The position numbers and the translations under genes are program-made. The notes under the pieces are model-generated. The model searched no databases, had not been told where the DNA came from, and was given only the letters and a program-made list of their open reading frames with translations. A stretch of DNA of 45,589 nucleotides, from assembly GCA_029881435.1 (NCBI GenBank), contig JAOUMR010000017.1:1-45589 (forward strand). Reading direction: 5' to 3'. This document shows, in pieces, positions 1 to 45,589 of this stretch. The DNA comes from Nitrospira sp. (GTDB taxonomy: Bacteria; Nitrospirota; Nitrospiria; Nitrospirales; Nitrospiraceae). Within the stretch, counting starts at the first letter, position 1; each line of letters begins with the position of its first letter.

Positions 1-84
1 CAGCTGCTTGCTGACGGGTAGCGTGGCTGGGAACAGTCGGCTCCCGGAGCCGCCAGCGAGGATGATGCCTTTGCGTGTGCTCAT
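1..84 (-). CDS. rmlA: Second rmlA copy, 5' end only (cut by window edge)
   Basis: Reading leftward from an ATG at 84, the 28 visible codons are identical to the start of the complete rmlA at 1132-2019, including the nucleotide-binding motif [11 protein letters not shown]. The gene continues out of the window on the left, so I cannot say whether it is intact. It would encode glucose-1-phosphate thymidylyltransferase, the first dTDP-rhamnose step. The ATG overlaps the stop of the rmlD remnant by four bases, exactly as in the complete copy. Confidence 0.8.
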   Translation of the reverse strand, partial: MSTRKGIILAGGSGSRLFPATLPVSKQL

Positions 85-219
85 GATGCCACCAGAATTT
101 GTTGCAGGATGTGCTGAACCCCACTTTGCCAGTTTGGCAATTCCAGGCCAAATGTTCCGCGCAGCTTGCCGGTATCCAATCGTGAATTAGCAGGGCGCTT
201 GGCGGCTGTAGCATATTCC
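1..219. repeat. Direct repeat copy A (rmlA/rmlD junction)
   Basis: Positions 1-188 match 1936-2123 base for base, and recognisable similarity continues to about 219. The repeat covers the first 28 codons of rmlA and the last codons of rmlD on the minus strand. It is a duplicated gene junction, not an insertion sequence: I see no transposase or terminal inverted repeats. The exact identity suggests a recent duplication or gene conversion. The left end is cut by the window, so the true repeat is probably longer. Confidence 0.95.
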
Positions 220-224
220 AAGGA
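81..224 (-). pseudogene. 3' remnant of rmlD
   Basis: This carries about the last 46 codons of rmlD, ending at the same stop and with the same tail (ending [10 protein letters not shown]) as the full gene at 2016-2912. Similarity stops near 219, and an in-frame TGA at 225-227 closes the frame just before the end of cysC. The remnant lacks the Rossmann NAD(P)-binding half and the catalytic Tyr-Lys pair, so it cannot be functional. It marks the breakpoint of a duplication that placed cysC between two rmlA copies. Confidence 0.85.
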
Positions 225-229
225 TCAAG

Positions 230-853
230 TCATAATGTACAGACACCACGGTTCGTTATTTCTCCGATGACTTGCTGCGCACAGGCCTCCAGCGATACGG
301 TTCCTGTCTTCACGGTCAGTTCTGGGTTTTCCGGTGCCTCATACGGGGAGGAGATGCCCGTGAATTGCCGTATTTGCCCAGCCCGGGCTTTTCTGTAAAC
401 ACCTTTTACATCACGCATTTCACAAATTTCGATAGATGCGTTGCAATAAATCTCGATGAAGTCGCCCGTCGCAACCATGTGGCGCACCTGTGCACGGTCG
501 GCACAGTAGGGTGAAATGAACGCCGTGAGAACAATCAGCCCCGCCTCCATGAACAATCTCGCCACTTCGCCGATGCGTCGGATATTTTCATGACGGTCTT
601 GGGCTGAGAACCCCAAGTCGCCACAAAGACCATGGCGCACATTGTCTCCATCCAAGACAAAAGTTCGGCAGCCGCGTTGATGGAGAATCTCTTCCACCGC
701 ATGTGCCAGCGTCGATTTGCCCGATCCTGACAACCCAGTAAACCAGATGATTGCACCACGGTGACCATTTTGCGATTCACGACGCGTACGAGTCACAGAC
801 GCATGATGCCAGACGACTTTGGGTGATGCCTGATGAGGCGGCGTATAGGACAT
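230..853 (-). CDS. cysC: Adenylylsulfate (APS) kinase
   Basis: The 207-residue product has the Walker A motif GLSGSGKS at residues 40-47, a DGDNVRHGL substrate segment near 68-76 and the FISP motif with the conserved serine at about 114. This is the full CysC layout, with a short extra N-terminus. APS kinase converts adenylylsulfate to PAPS, the donor for sulfotransferases and a substrate for assimilatory reduction. A ribosome site AGAAGG lies about 8 bases before the ATG. The gene sits between a decayed rmlC and an rmlD fragment, well away from any sulfur-assimilation gene in the window. Its place in a polysaccharide locus suggests PAPS for sulfating a glycan, but no sulfotransferase is visible here, so that is inference. 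Confidence 0.93.
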
Positions 854-1003
854 TCACAAACCTTCTTCTGACTTTGAAGAACCAGGATACTCAAGACAGA
901 CAACAGTAGTCGAAACTAAGATGTACCCACTCAAACCTGTCCAGCTCAACAAATACTCCACACTCATACCCCTCGCACGTGCTTGAAATTGAAGGTGGTC
1001 TGG

Positions 1004-1135
1004 CTAGCGATAATCTACAGGTGAAAATTCGTCTAACAGGGCAAATTGAACTTTTGAAGAAAAGCCCTTATTTGTTCCCGAATATCTTGGTTTGAGGAGA
1101 ACAACACCCGCAATCTCGCCCGACGTCGCCTTCAT
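1004..1135 (-). pseudogene. Decayed 5' end of rmlC
   Basis: Directly after rmlA, an ATG at 1135 overlaps the rmlA stop as ATGA. It opens a 43-codon frame whose first 25 residues (GEIAGVVLLKP, then a glycine and GF) resemble the N-terminus of dTDP-4-dehydrorhamnose 3,5-epimerase. A TAG at 1004-1006 ends it, far short of the roughly 180 residues of RmlC. The usual next motifs (DNHS, RGLHYQ) are missing from the following sequence. The rest of the gap, 854-1003, shows no gene. The assignment rests on a short similarity plus the expected gene order. Confidence 0.6.
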
Positions 1136-2019
1136 CGGAGGACTGGCTCCTCAAGCACACGCAACAGATATTGCCCGTAACCATTCCTCGATAATGGCTG
1201 TGCGAGATTTTCCAGTTGGGCAGCATCAATCCACCGTTGTCTGAAGGCAATTTCTTCCGGACATGCCACCTTCAAACCTTGCCGGTGTTCTAGCGTGGCG
1301 ATGAACTGACTCGCGTCGAGCAGCGACTCATGGGTACCAGTATCCAGCCAGGCATAACCTCGGCCCATCACTTCGACGTTCAACTGGCCTTGTTCCAGAT
1401 AGATGCTGTTCAGGTCCGTAATCTCCAGTTCACCGCGCAGGGAAGGCTTCAGGCTTTTGGCCAGGTCAACCACCTGTTGATCGTAGAAATACAGACCGGT
1501 CACGGCATAGTTTGATTTCGGTTGTTTTGGCTTTTCTTCCAACGATCTTACCTTACCACCAGAATCGAAATCGACGACACCGTAACGTTCAGGGTCCTGT
1601 ACATGGTAAGCAAACACGCTCGCGCCTTCGGTGCGAGCCATGGCATTACCCAGTAAACAGTGAAAATCATGGCCGTAAAATATATTGTCGCCCAATACCA
1701 GTGCAGAAAGATCATTTCCGATGAAGGATTCTCCGATGATGAACGCTTGGGCGAGACCATCAGGCGAGGGCTGCACCGCATAGTGCAGGTTCACGCCCCA
1801 CTGGTTACCGCTCCCCAGCAGTTGCTCGAATCGGGGAGTGTCCTGTGGCGTGGAAATGATGAGAATATCCTGAATCCCTGCTAGCATCAGGGTGCTGAGC
1901 GGGTAATAGATCATCGGTTTGTCGAACACCGGTAGCAGCTGCTTGCTGACGGGTAGCGTGGCTGGGAACAGTCGGCTCCCGGAGCCGCCAGCGAGGATGA
2001 TGCCTTTGCGTGTGCTCAT
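1132..2019 (-). CDS. rmlA: Glucose-1-phosphate thymidylyltransferase
   Basis: The 295-residue product is the normal length for RmlA/RfbA. It carries the nucleotidyltransferase signature [11 protein letters not shown] (residues 9-19), the [16 protein letters not shown] segment and LGDNIFYG. It makes dTDP-glucose from dTTP and glucose-1-phosphate in the cytoplasm, the first step toward dTDP-L-rhamnose. The ATG overlaps the rmlD stop by four bases, implying translational coupling in an rmlB-rmlD-rmlA series. Its first 84 bases are duplicated at 1-84. The rmlC that would normally follow is only a remnant here. Confidence 0.97.
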
Positions 2020-2154
2020 GATGCCACCAGAATTTGTTGCAGGATGTGCTGAACCCCACTTTGCCAGTTTGGCAATTCCAGGCCAAATGTTCCGCGCAGC
2101 TTGCCGGTATCCAATCGTGAATTGGCCGGGCGCTTGGCGGCTGTGGGATATTCC
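1936..2154. repeat. Direct repeat copy B (rmlA/rmlD junction)
   Basis: This is the partner of the repeat at 1-219. It lies inside two intact genes: the beginning of rmlA and the end of rmlD. Identity is perfect for 188 bases and then falls off with scattered changes to about 2154. Copy B is therefore the complete locus, and copy A the truncated one on its right-hand side. Confidence 0.95.
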
Positions 2155-2912
2155 GACGAGGAAATCGGTCGGATGGCATCCGGCGAGAGCTTGAGCGGTT
2201 TGCCAGCAGCGAGGGCTTCAGACACGACAAACCGCGCATAGTCACACCAGGTGGTCTCACCACCTGCCACTACATGATACGATCCAAATGGGAAATGGTC
2301 GCCAGCCTCACGCTGTCTCTGCCGAACCAACTGAGCCGTCACATCCGCCAGCAAGGCCGCAGAAGTTGGAACACCATGTTGATCAGCCACAATGTTCAAC
2401 TGTTCGCGCTCATGAGCCAATCGCAGTATGGTCTTAGCAAAATTTCTTCCGTGCGCCCCAACCACCCAGCTCGTGCGCAAGATCAAGTGCCGTGCCCCGC
2501 TTTCTTGTAGCGCGATCTCGCCACCCCTTTTGGTGCGCCCATAGACACTTTGAGGGTTCGTGAGATCATCTTCTGTATAGGCCCCTGGCTTGGTGCCATC
2601 GAACACATAGTCGGTGGAATAATGCACGACCCAGGCGCCCAGTTTCACCGCCTCTTCACCAAAAACTCCTGGTGCGACGGCATTGACGGCGTGAGCCAGA
2701 TCAGGCTCTGATTCTGCTTTATCCACTGCGGTATAAGCTGCAGGATTAACAATGAGGTCTGGCTTGAATGACCGTACCAGAACGCGGATCGCAGAGGCAT
2801 CACCTAAATCACACTCACCGTAATCCACGGCATAGACCTCCCCCAAGGGAGCCAGTGCACGTTGTAGTTCAAACCCGACCTGACCATGCTTACCGGTTAA
2901 TAGGATCCTCAT
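2016..2912 (-). CDS. rmlD: dTDP-4-dehydrorhamnose reductase
   Basis: The product of about 298 residues has the NADPH-binding motif GKHGQVG at residues 7-13, [17 protein letters not shown] and the YGRTK catalytic Tyr-Lys pair, typical of RmlD. It performs the final reduction to dTDP-L-rhamnose. I chose the ATG at 2912: it gives the canonical start MRILLTG and lies five bases after the rmlB stop. The longer frame to 2945 would add eleven residues inside rmlB. The 3' end is duplicated at 81-219. Confidence 0.96.
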
Positions 2913-2917
2913 CGCAC

Positions 2918-3979
2918 TCAGGTGCCGTACTGCTTGCCAATCCAATTACGGTAGATACCACTGGTGACGTTGGTAACCCAGCTCTGGTTCTCAAGATACC
3001 AGACGACCGTCTTCTTGATGCCGGTTTCAAAGGTCTCATGAGGCTTCCAGCCAAGCTCGCGTTCGAGCTTGCTCGCATCGATGGCATAGCGGCGATCGTG
3101 ACCAGGCCGATCCTTGACGAATGCGATCTGTGATTTGTAAGACCGGCCATCAACCCGAGGCTTTACTTCATCCAAGATGGTACAGAGGGTTTCCACGACG
3201 TCAAGATTGGCTTTTTCGTTCCAACCACCGATGTTATAGGTTTCGCCTACACGCCCCCCTTCAAGCACCAGGCAAATAGCACGGCAGTGATCCTTCACGT
3301 AGAGCCAGTCCCGTATTTGCCGGCCATCACCGTAGATTGGAAGCGTCTTGCCTGCCACCGCATTGAGAATGCAGAGTGGAATAAGTTTTTCAGGGAAGTG
3401 GTACGGACCGTAGTTGTTGGAACAATTGGTCGTGAGGACCGGCAACCCATACGTATGGTGGTAGGCACGTACAAGATGGTCGCTCGCCGCCTTGCTGGCC
3501 GAATAGGGGCTATTGGGCTCGTAGCGACTCGTTTCACTGAAGGCCGGAGCGTCCTTCGTTAATGAGCCATACACTTCATCGGTGGACACATGTAGATAAC
3601 GGAAGCCCTCTTTAGCTTCGCCTTCCAGCGCTTCCCAATAGGCACGCACGGATTCCAGCAAATGAAACGTGCCGACAATGTTGGTCTGGATGAATTCGCT
3701 TGGGCCGTGGATGGAGCGGTCGACGTGACTCTCAGCGGCAAAATTGAGCACGGCACGAGGACGGTGCTTGGTCAACAGTCCGCCGACGAGTGCGGTATCA
3801 CCGATATCGCCCTGCACGAAGATATGCCTCCCATCACCCTGCAAACTGACAAGATTCTCCAGATTCCCCGCGTAGGTGAGCTTGTCGAGATTGATGACGG
3901 GCTCATCGCGTTGCGCGAACCAATCGAGAACGAAGTTAGCACCGATAAATCCGGCTCCGCCGGTGACCAGAATACTCAT
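2918..3979 (-). CDS. rmlB: dTDP-glucose 4,6-dehydratase
   Basis: The 353-residue short-chain dehydrogenase has GGAGFIG at residues 7-13, STDEVYG at 132-138 with the catalytic Asp-Glu, and the YxxxK pair Y159/K163. This matches RmlB in length and order. It converts dTDP-glucose to dTDP-4-keto-6-deoxyglucose. The leader just before the ATG contains AGAGGTAGAGGTAG, a purine-rich ribosome site. A 76-base gap separates it from the dehydratase gene upstream, so it may be read from the same long transcript. Confidence 0.97.
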
Positions 3980-4055
3980 CTACCTCTACCTCTTGTGAGC
4001 CTTATGCGCCGCAATCGGACGAGGCGTGAATGACGTCGATCGATGGTATCAGCGC

Positions 4056-5954
4056 CTATCGGGACACCTGTTGAGTTGAAACCGATTCAAAGCTCGGCAC
4101 AAGCCGTTTGAGATCATGGAGCAGCGTACCTTCATCACATTTCGGAAGATTGCCCTGCAACGACTCTAACCAGTCATCCAGCTCGCCTGTCGAGATGGAT
4201 GGGCCTCCGGCTCGATGAATTTTCGGATGGGTCGTCGGCTCAACTTGCACGTTGTCCTCAAATAGTTCTTCGTACAACTTCTCTCCCGGCCGCAGACCGG
4301 TAAACACTATCTGGATATCCTTGTCCGGGACCAGGCCGGCCAGTACGATCATATTTCTCGCCAGATCGACGACTTTGATTTGTTCGCCCATATCAAGAAC
4401 AAATACTTCCCCGCCCTTCCCGATGACACTCGCTTGCAAAACCAATTGTACGGCCTCAGGAATGGTCATGAAAAACCGTTTGATCTCCGGATGAGTCACG
4501 GTCACCGGACCGCCCTTACGGATTTGCTCGGAAAACAGCGGCACCACACTCCCGTTGCTTCCCAACACATTGCCGAACCGCACGACCGTAAACTTGGTCA
4601 AGCCTGTTCGATTAAACTCCTGCATCACATGCTCGGCAATCCGCTTGGTCGCTCCCATAATACTCGATGGATTCACAGCCTTATCAGTGGAAATCAAGAC
4701 AAATCGATCCACACCTGCCTTCAACGCGGCTTCAGCGACCACGCGAGTCCCGAGAACATTGTTGCGAATCGCCTCCTTCGGATTCAGTTCCATCAGGGGA
4801 ACATGTTTATGCGCCGCGGCGTGAAACACGATGTCGGGTCTGCACTGTTGGAACACCTCCGACACACGGTCGGAAACTGTGACATCTCCGATGACGGGGA
4901 GAATCTTCACGGATGGGAACCCTGCCTTCAACTCCAACATGAGCGAATGAAGCGCATTTTCATACCGTTCGAACAAGATGAGCGACCGGGGATTGTACTG
5001 TGCGATCTGCCGGCAGAGTTCTGATCCGATCGACCCTCCTGCTCCCGTCACAAGGAGCGTTTTCCCACTGATGTGGGGAGACAGCTCTTGGGGATCCGTC
5101 CGGATCGGCTCACGTTGGAGCAAATCGTCGACGCTCATAGGCCGCACTTGTTGGAGAGAGACAGGATCACCGAGTAATTGTTTGACATCGGGTAACGTCT
5201 TGATCGGCGCTGAACAACCTTCTGACGCAGCAAGAATCTTTTGCTTCACGGTTGTGGAACCGGAAGGAATGGCCACGATGATCTCGTCGACCTTCAGCCG
5301 TTCGGCGGCCTTCTTGATATCCGAAATGACTCCCACAACAGGAATCCCATGAATGTTCATCTTGCGCTTGATCGGATCATCATCGACGAACCCCACCGGG
5401 CAGCAGCGATAATTCGCATCGTACAACATGTCCCTGACTAACAGCTCACCCGCATGTCCTGCGCCGACGATCAAAACCCGGCGCGCCCCCGGATCAAATA
5501 TCTGAATCCACTCCCGGAACCCCCGCACAGCCAATCGGATCCCTGCCAAATACAGCGCCGTTAACAGCCCCGTCAGGATGATCACGGATCGAGGATACTG
5601 CGTCACGCCGCCAAGTTGATGGATCACCCCATAAAACACCGCGGAGCTGCTCAGTGCGGCTAGTAGAATTCTCCAGAGATCGCGAAGATCGACATATCTC
5701 CAGAGCCCTCGCTGAATCCCAAACAACCACAAACCGGTACCGTACATCAGCAGCACGGCAGGCATAAAATCCCACATGATCCTCCGATACTCGGGAGGAA
5801 CATCCGCATCGAATCGCAGCGCAAAGGCAGTCAGGTTCGCTGCGAAAATCAACAGCAGTTGCACACCAATAACGAGAATCGACCGGTACCTGAGTACCCG
5901 ATCTCCAAATCGTCTCGTGAGGGAATGGAAGAGTTTCGCGGCTGACTGTTTCAT
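4056..5954 (-). CDS. Membrane UDP-GlcNAc 4,6-dehydratase (WbpM/CapD family)
   Basis: The 632-residue protein has four predicted membrane spans in residues 25-145 and a first nucleotide-binding fold (GAGHAG at 164-169). A second, catalytic fold follows: TGAGGSIGS at 303-311, HAAAHKHVP at 378-386, STDK at 422-425 and MGATK at 433-437. Methionine in place of the usual catalytic tyrosine is characteristic of the long WbpM/PglF class. Family members convert UDP-GlcNAc to a UDP-4-keto-6-deoxy sugar used for QuiNAc, FucNAc or bacillosamine. Its start overlaps the upstream glycosyltransferase stop as ATGA. The exact product sugar cannot be read from sequence. Confidence 0.92.
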   Translation of the reverse strand: MKQSAAKLFHSLTRRFGDRVLRYRSILVIGVQLLLIFAANLTAFALRFDADVPPEYRRIMWDFMPAVLLMYGTGLWLFGIQRGLWRYVDLRDLWRILLAALSSSAVFYGVIHQLGGVTQYPRSVIILTGLLTALYLAGIRLAVRGFREWIQIFDPGARRVLIVGAGHAGELLVRDMLYDANYRCCPVGFVDDDPIKRKMNIHGIPVVGVISDIKKAAERLKVDEIIVAIPSGSTTVKQKILAASEGCSAPIKTLPDVKQLLGDPVSLQQVRPMSVDDLLQREPIRTDPQELSPHISGKTLLVTGAGGSIGSELCRQIAQYNPRSLILFERYENALHSLMLELKAGFPSVKILPVIGDVTVSDRVSEVFQQCRPDIVFHAAAHKHVPLMELNPKEAIRNNVLGTRVVAEAALKAGVDRFVLISTDKAVNPSSIMGATKRIAEHVMQEFNRTGLTKFTVVRFGNVLGSNGSVVPLFSEQIRKGGPVTVTHPEIKRFFMTIPEAVQLVLQASVIGKGGEVFVLDMGEQIKVVDLARNMIVLAGLVPDKDIQIVFTGLRPGEKLYEELFEDNVQVEPTTHPKIHRAGGPSISTGELDDWLESLQGNLPKCDEGTLLHDLKRLVPSFESVSTQQVSR

Positions 5955-7063
5955 ACGCTGGTTGGTACTGCGGCGTTGATCTCCCGCTCCCGGAGCATGG
6001 CTTCAGCAGCCTCGATGACCCGATGCACAGACATTCGCTGGAGGCAGTCACTGAGACTGTTCACATGACGATCACATCCTTCTGCAAGGCAAGGTACGCA
6101 ATCTCCTTCGCCTTGAAGCAAAACCACATTCCCCTGCCGCTGCGACCCTTGCTTGTGCCACGGGCTCTGTGCAGTTGAAGGAAATTCCTTCGGCCAAGGC
6201 CCCCACTTCACCGGGTTGGAGGGGCCAAAGAGAACGACGGAGGGCACGCCGACGGCAGCGGCCATATGACTCACCGCTGTATCCGTTCCAACATACAGCG
6301 CAGCGCGACTTAATAGACAGCCAAGAGCCGGCAAGGTTACCCGGCCGATCAAATTGATGGCCTTGGGTAGCCCATGGATAATCTGATCACAATACGATTG
6401 CTCAGCCAATTCGACTCCGGTCACAGCAACAATCAGCCCACGCTCGATCAACCACTGTCCAAGCGCCACCCATCCATCGACAGTCCAGGTTTTGTAGGCA
6501 AACTTTGGCGATACATGCAGCACAGCGTAGGGATGGGCACTTCGTATAGCAGGAAACAGGGTCTGAACAGATCGCTCCTCCTTGTCTGTCCAGCTCACCA
6601 CGGGAGTACCAAGTGGTGTAATGCCCAACGGTGCAAGCAGCTGGAGATTCATGGCCACCGTATGGGTAAAAAGATTGTCAAACGGGACCCAGTGATTCAA
6701 CAACCTCCGCTTCCACCAGGACTTTTTGTCAGGCAACAACGTCCCTACACAATACCGTCCTGCGACCCAGGCATGAAACGTCGGACGATCCCCCGCGAGG
6801 ACCGACACAGCGACATCGTAGCGTCGCCATAGCAAACGCAGCAAGGCGAGATGAGGACGAATCGCCGGACGTTCGGCAATTGTCCAGACTCGATTGATAT
6901 CCGCATTGCCAGAGAGAATATCCTGAGTCCCTTCGAATACGAGTATGTCGATCATCACGTGCGGCAAAGCGGCTTTGAGCGAACGAATGACCGGAGTGGC
7001 TAAAAATACATCTCCAATTCGACGCGTACATACGACTAACACACTGTGGAGATCCCGCTTCAT
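5951..7063 (-). CDS. Glycosyltransferase family 9 (heptosyltransferase-like)
   Basis: The 370-residue product begins with a GT9 N-terminal fold (CTRRIGDVFLATPVIRSL) and has the C-terminal donor-binding signature GTDTAVSHMAAAVGVP followed by LFGPSNP. A cysteine cluster (CVPC, C, C) lies near the C-terminus, as in many heptosyltransferase-like proteins. GT9 enzymes transfer ADP-heptose or related sugars to LPS core acceptors at the inner membrane. Four-base overlaps join it to the genes on both sides. The sugar is unknown. Being in the O-unit cluster rather than beside lpx, it may act on outer core or O-unit. Confidence 0.88.
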   Translation of the reverse strand: MKRDLHSVLVVCTRRIGDVFLATPVIRSLKAALPHVMIDILVFEGTQDILSGNADINRVWTIAERPAIRPHLALLRLLWRRYDVAVSVLAGDRPTFHAWVAGRYCVGTLLPDKKSWWKRRLLNHWVPFDNLFTHTVAMNLQLLAPLGITPLGTPVVSWTDKEERSVQTLFPAIRSAHPYAVLHVSPKFAYKTWTVDGWVALGQWLIERGLIVAVTGVELAEQSYCDQIIHGLPKAINLIGRVTLPALGCLLSRAALYVGTDTAVSHMAAAVGVPSVVLFGPSNPVKWGPWPKEFPSTAQSPWHKQGSQRQGNVVLLQGEGDCVPCLAEGCDRHVNSLSDCLQRMSVHRVIEAAEAMLREREINAAVPTSV

Positions 7064-7917
7064 GTTGTCGTCCGTCGCGGCGTCGCGGATTGATGATCAA
7101 GAAACGCTCCATGGTGTTGCTCGAGTCCAACGGCGGCTCGAACTGCCGAGGAACGGAGGAGATCATCCAGGCGTTTCTGATTGTCGGGCAACCTCATGCG
7201 ATCCTGCTCGGGATGCCATAAATGAAATACCGTCGCAGCGAAGCGTGCATTCTTATGCTTCACGCCGGCATGGAGAAACCGAATAACCAAGTCCGAATCT
7301 TCCAGCCCCCATCCTTCGTAGGATTCGTCCAGCCCATTCACGTGAACCAAGTCGGTTCTCCATGCGGAAAGGTTGCAGGTTTTGATCCCGCTCCAACGAT
7401 TCGGCGACCATTTTCGAAACGGACCATCAGGCAGCCTCATCAGTGGAAGCACGCGATTCACCTCTCGGCGAGACCAGCATCGTGCCCACTCAATCCCACT
7501 CCACGCATGAATTGGAATTCGCTCACGCACGACACGAGCCGTCAACTCGGCTGATAACAATACACGATTTGATCCGAGGAAATACCCAGGTTCGGCCAAT
7601 TGCTTGTGGACCTGTACGAAGTGGCGAGATGGGACACAGTCGCCGTCGGTGAAAATTACGTAGTCGGCACTCGTCGACGCGACGGCACGATTACGGATTG
7701 CCGCGGCTCGAAATCCTCGGTCTTCATGCCAGATATGCTCGACGGAAAACGGGGCGCGTCTAGCAAACTGCCGCACAACGTCTCTCGTCTCCTCCCCTGA
7801 GCCATCATCCGCAACCACCAGCCCGAAATCTTGATCGGTTTGGCCACAATAGCCTTCCAGCACAACCGCCAGGGCATCGGGGCGATTGTAGGTCGTGACG
7901 ATTACCGCTGCTCTCAT
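7060..7917 (-). CDS. GT2 glycosyltransferase with galactosyltransferase-like C-terminus
   Basis: The 285-residue product has an N-terminal GT-A fold (VTTYNRPDAL, ADDGSG), the metal-binding FTDGDCVPS and the later GWGLEDSDL motif. That combination is seen in chondroitin-polymerase-like GT2 enzymes with a Glyco_transf_7C region. It probably adds one sugar to a surface glycan in the cytoplasm. The start overlaps the stop of the preceding GT2 gene by four bases. The donor sugar cannot be inferred safely. Confidence 0.87.
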   Translation of the reverse strand: MRAAVIVTTYNRPDALAVVLEGYCGQTDQDFGLVVADDGSGEETRDVVRQFARRAPFSVEHIWHEDRGFRAAAIRNRAVASTSADYVIFTDGDCVPSRHFVQVHKQLAEPGYFLGSNRVLLSAELTARVVRERIPIHAWSGIEWARCWSRREVNRVLPLMRLPDGPFRKWSPNRWSGIKTCNLSAWRTDLVHVNGLDESYEGWGLEDSDLVIRFLHAGVKHKNARFAATVFHLWHPEQDRMRLPDNQKRLDDLLRSSAVRAAVGLEQHHGAFLDHQSATPRRTTT

Positions 7918-8714
7918 TTCGAAGGTGCGTTGTCAGGCCTTCGGATGGGAGCCTGTTTGGGCAGCGGCCACATTTCCTGCTGCTCGAACCGCTTGGCATA
8001 CCGATAGAACGTGCCTTCGAAATTCCCAAAGGCGATGACAAACCCAGGCCAGCCGTCTAGAAATCCCCGCTTCGCCACATAATGCTTCAGAAACGCCCAA
8101 AAACCGCGAAACAGGGCAGTGCGCATGGACACTCGTTGATCCGCGAGCTTTAACACTCCAAGCGACGAATAGCGATTCGCCTTCTTGACGACTTCTTCAA
8201 AGTCTCTGAATGGGATTTGCCAAATGGCATGCTCCAGACGACCGGCCGGTTTGGCAGTCAAAAGTTCGTATCCTTCGTGGACGGGAGACTCCACATATCT
8301 CATGCTCCCTTTTCGAAACAGTTGCGGCTGACGGAAGTTGGGATACCAGCCGGAATGCTTGATCCAACGCCCCATAAAGTAATTCCGCCTCGGCACAAAA
8401 TAGGCGTCGTGGGCAGGAGTTTCGGCAAGAATCCTGAGAATTTCATCTCGGACTTCCGGCGTGCACTGTTCATCCGTATCGAGACTGAAAATCCATTCAC
8501 GCGTACAGGCCTTAATGGCTTGATTCCGCAGATGGCCAAACCCCTGGAACGGGACCTGGACGACGCGAGCTCCCAAGTCCGTGGCAATCTGAGCCGTTTC
8601 GTCAGTGCTCGCTGAATCGGCCACGATGATTTCGTCCACCCATAACACGCTATTAATGGCATCGGCAATTTTCTTAGCCTCGTTGTAGGCGATGATATAG
8701 GCGGAAAGAGTCAT
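7914..8714 (-). CDS. GT2 glycosyltransferase (WaaE/LgtF-like)
   Basis: The 266-residue product starts with SAYIIAYNEAKKI and carries DSASTDET and SLDTDEQ, the GT2 nucleotide and metal sites in the arrangement typical of the WaaE/LgtF (KdtX) group. Members add glucose to the first heptose of the LPS inner core. Length is normal. It is coupled by ATGA overlaps to the ligase gene before it and the GT2 gene after it. A core-glucosyltransferase role is plausible but rests on family resemblance. Confidence 0.87.
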   Translation of the reverse strand: MTLSAYIIAYNEAKKIADAINSVLWVDEIIVADSASTDETAQIATDLGARVVQVPFQGFGHLRNQAIKACTREWIFSLDTDEQCTPEVRDEILRILAETPAHDAYFVPRRNYFMGRWIKHSGWYPNFRQPQLFRKGSMRYVESPVHEGYELLTAKPAGRLEHAIWQIPFRDFEEVVKKANRYSSLGVLKLADQRVSMRTALFRGFWAFLKHYVAKRGFLDGWPGFVIAFGNFEGTFYRYAKRFEQQEMWPLPKQAPIRRPDNAPSK

Positions 8715-9946
8715 GTCCTTGTATCAAGTTGTGAATCAGTGCCTGAATACAGGAGGCCGGAAAACAAGCAATAAAATAGTTTCTCCGTATGGTCGACGAG
8801 AAATGGGTTAAAGAAACACCCAACCGCTATGGTGACCATCACCCCTCTGGCAAGCAATCTATGCGTCGTCTCGTCGCCGGCAAGAGACGCCCATCGCCAC
8901 TGTTGCACAAACAACCAGAGCAATAAACCGAGTCCAACTACTCCAACTTGCACCATGATATAGAGGTATTGATTGTGGGGATGGGGAGGAACATCGAGAC
9001 CCGCTTGTTCTGTACGCGCCCGATACGCTTGAACAAACCCTCCCGTACCAACACCTATCAATGGGTGGTCCTGAATGATCTCGGCTGTGTGATAGAAATA
9101 TTCCAATCGCCAGCCTATCGGATCCTCCACGACAGCCACCTTGGGACTCCACTGCGTGACACTAGAAGCGGCAAGATTCACCCGTTCATGGAATGTAAAT
9201 GAAATGTTATACGCGATCGAAAATGCTACGGAGAGTGCCACAATCGCTGCGAGTATCCCTCGCCACCCGGCGTACATCTGAAAAGCCAGGACAGCAAGGC
9301 CAGCTAGCACTACATATCCAGTTCGACCTTGCACCATCAATAAAACATTACCTGCGGCCAAGGCCGCGGCAAGTCCCCACCCCCATCCCATCCATCGGCT
9401 TTGCGACTTCCAGGCTAACACACCAAATAGCAACACACCGAATGCCATCAATACGTTATGGGTCGTATGCTTTTTGAACACACATGGGTTAGACAAATCA
9501 CAACCGATAACCCCACCAGGCTGGAGAACGCCCAAGCCCATCACGAGCGACAACGCCAAGGTCACTCCTAACGAAGCCGCCAAGGCGAGGAGCGCGCGAT
9601 TGCGGGTTTGGACGTCAATCGCCATAGAAATCAACAGAGGGATGAGCAAGAGATCGGCATACTTCTTTAACGCATGTAAACGTTCTTCCGGAGCACCCAT
9701 CCCCCACAGCGTTCCCAGCAGCACCCACCCAAAGAGCAAGAGGGCGCTCAGCGCCACCGGATTCGTCGTGACTCGACGAATCCGCTCTCGCCATTCTCCA
9801 CCGGCCAACCAACACACGACAAGCAGGACAACAAGAATACCGTCCGCCACCACCCACATCGGAATCGTGAATCCAAGGGCGGTCGTTGTCCAACCTGCCA
9901 CTCGTCTCGCCTCAAACTGCAGTCTATCGAGCCGCAAGCTCATCAC
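8711..9946 (-). CDS. O-antigen ligase or polymerase (WaaL/Wzy_C family)
   Basis: The 411-residue polytopic membrane protein has roughly ten hydrophobic segments and a large periplasmic loop in the second half. The loop contains LIGVGTGGF and PHPHNQYL, the conserved loop of the Wzy_C/WaaL family. WaaL joins undecaprenyl-linked O-antigen to lipid A-core in the periplasm; Wzy polymerises O-units. The PHPHN motif followed by membrane spans fits either, and this is the only such protein in the window. The surrounding core glycosyltransferases favour ligase. Four-base overlaps link it to both neighbours. Confidence 0.85.
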   Translation of the reverse strand: MMSLRLDRLQFEARRVAGWTTTALGFTIPMWVVADGILVVLLVVCWLAGGEWRERIRRVTTNPVALSALLLFGWVLLGTLWGMGAPEERLHALKKYADLLLIPLLISMAIDVQTRNRALLALAASLGVTLALSLVMGLGVLQPGGVIGCDLSNPCVFKKHTTHNVLMAFGVLLFGVLAWKSQSRWMGWGWGLAAALAAGNVLLMVQGRTGYVVLAGLAVLAFQMYAGWRGILAAIVALSVAFSIAYNISFTFHERVNLAASSVTQWSPKVAVVEDPIGWRLEYFYHTAEIIQDHPLIGVGTGGFVQAYRARTEQAGLDVPPHPHNQYLYIMVQVGVVGLGLLLWLFVQQWRWASLAGDETTHRLLARGVMVTIAVGCFFNPFLVDHTEKLFYCLFSGLLYSGTDSQLDTRT

Positions 9947-10629
9947 TTATAGGCAAAGGCGATCAGGGATTTACGAAACGAAGGAATCAGGTCTTTGATT
10001 GCCGTACCTATAGACCTCATCCTTTCAATCCCCTCGCGGTAGCGCCGGGACTTCAGGAAGGAAACTTCGTACTTTTGGAACCCCGAAGACTGCAGTAGCA
10101 ATTCCAGGTCGCCTTTGGTGAACTCGCGATTGTGACGAAGGGGATAATACGACATACCTTTGTACGAGATCGGAGTCGCATGAAGATAATGCTCCGCATA
10201 GTCATAGGTGATGTGCTTTCCCCGTAACAGACGAACCCGGTTACGGAAACTGGCAACATTCGGCACATCGATCTCCAACACTCCGCCGGGCCGCAATACT
10301 CGCCTCATCTCTCGAACCGACGGAAGAGGTGAATGTGAAAAGTGTTCGAGCACCTGGCAACAAACCACGGCGTCGAATGACTCGTTAGGATAGGGAATCG
10401 CATCGGCTTCCACGTTGCACACCTGAAAGACAATCCCCTTCCCATACATGTCCGGATAAGCAGCAGCCTGATCTTTGACATCGAGGGCATGACATTCGTG
10501 ACCAAGTTCTGACAGAAATGAGAGCAGCAGACCTTGTCCGGCACCCACATCAAGCACCCGCTTAGCCGCACTGAGCCGGACGGCGATCTGACAGAATCGA
10601 TCGACGCTCCCCTTGAACAAATCCTCCAT
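9943..10629 (-). CDS. Class I SAM-dependent methyltransferase
   Basis: The 228-residue product has motif I VLDVGAGQGLL near residue 25-35, an acidic strand-2 end (ALDV) and FDAVVCCQVLEHF, all typical of Methyltransf_11/23 enzymes. It probably methylates a sugar or lipid intermediate of the glycan pathway. It is the first gene of a run of six joined by four-base overlaps (10629 down to 4056). A 108-base gap separates it from the WecA-like gene upstream, and I see no clear promoter in it. The substrate is unknown. Confidence 0.85.
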   Translation of the reverse strand: MEDLFKGSVDRFCQIAVRLSAAKRVLDVGAGQGLLLSFLSELGHECHALDVKDQAAAYPDMYGKGIVFQVCNVEADAIPYPNESFDAVVCCQVLEHFSHSPLPSVREMRRVLRPGGVLEIDVPNVASFRNRVRLLRGKHITYDYAEHYLHATPISYKGMSYYPLRHNREFTKGDLELLLQSSGFQKYEVSFLKSRRYREGIERMRSIGTAIKDLIPSFRKSLIAFAYK

Positions 10630-10737
10630 TCAGGGTTGCCTCGACGAAAAAGGCGGCCTTCATTTCGCAACCGGACGGCGAACTGCAAGACATCTTTGCT
10701 ATTCGTCGATTGGCCCACGGCAAGATTGGATTTCAAA

Positions 10738-11898
10738 CTATGTCTTGACGACGACGCGTGGAGGGTCTTGAACTGGCACCACCGGCACTTCAGCCTTCCT
10801 GCCTGATGTAATAGGATCTCGAAGAGAGCGAGAGACCTTTCCATTCCGTTCCAACTTGCCCACCACCCTCCCGAGAAGGAAAAACAGGCACACCCATGCA
10901 CCAAGAATAATGAGTCGTACGTTGTCCGTCGAGTGATGATACAGAACGGCCAGTCCTCCGCACAGAATCATGATTCCATACTCTGCAAGCACGGTCCGAC
11001 GATGGCTCCATCCGTTCAAGACCAACCGCTGATAATAATGCTCTCGGTGAGCTTCCCAGATTTTTTTGCGACGGAGCGCCCGTCGGGTCAAGGTCACTGT
11101 CGCATCCACAATGAATGGGGAAAAGATCATGATCGGGACCCATATCTCGAATATTCCGTCGCGAACTCCAAGGAGCATCAATGTCCCCGCCAAGAATCCG
11201 ACCGTGATGCTCCCAGCATCGCCCATGAAGATACGAGCCGGCGGGAAATTATGCACGAGAAATCCCAGAGCGCCCATCGCGACAAATACGGCGATGATGT
11301 ACATGACAGGAAAATGCGCCTGCCAGCCGAAATACGCCAGAAATCCAAATCCAAAGAACGTCATCCCTCCGGCAAATCCATCCATACCGTCCATAAAGTT
11401 GTAGAGGTTCGCCATCCACAGGAGGACGAGGACGCTCACCGGAATTGCGGCTATCCCGAGCAGGATGTTCGGTCCGCCGGGTATTGGGATAGAAGACAAG
11501 GTCAAGCCGACGCCCCAAATAATGATACAAGCGGAGACGCCCTGGACACCCAATCGGAGGGCGACGGGGAGACCGACACAGTCATCGATGAAGGACACGA
11601 CAAAGATGAGGAGCATGGACGCCACGATCCAGAAACTCCCTGACGCCAAACCTTTCGGCAACACAGCTTTCGATGGTTGTGTAATCGCCAAAATACTGGC
11701 AACCAGAATGAGACTGATCACCACACTGCCGATGACGGCTAACCCTCCGGTCTGGGGAGTCGGACTGGCATGCAATGTTCGTTCGTTGGGGTGAGCGAGT
11801 ATTGACAGAAACGACTTGGGCGAACACAAACTCCTTGTCATCCACCAAGCCGACACAAAGGCCACAACCGCCGGCAATATGACCATCAGGATGTTCAT
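10738..11898 (-). CDS. Undecaprenyl-phosphate sugar-1-phosphate transferase (WbpL/WecA family)
   Basis: The 386-residue protein has about eleven membrane spans and the MraY/WecA motifs in order: PTPQTGG (46-52), the Asp pair SFIDD (102-106), NLYNFMDGMDG (164-174) and IFMGDAGS (223-230). The HR-type cytoplasmic loop follows. Such enzymes start O-unit synthesis by moving a HexNAc-1-phosphate from UDP to undecaprenyl phosphate. It lies nine bases after a WbpV-like epimerase/reductase gene. That pairing, with a WbpM-like dehydratase in the same locus, points to QuiNAc or FucNAc as donor sugar (inference). Confidence 0.92.
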   Translation of the reverse strand: MNILMVILPAVVAFVSAWWMTRSLCSPKSFLSILAHPNERTLHASPTPQTGGLAVIGSVVISLILVASILAITQPSKAVLPKGLASGSFWIVASMLLIFVVSFIDDCVGLPVALRLGVQGVSACIIIWGVGLTLSSIPIPGGPNILLGIAAIPVSVLVLLWMANLYNFMDGMDGFAGGMTFFGFGFLAYFGWQAHFPVMYIIAVFVAMGALGFLVHNFPPARIFMGDAGSITVGFLAGTLMLLGVRDGIFEIWVPIMIFSPFIVDATVTLTRRALRRKKIWEAHREHYYQRLVLNGWSHRRTVLAEYGIMILCGGLAVLYHHSTDNVRLIILGAWVCLFFLLGRVVGKLERNGKVSRSLRDPITSGRKAEVPVVPVQDPPRVVVKT

Positions 11899-11907
11899 CG
11901 TATGGTG

Positions 11908-12936
11908 CTATCGAGTCGGAGTGTGTCCTGTTACCAACTCTCTTGCCGTCCCGGCGCCACTAACTCGTCGGTAGAACGCAATGAGCTCAGGAACTGTTTC
12001 CCGAAAAGAATGTACCGCCTGGTAGCCCAATTCCCGAGTGATGGCAGCGGAACTAAACCAGGCGCAACCGACGAGCTTTGTCAGATGTTCGGTCGTCAAG
12101 AGAGCAGGCCCGCCCCCGATGATTTGCAGCCAGTCACCACATCGGGCGCCCGCTTTGAGGACCCAGAGCGGCACTCGCCATTGCGGAGGTGGATTTCCTA
12201 GCCCAACTCGCAACCAGTCATAGAGGTCGGTCACAGAAGAGGGTTCTGCGTCGGTAACAATGTACGCCGGTCGTTTAAAACAGGTCGCCTGAAGACACAA
12301 CACCACCGCCTGTCCGAAATTCTCGACATGCAAGAGGCTTCTGAACCACGGCACACGAGGCAAGGCAGGAAACCGCCCGTGATCGATCGCCTCAATCATG
12401 CGATACAGGTTGCCATTTTGTGTCTGCCCATACACCATGGGAAGACGGAGCGAGACGGCGGTGAGGCCATGTCGTCCTGCATATTCCGAGACCAGTTGTT
12501 CTGCCTGCCACTTGGATCGACCGTACGCAGTCTGTGGATCTGGGGTCTGTGTTTCATCGACGCATCCACTCGTCTCTTCGCCAAAAACCTTCACTGTACT
12601 CGCGAACACAATTCGACTTACGCCCGATCCGACGGCAGCATCCAAGATGTGCCTTGTGCCTTCGACATTGATGGTTTGATAGTCCTGATCTGAACCAGAA
12701 TCATCGGCCGCATGAACCTTAGCGGCGAGGTGGACTATGGCTTCACAGCCAACCATCGCACCCTTGACCTTCTGCTCATCACGAATATCGCCGATTACCA
12801 TGTCAACTTCGGGCAAAAATAATGGAGATCGGTTCGCACTGTGCACCATCGCTCGCACATGGAATCCGGACCTGCATAGCTGTCCGATAAGAGCCGATCC
12901 CAAGAAACCTGCCGCCCCTGTCACCAGCACACGCAT
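11908..12936 (-). CDS. NAD-dependent epimerase/reductase (WbpV-like)
   Basis: The 342-residue extended short-chain dehydrogenase has GAAGFLGS near the N-terminus, a HLAAKVH segment, ASTVKVFG and the catalytic YGRSK. I chose the ATG at 12936; a TTG at 12942 would add two residues. Proteins of this type beside WbpL-like transferases reduce UDP-4-keto-6-deoxy-GlcNAc to UDP-QuiNAc or UDP-FucNAc. A UDP-glucose 4-epimerase role is the main alternative. The stop is nine bases before the WbpL-like start, so they are probably co-translated. Confidence 0.87.
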   Translation of the reverse strand: MRVLVTGAAGFLGSALIGQLCRSGFHVRAMVHSANRSPLFLPEVDMVIGDIRDEQKVKGAMVGCEAIVHLAAKVHAADDSGSDQDYQTINVEGTRHILDAAVGSGVSRIVFASTVKVFGEETSGCVDETQTPDPQTAYGRSKWQAEQLVSEYAGRHGLTAVSLRLPMVYGQTQNGNLYRMIEAIDHGRFPALPRVPWFRSLLHVENFGQAVVLCLQATCFKRPAYIVTDAEPSSVTDLYDWLRVGLGNPPPQWRVPLWVLKAGARCGDWLQIIGGGPALLTTEHLTKLVGCAWFSSAAITRELGYQAVHSFRETVPELIAFYRRVSGAGTARELVTGHTPTR

Positions 12937-12992
12937 GTTCAAGAGATCAACCTATCATCGATGGAGTCCGGGACAATGCTCTTCTCGCTCCG

Positions 12993-14141
12993 TTAACGAG
13001 CTTGGGTGGTTCCGTAGAGCAGCTCACGATACAGCCCCAGCGTTTGCGAGATCACGGCTGCTGCGGAAAACTCTTTGACCACAATTTCCCGCCCACTGCG
13101 ACCCAACTCAACCCTCAATCCTTCATTTTCCAGCAACATCGTGACCGCATCGGCTAAAGCGCTTGCATTCCTGGGCTGGACAAGAAGCCCATTGACACGA
13201 TGGCGGACAACTTCACGACAACCAGGAACATCACTGGCAACTATGGGCTTGCCGCAGGCAGCTGCCTCCAACAGACTCACTGGAAGCCCTTCACGATAGG
13301 ACGGCAAGACGACGACGGCAGCCCTACTGAACACCATCGGCATATCATCTCGATGTCCCCACCACTCGACGACGCCTTCCTCCTGCCATCGCTGCAACTG
13401 CATTAACCCAATACTCGCCGGGTTATCATCGTCGCAGCGTCCGACCAACACGAAACGCGCGCTTAGGTTCAGCTGACGCACCAGTCTAGCCGCTTCGACG
13501 AATTCGCCTACCCCCTTATCCCACAACATTCGGCAGGCTAAGAGAACGATCGACTCTTGAGCCTTATCATGAGTAGGTTGGAATTTGTCGATATCAACTC
13601 CCGTCCCGGGAATCACCCTCGCTCGGATTTCCTCCACGATACGGTCATGCGTTAACTGAGCGCGATCCTCTTCGTTTTGAAAAACAGCAACAGATCCCTC
13701 TCGTGCGAACGCCGCTCTCAGCCCGACTCTTAAAAACAGCCGCAGCAATCTTGCATTGATGCTATTGCTTGTGTAGGCGTAGCCCAACCCTGCGAACACA
13801 TTAATCACGTGTCGAATACCCGTTAGACGCGCAGCAATTGAACCGTAAAAGATCGGCTTAACTGCGATGTGATAGACGATGTCTGGTTTTTCGGAGCGGT
13901 AAAGCCGGACCAATTCCCATACGGCAAGGAGCTCCCGAATCGGATTCAGGCTCCGACGGAGGAGACTGATGGGAAACAGTTTAAAGCCTTGCTGGCTGAT
14001 TTGCTGTCCATGTTCCTGAATACGCGTCGCGAGCAGCACCTCAAAGCCCGCATCCCGCGTCGCACGTGCCAAATCGAGCCAATGCAACCAGAAATACCAG
14101 TCCTCGGTGACGAGGAAAAGTATGCGCGGAGAAGATTTCAT
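12993..14141 (-). CDS. GT4 family glycosyltransferase
   Basis: The 382-residue product has a GT-B fold: an N-terminal acceptor domain beginning ILFLVTEDWYFWLH, a central strand VPGTGVDIDKF, and a C-terminal donor domain with VLPSYREGLPVSLLEAAACG. The last motif is the EX7E signature of GT4 retaining enzymes. It is cytoplasmic or membrane-peripheral and adds one sugar to the O-unit. It is similar in layout to WbpJ/Cap1J-like enzymes encoded beside WbpV/WbpL pairs. The donor is unknown. A 126-base gap without a recognisable gene precedes it. Confidence 0.9.
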   Translation of the reverse strand: MKSSPRILFLVTEDWYFWLHWLDLARATRDAGFEVLLATRIQEHGQQISQQGFKLFPISLLRRSLNPIRELLAVWELVRLYRSEKPDIVYHIAVKPIFYGSIAARLTGIRHVINVFAGLGYAYTSNSINARLLRLFLRVGLRAAFAREGSVAVFQNEEDRAQLTHDRIVEEIRARVIPGTGVDIDKFQPTHDKAQESIVLLACRMLWDKGVGEFVEAARLVRQLNLSARFVLVGRCDDDNPASIGLMQLQRWQEEGVVEWWGHRDDMPMVFSRAAVVVLPSYREGLPVSLLEAAACGKPIVASDVPGCREVVRHRVNGLLVQPRNASALADAVTMLLENEGLRVELGRSGREIVVKEFSAAAVISQTLGLYRELLYGTTQAR

Positions 14142-14267
14142 AATGTCCGGCCTTTATAGCGAATCACTCAGGTCATTCCGGAAAGAACACGTAGACGAGC
14201 AGGCTCCATGGCCCTGGAGATACAGATATGCCGCACATACCTACCTGTACCAAGCAACCTCACCAGG

Positions 14268-15155
14268 TCATGCCTGAGTGAGAACAGACCGTTCCACTGC
14301 GAGCCGGTTCCATATGGATTGCCACTGTTCTCTCTCTGCCTCACCGGCAAAGCTCCAGGACCTGCGAGATCCGCTCCCAACTCTGCGACCCAACTGGAGG
14401 ACCACATCTCTTGCGAGAGCGGCACCATGCACACCGAGACCCATCAGCGCCCAACTCAACGAGGGAAGGTCATTGACTCTCGCAAGAAGCCGACGACAAT
14501 AATTGAGTCGGCCTCGCCCCAATTTTCTGGCTGAAATTTCGTTCATACGATAGCCCAACAGCACCTCCTCTAGCGCCGCAAAGCGGCTGTGTGAAAAGCT
14601 CTGAAGCAGGACCACTTGATCTTCGCAACGTGTATCTACTTCTGAGTAGGGATGGGACAGAAACCACGTTCGCGTACCCATCCATGTCGGGTGGGCAAGT
14701 GGAAATCCCCACCATGGTCGCTGGCAAATGGCTTCGTGCGTACATGCCGTTGGGTAACAGCCAACTACCTCCCCCGCTCCCTTAAATATCACAGCACCGG
14801 TTCCCAACAGATCAATGTCAGGGTGCTCCTGAAGAAACCGGACTTGCCGTTCGAGACGCTGAGGATATGCCACATCGTCCGCATCCATTCTGGCGACATA
14901 ATGCCCCCTTGCGAGACGCATACATTGATTCAACCGGAATGGCAAACCCATATTCCCCAATGGTTCTTGAATGAGCCGAATACGGGAATCTTGAATATGT
15001 GAGAGGATCTCTCGGGTTCGGTCAGTCGAACCATCATCAGCCACGAGCAGCTCCCAGTTCTGATACGTTTGGGCAAGAACCGACCGCAACGCCAGTCCGA
15101 CTGTTGCAGACACGTTGCAGGCCGACATCACCACGGTGACAAGAGGCTGTTCCAT
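14268..15155 (-). CDS. GT2 family glycosyltransferase
   Basis: The 295-residue product opens with VTVVMSACNVSATVG and has ADDGSTDRT and the metal site ARMDADD, with normal GT2 spacing. It lacks strong membrane spans. It likely adds a sugar to the lipid-linked O-unit on the cytoplasmic face. The next gene upstream ends 27 bases away, so they are presumably in one operon. The donor cannot be assigned. The 14142-14267 gap downstream shows no gene of its own. Confidence 0.88.
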   Translation of the reverse strand: MEQPLVTVVMSACNVSATVGLALRSVLAQTYQNWELLVADDGSTDRTREILSHIQDSRIRLIQEPLGNMGLPFRLNQCMRLARGHYVARMDADDVAYPQRLERQVRFLQEHPDIDLLGTGAVIFKGAGEVVGCYPTACTHEAICQRPWWGFPLAHPTWMGTRTWFLSHPYSEVDTRCEDQVVLLQSFSHSRFAALEEVLLGYRMNEISARKLGRGRLNYCRRLLARVNDLPSLSWALMGLGVHGAALARDVVLQLGRRVGSGSRRSWSFAGEAEREQWQSIWNRLAVERSVLTQA

Positions 15156-15182
15156 ACCCCCACAGCGCCTTTCCGGATGCTT

Positions 15183-16034
15183 TTAGGTTTTGGTCCAGTG
15201 TTTCGGTTGACCCAGTATTTGCCTGCCTAGGTCAAGCGCCCTGCGAGCGACCCGTTCGCCGAACACACGCCATACCACAAACCTTGCATATACCTTGATG
15301 AGAGATTGCAGCCAAAGCAGGGAAGGATATTTCTGCCCATGCATTCGTTGAGCCCGCCTGGACTCAGTCAGGACATCTAGGGCAGCATGTGGATTGCTGC
15401 TGATGCCACCTTGTCGAACACCAGCAATGATAAGATTTGGAATAAACAGCGCATCGGCCTGTTTCAGTTCCCGCAGCAACATTTCATAATCCCCTGCGAT
15501 GCGAAACGATTCATCGAACGTGCCGTGCTGCTCAAACAAACTCCGATGATGCATCATACCGGGGTGGGGAAGACACATGCTTGTCTGGAATTTCCCTTTC
15601 ACTGTTTGCCACGATGCTCCCATTGAATAGAGGTTTTCCCCTCGATCGTTAACCAACATGTTCTGCCCGTATACGACCCGAATGCTGGGTGACAGAGCTT
15701 TCAATCGCTCACTCATCCTCGTTAGCACGTGGTCATCCCAGAAAAAGTCATCCGCTCCGAGGAAGCAAATCCAATCCCCATGTACCATACGCAAAGCTTT
15801 ATTCCACGCGCTATAGATTCCTCGGTCAGGTTGAGAAATCCAATAGCTGATCACCTGGTTATTGGCTCCCAACAACTCGACCGTACCGTCTTTTGAACCT
15901 CCATCAATGATAATTAGCTCTTTACGCGGATAGGTTTGCTGCGCGACGCTATCAATGCACTGCTGTAACGTGGCCTTACTGTTGTAAGTCGCAATGATGA
16001 TCGATATCAAAGGAGAAGCAACGCGTGCACACAT
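15183..16034 (-). CDS. GT2 family glycosyltransferase (WcaA-like)
   Basis: The product of about 283 residues has ISIIIATYNSKATLQ, IDGGSKDGT, QPDRGIYSAWNKAL and FLGADDFF, the pattern of the WcaA/WcaE-like GT2 group found in colanic-acid and O-antigen loci. I prefer the ATG at 16034. A TTG at 16043 overlaps the stop of the small upstream frame as TTGA and would add three residues. Role: transfer of one sugar to the growing O-unit. Donor unknown. Confidence 0.88.
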   Translation of the reverse strand: MCARVASPLISIIIATYNSKATLQQCIDSVAQQTYPRKELIIIDGGSKDGTVELLGANNQVISYWISQPDRGIYSAWNKALRMVHGDWICFLGADDFFWDDHVLTRMSERLKALSPSIRVVYGQNMLVNDRGENLYSMGASWQTVKGKFQTSMCLPHPGMMHHRSLFEQHGTFDESFRIAGDYEMLLRELKQADALFIPNLIIAGVRQGGISSNPHAALDVLTESRRAQRMHGQKYPSLLWLQSLIKVYARFVVWRVFGERVARRALDLGRQILGQPKHWTKT

Positions 16035-16039
16035 GTCGT

Positions 16040-16276
16040 TCAATTGACCTGACCTGACATAGAAGCTACAAAGGTGGCAGAAGCACCAGTGGTAGCCAGC
16101 TGCAATTCTGGTGCGATGTTTCGATGCGACTCCACATCCGTTATGTCCGAGGAGGTAGCTCTATCGTGATGAGCCTTGCATCTTTCTATCTTCCCAATTA
16201 GAAGTTCCCAAATCCTGCCCACAGTCTGACGTTCACGATAGATTTGAATGCGCCAACCGCGAGTGATCATCAGCAT
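16040..16276 (-). CDS. Small hypothetical protein, 78 residues
   Basis: I do not recognise this product. The ATG at 16276 overlaps the stop of the kinase-methyltransferase gene by seven bases, and its stop touches the next GT2 start. It fills an otherwise empty 235-base gap exactly. The first 35 residues are basic and could form a helix (ending LLIGKIERCK). The rest is polar, with no membrane span or metal motif. It could be a real coupled gene or a leftover reading frame. Confidence 0.35.
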   Translation of the reverse strand: MLMITRGWRIQIYRERQTVGRIWELLIGKIERCKAHHDRATSSDITDVESHRNIAPELQLATTGASATFVASMSGQVN

Positions 16277-17601
16277 AGTTGGACTCCAACCCGCTTATGT
16301 GAAGCATAAAACATTTGTCGGTTACGCTCAGTGGTTCCTAGCGGAACGATGTGCGTGAATCCGGCCCTTCGCAAGTTGCCTTCGGCCTCTTGCTCGGATT
16401 CGTGCCCCTCATAGATCACCTCTTTATGCCTCGAGATAAAGGACCAGACGCGTTCCTTATCCTCAATCCAGTGCAATACGGAAAGAGCGGAAACAATGTC
16501 AAACCCGTTCAGTTCTTCCTCCCAACGAAACGAATCTCCCAGATCTACTGGTCGATGTTCCACATCCGTCCCGAACGCACGCGATGCAAGGTTTGCTGCC
16601 AGAAGGACATCTTTGTCTATGTCTATGCCTAGACAGAATGCCGCGCCCGATAATTTGGCATGTATTGATAGCAGTCCCATGTTACAGCCAAGCTCCAACA
16701 GTCGCTTGCCCTTGAAATCTACGTTCTTTCGAATACGTTCCCATCTCAGAATCCAGGGTCGCTCACCAGGGAAATTGATTCCACCAATATCGATAGAGTA
16801 GTAGGCAATGGTCGCATCTGGTGCAGACGCCTTGGAGAGTGACGCAATACTCCAAGCTTCGGCCAGTGTCTCCAAGGCAGGATCCGCCTGAAGCATTGCG
16901 CGCTGCATAAAAGGGGACTTTGCAAGGTGAACACCTTGGGTATATGATGGGCCGGTTCTTGACAGAAACATGATGAGCTCCCTGGCTAGTCTTGCCAGAG
17001 CGCGAAGCAAGAATCCGATACCTCTCACATACCGCAACCGATTGAAAAGAGAAAACTCACATCTTCTCTCGCAGGTACCAAGCCCCAAGATGTCCCGCAC
17101 AACACAACGCCATGGAGAAGCCAAGCAAGCCTGATCAAAGTCGAAGACGCTTATCCCTCCCTCTCTATTTCTCCCCACATTGCGCCAATGGAGATCACCG
17201 TGTGAGCATCCGAGTCGGTTAATTTGTATCACCACATGAACGATGTCCCAGAAATCTTTGAACGTTTCACGGGGATTTCCGAATGTTGGATCATAGCCAT
17301 CTAATTCTGGCATCAACTCCATTTCCAGCTGCTCCCACTCTCCCACGCGCTTGTAACTTCGAACTGCCGGAACGCCTGGTACTGACGACAGTTGCTGCAT
17401 GATCAGATATTCATCTTCGAACGAGTTGTTTCTTCCTCTTATCGAAGAAGGGGTAAACCGACGGACCTTCACTATCGAGTCGTTTGCTCTATATACTCGG
17501 CAATCCGAGCTGAATTTACTGACACTTACAAGAACGGCGTTTTCCCCAAGACTGTTCCGGACGAATCGGTCCCACGCTTCTTGTTCCTGTAAATATCTCA
17601 T
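16270..17601 (-). CDS. Kinase-methyltransferase fusion protein
   Basis: The 443-residue product has two parts. Residues 1-215 form a small-molecule-kinase-like domain: a candidate ATP lysine K45, an acidic residue near 64-65, the catalytic loop SHGDLHWRN (133-141) and the metal-binding DFD (154-156), as in RIO/WaaP/aminoglycoside-kinase-type folds. Residues 265-435 form a class I SAM methyltransferase with LLELGCNMGL (301-310) and GIDID (325-329). The same two activities occur in WbdD, which caps certain O-antigen chains with phosphate and methyl, but there the methyltransferase comes first. It is three bases from the GT2 gene upstream. Capping or decoration of the glycan is inference. Confidence 0.8.
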   Translation of the reverse strand: MRYLQEQEAWDRFVRNSLGENAVLVSVSKFSSDCRVYRANDSIVKVRRFTPSSIRGRNNSFEDEYLIMQQLSSVPGVPAVRSYKRVGEWEQLEMELMPELDGYDPTFGNPRETFKDFWDIVHVVIQINRLGCSHGDLHWRNVGRNREGGISVFDFDQACLASPWRCVVRDILGLGTCERRCEFSLFNRLRYVRGIGFLLRALARLARELIMFLSRTGPSYTQGVHLAKSPFMQRAMLQADPALETLAEAWSIASLSKASAPDATIAYYSIDIGGINFPGERPWILRWERIRKNVDFKGKRLLELGCNMGLLSIHAKLSGAAFCLGIDIDKDVLLAANLASRAFGTDVEHRPVDLGDSFRWEEELNGFDIVSALSVLHWIEDKERVWSFISRHKEVIYEGHESEQEAEGNLRRAGFTHIVPLGTTERNRQMFYASHKRVGVQLC

Positions 17602-17604
17602 ACG

Positions 17605-18387
17605 CTAAATCGCCAATCTTCGCAGATAGATGCTCTGGTATATGAAAAACCGGATTAGGTTCAAAACCCGACTCATCGGATGTCGGGAAGAACAATGCAT
17701 GGTGAAAATTTTTCGCAGTGTTTTGATATGTTCCTTAGGGGGAGCCTTGGATAGTCCGACCGGATTATTCCTGTATGCAGTTCCGACTACCCCTGAGTAG
17801 TGCCAAGTACATCGCTGACTCAGCCGGATTTTAAGCTCCCAGTCCTCGTAGAGCCGCAAAGAGGGATCGAATCCCCCTGCTGCAAGATAGTCTGCCCTTG
17901 CAACAAGGTAATCCCTCGGTATAAAACCGCTCAGGTGCCTGATATAGAAGGAGAGGTCACCTTCTCGTATTCGCTTGCGCGATGACATCAGAGATAGTGG
18001 TTCTCCGATCGCGTCCACACACATTACATCCGAGAACGCAATCCGCCTTTCCCCTGAACTGGCAGCGAGCACTCTTGCCTCCGCGGCAAGCTTCTGCGGA
18101 GCACGGTAAAAATCATCAGCGTCTAGTGTAGTGATGTATTCGCTCATGCTTTGCTGGATTGCCTTGTGACGGCTGGCAGCAACGCCAAGCGATCCCTCAT
18201 TGAATATCGGTATGATCCGCCTGCTTTGTGCATATTCTTGAATAATTTCACAAGAGTGGTCGGTGGATGCGTCATCTATCACTACAACCTCCGAAGGTTG
18301 CAGCGTTTGAGAGAGGACACTATCCAGGCACTGGCGCAAAAAACGCGCATTGTTATGATTTGCAATAATTACGGCAATTGAAAGCAT
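17605..18387 (-). CDS. GT2 family glycosyltransferase
   Basis: The 260-residue product has AVIIANHNNARFL, IDDASTDHS and the metal site TLDADDFY, a compact single-domain GT2 enzyme. It likely adds a sugar to the O-unit. It ends three bases before the kinase-methyltransferase gene, suggesting coupling. The 108-base gap before its start (18388-18495) is AT-rich, but I found no -35/-10 pair with good spacing. Donor unknown. Confidence 0.87.
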   Translation of the reverse strand: MLSIAVIIANHNNARFLRQCLDSVLSQTLQPSEVVVIDDASTDHSCEIIQEYAQSRRIIPIFNEGSLGVAASRHKAIQQSMSEYITTLDADDFYRAPQKLAAEARVLAASSGERRIAFSDVMCVDAIGEPLSLMSSRKRIREGDLSFYIRHLSGFIPRDYLVARADYLAAGGFDPSLRLYEDWELKIRLSQRCTWHYSGVVGTAYRNNPVGLSKAPPKEHIKTLRKIFTMHCSSRHPMSRVLNLIRFFIYQSIYLRRLAI

Positions 18388-18495
18388 TGTCGGGCTTGGC
18401 GAATCATAAATCTGGACCGCATTTATATTTTATCCCTCACCCGGTTGTACTTACGCATGCACGCTCACGTAATCAAACAGCCGGCGCAAGCACCG

Positions 18496-19299
18496 CTAAC
18501 GGCCATCCCCCTCGCGCAAGATCGCAACAATGTTCTGAAAGGCAAACAATTCACACCGAACTGGACTGTAGCGGTCAATTCTTTGTAGCCCCCCTGAGAG
18601 CATACGGTAAAACTGATATTGCGGAAGCACCTCCATGAAATCTTTAAAAAATACTCTCGATACGACGTTCATTTCATTGAACTCGAACTGAATGGCTCTG
18701 AAGATCCCTGCTCGGATAGCCTTGACACCACCCTTCAAAACATTGAGCTCATATCCTTCCGTGTCAATTTTTAACAGGTCGACTCGTGCGAGTCGCTGCT
18801 CCTCGATGAACTCGTCTAATGTAATGACATTGACTTCATACTCCGATGACGGAGCCTTGTGAATATCTTCTATGACTTCTCGAAAAATTGAAGCATGCGC
18901 AGTCCCGGATTCGGAACGGTGGTCGTAAAGTATCTGACGACCTGGCCTATCCCCGACTGCGTAATTAAAAGGACGGATGTTCTTATGAGCCTCTATATTG
19001 GAGACTAACCGGTCAAACGTCAGTGGATGCGGCTCAAAAGCGTAAACCGTTACTGAAGGGTTGATCGCAACGATATCTCTTGAATAGCCACCGTCATTTG
19101 CTCCAACATCAAGAACAACTGGGTTGTCCTTATCTTTAAGACACTGACGGAGAAACATTAACTCTCCGCTAATTTTTCGATTTTGATGGTTTAGAATGCC
19201 TAGCCCGCGCAATCCGAGGTCGAAAAGCAGGATATTCAATTTTCGAAACCGAGGGCGGGCAAAAAGAGAACCATACACCCTAAGTAGAATACTGTACAC
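18496..19299 (-). CDS. FkbM family methyltransferase
   Basis: The 267-residue product contains VLDVGANDGGYS (motif I), YAFEPHP and LLKIDTEGYELNVLKG, which together define the FkbM family of SAM-dependent O-methyltransferases. Members methylate hydroxyl groups of sugars or polyketides. It starts at a GTG inside the end of the flippase gene (20-base overlap), so it is translationally linked. It probably methylates a sugar of the surface glycan. It is the second of three methyltransferase domains in this locus. Confidence 0.9.
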   Translation of the reverse strand: MYSILLRVYGSLFARPRFRKLNILLFDLGLRGLGILNHQNRKISGELMFLRQCLKDKDNPVVLDVGANDGGYSRDIVAINPSVTVYAFEPHPLTFDRLVSNIEAHKNIRPFNYAVGDRPGRQILYDHRSESGTAHASIFREVIEDIHKAPSSEYEVNVITLDEFIEEQRLARVDLLKIDTEGYELNVLKGGVKAIRAGIFRAIQFEFNEMNVVSRVFFKDFMEVLPQYQFYRMLSGGLQRIDRYSPVRCELFAFQNIVAILREGDGR

Positions 19300-20644
19300 G
19301 GAATACCCTCGTTAGCAAGCAAGCTCTCAGCTTCATCCAGAACATTAACCGCGTCTCCTTTTGGACTACATCAATGAACAGAGCAGCCACTGCTTGGGAA
19401 ACTAGTGTCGCCACCGCTGCACCAACCCCGCCATGCTGTGGGATCCATAAGACATTCAGAGCGATGTTGATCCCCATCCCCCAAAACACTCGATAGAATG
19501 CAAGCAACTGGCGATTCTCTGCGAGAAACCATTTCCCACTTGCAACTCCAAGAAACACGAACAACGCGGTCCATATATGAATGGAAAGAATTGTTCCCGC
19601 CTCAAGATATTCCTGCCCAAAAAGCACTACCACTATCTGATCAGCGAGAAACGTCACCGGGATCGCAACCACGAGTGCAATCATGACAAGGATGTCGTAG
19701 AGCTTTTGGAATTTCTCGAGGTAAAGGGCTTCGCTCGTCTTCTTCGCGTCGAGTAGCGCTGGAAACACTGAACCCGCAATTGCCATAGGAATGAAATACC
19801 ATGCTTCACTGATACGAACAGCAGCTGCGTAGATACCAACGACCTTGTCATTGAGCATTTGCCCCAACATAATCTGATCGATACGCATATAAACCATGAC
19901 CGCAAGCCCGGAAAGGATGAGTGGCCAACTATGCTTCAACAGGGTTTTGGCTCGAGTGATGCTGAATCGCCATACCCGTATCCTCCCTCCGTCCCATTCG
20001 TACATAGCGAAAAGTAAAATCGCTGTGATCAAACCTTCGACAAACGTGATCCACGCAAACGCAAGAAGGGAAGCACCGACCAGTATTAATCCAATCTTTA
20101 TCACCCCAATCGCCATAAACACGGAATTCTCTGCCCATACCGTGTACTTGGACTGCACCTGCGATTCGAACCAGTATTTTATGCTTTCACTGCCTTTCAA
20201 GAGCAATGTGAGACCAATTATGGTGACCACACCAAATACGGATCGATCGTGGGGGCGGAAAACGGAAATGAGAATTAGGAGTGCAGAAAACGCTGTTATT
20301 CCACCTGCGATCTGAAGTGCGAAAGCACTGCCTAGAGTCTCAAAACTGCTTTTTGGGTCACTGACAATATCCCGAACGACAATGCCGGGAAGACCGAGCG
20401 TGGAGAGCGCGCCGAAAATCGAAACAAAGGCGACCGCAAAACTGAACAGCCCGAAGTCCTCCGGACCCAGATATCTGGCTACCCATACACTGACGATTAG
20501 CCCCACGCCCATGCGCAAAAGTTTATCACTGAAGAGCCATGCCGCATTATTAAGAATCTTCAGCAAATTTGGTCGGTGTTCGATCTTCGTGCGAAGCGAT
20601 ACGGGCAAATGACGCAGCCAGAACGGATTTGGCAGAGAATTCAC
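19280..20644 (-). CDS. wzx: Wzx-type oligosaccharide flippase
   Basis: The 454-residue protein has about twelve hydrophobic spans and the Polysacc_synt/MATE-like N-terminal pattern: NAAWLFSDKLLRMGVGL, then SVWVARYLGPEDFGLFSFA. This family moves undecaprenyl-diphosphate-linked O-units across the inner membrane. The frame starts with GTG after a purine-rich stretch. It is the first structural gene after the NusG-like gene, separated by a 194-base stretch. Its presence implies a Wzx route; no Wzm/Wzt ABC exporter is in the window. Confidence 0.9.
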   Translation of the reverse strand: MNSLPNPFWLRHLPVSLRTKIEHRPNLLKILNNAAWLFSDKLLRMGVGLIVSVWVARYLGPEDFGLFSFAVAFVSIFGALSTLGLPGIVVRDIVSDPKSSFETLGSAFALQIAGGITAFSALLILISVFRPHDRSVFGVVTIIGLTLLLKGSESIKYWFESQVQSKYTVWAENSVFMAIGVIKIGLILVGASLLAFAWITFVEGLITAILLFAMYEWDGGRIRVWRFSITRAKTLLKHSWPLILSGLAVMVYMRIDQIMLGQMLNDKVVGIYAAAVRISEAWYFIPMAIAGSVFPALLDAKKTSEALYLEKFQKLYDILVMIALVVAIPVTFLADQIVVVLFGQEYLEAGTILSIHIWTALFVFLGVASGKWFLAENRQLLAFYRVFWGMGINIALNVLWIPQHGGVGAAVATLVSQAVAALFIDVVQKETRLMFWMKLRACLLTRVFRVQYST

Positions 20645-20838
20645 TTCGCTCGCCTTTCCCGCATCAGCTCACCAATTAGGAGGAGAGAACTTGACAGAAA
20701 GATCCGCAATGCCTGTGGCTGCTGCAAATAAGGTTTTTCCAGACTTCGAACCGCAGGTCAAGATCGACATTTCTTACCCAATTCCGATTTCCACTGCTGT
20801 TACTTGTCTCATCCGTCAGATAATTCGGCTTCAGTTCC
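20645..20838. other. Leader between NusG-like gene and wzx
   Basis: This 194-base stretch has no convincing gene, hairpin terminator, -35/-10 pair or ops-like sequence on the minus strand. It would be transcribed as the leader of wzx and is the natural place to look for a recruitment signal of the NusG paralogue encoded just upstream. Confidence 0.4.
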
Positions 20839-21375
20839 TCACACTGCCACCACATCGTTCACGTCGATTTCAACGCCCGCCGCCTGTTGAATCAGCCGAA
20901 CGCCGATCACTAACCGATGCCTTTTCTCTTTCCGGAGGAGAATTCCCTGAACCCCTTGCAAGGGGCCACGCACCACTTCCACGTGCATGCCTTCATGAAG
21001 GTACGGATGAGGATCATACGGCAGAACACTGGTCATGAGGCGGCGCAACACGTCGATCTCTTGTTCCGGAATCGGTTCGGGTCGGCTTGCGCTCCCGACG
21101 ATTCCTACGACACCCGTGACTTTCTGCACCGGCGTCTTTTCCTGCTGAGAAAATCGAACGAAACAATACCCAGAAAACAGCGGCACCTCGATTTCCTTCT
21201 TTCGATCCTTCCATTGGCTTAATCGCTTCACGGTCGGCAGCAATGGTTGAATGCCTTGCTTGTTGAGCTGATCCCTCACCAGTTTTTCATGGCGGGACTT
21301 CGTGCGTAGGGCGTACCAGTGAAGACCGGTCGTGTGGTTAGTCTCATTCTTCTGGTAGACACTGTTTTCGAACAC
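20839..21375 (-). CDS. NusG paralogue, RfaH/UpxY-like antiterminator
   Basis: The 178-residue product has an NGN domain (LHWYALRTKSRHEKLV near residues 18-33, PLFSGYCFVRF) and a C-terminal KOW domain (HEGMHVEVVRGPLQGVQG). This is the layout of specialised NusG paralogues that help RNA polymerase read long polysaccharide operons. The start is a GTG with a good ribosome site (GAGAGGG, 7 bases away). It sits second in the locus, just behind a regulator and before wzx. I found no ops/JUMPstart element like that of E. coli RfaH, so its recruitment signal is unknown. Confidence 0.9.
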   Translation of the reverse strand: MFENSVYQKNETNHTTGLHWYALRTKSRHEKLVRDQLNKQGIQPLLPTVKRLSQWKDRKKEIEVPLFSGYCFVRFSQQEKTPVQKVTGVVGIVGSASRPEPIPEQEIDVLRRLMTSVLPYDPHPYLHEGMHVEVVRGPLQGVQGILLRKEKRHRLVIGVRLIQQAAGVEIDVNDVVAV

Positions 21376-21428
21376 AGCTTCGCCCTCTCACTTACAGGGA
21401 ACAAAAAGCACCGCTGTCTTTCACGCAC

Positions 21429-22016
21429 TTAGACCGACGGACCTAGCACAAGCACTTTCGCATCAGGAACATGCTGGCGCCCCAGCTCTTCTCGGTGCCG
21501 TGTGGTCTGTTCGATATCCGCCAACAGCACCGCATCGAACTCCCACCCGGCTAAGACCTCTGGTCGCCACACCGGATAGGATAAAAACGACTCTTGCTGA
21601 CCGTCGTCAACGAACCCGACTAACGTCAAGTGCATTTCGCGAAGAGAGAGATACGCCAGCTCTGCGAACTCACCGGTTCCATAAATCACCACTCGTTTCA
21701 TCCCGCTTTGTGTTGCCAAAGAAAGCGTTTCCCGAAGCCGCGCCCGCATGTCTCGGTAGTGGGATAGGGAGTACTGCATGTAGAGATACGTGAGCCGAGA
21801 TTTTTCGGCAAGCCCTTGCGGCGTCAGTAAATATCGAACCCGTTGTGAAGGGATTGTGGTGATTTTGATGTATCCTTTACGGGCAAGTCGCTTGAGGTAG
21901 AGATTGGTCAGACCTAGCGCAACTCCGAGTTTTGTCGCGAGAGATCGCTGAGTGACAGCCCCATCTCGCTCAACCTCGGTGAGTAAAAGAAGGTCGCGTT
22001 GGCCTCGAAGATTCAT
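21429..22016 (-). CDS. Winged-helix regulator with Rossmann-like C-terminus
   Basis: From the ATG at 22016 the product is 195 residues. Residues 1-75 form a MarR-like winged helix (TQRSLATKLGVALGLTNLYL, then a wing with RVRYLLTPQG) like the EPS-associated MarR-type regulators. Residues 107-195 look like a dinucleotide- or sugar-nucleotide-binding fold: VVIYGTGEFAELAYLSL (109-125) and GFVDD (134-138), as in the first domain of WbpM/CapD-type or PglD proteins. The frame extends upstream to 22298, but that part lies inside the GT9 gene. AAGAGGGG lies about 14 bases before the chosen ATG. It heads the O-antigen operon and probably regulates it. Confidence 0.82.
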   Translation of the reverse strand: MNLRGQRDLLLLTEVERDGAVTQRSLATKLGVALGLTNLYLKRLARKGYIKITTIPSQRVRYLLTPQGLAEKSRLTYLYMQYSLSHYRDMRARLRETLSLATQSGMKRVVIYGTGEFAELAYLSLREMHLTLVGFVDDGQQESFLSYPVWRPEVLAGWEFDAVLLADIEQTTRHREELGRQHVPDAKVLVLGPSV

Positions 22017-22040
22017 ACAGTTATGAGCATCCCCTCTTAC

Positions 22041-22055
22041 GTTCATAATATGAAC
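22041..22055. promoter_or_regulatory. Palindromic operator candidate
   Basis: GTTCAT-AAT-ATGAAC is a perfect inverted repeat with six-base arms and a three-base centre. It covers the predicted -10 of the regulator's own promoter, 25 bases before the ATG. This is the expected position for an autorepressor site of the winged-helix protein encoded next. Binding itself is inference. Confidence 0.55.
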
Positions 22056-22076
22056 ATACAAAGGAAACGGAGTCAA
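22047..22076 (-). promoter_or_regulatory. Predicted promoter of the O-antigen operon
   Basis: On the minus strand, TTGACT (22071-22076) is followed after 18 bases by CATATT (22047-22052). The -35 is strong and the -10 moderate. Transcription would begin near 22040, giving a leader of about 24 nucleotides with the GAGGGG ribosome site. It lies in the 107-base gap between the GT9 gene and the regulator. Confidence 0.55.
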
Positions 22077-22123
22077 GCTCGAAAACCGATACATCCTGAA
22101 TTTGATTTTGTTAGCTATTCTTC

Positions 22124-23140
22124 TTAAACGTGAAGAATGGTGAGCGAAGAAGCCTTTATGGCCTGATCGATAACTGCTACCACCTTGTCTATGGTAATCC
22201 GATCGAGACAATCCCAGTATGGGCACACCTTCCCAATGCATTTTGCACAGGTCGGAACATCTGGTCGCAGCAAGAATCCCGTCCCCAACGGTTTCCATCT
22301 TACCGGTAAATTATTTCGTCGAGGATCAAATAGGCTCACGGTGGGGACATTGAGCGCTGCCGCCATGTGCGCCGGCCCTGTGGCCCCAGACACCACCACC
22401 TGAGTACTCGCAATGACGGCCATAAGTTCACGGAGTGAAAGTTCACCCATCCGGTTATGAATCCCCGCTGGGAGTGATACAGGAGATAACACATCCTGAT
22501 CGAATTGGCTCTTTTCCATCTGGCTACCAGTCAACACCACACCGTAACCGGTTCGTGCCAATTCGACGGCTAAATCCCGATAGTGCTCTGGCCGCCAACG
22601 GCGCGCAGAAAGGCCCCCTGGATGTATCACGACTCGGCGCCTCGGCAAGTGTGCCCAACTTACCTCTGCGGCACTTCGCTCCTCATCTGTTACAACTAGT
22701 GTGGGACGCGTGACTCCTTGAGGACTCAATCCGAGCCCACTGAGCATCTCTACGTTGTACTCCGATTCATGTTTGGAAAACTCACTGCGGTGTTCATACA
22801 CACGCCGATTAGCCAGTAGACTATACCAGCGATACCCTGTGGCCACGCGAATTGGTACTCGAGCCAGCCAGGCCGCCCACATCAGACGCCGGAATGGTTT
22901 CAGGAAGATCGCCACCTCCACTCCCTGCGAAAAAGCGCGACGTAATTCGCTCAACGGATCGGTGAACCGAATCGTGCGGACGTAGTCCACATCGGGATGG
23001 CGCTCAAGCAGCGGCGCTACCGTCGGGCTGGTGAGGAACCCTATTGTGACATCCGGCAGAACTTTTCGAAGTTGTGTCGCTACGGGGAGCGACAAGAGAA
23101 CATCGCCTATGCCATCCGGGCGAACGAGCAGAACGTTCAT
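22124..23140 (-). CDS. Glycosyltransferase family 9 (heptosyltransferase-like)
   Basis: The product is about 338 residues from the ATG at 23140, which overlaps the preceding stop as ATGA; an ATG two codons earlier (23146) is possible. It has the GT9 N-terminus VLLVRPDGIGDVLLSLPVA and the donor motif VVSGATGPAHMAAALNVP followed by SLFDPRRNN. Cysteines near the C-terminus (CAKC, C, C) match the cluster in other GT9 proteins here. It probably adds a heptose or similar sugar to the core. It is the last gene of the lipid A-core series. Confidence 0.9.
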   Translation of the reverse strand: MNVLLVRPDGIGDVLLSLPVATQLRKVLPDVTIGFLTSPTVAPLLERHPDVDYVRTIRFTDPLSELRRAFSQGVEVAIFLKPFRRLMWAAWLARVPIRVATGYRWYSLLANRRVYEHRSEFSKHESEYNVEMLSGLGLSPQGVTRPTLVVTDEERSAAEVSWAHLPRRRVVIHPGGLSARRWRPEHYRDLAVELARTGYGVVLTGSQMEKSQFDQDVLSPVSLPAGIHNRMGELSLRELMAVIASTQVVVSGATGPAHMAAALNVPTVSLFDPRRNNLPVRWKPLGTGFLLRPDVPTCAKCIGKVCPYWDCLDRITIDKVVAVIDQAIKASSLTILHV

Positions 23141-24234
23141 TGGCATGTTACATGTGCCGCCAACAGTGGCCGCACCACATCCGTCACATGAGCTGGAGTA
23201 ATGCGCGTAAGACATTCCATCTCAGGATCATGCCGGCAGACCCGACTGAAACATGGACTGCAGGAGACCTGCGTGGTTAGGACATGATGTCCAGTCCCAT
23301 ACGGACCAGTCCGAGTCGCGCTGGTCGGCCCAAACATTGCGACCACCGGAACCCCGCATGCTGCGGCAATGTGCATTGGTCCGGAATCATTGGTGATCAT
23401 GACAGTCGCCTTCGATAGGAGTGCCGGCAAGCATCTTAATGGGACTTCCCCGCTCAAATTCATACAGGGACGCGTCATCAAAGATTGTACCCGATCCACG
23501 TCGAGCCGATCATCTGCGCTGCCTATGATCACGACTGGAGCACGATATGACTCGTACAGCTGATCTGCAACAGCGGCAAAAGACGTAAGTGGCCAGCGTT
23601 TTGTCAACCACCGAGCCCCAACATTCATGGCAACCCAAGGCTTATCGATGGAGTAGTCATGGCGTTGAAACAACTCTCGAACAGCCGTCAGATCTTCATC
23701 CAGCAGCCTGAATGCAAACCGTGCTTTTCCAGGGAGAGAGATACCCAATGCCGCCGCAAGCAGAAGATATCGGTCTACCGCATGGATGTTCGAATCGGGA
23801 ACCGACACCCGATGCGTATAGAACCATGGACTCCCTTCCCGTCCGTTGGCAAATCCGATTCGCATCGGCGCCCCGCTCAATCGAGCGAGAATGCCACTGC
23901 GAAACAGCCCTTGTAGGTCTATGGCAAGATCAAAGCGTTCTGCTCGCAGCGCCAGACCTTGCGTGATCCAACTCCTCGCCGTCGGATCAACCGACCACAC
24001 ATGATCGATGCCTTCGACCCGCTCAACAAGCCCGGCCCACTGACGTTTGACCAGCCATGTCAGATGCGATCCCGGCCATTGTGCTTTGATCGCCGACACG
24101 ACCGGAAGCGTGTGAACGATATCTCCAAGAGAACTGGGTTTAATCAGAAGAATACGTTTGTCGCTTGACGCTGAAGAGGAGCCACCCTTGATCAGATTTA
24201 CAGATGACACGGGAGAGCCTTCCACGGTACCCAT
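23137..24234 (-). CDS. Heptosyltransferase (GT9, WaaC-like)
   Basis: The product of about 365 residues has ILLIKPSSLGDIVHTLPVV, typical of heptosyltransferase I, plus a NVGARWLTKRWP segment and the donor site NDSGPMHIAAACGVP with MFGPTSATRTGPYG. It would add the first L-glycero-D-manno-heptose to Kdo on lipid A at the inner membrane. The frame opens at a TTG at 24321 inside the previous gene. I prefer the ATG at 24234, though a GTG near 24207 is also possible. Its stop overlaps the next GT9 start by four bases. Confidence 0.9.
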   Translation of the reverse strand: MGTVEGSPVSSVNLIKGGSSSASSDKRILLIKPSSLGDIVHTLPVVSAIKAQWPGSHLTWLVKRQWAGLVERVEGIDHVWSVDPTARSWITQGLALRAERFDLAIDLQGLFRSGILARLSGAPMRIGFANGREGSPWFYTHRVSVPDSNIHAVDRYLLLAAALGISLPGKARFAFRLLDEDLTAVRELFQRHDYSIDKPWVAMNVGARWLTKRWPLTSFAAVADQLYESYRAPVVIIGSADDRLDVDRVQSLMTRPCMNLSGEVPLRCLPALLSKATVMITNDSGPMHIAAACGVPVVAMFGPTSATRTGPYGTGHHVLTTQVSCSPCFSRVCRHDPEMECLTRITPAHVTDVVRPLLAAHVTCQ

Positions 24235-24299
24235 CCATGAAGGAACAGTCCAACGCCCAACCCACCCCACCTGCACATCCCTCCACTCCCTGAGTCGAC

Positions 24300-25295
24300 T
24301 CAGGTCTGACTCACGGAACAACTTCTCAACTGAGGGGAATAGAGCTGGTCAAGGAGCGCCTTACCACTCGTTGCACCTGCTGTTTCGCGCCGTTCCATCA
24401 ATGACCGGTGGAGGCGTTGCCACGCCCTCAGATAGGGCAGTGGAGTCAGGTGGCGGCGCAAGTCGCTATGCTCACGCACAATCCTCGACACCCACTCATA
24501 GTTTCCGGGGATCGCCGCTTCGTATGGTCCTTCGAGTGAAGGTTGACTGGGCGTGAGGAACATCGTGATGTTGCCTCCGTCACGCGAGATCAAATGCCAG
24601 GCTTCATGCATCCCATGCTTTTTTGCCAACCTACGCAATGACACGACATTAAAATTGTAGAGATGCGCCTCATGAAATGTGCTCTTCGGGGCCTGGCAGG
24701 TTGATTCAACATTAGGAACCTCCACGACGAGCATCCCATCGATTTTCAGCCAGGATCGCAACAACGCCAAAACATGACCTGGGTCTTCGGTGTGCTCAAG
24801 CACGTGCCAAATCGTCACCACATCGAATGATTCACGTGGGAATACCGCATCTTGTACGAATCCAACCTGTATCGTGAGACCATAGTTTCGTATCGAATGA
24901 TCGGCATAGCCTTTATTCGGCTCAACTCCACTGACGGAATGTCCCAACGCTTGAAGTAGGTAGGCGAACTCCCCTCCGCCGGTCCCGACATCAAGCACAG
25001 TCTTGCGACACGACAGCAGTTGCGCAACTTTCTCGAATCGTGACAACGCGACCTTGCCGGCACGCAACACATGTTTCAGCCTCGGACTGTAGGTCTGCTT
25101 ATAAGCAAGGCGATATTCCTCCTCGTAAAACTGCCGGGCTTCATGTGGCCGAGGATCCGACCATACGAGTCCACACGCACGGCAGATGACGGTCTGCAAC
25201 GGCTTCCCGCTTCGACTTCTGTTCGACAGAATCGCAACCTCTTTCCCACCGCAGAGGTTACATGGGATCGAACACGAACTGACCTGTTGGTTCAT
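24300..25295 (-). CDS. SAM methyltransferase with N-terminal zinc-ribbon-like motif
   Basis: The 331-residue product starts with a Cys cluster (CNLCG near 13-17, CRACG near 39-43) resembling a zinc ribbon. A class I methyltransferase fold follows: VLDVGTGGGEFAYLL (motif I), GVEPNKG and FDVVTIWHVLEH. This layout is common in Methyltransf_23-type enzymes of polysaccharide loci, including sugar C-methyltransferase-like proteins. It lies between two heptosyltransferase genes, so a methylated core sugar is possible. The substrate is not known. Confidence 0.85.
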   Translation of the reverse strand: MNQQVSSCSIPCNLCGGKEVAILSNRSRSGKPLQTVICRACGLVWSDPRPHEARQFYEEEYRLAYKQTYSPRLKHVLRAGKVALSRFEKVAQLLSCRKTVLDVGTGGGEFAYLLQALGHSVSGVEPNKGYADHSIRNYGLTIQVGFVQDAVFPRESFDVVTIWHVLEHTEDPGHVLALLRSWLKIDGMLVVEVPNVESTCQAPKSTFHEAHLYNFNVVSLRRLAKKHGMHEAWHLISRDGGNITMFLTPSQPSLEGPYEAAIPGNYEWVSRIVREHSDLRRHLTPLPYLRAWQRLHRSLMERRETAGATSGKALLDQLYSPQLRSCSVSQT

Positions 25296-25429
25296 CGCCC
25301 GTTTCCTCGTACGGGAGACATATCAGCCTCTCGCGTATTCATTGCGGCTCTTCACCGCAACCGTCACTCATGACCCGATCCACAGACGCCTTACTACCGC
25401 AACGGTCCCCTAAATTCTACTCGCATGCA

Positions 25430-27166
25430 TCACCGATGAATCGCTCGCCCGTCGTTCCTCTGGTCCGGCAACCTGCCTGCATCGCACAATAGCCAGTCCG
25501 CGGCCTCCGTCATCGAGGATGCGATCCAATCTGGAGCCAGTGCCGTCTCCTTGAGCCTTTCACTCTCTTGCGGACGAACTACTCCCGTCGTCACCAAGAC
25601 ACTCCGTGCTCCAATCCGTTTCGCGAGTTCGATATCTCGGACATGATCGCCGATTAGATAGGCGCGCTCAAGGTCCACGCGTCGTTCGCGCACCGCTTGG
25701 TCTATCATCCCTGGGTTCGGCTTTCGGCAGTCACACCCATCGTCAGGATGGTGCGGACAAAAATAGATAGCATCCAGCGATGCGCCTGCGCCATCAAGGA
25801 TACGTTTAAGTTTCGCGTGAACCACCGCAAGATCATCTTGCGACAGCAATCCACGGGCGATCCCGGATTGATTCGTCACGAGGATTAATCGGGCCCCAGC
25901 TCGCTTTAACCTTGCGAGAGTCTCCGGAACCCCTGGAAACAACTCGAGCTGATCAGGAGATGTAATATAACCGGGATCTGCATTCAGTGTCCCATCGCGA
26001 TCGAGAAAGATGGTGTAGCCGGAGAGAATGTCGGTCTGGTCTCTCTTGTCGGTCCGATCTGCCTGGCCAGTCCGATCCTCACCAGATAGACCTCTTCGAC
26101 CAGATAGACTAGACAGACCTGCAAGCTGTTTCACCGCCGTCCCATACACCCGGTCAACCGAGACCCGCGTCATACACCGGTGGTCGATCGGGCATTCCCG
26201 GAGAAGACAGGGCGCACAGTCGACATCCTCTCGTACCACCGATCGTTCTTGCTGATAGGGAGCCGTCGTGCGCGAGTCGGTTGGGCCGAAGACTGCAACA
26301 ATCGGAACGCCGAAGGCGGCAGCAATATGCATCGGACCTGTATCGTTTGTAATGAGCAGCCGACAACGCTTGACCACAGCCATAAGCTCACGAATGCTCG
26401 TCGCTCCGGACAGGACAATGGACCGACAGTCGATCCGAGAGGCAATGTCCTTTCCTAGGGACTCTTCCCCTCTTGCTCCAAGAAGAGCCACAGCCACATG
26501 GGCACGCTCCTCCTTCTCCAAACGTTCAGCCAATTGCCGTGCGACGTCAGCAAATCGATCGGGCAACCACCGCTTGGCCCTCCCATACGTCGAGCCTGGA
26601 TTGACGCCGATAATGAGGTCCGACGAGTCAATTCCGGCCGATGCGAGCCTTGCATCGGCCATGCGGTCCTCATCGGCCGAAACGTGAAGTGTCGGCAGCG
26701 GAACTGCTCCAGAAAGCCCGAGCAGCTTCAACATGTTCCAATAATACTCGACTTGATGCACCGGCATGTCACGATCAGGAACAGCAACCGGCTCAGTGAG
26801 AAAGAGGACTCTTCCATCGGTGGCATAGCCATATCGTCGTGGAATGCCGGCGAGCCACGCGATGAATGCGGCCTCGAAGGCGTTCTGAAATAGTATGGCC
26901 AGATCGAAGCCGTGCCGTCGTAACGACCCTGCAAGCGACCACTTTCCTGCAATCCCGGCGTGAGCGCGCTTGTCATCATAGACAAGCACCCGATCCAGTC
27001 CTGAGTACGCGGTGAACAGTTCGGCGATGGTGGGCCTGGCAAGCATCGTCAATTCAGCCGTTGGAAACAGAGACCGAAGTCCGCGAAGTGCCGGCTCACA
27101 CATCACGGCATCGCCAATCCAATTCGGCGCCCGCACGAGGATTTTTCGTGGAAGAGCCTTATGCAT
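25430..27166 (-). CDS. Heptosyltransferase-GmhB fusion
   Basis: The 578-residue product joins two normally separate enzymes. Residues 1-350 are a WaaF-like GT9 (VRAPNWIGDAVMCEPALRGL; NDTGPMHIAAAFGVP; FGPTDSRTTAPY). Residues 384-560 are D-glycero-D-manno-heptose 1,7-bisphosphate 7-phosphatase of the HAD family: FLDRDGTLN, VTNQSG, the zinc loop CPHHPDDGCDC, CRKPNPGM and GDHVRDIE. Residues 352-381 form a hexapeptide-repeat linker. The fusion links production of the ADP-heptose precursor with its transfer to the core. It overlaps the lpxK end by eight bases. GmhA and HldE are not in the window. Confidence 0.95.
   Translation of the reverse strand: MHKALPRKILVRAPNWIGDAVMCEPALRGLRSLFPTAELTMLARPTIAELFTAYSGLDRVLVYDDKRAHAGIAGKWSLAGSLRRHGFDLAILFQNAFEAAFIAWLAGIPRRYGYATDGRVLFLTEPVAVPDRDMPVHQVEYYWNMLKLLGLSGAVPLPTLHVSADEDRMADARLASAGIDSSDLIIGVNPGSTYGRAKRWLPDRFADVARQLAERLEKEERAHVAVALLGARGEESLGKDIASRIDCRSIVLSGATSIRELMAVVKRCRLLITNDTGPMHIAAAFGVPIVAVFGPTDSRTTAPYQQERSVVREDVDCAPCLLRECPIDHRCMTRVSVDRVYGTAVKQLAGLSSLSGRRGLSGEDRTGQADRTDKRDQTDILSGYTIFLDRDGTLNADPGYITSPDQLELFPGVPETLARLKRAGARLILVTNQSGIARGLLSQDDLAVVHAKLKRILDGAGASLDAIYFCPHHPDDGCDCRKPNPGMIDQAVRERRVDLERAYLIGDHVRDIELAKRIGARSVLVTTGVVRPQESERLKETALAPDWIASSMTEAADWLLCDAGRLPDQRNDGRAIHR
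26029..26109. repeat. 18-bp-periodic degenerate repeat in the fusion linker
   Basis: Three different short words recur exactly 18 bases apart: TGTCGGTC at 26029 and 26047, GTCCGATC at 26052 and 26070, and ACCAGATAGAC at 26081 and 26099. The period is six codons, so the protein shows units such as LSGRRG, LSGEDR, TGQADR, TDKRDQ. The repeat lies wholly between the heptosyltransferase and phosphatase domains. Confidence 0.85.
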
Positions 27167-28250
27167 GAGCCTCCAATTGTCGTTCCCCCTCTGATGACGG
27201 CATATCGATCAGCTTGCGCAGCTGTTCTTCTCCGTACACCACGTCCGTTCCAAGCTGAAGCATCCACCAGGAATCGCCGGACGTCAGAAAGGGAGTGAGT
27301 TTCCCCCCGTCTTTTTCCGTCGTCAGAACGAACTCGCTTCCGGTGACCTGCACGGTACTCCGAATCTGCTCGATCTCATAGTGCGTATAGCGATGATGGT
27401 CTTCGAACGCGGATTCGCCCATGATTTCGATCCCGATAGACTCCGCTAATCGGCGAAATGATCGGTGATTGCCGATCCCACTCACCAACCAAGCCTTTTT
27501 CCTCAAACCCCACCCTACCGGTCGTTGCTCTCCGGAAACGACCGCTGCAAGGGATGCAGGTCTGAACACAACCTCCATAATCGCTGAGGGTGAACAAGCC
27601 ACCGCTCGCAATCGACTCCGAATGGCGTCAACATCCTGACGAACCTCGGCTCGCGTAATGATGATCGCGCTCGCTCGATCCACGCCAGTCAGCGGCTCCC
27701 GTGACCTCCCGGCAGGAAGCAGCGCATCCAGTCCAGCCCCATCGGTCGCATCCAGTAATACCAGGTCAACATCACGATGAAGCGCCCGATGTTGAAAGCC
27801 ATCATCAAGAACAATGCAATCAACAGGATGCTGTTTTAACACCCATCGACCAAGGGCAACCCGATCAGCACCCACCGCGACAATGGCTTGCGGACACCGC
27901 TGTGCGATAAGGAACGGCTCGTCCCCTGCTTCCGATGGGCCGGCCAAGAGTCGCGACCCGTTGGACACAAGAAGATGCGGCCCCGTACTCGTCCGTTTAT
28001 ACCCTCGGCTCAGGATCGCCACGCGCTGTCCTTTGGCCAACAGCCACTGCGCAAGGAGAATGACGATGGGAGTTTTCCCCGTTCCTCCGACTGTAAGATT
28101 TCCCACGCTCACGACCCGACAGGGCAAGCGAGTGATTGGAAACCATCCCTTTCGGTAGCACCACAGGCGCAATCGAGTAACAAGTCCGTATACCCCAGCA
28201 ACCCACTGAAGTCCATGGCGGACCGGCTGTCCAGGTTGCAAAAATGCCAT
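27159..28250 (-). CDS. lpxK: Tetraacyldisaccharide 4'-kinase
   Basis: From the ATG at 28250 the product is 363 residues and shows the LpxK P-loop GNLTVGGTGKTP (50-61). ILSRGYKR, DEPFLIAQR and DDGFQHRAL, typical LpxK motifs, follow. It phosphorylates the 4' position of the lipid A disaccharide at the inner membrane. I chose this ATG because it follows the waaA stop after one base; the frame extends upstream into waaA. Its 3' end overlaps the fusion gene by eight bases. Confidence 0.96.
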   Translation of the reverse strand: MAFLQPGQPVRHGLQWVAGVYGLVTRLRLWCYRKGWFPITRLPCRVVSVGNLTVGGTGKTPIVILLAQWLLAKGQRVAILSRGYKRTSTGPHLLVSNGSRLLAGPSEAGDEPFLIAQRCPQAIVAVGADRVALGRWVLKQHPVDCIVLDDGFQHRALHRDVDLVLLDATDGAGLDALLPAGRSREPLTGVDRASAIIITRAEVRQDVDAIRSRLRAVACSPSAIMEVVFRPASLAAVVSGEQRPVGWGLRKKAWLVSGIGNHRSFRRLAESIGIEIMGESAFEDHHRYTHYEIEQIRSTVQVTGSEFVLTTEKDGGKLTPFLTSGDSWWMLQLGTDVVYGEEQLRKLIDMPSSEGERQLEAHA

Positions 28251-28251
28251 A

Positions 28252-29589
28252 TTAGCGTTTGGCCAGGAGCGGTCTTGGCCCTGCCGCCGCATACCGGTCG
28301 GAGTAGGTTGGGGTTGCATAGAGGCAGGATTCTATGAGCTCCACACTCCGGATGAGCGCACCTTGGTTGTCCAACACGACACGTTTCGCCGCCTGCCCTA
28401 CTCGAACTCGTGTTTCCGGCTGCCCCAGCCACCCTCTTAATACGGTGACCAACTCGTCACCTCCCGTCACCCGGTACCCTCCACCAGCCTCCTGTAACAG
28501 CGTGGCCACTTCAGCACAATGATCCGTATAGGGTCCAAAGATCACTGGGGTGCCCCACACTGCTGGCTCCAGCAAATTATGCCCACCCACCGGAACCAGC
28601 GTCCCACCAACAAACGCCACGACGGCTTCACGGTACGCAAGAGCCAGCTCTCCCCTCGTGTCCAAGATGATCACGCGTGGACCAACTCGCTTCTCCAACA
28701 TCTCGCTCTTTCGTTGTACCACGAACCCGGCCTCTTGAAGCATGGCTTCTACTCGGTCTGTTCGTTCAATGTGGCGCGGCGCCAACATCAACACCGTCGA
28801 AGGATAGGTCTTTGCAATCTGGCCATATGCCGAGACCAGCATTTCCTCTTCTCCTAGATGAGTACTGCCAGCGAGAATGAGTTGTTCATGCTCATTGAGC
28901 CCGAAACTCCGTCGGAGGGTCTCCTCAGAGCGAACGACCGGGGGAGGTTGATCGAACTTAATATTACCAGTGACATGCACACGATCGGGCTCGGCTCCCA
29001 GCGCAACAATACGTTGTTTGTCACGCTCAGATTGCATCAAACAGAGAGTCAGCGTGTGTAATACCGATCGATAAAAGGAACGAATCAGGGAAAGGTCCTG
29101 ACGACGAAACGAACGCGAGGACAACCGTCCATTCACCAACACCGACGGCACGCCTTCGTCTCGCAACGACCACAGAAGATTAGGCCACAGTTCGGTTTCG
29201 ACGAAGATGTAGAGTGTAGGCCGCACTCCCCGGATCATTCTGGTCACAGCCCAGCAAAAATCAAGCGGGGCATACCGATGTTCGGCTATGCCCGATAAGC
29301 GCTGCTGGACGGCCTCACGTCCGGTTTCTGTGACAGTCGTCACGATATAGCGAAACTCTGGATGGCGTGTGTGTAATGCCTTGACAAGCGGCGAGACCGC
29401 CACCACCTCGCCCAGGGAGACGGCATGAATCCAGATCAGCGGCTGAGATGATCTCATACCGTCGGAGGAGTGTGCTCGCCAGCCCATCCGCTGGAAAAAT
29501 CCTGGTCGGCAGCGTGGTTTGGCTAACAGGACGCCGATCACAACCGGAGTAGCAAGGATGAGAAGGCAATTATAGAAGAATCGCCACAT
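28252..29589 (-). CDS. waaA: Kdo transferase
   Basis: The product of about 445 residues has an N-terminal membrane anchor (residues 5-25), IWIHAVSLGEVVA, FVETELWPNLL, VNGRLSSRS, GNIKFD, LAGSTHLGEEE and GGHNLLEPAVWG, the standard WaaA/KdtA series. It adds Kdo to the lipid A precursor on the cytoplasmic face. I prefer the ATG at 29589 over the TTG at 29610. Whether it adds one or two Kdo residues cannot be told from sequence. Confidence 0.96.
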   Translation of the reverse strand: MWRFFYNCLLILATPVVIGVLLAKPRCRPGFFQRMGWRAHSSDGMRSSQPLIWIHAVSLGEVVAVSPLVKALHTRHPEFRYIVTTVTETGREAVQQRLSGIAEHRYAPLDFCWAVTRMIRGVRPTLYIFVETELWPNLLWSLRDEGVPSVLVNGRLSSRSFRRQDLSLIRSFYRSVLHTLTLCLMQSERDKQRIVALGAEPDRVHVTGNIKFDQPPPVVRSEETLRRSFGLNEHEQLILAGSTHLGEEEMLVSAYGQIAKTYPSTVLMLAPRHIERTDRVEAMLQEAGFVVQRKSEMLEKRVGPRVIILDTRGELALAYREAVVAFVGGTLVPVGGHNLLEPAVWGTPVIFGPYTDHCAEVATLLQEAGGGYRVTGGDELVTVLRGWLGQPETRVRVGQAAKRVVLDNQGALIRSVELIESCLYATPTYSDRYAAAGPRPLLAKR

Positions 29590-29613
29590 GAAAGACTCGT
29601 CAACCGCCAATCG

Positions 29614-30356
29614 CTAGACCTCAGCCGTTGAATCGCTCGAACGACCTGTCTCAGAGTCACGCCTGATGGCGGGTGGCCGGCGAGTGACGGCTTGCTCGGC
29701 CTCATCCGTCAATCGATTGAGGGTCATCTCGAGCTGCAAGCGCGCCTCTTCCAGTGAGGACTCATCGGTTTCGCGTGAGACCCAGAGCGGATTTCCATAG
29801 AGAAACAAGCCTGTCGAAAATGGAAATGGAACCATGTAGCGATCCCAGCTCGCAAAGAGTTTTTTTTTGAGCAGGCAAAGGCCAGCGGCACGATCGGAAG
29901 GCCTGTCGCCTTGGCCAAATGAATCACGCCGAGCTTTGCGATGTGACGAGGGCCCTTGGGCCCGTCGGGTGTCACCGCTACATCCCGACCGGAACGTCCC
30001 AGCTTAATCAGAGCCCGAAGCGCGCCGGCACCTCCCCGCGTACTCGACCCGCGGATCGCCCCATGACCGAATCGGGCGATAATCCGCGCAATAATCTCTC
30101 CGTCGCCATGCTGGCTTATTAAGACATGAGCCCCGGCTCCTCGATAGCCAAACGGAATCATTAACTGCTGGGCATGCCAGAAAGCCAAAATAATGTGGTG
30201 CCCCTCACGATAGAGCACATCAACCGCTTCGTGGCCGCGCGTCTCACAGCGTATCGAGCGTGCGGTGCTCCGAATAGCAACCGCAGCAACCGGAGGTAGC
30301 AGTGAACACTTCGCCCACCGCTCGCAAGACTTGATGAGATCAGACACTGGTGACAT
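29614..30356 (-). CDS. DUF374 acyltransferase (LpxJ-like), frame-shifted
   Basis: Two overlapping frames together make a complete DUF374 protein of about 247 residues. The first begins at the ATG at 30356, inside the end of msbA. It carries FWHAQQLM (59-66), SQHGDGE and TPDGPKGPR (129-137), the family's acyltransferase motifs. At nine adenines (minus strand, 29870-29878) the frame must slip by -1. The second frame then supplies LFASWDRYMVPFPF and YGNPLWV, the expected C-terminal part. DUF374 includes LpxJ, a secondary acyltransferase of lipid A in Helicobacter and Campylobacter; the position between msbA and waaA fits that role. The shift may be mutation, sequencing error or real recoding. 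Confidence 0.82.
29870..29878 (-). other. Nine-adenine slippery tract in the acyltransferase gene
   Basis: On the minus strand the zero-frame codons are TCA AAA AAA AAC. The last seven bases, A AAA AAC, form a classic -1 slippery heptamer. A run of nine adenines also favours transcriptional slippage. A -1 move restores the full acyltransferase. I see no obvious downstream stem-loop or upstream internal ribosome site. Confidence 0.7.
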
Positions 30357-32085
30357 CCTGAAATTGCATCGCGTGCAGCTTGTGGTAGATGCCTCCTTGC
30401 CGCAACAATTCCTCATGCGATCCCACTTCGACAATGGCCCCTCGATCTAAGACGATGATTCGATCGGCATTCTGTATAGTGGAGAGCCGATGAGCAATCA
30501 CCAACGTCGTTCGGTTCTTCATCAAATTAGTCAACGCCAACTGCACAATACGTTCAGATTCGCTGTCGAGCGCCGACGTTGCTTCATCCAGGATCAAGAG
30601 CGGCGGATCGCGAAGGATAGCCCGAGCAATGGCCACGCGTTGCCGCTCGCCGCCCGACAGTTTGACTCCACGCTCTCCGATGACCGTATCGTACCCCTCC
30701 GGAAGCCTCAGAATAAAGTCATGGGCATAGGCCAGCTTCGCCGCCTGCTCCACATCAGCAGGAGAGGCACCGGACCGTCCGAACGCGATGTTGCTTCGGA
30801 TGCTATCATCAAAGAGGAAAATTTCTTGCGAAACGATTCCGATATGCGCCCGCAACGATCGCAACTCATAGGAGGCCAACGGAATGCCGTCCACCAGAAT
30901 ACGTCCCGCCGTCGGCTCATAGAACCGCGGCAGGAGACTGACTAACGTGGTCTTCCCACTGCCGCTGCTCCCGACGAGCGCAATCACCTCACCAGGACGA
31001 ATGAGAAGATCGATATCGGTCAGCGCCGGTACGGTATGATGCTCATACCTCAAGGAAACCCCCTGGAATTCGATGGCCTGATTAATCCCCATCAATGGAG
31101 CGGTCCCGTGATCTTCAGATTGCTCAGTTTTGAGATCTAAGACGTCGAACACGCGTTCGGCCGCCGCGAGCGCTTGCTGAATGAGGTTATTCGACCCCGA
31201 GAGCTTACGAATCGGGGTATAGGCCATAAACATCGCCGCCATAAACGAGAAAAATGCGCCGGGAGTCATCTTCTCCTGGATGACCAAATAGCCGCCATAC
31301 CAGATAATGGTCGCAACGCCGATCACGCCGATCACTTCCATCTGCGAGTGGCCGATCGACCAGACTTGATTGCTCTTGAGGGTGGTCGAGAGGACCTTCC
31401 GGTTCCGTTCCCCAAATCGCTCCGCCTCAGCATCTTCCCGCCCAAACGCTTTCACCATTCTGATGCCGGAAAACATTTCTTGAAGCGTCGACGACATATC
31501 ACCCAGTTGCTCCTGCGTACTTGTGGCCAGTCGTTTCAATCTCTGTCCGACCCGCACCATGGTGAGCGCCGAGAGTGGAATCACAATGAGAGAAAGCCCG
31601 GCCAACCTCCAATTCTGATAGATGATGACACCGATCATCGCCACAAACGTAAGGCCGTTCTGAAAAATATCTTTGACGACGCTCGATGCGGCGTTCGCCA
31701 TAAGTCCGACATCATTCACGACCCGTGAGACGAGGCGCCCCGACGTATTAGAATCATGAAACCCGACCGAAAGCCGCATGAGTCGTTGAAACAATTCTTG
31801 TCGAATGTCTGCCACAACCCGATTGCCCACGTAGGCCATCAAATATCCTACTCCATAGCTGAATACCGCTTTCAACGTGGCCACCCCAAGGATCACAAGC
31901 GGCAGGACCAATAACAGCCGTTCGTTTTTTTCGATGAAGATCCCGTCGAGAACGGGACGTGCAAGCCAGGCGTACACCCCTGTAAGGATCGCGACAAACC
32001 CGGAGCAGGCGAATGCCGCGACAAATCTCGTCCGATAGGGACGGACATACCGCATGAGTCGCCTAAATCGTTCTAGACCCGACAT
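30340..32085 (-). CDS. msbA: Lipid A export ABC transporter MsbA
   Basis: The 581-residue protein is a half-transporter with six membrane spans in residues 15-310 and an ABC ATPase: Walker A GSSGSGKTT near residue 370, signature LSGGERQRVAIARA, Walker B LLILDEATSALD, and the H-loop AHRLST. It flips lipid A-core across the inner membrane. Position between lpxB and waaA supports MsbA over a generic exporter. The start overlaps lpxB by 13 bases, and the end overlaps the acyltransferase start by 17. Confidence 0.95.
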   Translation of the reverse strand: MSGLERFRRLMRYVRPYRTRFVAAFACSGFVAILTGVYAWLARPVLDGIFIEKNERLLLVLPLVILGVATLKAVFSYGVGYLMAYVGNRVVADIRQELFQRLMRLSVGFHDSNTSGRLVSRVVNDVGLMANAASSVVKDIFQNGLTFVAMIGVIIYQNWRLAGLSLIVIPLSALTMVRVGQRLKRLATSTQEQLGDMSSTLQEMFSGIRMVKAFGREDAEAERFGERNRKVLSTTLKSNQVWSIGHSQMEVIGVIGVATIIWYGGYLVIQEKMTPGAFFSFMAAMFMAYTPIRKLSGSNNLIQQALAAAERVFDVLDLKTEQSEDHGTAPLMGINQAIEFQGVSLRYEHHTVPALTDIDLLIRPGEVIALVGSSGSGKTTLVSLLPRFYEPTAGRILVDGIPLASYELRSLRAHIGIVSQEIFLFDDSIRSNIAFGRSGASPADVEQAAKLAYAHDFILRLPEGYDTVIGERGVKLSGGERQRVAIARAILRDPPLLILDEATSALDSESERIVQLALTNLMKNRTTLVIAHRLSTIQNADRIIVLDRGAIVEVGSHEELLRQGGIYHKLHAMQFQDVTSV

Positions 32086-33206
32086 CCTGCCAACACTGCC
32101 TCCGCTGCCCTCGTCGAAGCGCCTGGTTCGCCCAACGCAGCCCGCACCTTTGCCAAATCTCGTTTCATCTCATCATAGGTGGATCGATCTTCCAAGATCC
32201 GGACCGCCTCTTCGTACAAGCGCTGACCGGTTGCCTCATCCTGTAACAGCTCCGGTACGATCGATCGACCTGCCACCAAATTCACAAGCCCAATCCATTT
32301 GACCCGGAGAAAGAAACTCGCGATCCAAAATTCCCATGCCGTCGTTCGATAGAACAACACCATAGGGGTGCCGACTACGGCCGCTTGCAGTGTGGCGGTA
32401 CCCGACGCCACCAGGACCAAGTCCGACACAGCCATGAGTTCACTGGCTTGTTCTTTGACCAGGGTGACGGGAAGCGACCCTTGCCGCACGAGTGGCTGCA
32501 GCAGATTATCCTCAATAGTGGAGGCCTGCGCCAAGACAAACTTCGTTTTCGGCTCCCGGTGGACTAATTTCTCAGCAGCCTCGATAAGGATCGGCAGTAA
32601 CGCCTGGACTTCACGCACTCGACTCCCCGGCAACAACGCAATCACGCGTTCATCATGCGAAAAGCCGAACTTGGCGCGAAGCGCCGTCCGATCGTACGTT
32701 TTTTCGACTGCATCCAGTATGGGATGGCCGACAAACGCGCAGGGCATCTCCGCGCTGTCATAGAGGGGTTTCTCAAATGGCAAAATCACCAAAACCTGAT
32801 CGACTCGTTTCTTTATCCAGTACATCCGCCAGGGCCCCCAAGCCCAGATCTGCGGCGCAATATAATAGAACACGCGCAAGCCAGCACCCTTGGCAAAATA
32901 GGCGTATCGCAGATTCAATCCGGGGTTATCGACAAAGATCACCACATTCCAGGGTTCAGATCTAAACAATCGCCACATGAAGAAAAACCGTCGAATGATT
33001 GCCACCAACGCCAGTGGTCCGACCATACCCATCACGTCGAACTGTCCCATCTTGCAGACCAATTGCACACCGGCCGCCTCCATTGCGCGCCCGCCAATTC
33101 CGGCCAATGAAACCTGTGGGTCGCATGCTTTAAGTGCCTTGGCGAGATTGGCTCCGTGGAGATCGCCTGACGCTTCACCGGTAATGATCAGAATGCGTGC
33201 CATCAT
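32073..33206 (-). CDS. lpxB: Lipid-A-disaccharide synthase
   Basis: The 377-residue product starts ARILIITGEASGDLHGANLA and has VIFVDNPGLNLRYA, YYIAPQIWAW, FVGHPILD, LLPGSRVREV and SGTATLQAA, the LpxB (GT19) motifs in order. It condenses UDP-2,3-diacylglucosamine with lipid X at the membrane. Two adjacent ATG codons (33206, 33203) could serve as start. Its 3' end overlaps msbA. Confidence 0.97.
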   Translation of the reverse strand: MMARILIITGEASGDLHGANLAKALKACDPQVSLAGIGGRAMEAAGVQLVCKMGQFDVMGMVGPLALVAIIRRFFFMWRLFRSEPWNVVIFVDNPGLNLRYAYFAKGAGLRVFYYIAPQIWAWGPWRMYWIKKRVDQVLVILPFEKPLYDSAEMPCAFVGHPILDAVEKTYDRTALRAKFGFSHDERVIALLPGSRVREVQALLPILIEAAEKLVHREPKTKFVLAQASTIEDNLLQPLVRQGSLPVTLVKEQASELMAVSDLVLVASGTATLQAAVVGTPMVLFYRTTAWEFWIASFFLRVKWIGLVNLVAGRSIVPELLQDEATGQRLYEEAVRILEDRSTYDEMKRDLAKVRAALGEPGASTRAAEAVLAGCRV

Positions 33207-33290
33207 AATCTATAGGAGTACATGTCCTAACCGCGATTTCAATTCATGGGGCTGCGAGGGCTCACACCCGTCAAGGAGTATGCGATGTTT

Positions 33291-34238
33291 TTATATCTTC
33301 TGCCGCTCGAACACATTCATCGCAGAGAGCACGCGATGGGCCAGCTCTAGCGCTGCTGCTCCATCCTCACCAGATACGACGGGGCGAGATTTTGCGCGAA
33401 TCGCATGGAGGAACGACTCAAGCTGCAATTTCAACGGTTCACCATCGCCGGCTTGAATCTCTTCGACTGCAACCATCGGCTTGAGGTCATGATCAGCTGA
33501 TCGACGTCCGATCACCCCCTGACGCGATTGGAAATCAATTGACACACATCCATCAGGTTGGAATAGATGCCATTGTCGCATAGCTTTCGGTGAGATTCGA
33601 CTTGCGGTGAGACTAGCAACACACCCACTCTGAAACTGGATTTGGACATTGGCGACATCGTTCGTCGAAGAAAGCACAGAGACCCCAACTGCTCTCACAT
33701 CCTCTACGGGACCAGGGTCGCACGACAACAGCAGGTCAAGATCGTGAATCATCAAATCCAAGACAACATCGACATCGACACCACGCTCACTATAGCTTCC
33801 CAATCGATGACACTCGAACAGCACCGTCTCGCGAATGTGAGGCCGCATCAACGGCATGATCGGGTTGAAATGCTCGCTATGCCCGACTTGCAACGTGCAG
33901 CCATTGCGTTTTCCCAACTCCACAAGTTCCTGTGCCTCCATCGGCAATACCGCAATCGGTTTCTCGACCAAGACATGTTTCCCAGCTTGAAGGCAGGTTT
34001 TGGCAAGGGAATAATGGCCGGATGTAGGGACGGCGATGGTCACCACATCGACCTGCTTCAGCAGATCCACTAGGTCATTGAAGGGCCGTCCGCCGTATTT
34101 CTCGGCTATGACAGCTGCTCGACTGTGGTCGTGGTCAACCACACCAACCAGTATCGAGTCCGGAGACGAAGCGTAGAGACGCGCGTGGTGCTGTCCGAGA
34201 TGCCCGACTCCGATAACACCAGCACGAAGTTTGACCAT
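33291..34238 (-). CDS. Gfo/Idh/MocA oxidoreductase in the lipid A operon
   Basis: The 315-residue product has the NAD(P)-binding GVIGVGHLGQHHARLY near the N-terminus, the family motif VEKPIAV and a C-terminal alpha/beta domain with DLMIHDLDLLL. The family oxidises or reduces sugar hydroxyls. In Acidithiobacillus and Leptospira, GnnA, a member of this family, oxidises UDP-GlcNAc at C3 for 2,3-diamino lipid A; its partner aminotransferase GnnB is not in this window. The location between lpxI and lpxB suggests a lipid A-related substrate, but the exact reaction is open. Confidence 0.85.
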   Translation of the reverse strand: MVKLRAGVIGVGHLGQHHARLYASSPDSILVGVVDHDHSRAAVIAEKYGGRPFNDLVDLLKQVDVVTIAVPTSGHYSLAKTCLQAGKHVLVEKPIAVLPMEAQELVELGKRNGCTLQVGHSEHFNPIMPLMRPHIRETVLFECHRLGSYSERGVDVDVVLDLMIHDLDLLLSCDPGPVEDVRAVGVSVLSSTNDVANVQIQFQSGCVASLTASRISPKAMRQWHLFQPDGCVSIDFQSRQGVIGRRSADHDLKPMVAVEEIQAGDGEPLKLQLESFLHAIRAKSRPVVSGEDGAAALELAHRVLSAMNVFERQKI

Positions 34239-34333
34239 ATGCCTGTTTGGCTAGAGTGTGACGAGTCTTACAAGCGCGTCATCGTTCAACATCTCAACAT
34301 CGATAGATCGACAGGTTCTCGGGTACGGACGGA

Positions 34334-35206
34334 TCATTCGTTCACTGGGCGCGTGGAGTTCGACTCCTCCTCCCGCGTCAGCCCGATCACGGAGATACCT
34401 GCCTCCTCCGCTTGACTGACCAATAGTTCTCGATCCAACATCACGGAGCGACCAGCCTCGACCGCGAGAACCGATGCCTTGACCGATCGCATCACCTCGA
34501 TCGTCCGAGGACCGACGGCAGGCAAATCAAATCGCAGATCCTGTTGTGGTTTGCTCCGTTTTACGACGACCGCTCCATCTTTGGCGAGCGCGCCTCCGCG
34601 CTTGATCGCCTCATCGGTTCCCTCGACTGCTTCAACTGCCACAACCACACGGTCTTTGATGATCACACATTGGCCGATATCCAAACGCCCAGTCTCTCTG
34701 GCCACATCCCAGCCATACCGGATATCGATCCACTCCTTCTTGGTCGGTTGGCGAGAGGTTAAGGTTCCTTCTGCGACTAAGATCCCTTCGAGACCGAACG
34801 TCGACTCACAGATCGTGATTCCATCCCGCTCAAGTTCCGCGGCAAGTGCCCGGAGGATATCATCATCCTTCCAAAGAACCAATTTCGTGGCGAGCGCCAA
34901 CACGCGGAAGTCGGGACGAGCATGGCTATAGATATGGGTCTTCTTGATCCCGCCCAGCATCACCACGTTTCGAACACCGTCGGCTTTGAACGCATTGATG
35001 AGCTTGTTAAGCTGGCCGATCTTGACCCAATGAATCCGATCGACATGCTGCTCAAGCTCCGGGTCAGTTTCACCCTCGTGAGCCACCGCGAAGACTTGCA
35101 GGCCCATCTTGCGTGCATTATCCGCAAAGATGATCGGAAATCGCCCATTCCCGGCGATTACACCGATTCGACCGTCCGCTATAGGTATGGGCATCGTAGC
35201 TGACAT
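34334..35206 (-). CDS. lpxI: UDP-2,3-diacylglucosamine diphosphatase LpxI
   Basis: The product of about 290 residues has GRIGVIAGNGRFPIIFAD, AHEGETDP, VMLGGIKKTHIY and a C-terminal domain with KRSKPQQDLRFDLP and VGPRTIE, the LpxI (DUF1009) hallmarks. LpxI hydrolyses UDP-2,3-diacylglucosamine to lipid X and replaces LpxH in many non-gammaproteobacteria. The ATG at 35206 shares a base with the lpxA stop (TGATG); a GTG one codon earlier is possible. Confidence 0.95.
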   Translation of the reverse strand: MSATMPIPIADGRIGVIAGNGRFPIIFADNARKMGLQVFAVAHEGETDPELEQHVDRIHWVKIGQLNKLINAFKADGVRNVVMLGGIKKTHIYSHARPDFRVLALATKLVLWKDDDILRALAAELERDGITICESTFGLEGILVAEGTLTSRQPTKKEWIDIRYGWDVARETGRLDIGQCVIIKDRVVVAVEAVEGTDEAIKRGGALAKDGAVVVKRSKPQQDLRFDLPAVGPRTIEVMRSVKASVLAVEAGRSVMLDRELLVSQAEEAGISVIGLTREEESNSTRPVNE

Positions 35207-36024
35207 CACACTTGTTGATCGAACTCGCGTTCTGTATCAACGTTGACCGCCCGCGAGATTCCGCGTTTGGTGCCCTCCATAAACGCAAGTATCTTCGCCA
35301 CATCGGCCTGTCCCTTGAATTCCTTTTTCGCCAGTCGTATCGCTTCTGCCGTACGATGGCCCGATCGAAAGAGGAGATCAAACGCCTTCCTGAGCGTACC
35401 GATACGGTCTACCGAGAAGCCGTGCCGTTGTAACCCGACGGTGTTCAGACCATACAGATGCGCTCGATACCCACCGGCAGCGAACGCAAATGGCGGAATA
35501 TCCTGACCAATGGCGCAACAACCGCCGACCATCACATACTCTCCAACACGCACGAACTGAAGCACACCGGTCAGCCCTCCGATGACGGAATGATCTCCGA
35601 TCGTGATGTGCCCGGCAAGACTTGCCGCATTGGCCATAATAATCTGGTTGCCCAGTCGACAATCATGTGCCACATGCACATACGCCATGAGAATGCTCTT
35701 TGACGCAAGGGACGTCACTCCACCCCCCTGCACCGTCCCTCGGTTGATTGTCACATACTCACGGATAATGTTGTCATCGCCGATGAGAACTTTGGTCGGC
35801 TCGCCCTTATACCCAAGGTGCTGAGGCGGCCCCCCGATCGATGCAAATGGGTGCACTTCATTCCGCTCCCCGATCTCTGTCCATCCATCGATTGTGACAT
35901 GAGAAATCAGTCTGGTTCCCTTGCCGATTGTCACGTGTTCTCCGATGACACAGAACGGCCCGACCTCCACGTCACGATCGAGCTTTGCCTTGGGATCCAC
36001 GATCGCTGCTGGATGTATCTTCAC
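35206..36024 (-). CDS. lpxA: UDP-GlcNAc acyltransferase
   Basis: The product of about 272 residues is a left-handed beta-helix of hexapeptide repeats, with VHVAHDC (catalytic His), NRGTVQGGG and MVGGCCAIGQDIPP. It adds the first 3-hydroxyacyl chain to UDP-GlcNAc. The residue aligned with E. coli Gly173, the acyl-length ruler, is also glycine, which would suit a long chain (inference). I chose the GTG at 36024 because AGGGGG lies six bases upstream; the ATG at 36045 lacks a ribosome site. The stop is coupled to lpxI. Confidence 0.95.
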   Translation of the reverse strand: MKIHPAAIVDPKAKLDRDVEVGPFCVIGEHVTIGKGTRLISHVTIDGWTEIGERNEVHPFASIGGPPQHLGYKGEPTKVLIGDDNIIREYVTINRGTVQGGGVTSLASKSILMAYVHVAHDCRLGNQIIMANAASLAGHITIGDHSVIGGLTGVLQFVRVGEYVMVGGCCAIGQDIPPFAFAAGGYRAHLYGLNTVGLQRHGFSVDRIGTLRKAFDLLFRSGHRTAEAIRLAKKEFKGQADVAKILAFMEGTKRGISRAVNVDTEREFDQQV

Positions 36025-36130
36025 ACGTGCCCCCTTTACATGCATGTAACGTCACTGATGATTCGTCGGCCGCTGGGTCAGTGCCTGGCAGACAATGCGA
36101 CCTCGTGTTGTCGCAGTTGACGTATGACGG

Positions 36131-36589
36131 CTATTTTTTGCCTTGCTCCGTTTTCTCTTCCATGACCATTGCAGTCACCACGGCCTCGCACACCACCTCG
36201 TTCTCGACAAAGGCTTTCCCTTGCATTTTCCAGAACGGCGGACGCTTCTTGATCACTTCGATCTCAAACCGCAGCTGATCGCCGGGGACCACCAGTCTTC
36301 GAAATTTCGCCTCATCAATCCCCGTCAAATACATGACGGTTCTTCCAACCGGCCCTCCAGACTTGAACGCCAGCACCCCAGCCACCTGTGCCATCGCTTC
36401 AATAATCAGCACACCAGGCATCACCGGACGACCAGGGAAATGGCCTTGAAAGAACGGCTCGTTGATCGTCACATTCTTGATCCCAACGATGCTCTTATGT
36501 GGTTCAAACTCCTTGACTCGATCCACCAACAAAAAGGGGTACCGATGTGGAAGTAACGCTTGAATTTCATCCTGCTCGACCGATGCCAT
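36131..36589 (-). CDS. fabZ: 3-hydroxyacyl-ACP dehydratase
   Basis: The 152-residue product has [14 protein letters not shown], the active-site motif [20 protein letters not shown] and MAQVAG, diagnostic for FabZ. It dehydrates 3-hydroxyacyl-ACP in fatty-acid synthesis and competes with LpxA for that substrate, which explains the shared operon. A strong ribosome site GAGGAGG lies upstream. In E. coli lpxD lies just before fabZ; here an skp-like gene does. Confidence 0.97.
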
Positions 36590-36627
36590 TGGCTTTGCCT
36601 CCTCTCACTCCCAAACAGCTCAGACGG

Positions 36628-37170
36628 TTACGGGTTCTGTCGATCAAATTCCTTGATTACTGACGGCGTCACATCCAACGCGGGCTGGTGATAGAGGACG
36701 ATCCGCATCAATGCTTCGCTACCCTTGTCAACAATGGCGACATAGCCTTCCTTCTGCGCCACAGTTTGCGCCGCGGTGGCGATCTTACGCGAGTATTCCG
36801 CGACCAGCTCACGTTGCCTCAGTTGAACTTCTCGGTTGAACTCTTGAAGACGGTGTTGAAAGGCTTCAGCTTTGCCCCGAAACTGCTCCTCTTTTTCTTG
36901 CCGTGCTGCATCGGTAAGCTTCCCATTCGCATCTTCGAGAGACAGCTGCAACTCCTTGAGTTCTTGCTCATCGGAATTGATGATCTTCTGTCTTGTCATC
37001 GAATAGCCTTTCATGTCTTCCAAGGCCAATTTCCCGGCCTTGGTCCGTTCCATCACCATCTGCTGATCGATGACACCAACACGCACCGACTCTCCCGCAT
37101 AGAGTAATCCTGTCCCCTGCCCCAGTAATAATGCGACACCTACCAGCACCGCTCTCACCGCACTCGTCAT
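36628..37170 (-). CDS. OmpH/Skp-family periplasmic chaperone
   Basis: The product of about 180 residues has a signal peptide (hydrophobic residues 4-22, then YAGES), VRVGVIDQQMVMERT at the start of the mature chain, and a long charged coiled-coil region. It ends with DVTPSVIKEFD, the OmpH pattern. Skp-like proteins hold unfolded outer-membrane proteins for BamA. The start at 37170 is set by AGGAGAGG directly upstream. It is the second of two skp-like genes. Confidence 0.92.
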   Translation of the reverse strand: MTSAVRAVLVGVALLLGQGTGLLYAGESVRVGVIDQQMVMERTKAGKLALEDMKGYSMTRQKIINSDEQELKELQLSLEDANGKLTDAARQEKEEQFRGKAEAFQHRLQEFNREVQLRQRELVAEYSRKIATAAQTVAQKEGYVAIVDKGSEALMRIVLYHQPALDVTPSVIKEFDRQNP

Positions 37171-37190
37171 GGCCTCTCCTCCCACCGCTC

Positions 37191-37763
37191 CTAGGGATAT
37201 TCGCGGTTGAACTCTTCAATGACTTCGCTGGAAATATCGAGCCCTTCTTCATGATAGATCGTTGGCCCGCCCTTGCTCTTATCAACGACGACCTGCAATC
37301 CCAGACGTTTGGCCACCTTCGCAACGACCATTTCAATCTTGTCACGAAATCCTTCTAACACGTCTTTTTGCTTTTCTTGAACCTCTCGATTCAATTCCGC
37401 GGCTTTTTGCTGATATTCCTGCATGCGCCGTCGAAATTGCTCTTCCCGATCACGCTTGGCGGTAGGGCTCAAGATCGAGGACTGTTTGACAAAATCCTCT
37501 TCCATTCGGCGCAACTCGCGCTCCTCCAATTCCATCAGCGCCTGTCGATTTTTTGAGTAGGCGGTCAGGCTCTCTTTGGCCCGCTTGCCGGCATTTGTAT
37601 CGTTGAGCAACCGCTGCGAATTGATCACCCCGACCTTCCCATCTACCCTGGCGACCGATCCTGCACAGCCGCCCAGCGTAACCGTCACGGCTACCAGACT
37701 CAAGATGCCAATCCATTCCGTGTGCCGAAGACGAGTTCTCCGCCTATTCGCATTCAGACTCAT
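37191..37763 (-). CDS. OmpH/Skp-family protein with lipoprotein signal
   Basis: The product of about 190 residues begins with basic residues, a hydrophobic stretch and the lipobox-like LGGCAG (Cys near residue 32). This predicts a lipid-anchored form. The mature part has VGVINSQRLLNDT, a coiled coil rich in Glu, Arg and Lys (about 75-135) and LDISSEVIEEFN, matching OmpH/Skp. The ATG at 37763 is 17 bases after the bamA stop; the longer frame runs back into bamA. A membrane-tethered Skp-like chaperone is unusual beside a soluble one. Confidence 0.88.
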   Translation of the reverse strand: MSLNANRRRTRLRHTEWIGILSLVAVTVTLGGCAGSVARVDGKVGVINSQRLLNDTNAGKRAKESLTAYSKNRQALMELEERELRRMEEDFVKQSSILSPTAKRDREEQFRRRMQEYQQKAAELNREVQEKQKDVLEGFRDKIEMVVAKVAKRLGLQVVVDKSKGGPTIYHEEGLDISSEVIEEFNREYP

Positions 37764-37779
37764 CACGTCAATACTCCGA

Positions 37780-40101
37780 CTAAAACAAGGTTCCGATCGT
37801 AAATTCGAAGACACCGAACCGCTCACCGGTTCGTTTGTCAAGATTGATTCCATAGGCCACACGCAACGGACCAAAGGGAGAGATCCAGCGCCCCTCGAGA
37901 CCCGCCGCAGGTCGTAAGTCGAACGACACCGTCTCATCGTCATCAAAACCTTTTCCGTAGTCAAAAAAGAGGACTCCGTTCAGCTTCGCTTCAGCAGAGA
38001 TCGTAAAGATCAATTCCGTATTGAAGATCAACTGCTTGGCCGCACCGAATGGCGCGCGCGTCGTGGGAACCACGGGACCAGCTCGGCCGAAGGCAAACCC
38101 TCTCATGGTATTAATACCGCCCACAAAGAATCGCTCATTCAGCGGTATCTGTCTCCCTCCAAGCGCACGGACCTCTCCGTAACGGGCCCGCACTGAAACC
38201 CTCAGGTCCAGCGGAAGAGGTGTGACCTTGACCACGTCCACGTAATACTTGATGAAGTTGTTGGTCCCACCCAAATACGGGGTTCCAACATCGAATCCGC
38301 CGCCAAACCGCCAGCCGCTTCTGGGATCGATGTAGTAGTCCCTGGTGTCTCTGAACAGCGTGGTCCGAAATCCTGTGGACGATTGGGTCCCCAACTGTCG
38401 GCAGACGATCGGGACGAGATCCGGACAGATACCGAATTGAGGATCTCGGAACGTAATTTGTTCTGCAAAGATACCAATACTGCCCGTGACGTACTCCGAT
38501 AACCAGCGACCGAGTGTGATATTGCCACCGGTTCGCTCTTCAAAATAGGAAAGGAAATTCGTCATGCTGCGATAGCCGTCCACTTGGAGCGAGGTTAATG
38601 AATCGTACAGGTAGGGGTTGCGAAATGTGATTTGTCCGAGGCTTCTTCGCTGGCCGAGCTGCCCACGAATACGCCCGAGGTAGCCATACCCGCCTAAGTT
38701 ACCCTGCGTGATATCGGCGATCGCCACAAGTCGATCCAACGTACTGAACCCTCCACCGATGCTGAACATGCCGGTCGGCTTTTCTTTTACACGCACATTG
38801 AGATCAACCTTATCAGGAGCGACCTGCGCCGGCAGGATTTCGACCGTCTCGAAGAAATTCAAGTTGTTCAATCGCTGAAAGCTTCGTTTCAACGAAGCGG
38901 TATTGATCACATCCTGTTCGTCCACCCGAATTTCTCGACGGATGACGTTGTCTCGCGTTTTATCATTTCCATGAATATTGATTTGCCGGATCCTCATCAT
39001 CTCCCCTTCCCTGATGCTGAAGATGATGCTGACCGTCCGTTCTTCACTGTTCGGATTGACGCTTGGAGCCACCTCAACAAAGGAGTACCCCTTACTCCCA
39101 TAGAGATCCGTCAGGCGCGTGATCTCATCTCTAATTTTCGCCCGTTGAAAGATCTCTCCCTCCTTGATCTGCACTCCATCTCGAAGTTCAGGCTCTTCAA
39201 ACACCGTGTGCCCGCGAAACCCGATTTCACCGATGGTAAAAGGCTCACCTTCCGCAACATGATACGTAATGGTGAACCATTTCTTGTCTTCGGTCAGCTC
39301 CACGGACGGCTGGCCGACTCGAACATTGAAGTAGCCCTTATTGAGCAACACTTCCTTGATTCGCTCCACATCGTTCGCCAGTTCGTCACGTTTCAACACC
39401 CCGGCATCGGATACAATCGACGGCAATTTCAGTTTGGTAAAGAATCCGTACCACGGAATCCATTCTCTGGTTGACATGGCAGCGAACATCTCGGCTTTCG
39501 TTGCCGCACGCAGCCCCTCGAACATCACCGTCTTAATTTTCGCTTTGTCGCCCTCCGTCACGTGGAACATCAAACGCTTTCGATCTTCATCCAACGTCTG
39601 AATGACCGGGATGACTCGCGCATTGTAATACCCGTCATGCTGATAGAGCTGGCGCATATTCTCAGCGCTCTCTTTCACCAGCTGCTGATCAAGAAATGTC
39701 TGGCTCTTGATGGTCGTTTTCTCCTTCAGCTTATCGTCGCTCAAGTGATCATTGCCGTCAAAAACAATCTCGGTGATGAACGGTTTCTCTTGTACAATAA
39801 AGGTGACGGCTATTCCCTCGGTAACGGACTCCGTTTCAACTTGGACATCTTCGAAAAATCCGGTGTCATAGAGAATTCTGATCTGACCACGCACGGTTTC
39901 CGGCGTATACGGATCGCTGGCTTTCAGCGTGAGCCGGCCAACGATGGCCGGAATTTCGATTCGTTTGACCCCACGGATTTCGATCGACGCCACCTTGGGC
40001 TCAGGGAGCTGGGCAAGTGCTTCACAGACGCCCCACAACACGGAGACGACTAGAGCCGCCACTACGAACGATCGACGCCTGTAAACGGCATGCAGGGTCA
40101 C
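37780..40101 (-). CDS. bamA: Outer-membrane protein assembly factor BamA
   Basis: The 773-residue product has a signal peptide (residues 10-31, cleavage after ALA), five POTRA repeats (about 35-430) and a C-terminal Omp85 barrel ending in phenylalanine. The barrel carries GGINTMRGF, the conserved RGF loop motif. It inserts beta-barrel proteins into the outer membrane. The frame begins at a GTG at 40101. It heads the operon with skp, fabZ and lpx genes and has a strong promoter about 213 bases upstream of the start codon. Confidence 0.96.
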   Translation of the reverse strand: MTLHAVYRRRSFVVAALVVSVLWGVCEALAQLPEPKVASIEIRGVKRIEIPAIVGRLTLKASDPYTPETVRGQIRILYDTGFFEDVQVETESVTEGIAVTFIVQEKPFITEIVFDGNDHLSDDKLKEKTTIKSQTFLDQQLVKESAENMRQLYQHDGYYNARVIPVIQTLDEDRKRLMFHVTEGDKAKIKTVMFEGLRAATKAEMFAAMSTREWIPWYGFFTKLKLPSIVSDAGVLKRDELANDVERIKEVLLNKGYFNVRVGQPSVELTEDKKWFTITYHVAEGEPFTIGEIGFRGHTVFEEPELRDGVQIKEGEIFQRAKIRDEITRLTDLYGSKGYSFVEVAPSVNPNSEERTVSIIFSIREGEMMRIRQINIHGNDKTRDNVIRREIRVDEQDVINTASLKRSFQRLNNLNFFETVEILPAQVAPDKVDLNVRVKEKPTGMFSIGGGFSTLDRLVAIADITQGNLGGYGYLGRIRGQLGQRRSLGQITFRNPYLYDSLTSLQVDGYRSMTNFLSYFEERTGGNITLGRWLSEYVTGSIGIFAEQITFRDPQFGICPDLVPIVCRQLGTQSSTGFRTTLFRDTRDYYIDPRSGWRFGGGFDVGTPYLGGTNNFIKYYVDVVKVTPLPLDLRVSVRARYGEVRALGGRQIPLNERFFVGGINTMRGFAFGRAGPVVPTTRAPFGAAKQLIFNTELIFTISAEAKLNGVLFFDYGKGFDDDETVSFDLRPAAGLEGRWISPFGPLRVAYGINLDKRTGERFGVFEFTIGTLF

Positions 40102-40320
40102 CGACGAGGATTCCTAGGGAGAAATGTAGAGGTGGGTGGCATGATTGGACTCATCCCACAGCTCCTCACGACTCTGGACCGTCCAAGCCAAACCCCTCTC
40201 ATCCACCACATTCCCAAATACATTGTCCATCGAAGCGCATGGAAATCCTCACAACAAGTTCTCGACCAAACCGATCCGCACGGGCAGAAGGCTTCCAACA
40301 TACCCATGCGAAACTTCAGG

Positions 40321-40349
40321 ATTATATTGAGGTCCTCCAGTATTGTAAA
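40321..40349 (-). promoter_or_regulatory. Predicted bamA operon promoter
   Basis: On the minus strand TTTACA (40344-40349) and a perfect TATAAT (40321-40326) are 17 bases apart. Transcription would start near 40314, giving a leader of about 213 nucleotides before the bamA GTG. The rest of the 538-base gap 40,102-40,639 contains no gene I can support. Confidence 0.7.
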
Positions 40350-40604
40350 GGAGTCGACGGTCCTCCGAGCACCAGGCAGAGGGATAGTTGCGAATCTCGT
40401 ATTGCACCACACTAGTCGACATCATGCCACCGGTCTGGATCATCAATACAACACAACTCAACGTGGATTCACTCGCACAGATAATTACTCAGGGAACACA
40501 CACCATGAATCCTTGCGGGTGTTCGACTACGTAATTAGGACAGCTATCCGTGTTGGAACAGCGCGTCAGAACCATTGATTCATCGCGATCAGTTCACCTG
40601 TTTC

Positions 40605-40633
40605 TTGACTTCACGCAACCCATCACATAGTAT
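40605..40633 (+). promoter_or_regulatory. Predicted galU promoter (leaderless)
   Basis: TTGACT (40605-40610) and TAGTAT (40628-40633) are 17 bases apart. The galU ATG at 40640 lies only six bases after the -10, where transcription itself should begin. No ribosome-binding sequence is present before the ATG, which agrees with a leaderless mRNA. Confidence 0.65.
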
Positions 40634-40639
40634 CCTCTC

Positions 40640-41536
40640 ATGTCTCGATTCACGGTGAGAAAAGCAATCATCCCTGCAGCTGGTCTGGGAACGCGATTCC
40701 TTCCTGCCACGAAGGCCTCTCCCAAAGAGATGTTACCTTTGGTGGATAAACCTCTCATTCAATATACGGTTGAAGAAGCCGTCGCCTCGGGCATCGAAGA
40801 CATCATCGTCATCACTGGGCGCGGCAAACGAGCCATAGAGGACCACTTCGACCGATCCGTCGAGTTAGAAGAGAATTTGAAAGGCACCGGGAAGAGTCAG
40901 GTTCTCCACCAAATTCGACAGATTTCGAACTTGGCCAATTTCTGTTATGTCAGGCAAGCGGAGGCGCTCGGCTTAGGGCATGCCGTCTTGTGTGCGCAAC
41001 ATCTGATCGGTGATGAACCATTTGCGGTGATATTGGGAGATGAGATTATCGACGCCGATGTTCCAGCACTCGCGCAATTGATCCATGTCTATAAAAAACG
41101 TCATGGAGCGGTTTTGGGCGTCCAAGATGTCCCGAAAGCCGACGTCAGCCGATACGGGATTGTCACCCCGAAACATCTTGCGCATGGCCTCCACCGGGTT
41201 GAGGGGTTGGTTGAAAAGCCATCCCCAACGGATGCACCCTCTACATTGGCCGTCATCGGGCGATATGTGCTTCCTCCGGAAATCTTTCCCATTCTGAGGA
41301 AGACTCGGCCCGGGAAAAACGGAGAAATCCAACTGACCGACGCGCTCAAAGAACTTGCGAGAAAATCTCCGATGTATGCGCTAGAAGTCGAGGGGCAGCG
41401 TCATGACGCAGGAGACAAACTGGGCTTCCTCATTGCCACCGTAGAGTTCGCCTTGAAGAATCCGGCATTAGGAGCAGAATTCCGCGACTACCTTTCGAAC
41501 CGAATGCGTACCACGCCGACGACTCGACGGAGTTGA
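40640..41536 (+). CDS. galU: UTP-glucose-1-phosphate uridylyltransferase
   Basis: The 298-residue product has KAIIPAAGLGTRFLPATKAS (8-27), PKEMLPLVDKPLIQYTVEEA and VEKP, the GalU signature set. It makes UDP-glucose from UTP and glucose-1-phosphate for core and O-antigen synthesis. The start aligns with known GalU proteins, so the short distance to the promoter is not caused by a wrong start. It is transcribed divergently from bamA. Confidence 0.96.
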   Translation: MSRFTVRKAIIPAAGLGTRFLPATKASPKEMLPLVDKPLIQYTVEEAVASGIEDIIVITGRGKRAIEDHFDRSVELEENLKGTGKSQVLHQIRQISNLANFCYVRQAEALGLGHAVLCAQHLIGDEPFAVILGDEIIDADVPALAQLIHVYKKRHGAVLGVQDVPKADVSRYGIVTPKHLAHGLHRVEGLVEKPSPTDAPSTLAVIGRYVLPPEIFPILRKTRPGKNGEIQLTDALKELARKSPMYALEVEGQRHDAGDKLGFLIATVEFALKNPALGAEFRDYLSNRMRTTPTTRRS

Positions 41537-41695
41537 TCTCATCAGCCTGAGATGTGTGCTCTGTCACAAAGATCTGTCGACATCGAGGTTCAGCTCCAGC
41601 AGAGGAGTGACCGAACGGTCCACGCCCACGTCGACACATAATCTCGGCGGAAGATTCAGCTCCAATAAATGGTTGAACGATTAGGAAAAGAGACG

Positions 41696-41708
41696 GCATA
41701 TGATATGC
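41696..41708. promoter_or_regulatory. Palindrome upstream of lon
   Basis: GCATAT-G-ATATGC is an inverted repeat with six-base arms, 64 bases before the lon ATG. It contains a TATGAT that could be a -10, but the TTGAAC at 41673-41678 is 20 bases away, too far for a good pair. A related arm, ATATGCCG, lies at 41736-41743. It could be an operator or part of an RNA fold. The remaining lon leader shows nothing clear. Confidence 0.4.
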
Positions 41709-41771
41709 TCGGTGATCAACGATGCGGTGGAGTCGATATGCCGTTCTTTGGCTTAACGAACAAGTACACAC

Positions 41772-44270
41772 ATGACTGACCCAAACGAGCAAGATATTCA
41801 GCCCCCTCAAAACATTGAGGTCCCAACCCAGCTTCCGCTCTTGCCGGTTCGGGATATCGTCGTCTTTCCATACATGGTGCTTCCTCTCTTCGTTGGGCGC
41901 GACATGTCCATTAAGGCCATCGAAGCCGCCCTCGCGGGGAATCGGATGATCTTCCTTGCAACCCAAAAGGCACTCGACGTTGAAAATCCTTCTCCGAAAG
42001 ACATCCATACAATCGGCACCGTCGGCATCATCATGCGGATGCTGAAGCTGCCCGATGAGCGCATCAAGATTTTGGTTCAAGGTATCGCCAAAGCGAAGAT
42101 CACCAAATACATTCAGACCGACCCCTACTACTCCGTTCGAATCGACAAGATGATTGACGCCAAGCCCGCGACGGCGACACTTGAGGCAGAAGCCGTCATG
42201 CGCACAGTCAAAGAACAGATCGAACGGATCGTGAGCTTGGGCAAGGTTTTGATCCCCGATGTCATGGTCGTCATTGAAAACCTCGAAGAGCCGGGCCGAC
42301 TGGCCGACATGGTGGCCTCAAATCTTGGGCTGAAAGTCGAGGCCACTCAGGCCGTCCTGGAAATCTCTGATCCGATCCAGCGCCTTCGCCAGGTGAGCGA
42401 CATCCTGGGAAAAGAGATTGAAGTCCTCTCGATGCAGCAAAAGATTCAGGCGCAAGCCAAAGGCGAGATGGACAAGACTCAGCGTGAGTACTTTCTCCGA
42501 GAACAACTGAAGGCCATCCAAAAAGAGTTGGGCGAACTCGATGAACGGGCGGAGGAAATCACGGAATTTCGCAAACGCATCAAAGACGCCAAGATGCCTG
42601 AGAAGGTGTTGAAAGAATCCGAAAAACAGCTCAAGCGGCTTGAAAAGATGCATCCGGACACGGCCGAATCCGCGACCGTGCGAACGTACCTGGAATGGAT
42701 GGTCGAATTACCTTGGTCGAAGCGGTCGAAAGACAATCTTGAGCTGAAAGCGGCCGCCAAGGTATTGAACCACGACCACTATGATCTTGAAAAGGTCAAG
42801 GAACGGATTCTCGAATACCTAGCTGTCCGAAAGCTGAAAGAAAAAATGAAGGGCCCAATCCTCTGTTTTGTCGGCCCGCCGGGAGTCGGAAAGACGTCGC
42901 TAGGCAAGTCAATTGCCCGTGCATTGGGTCGGGAGTTTGTACGTATCAGCTTAGGAGGAGTCCGCGACGAAGCAGAAATCCGAGGACACCGTCGAACCTA
43001 TGTCGGCGCGTTACCTGGACGCATCATCCAGGGGATGAAGCAAGCCGGTACCAGCAATCCCGTATTCATGCTCGATGAGGTGGACAAAGTTGGAATGGAC
43101 TTTCGTGGCGATCCCTCCGCAGCCCTGCTGGAGGTCCTTGACCCGGAACAGAACAACGCCTTCACTGACCATTATCTTGGAGTTCCCTTCGACCTGACTG
43201 AAGTCATGTTCATTACCACGGCCAATTTGATCGATCCCATCCTGCCCGCGCTCCGTGATCGCATGGAGGTCATTGAAATTCCTGGCTACACGGAAGAGGA
43301 GAAGCTCGGCATTGCGCAGAAGTACCTGATTCCACGTCAGCTCGAAGAACACGGTATCACGAACAAACATATCCGGCTGACAGAGGCGGCGATCAGGCAG
43401 ATTATTTCCCACTACACCAGGGAAGCCGGGGTACGAAACCTTGAACGTGAAATTGCCAATGTCATGCGCAAAGTGGCGAAGAAAGTCGCGGAGGGCAAGG
43501 GGCATGGGTTTCCGATCGACCAATCCAATCTTAATAAATATTTGGGTGTGTCGAAATATGTGCCGGAAGCGGAACTCGAGAAAGACGAGATTGGAGTGGC
43601 AACCGGCCTAGCCTGGACCGAATCGGGTGGCGACGTCCTGTACATCGAGGCGACGGTGATGAAGGGGAAAGGCCAATTGACCCTCACCGGGCACCTTGGA
43701 GATGTGATGAAGGAATCCGCTCAGGCTGCGCTCAGCTACGTCCGGTCAAGAGAGAAGACCTTAAACCTGAACCCTGCGATGTTCAGCAAACAAGACCTCC
43801 ACATCCATGTCCCGGCTGGTGCCATCCCCAAAGATGGTCCTTCCGCCGGCATCACGATGGCCACGGCTATTGCTTCGGCGTTTTCTGGCACTCCGGCAAG
43901 ACGGGATCTGGCCATGACCGGAGAAATCACCTTGCGCGGTCGCGTGCTTCCGATCGGAGGACTCAAGGAAAAGATCTTGGCGGCGAAACGGGCCAAGCTC
44001 ACCACCGTCATCCTCCCACGTCGAAATAAAAAAGACCTCGAGGAAATTCCTAAACATCTCCTGAAAGGCATCCAATTGGCATTCGTTGATACCATGGATG
44101 ACGTCATGAAGATTGCCCTTCGGCGAAGGGCCAAGGCTCCGTCGACCTCGAACAAGCCGCCAACGCCGCCCGCACCCGCCCGCATCCGGGCTTTACGATC
44201 CGGAAAAGCCCGACGACCGCACGAGCTCCCTGCCACGTTGAGGGCCGGGCGCGTGCCAACTCGCTCGTAG
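41772..44270 (+). CDS. lon: ATP-dependent protease Lon
   Basis: The 832-residue protein has the N-terminal substrate domain ([20 protein letters not shown]), a coiled coil near 225-290, Walker A GPPGVGKT (368-375), the AAA+ segment [20 protein letters not shown], and an S16 protease domain with PKDGPSAG (catalytic Ser 691) and GGLKEK (Lys 734). The Ser-Lys spacing equals that of E. coli Lon. A proline- and arginine-rich tail of about 45 residues extends the C-terminus. It degrades misfolded and regulatory proteins in the cytoplasm. Confidence 0.97.
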
Positions 44271-44279
44271 GATCACGCC

Positions 44280-45320
44280 GTGGCGGTTCCTACGGCCAAA
44301 CCCCTTCAGGAATTCGCTCTGATTCAAGGGTTGAAGCGTCAGTTTGCCCATCATGCTCCGGGCCTCGTTCACGGCATCGGTGATGACGCAGCCGTAGTAG
44401 GAACCAGCTCACCAAAATGGTGGCACCTTACGACAGACCTGCTCGCCGAAGGAATCCATTTCAACCTGAAATCGGCTGCGCCTGAGTCAATCGGATACCG
44501 GGCCGCGACGGCCAACCTCAGCGATCTTGCCGCAATGGGAGCAGTCCCCCGGTATCTGCTCATATCACTCGCCATTCCAAAAAACATGAGTCAACCACAA
44601 GTCTACGGCTTGTATAGAGGTTTGATGAAGGCCTGCCGAATTTATGGCGTGGCGCTGATCGGTGGAGATACCTCGGCGTCCAAATCCGGACTCTTTCTCA
44701 GCATCACATTAGTCGGGACTACGGCCAAACGCCGAGCGCTGTTTCGTCATGGCGCAAAGGTAGGGGACCAGATTTATGTGTCCGGCACGCTGGGAGACTC
44801 ACTCGCCGGTCTCCGCTTGTTGACGAACAGCAAACCCCCTCGATCATCCCATAAGAAGCGCTCACAATTATCTGGTTCCCATCGACAGTTTTTGATACGC
44901 CGCCACTTCCACCCGACAGCAAGGGTTGCCGAGGGCCAGTGGCTCAACAACGGACGGCTGGCCACTGCCGCTATCGATCTGTCCGATGGACTCTCCGGAG
45001 ATCTTCAACACATATGTAAGGAAAGCGGCGTCGGAGCAGAGGTGGAGATCGAGGACCTTCCACTTTCACCGGCCTGCAGAGCATACGCAAAGGTGTACGG
45101 AGTTTCGCCGATTCGACTCGCGATGACCGGAGGCGAGGACTATGAACTTCTGTTTACGGTGCCGCCCAGGTCCCGCCGCGCGCTCGAACGACAAGCACGG
45201 GCACGAGGCTATCGCGTGACCCGCATCGGGACCATTCGCCCGCAGCAATTTGGCATCCAGATGACGTCCCACGGCCAAACGCAGCCCCTGCCGCTGACCA
45301 GCTACGAGCATTTCCGCTGA
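44280..45320 (+). CDS. thiL: Thiamine-monophosphate kinase
   Basis: The 346-residue product has EFALIQGL, GIGDDAAVV (32-40), NLSDLAAMGAVPRYLL, GGDTSAS and MTGGEDYELLFTV, the ThiL series of the AIR-synthase-like fold. It phosphorylates thiamine monophosphate to the active diphosphate. It starts with GTG nine bases after the lon stop and overlaps the next gene by one base, indicating a lon-thiL-DUF2062 series. Confidence 0.95.
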   Translation: MAVPTAKPLQEFALIQGLKRQFAHHAPGLVHGIGDDAAVVGTSSPKWWHLTTDLLAEGIHFNLKSAAPESIGYRAATANLSDLAAMGAVPRYLLISLAIPKNMSQPQVYGLYRGLMKACRIYGVALIGGDTSASKSGLFLSITLVGTTAKRRALFRHGAKVGDQIYVSGTLGDSLAGLRLLTNSKPPRSSHKKRSQLSGSHRQFLIRRHFHPTARVAEGQWLNNGRLATAAIDLSDGLSGDLQHICKESGVGAEVEIEDLPLSPACRAYAKVYGVSPIRLAMTGGEDYELLFTVPPRSRRALERQARARGYRVTRIGTIRPQQFGIQMTSHGQTQPLPLTSYEHFR

Positions 45321-45589
45321 TGACAGACGCGAGCAAACATCCCTCTGCTAGAGGAACTCGATCATTCCGCGCACTGCTACGCCAAGTACTCCATCTGCAA
45401 GAATCCCCACAACGCACAGCATTGGCCTTTGCGCTGGGGATCTTCATCGCCTTTTCACCGGCCTATGGTCTTCACACCGCGATGGTCGCGCTGTGCACAT
45501 GGCTGTTCGGTCTCAACTTTTTAGCGTTACTGGCTGGGGCGTTTGTCAACAACCCCTGGACGATCATTCTGATATTAGGCGCGACCTAT
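45320..45589 (+). CDS. DUF2062 membrane protein, 5' part (cut by window edge)
   Basis: The ATG at 45320 shares a base with the thiL stop (TGATG). The visible 90 codons give a basic N-terminus, then ALAFALGIFIAFSPAYGLHT, a hydrophobic span and FVNNPWT, which are DUF2062 marks. DUF2062 proteins are small inner-membrane proteins of unclear role. The frame is open to the last base of the window. Confidence 0.85.
   Translation, partial: MTDASKHPSARGTRSFRALLRQVLHLQESPQRTALAFALGIFIAFSPAYGLHTAMVALCTWLFGLNFLALLAGAFVNNPWTIILILGATY

Follow-up and report, generated by a model that had tools for sequence, protein, structure and literature searches.

A predicted autorepressor with MarR-like and Rossmann-like domains and a probable ops-like element at the head of a presumed O-antigen operon in Nitrospira

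The 45,589-nucleotide contig JAOUMR010000017.1 of a Nitrospira sp. (assembly GCA_029881435.1), referred to below as the window, encodes on its minus strand a 195-amino-acid regulator (21429..22016) that, as suggested by the conservation of a palindrome before related genes in several phyla, very probably shuts off its own promoter through this palindrome (22041..22055). The next gene on the same strand encodes an UpxY family transcription antiterminator (20839..21375), and if a conserved element at the junction of the two genes (21373..21389, minus strand) is a variant of the ops element of RfaH, the locus probably has two gates, one at the initiation and the other at the elongation of transcription. 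UpxY and its probable recruitment site are additions to the initial annotation of this region.

The mechanical open reading frame of the regulator extends to 22298, but orthologues align from the ATG at 22016, the start adopted here. An alternative ATG at 22046, inside the palindrome, was discarded because most close orthologues read CTGAAC at this position. The N-terminal domain (residues 3-64; 21825..22010) passes the gathering cut-off of Pfam HTH_24 (35.9 bits versus 21.9, E 5.5e-9) and is a MarR-like winged helix that matches MarR protein structures with Z scores of 11-13. It is followed by a long helix (residues 66-103; 21708..21821; pLDDT about 90), through which the protein probably dimerizes, and by a Rossmann-like domain (residues 108-190; 21447..21695), modeled separately with a pLDDT of 88 (the full-length model has a pLDDT of 90). 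These matches bear out the winged helix proposed in the initial annotation, and the two motifs highlighted there, GTGEFAE and GFVDD, are both present, as residues 113-119 and 134-138, respectively.

The palindrome GTTCATAATATGAAC is exact, with two 7-bp arms flanking one base, and includes the form GTTCA-N5-TGAAC. On the minus strand, a -35 box, TTGACT (22071..22076), is separated by an 18-nt spacer from a probable -10 box, CATATT (22047..22052), that lies within the palindrome. By consensus alone, this -10 box is weak, and the consensus promoter scan is no better than shuffles (1 promoter found versus 1.7 expected); in most relatives, TTGAC is located at a set distance before the operator. 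Taken alone, the palindrome is weak evidence as well: seven perfect palindromes of this form are found in the window versus 1-6 in ten shuffles, which is near chance, although only about 0.007 would be expected within the single 107-bp intergenic region. It is the conservation of this site that decides.

The exact GTTCA-N5-TGAAC form precedes 87 of the 98 full-length relatives (from -170 to +40 of the start; mostly one relative per species, with closely related Nitrospira species included in the counts), compared with 0.05 in shuffles, and other spacers between GTTCA and TGAAC (0-4 and 6-12) are completely missing from the 98 upstream regions. The ten outer bases are constant and the five inner ones variable. 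The site is kept in relatives of about 45% identity from other phyla and recurs in Desulfobacterota, Nitrospinota and Chelatococcus; on two Chelatococcus plasmids, fused relatives with the 15-bp operator form are encoded directly before gmd, and the -35 TTGAC is flanked by two operator copies. Two operators before one gene, often abutting, are found in 12 loci (L100, L110, L111, L116, L120, L121, L124, L125, L126, L132, L152 and L153). In three loci (L052, L118, L129), the operator is one base off, and a diverged paralogue group in some Nitrospiraceae (L134-L136), with a GAAETGE loop, has an altered palindrome around TTCACTGTATGAA. Four loci of one clade (L112, L113, L119, L122) have no operator, and none is recognizable in L054.

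The genome (3.72 Mb) contains four further exact copies of GTTCA-N5-TGAAC, all of them inside genes; no intergenic copy indicative of a regulon was found elsewhere in the genome, a distribution best read as autorepression confined to one promoter. The palindrome might instead belong to another regulator, with the present gene merely sitting behind it, but this is very improbable given that the motif accompanies this gene family through several phyla and differing genomic settings, and that there is no other intergenic copy. On these comparative grounds, the palindrome is very probably the regulator's own operator. The initial annotation had described a perfect palindrome over the -10, interpreted it as the protein's own operator in a feedback loop, and named its absence before orthologues as the observation that would speak against this idea; the description is accurate, and the interpretation agrees with the presence of the site in 87 of 98 cases across phyla, its position and the lack of a second intergenic copy.

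The position of the operator bears on the direction of control. In most Nitrospira, the -35 TTGAC is 14-15 nt before the operator, which places the palindrome over the -10; in other lineages, the distance is mostly 20-23 nt, so that the -10 edge and the start site are covered. In either position, a bound protein would exclude RNA polymerase. In 26 loci (L094-L132 and others), the start ATG of the regulator falls in the center of the second operator half-site, so that the transcript would be nearly leaderless. The poor -10 boxes of Nitrospira (CATATT/CATATC) are compatible with an activator, in which case a dimer would assist the polymerase, but exclusion fits an operator that covers the -10 or the start site in every lineage and the start codon in 26 loci, and MarR-type autoregulators with sites of this kind usually act as repressors. 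Repression is very likely the mode of action, and activation appears quite improbable.

The same operator is found before genes of stand-alone MarR_EPS proteins (TIGR04176), which lack the Rossmann-like domain, namely 8 of 15 such genes in Nitrospirota and most of those in Desulfobacterota that score above the TIGR04176 cut-off. In alphaproteobacterial plasmids, five of the six MarR_EPS genes examined (L191, L193-L196) have a one-base-shorter, 14-bp form, GTTCA-N4-TGAAC. The operator thus predates the domain fusion or, at the least, is not restricted to the fused proteins.

The genes upstream of the regulator form a lipid A and core block (LpxK, GT9 heptosyltransferases) that is conserved in close relatives, whereas the genes beyond UpxY differ, so that the regulator and UpxY are located at the border of fixed and variable polysaccharide genes. 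UpxY, a paralogue of RfaH and NusG, passes the membership cut-off of NCBIfam NF033644 (120.7 bits versus 100); of 119 long-type loci (from overlapping samples), 74 have a gene of this family downstream in the same orientation, versus none of 31 short-type loci. The genes that follow on the minus strand (5951..20644) encode a Wzx-like flippase, FkbM and other methyltransferases, GT2/GT4 glycosyltransferases, an epimerase, a WecA-like transferase, a Wzy_C O-antigen ligase and a GT9 protein. Gene order and the presence of the antiterminator suggest that these genes are co-transcribed and that the regulator controls the whole O-antigen operon; a further promoter could lie in the 195 nt that separate UpxY from the flippase gene. 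Two other features of the minus strand of the window are recorded here: a gene that apparently joins a heptosyltransferase II-like domain to a GmhB-like heptose bisphosphate phosphatase domain (25430-27166), and two neighboring OmpH/Skp-like genes (36628-37185 and 37191-37964) directly behind bamA.

Word counts around UpxY genes yield the consensus GAGAGGGCG(A/G)AGC(T/A)GTG, represented in the window by GAGAGGGCGAAGCTGTG (21373..21389), the sole exact copy in the genome. The word GGGCGRAGC is present in 60 of 70 regulator-UpxY loci versus 1.6 in shuffles, and three of the ten loci without it have a one-base variant. In Nitrospira, the element is mostly located 40-100 nt past the stop codon of the regulator, and in other lineages it follows UpxY by 60-180 nt. 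The last GTG of GAGAGGGCGAAGCTGTG overlaps the annotated UpxY start, and in Nitrospira the conservation of the element could partly come from translation initiation; this cannot explain its conservation in the other lineages, where it sits behind UpxY. Many Nitrospira (e.g., L006, 6729-7136; L009, 6681-7121; L007, L021, L041, L049) have a gene inserted between the element and upxY that encodes a four-helix-bundle protein beginning with MKLTRFEDLDCWKEA, presumably similar to 23S rRNA intervening-sequence proteins; the insert, which adjoins simple-repeat-like sequence, is absent from the window.

Five loci (L117, L124, L174, L176, L184) have the canonical RfaH ops, GGCGGTAG, instead, 57-94 nt after UpxY, and in three loci with no UpxY behind (L120, L125, L132), GGCGGTAG is found 55-158 nt after the regulator. 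The window locus contains GGGCGAAGC rather than the canonical core and so does not qualify as an RfaH-type ops; a search of the window for canonical ops returns 38 matches at two mismatches and none better, the same as chance. The UpxY proteins differ along with the element. Those accompanied by the variant have an SRHE motif in 58 of 59 cases and a KDRKK-like motif in 59 of 59, and neither motif occurs in the five with canonical ops. Such a joint change of protein type and element type is what a recognition pair would be expected to show, although it may in part reflect descent because the five canonical-ops proteins come from few lineages. From these comparisons, the GGGCGRAGC element is probably a variant ops, and its recruitment of UpxY is quite likely. 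GCGNAGC sequences form unusually stable DNA minihairpins; ViennaRNA with DNA parameters predicts no hairpin for the GRA form of the element. Among stand-alone MarR_EPS genes, 8 of 26 carry canonical GGCGGTAG in the leader, versus 0.05 in shuffles, and all six alphaproteobacterial plasmid MarR_EPS genes examined have TGCGGTAGC, the ops core, which follows the 14-bp operator in L191 and L193-L196. Thus, in the stand-alone and the fused branch alike, the same operator is combined with an ops-type element.

The Rossmann-like domain raises the question of a ligand. Among the structure matches listed, the domain aligns with the uncharacterized protein 2g6t (Z 12.9, rmsd 1.9, 88 aligned residues), the Rex repressor 3wg9 (Z 11.0, rmsd 2.6, 90 aligned), WbaP (8t53; Z 10.8, rmsd 3.0, 88 aligned), 3nkl (Z 10.6, rmsd 2.9, 88 aligned, 27% identity) and PerB (4eaa; Z 10.1, rmsd 3.3, 88 aligned), and succinyl-CoA synthetase alpha chains score equally well. 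In Pfam, only PglD_N (PF17836) comes near, below its gathering cut-off of 23.4 (18.6 bits for the whole protein, 20.6 bits for the domain alone), and CoA_binding_3, a domain presumably associated with WbpM/CapD dehydratases, gives no match in a search with this domain. The likeness to glycan enzymes suggested in the initial annotation is therefore upheld at the level of the fold and fails as a guide to specificity: because Rex, succinyl-CoA synthetase and 2g6t score as well or better, it singles out no ligand.

In an alignment of 71 relatives, E119 is invariant, G113 is present in 70 and D161 in 68, a pattern that resembles a kept site and makes one likely. The second glycine of the GxG loop, G115, is found in 48 of the 71, and D137, the first aspartate after strand 2, in 49; with these two features gone in about a third of the sequences, a classical NAD(H) site is not general across the family, and in part of it the Rossmann-like domain is possibly only structural. 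This observation is compatible with a ligand-free autorepressor, in which the domain would be a dimerization or protein-protein module (contacting, e.g., UpxY or a biosynthetic enzyme) and the circuit would merely hold the operon at a fixed level. That stand-alone MarR_EPS proteins carry the same operator also fits this possibility, given that the Rossmann-like domain is evidently not needed for operator recognition. The fold, however, is of a nucleotide-binding type whose best matches are Rex and nucleotide-sugar enzymes, and the invariant E119 and near-invariant G113 look like a kept site; a ligand-free regulator is accordingly judged rather unlikely. Control by a small molecule of some kind seems somewhat the better prospect; that this molecule is a nucleotide-sugar is only a tentative suggestion, and NAD(H) is an improbable candidate.

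The explanation we consider probable as a whole is a ligand-modulated local repressor coupled to UpxY loading. A dimer of the regulator would bind GTTCA-N5-TGAAC at 22041-22055 via its MarR-like winged helices and block RNA polymerase at the sole clear promoter of the regulator-UpxY-O-antigen unit, limiting both the level of the regulator itself and how much polymerase enters the operon. The Rossmann-like domain, connected by the long helix, would most likely release or strengthen DNA binding in response to a bound nucleotide-type molecule (a nucleotide-sugar or, as in Rex, NAD(H)). A polymerase that escapes would transcribe the regulator gene, meet the ops-like element (21389-21373) and load UpxY, which would carry it through the long operon. 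These predictions assign a precise DNA site to an uncharacterized family of regulators that stand first in polysaccharide operons of several phyla, among them the nitrifying genus Nitrospira. Should the Rossmann-like half detect a precursor, the product or precursor would directly control surface-sugar output at the initiation step, and antitermination would act as a further control in series.

Several known systems resemble the locus in part. With MarR_EPS (TIGR04176), it shares a homologous winged helix and the start of the next helix (residues 9-96, E 6e-17), the operator half-sites and the position at the head of polysaccharide operons; it differs in that its score of 61.6 bits is under the curated cut-off of 88, and the stand-alone family has about 105 positions and genes that often are followed by canonical ops rather than by their own upxY. 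We found no paper on TIGR04176, on the operator or on the ops-like element in the open-access (PMC) literature, leaving room for a subscription paper; an EPS-associated MarR gene is mentioned once, in a transcriptome under salt stress and without a mechanism (PMC10599003).

The order of domains, with a winged helix at the N-terminus and a Rossmann domain behind it, is that of Rex (3wg9, 1xcb, 3ikt), whose chains rank with the best structural matches (Z 9-11 for the C-terminal domain; 3wg9 is the best full-length match among those listed, Foldseek E 2.2e-4). Such similarity would suit a redox switch in which NADH/NAD+ sets DNA binding and couples surface polysaccharide output to the energy state. 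Unlike Rex, however, the regulator has a MarR-like helix and a long connecting helix, its domains are placed otherwise relative to each other (rmsd 13.6 for the full-length superposition), the Rex Pfam domains CoA_binding and Put_DNA-bind_N are not matched at E values up to 1, several clades have a degenerate GxG loop, and the operator is, we assume, different from a Rex-type site; a redox switch is hence an improbable reading. The protein is neither a MarR_EPS by the curated cut-off nor a Rex by Pfam, and it probably works as a repressor of this general build. The similarity to PglD_N proteins (PerB, VioB), to 3nkl from Vibrio fischeri (titled UDP-D-quinovosamine 4-dehydrogenase) and to WbaP (8t53) lies in the fold and in a weak resemblance of sequence (18-28% over the part that can be aligned); these are enzymes or enzyme domains.

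As in RfaH/ops and Bacteroides UpxY systems, the gene for a NusG paralogue lies within or close to its polysaccharide operon, and an ops or ops-like element is present in the transcribed DNA (PMC7593976, PMC5995543). In the RfaH-ops structure, C3:G8 closes the loop G4-A7, and a pocket of RfaH accommodates the flipped-out T6 (PMC5995543); GGGCG(A/G)AGC allows the same stem, with a loop one base shorter, as if without T6. It is conceivable, albeit speculative, that the locus exemplifies a widespread two-gate circuit that combines a nucleotide-sugar-responsive Rex-like repressor, an operator shared with MarR_EPS across phyla, and a NusG paralogue recruited by a new short-loop ops (GC-GRA-GC versus GC-GGTA-GC), with a joint change of protein and element. 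The ops-like element would show how an RfaH/ops pair diverges, with the base flipped by RfaH missing and the partner protein changed too.
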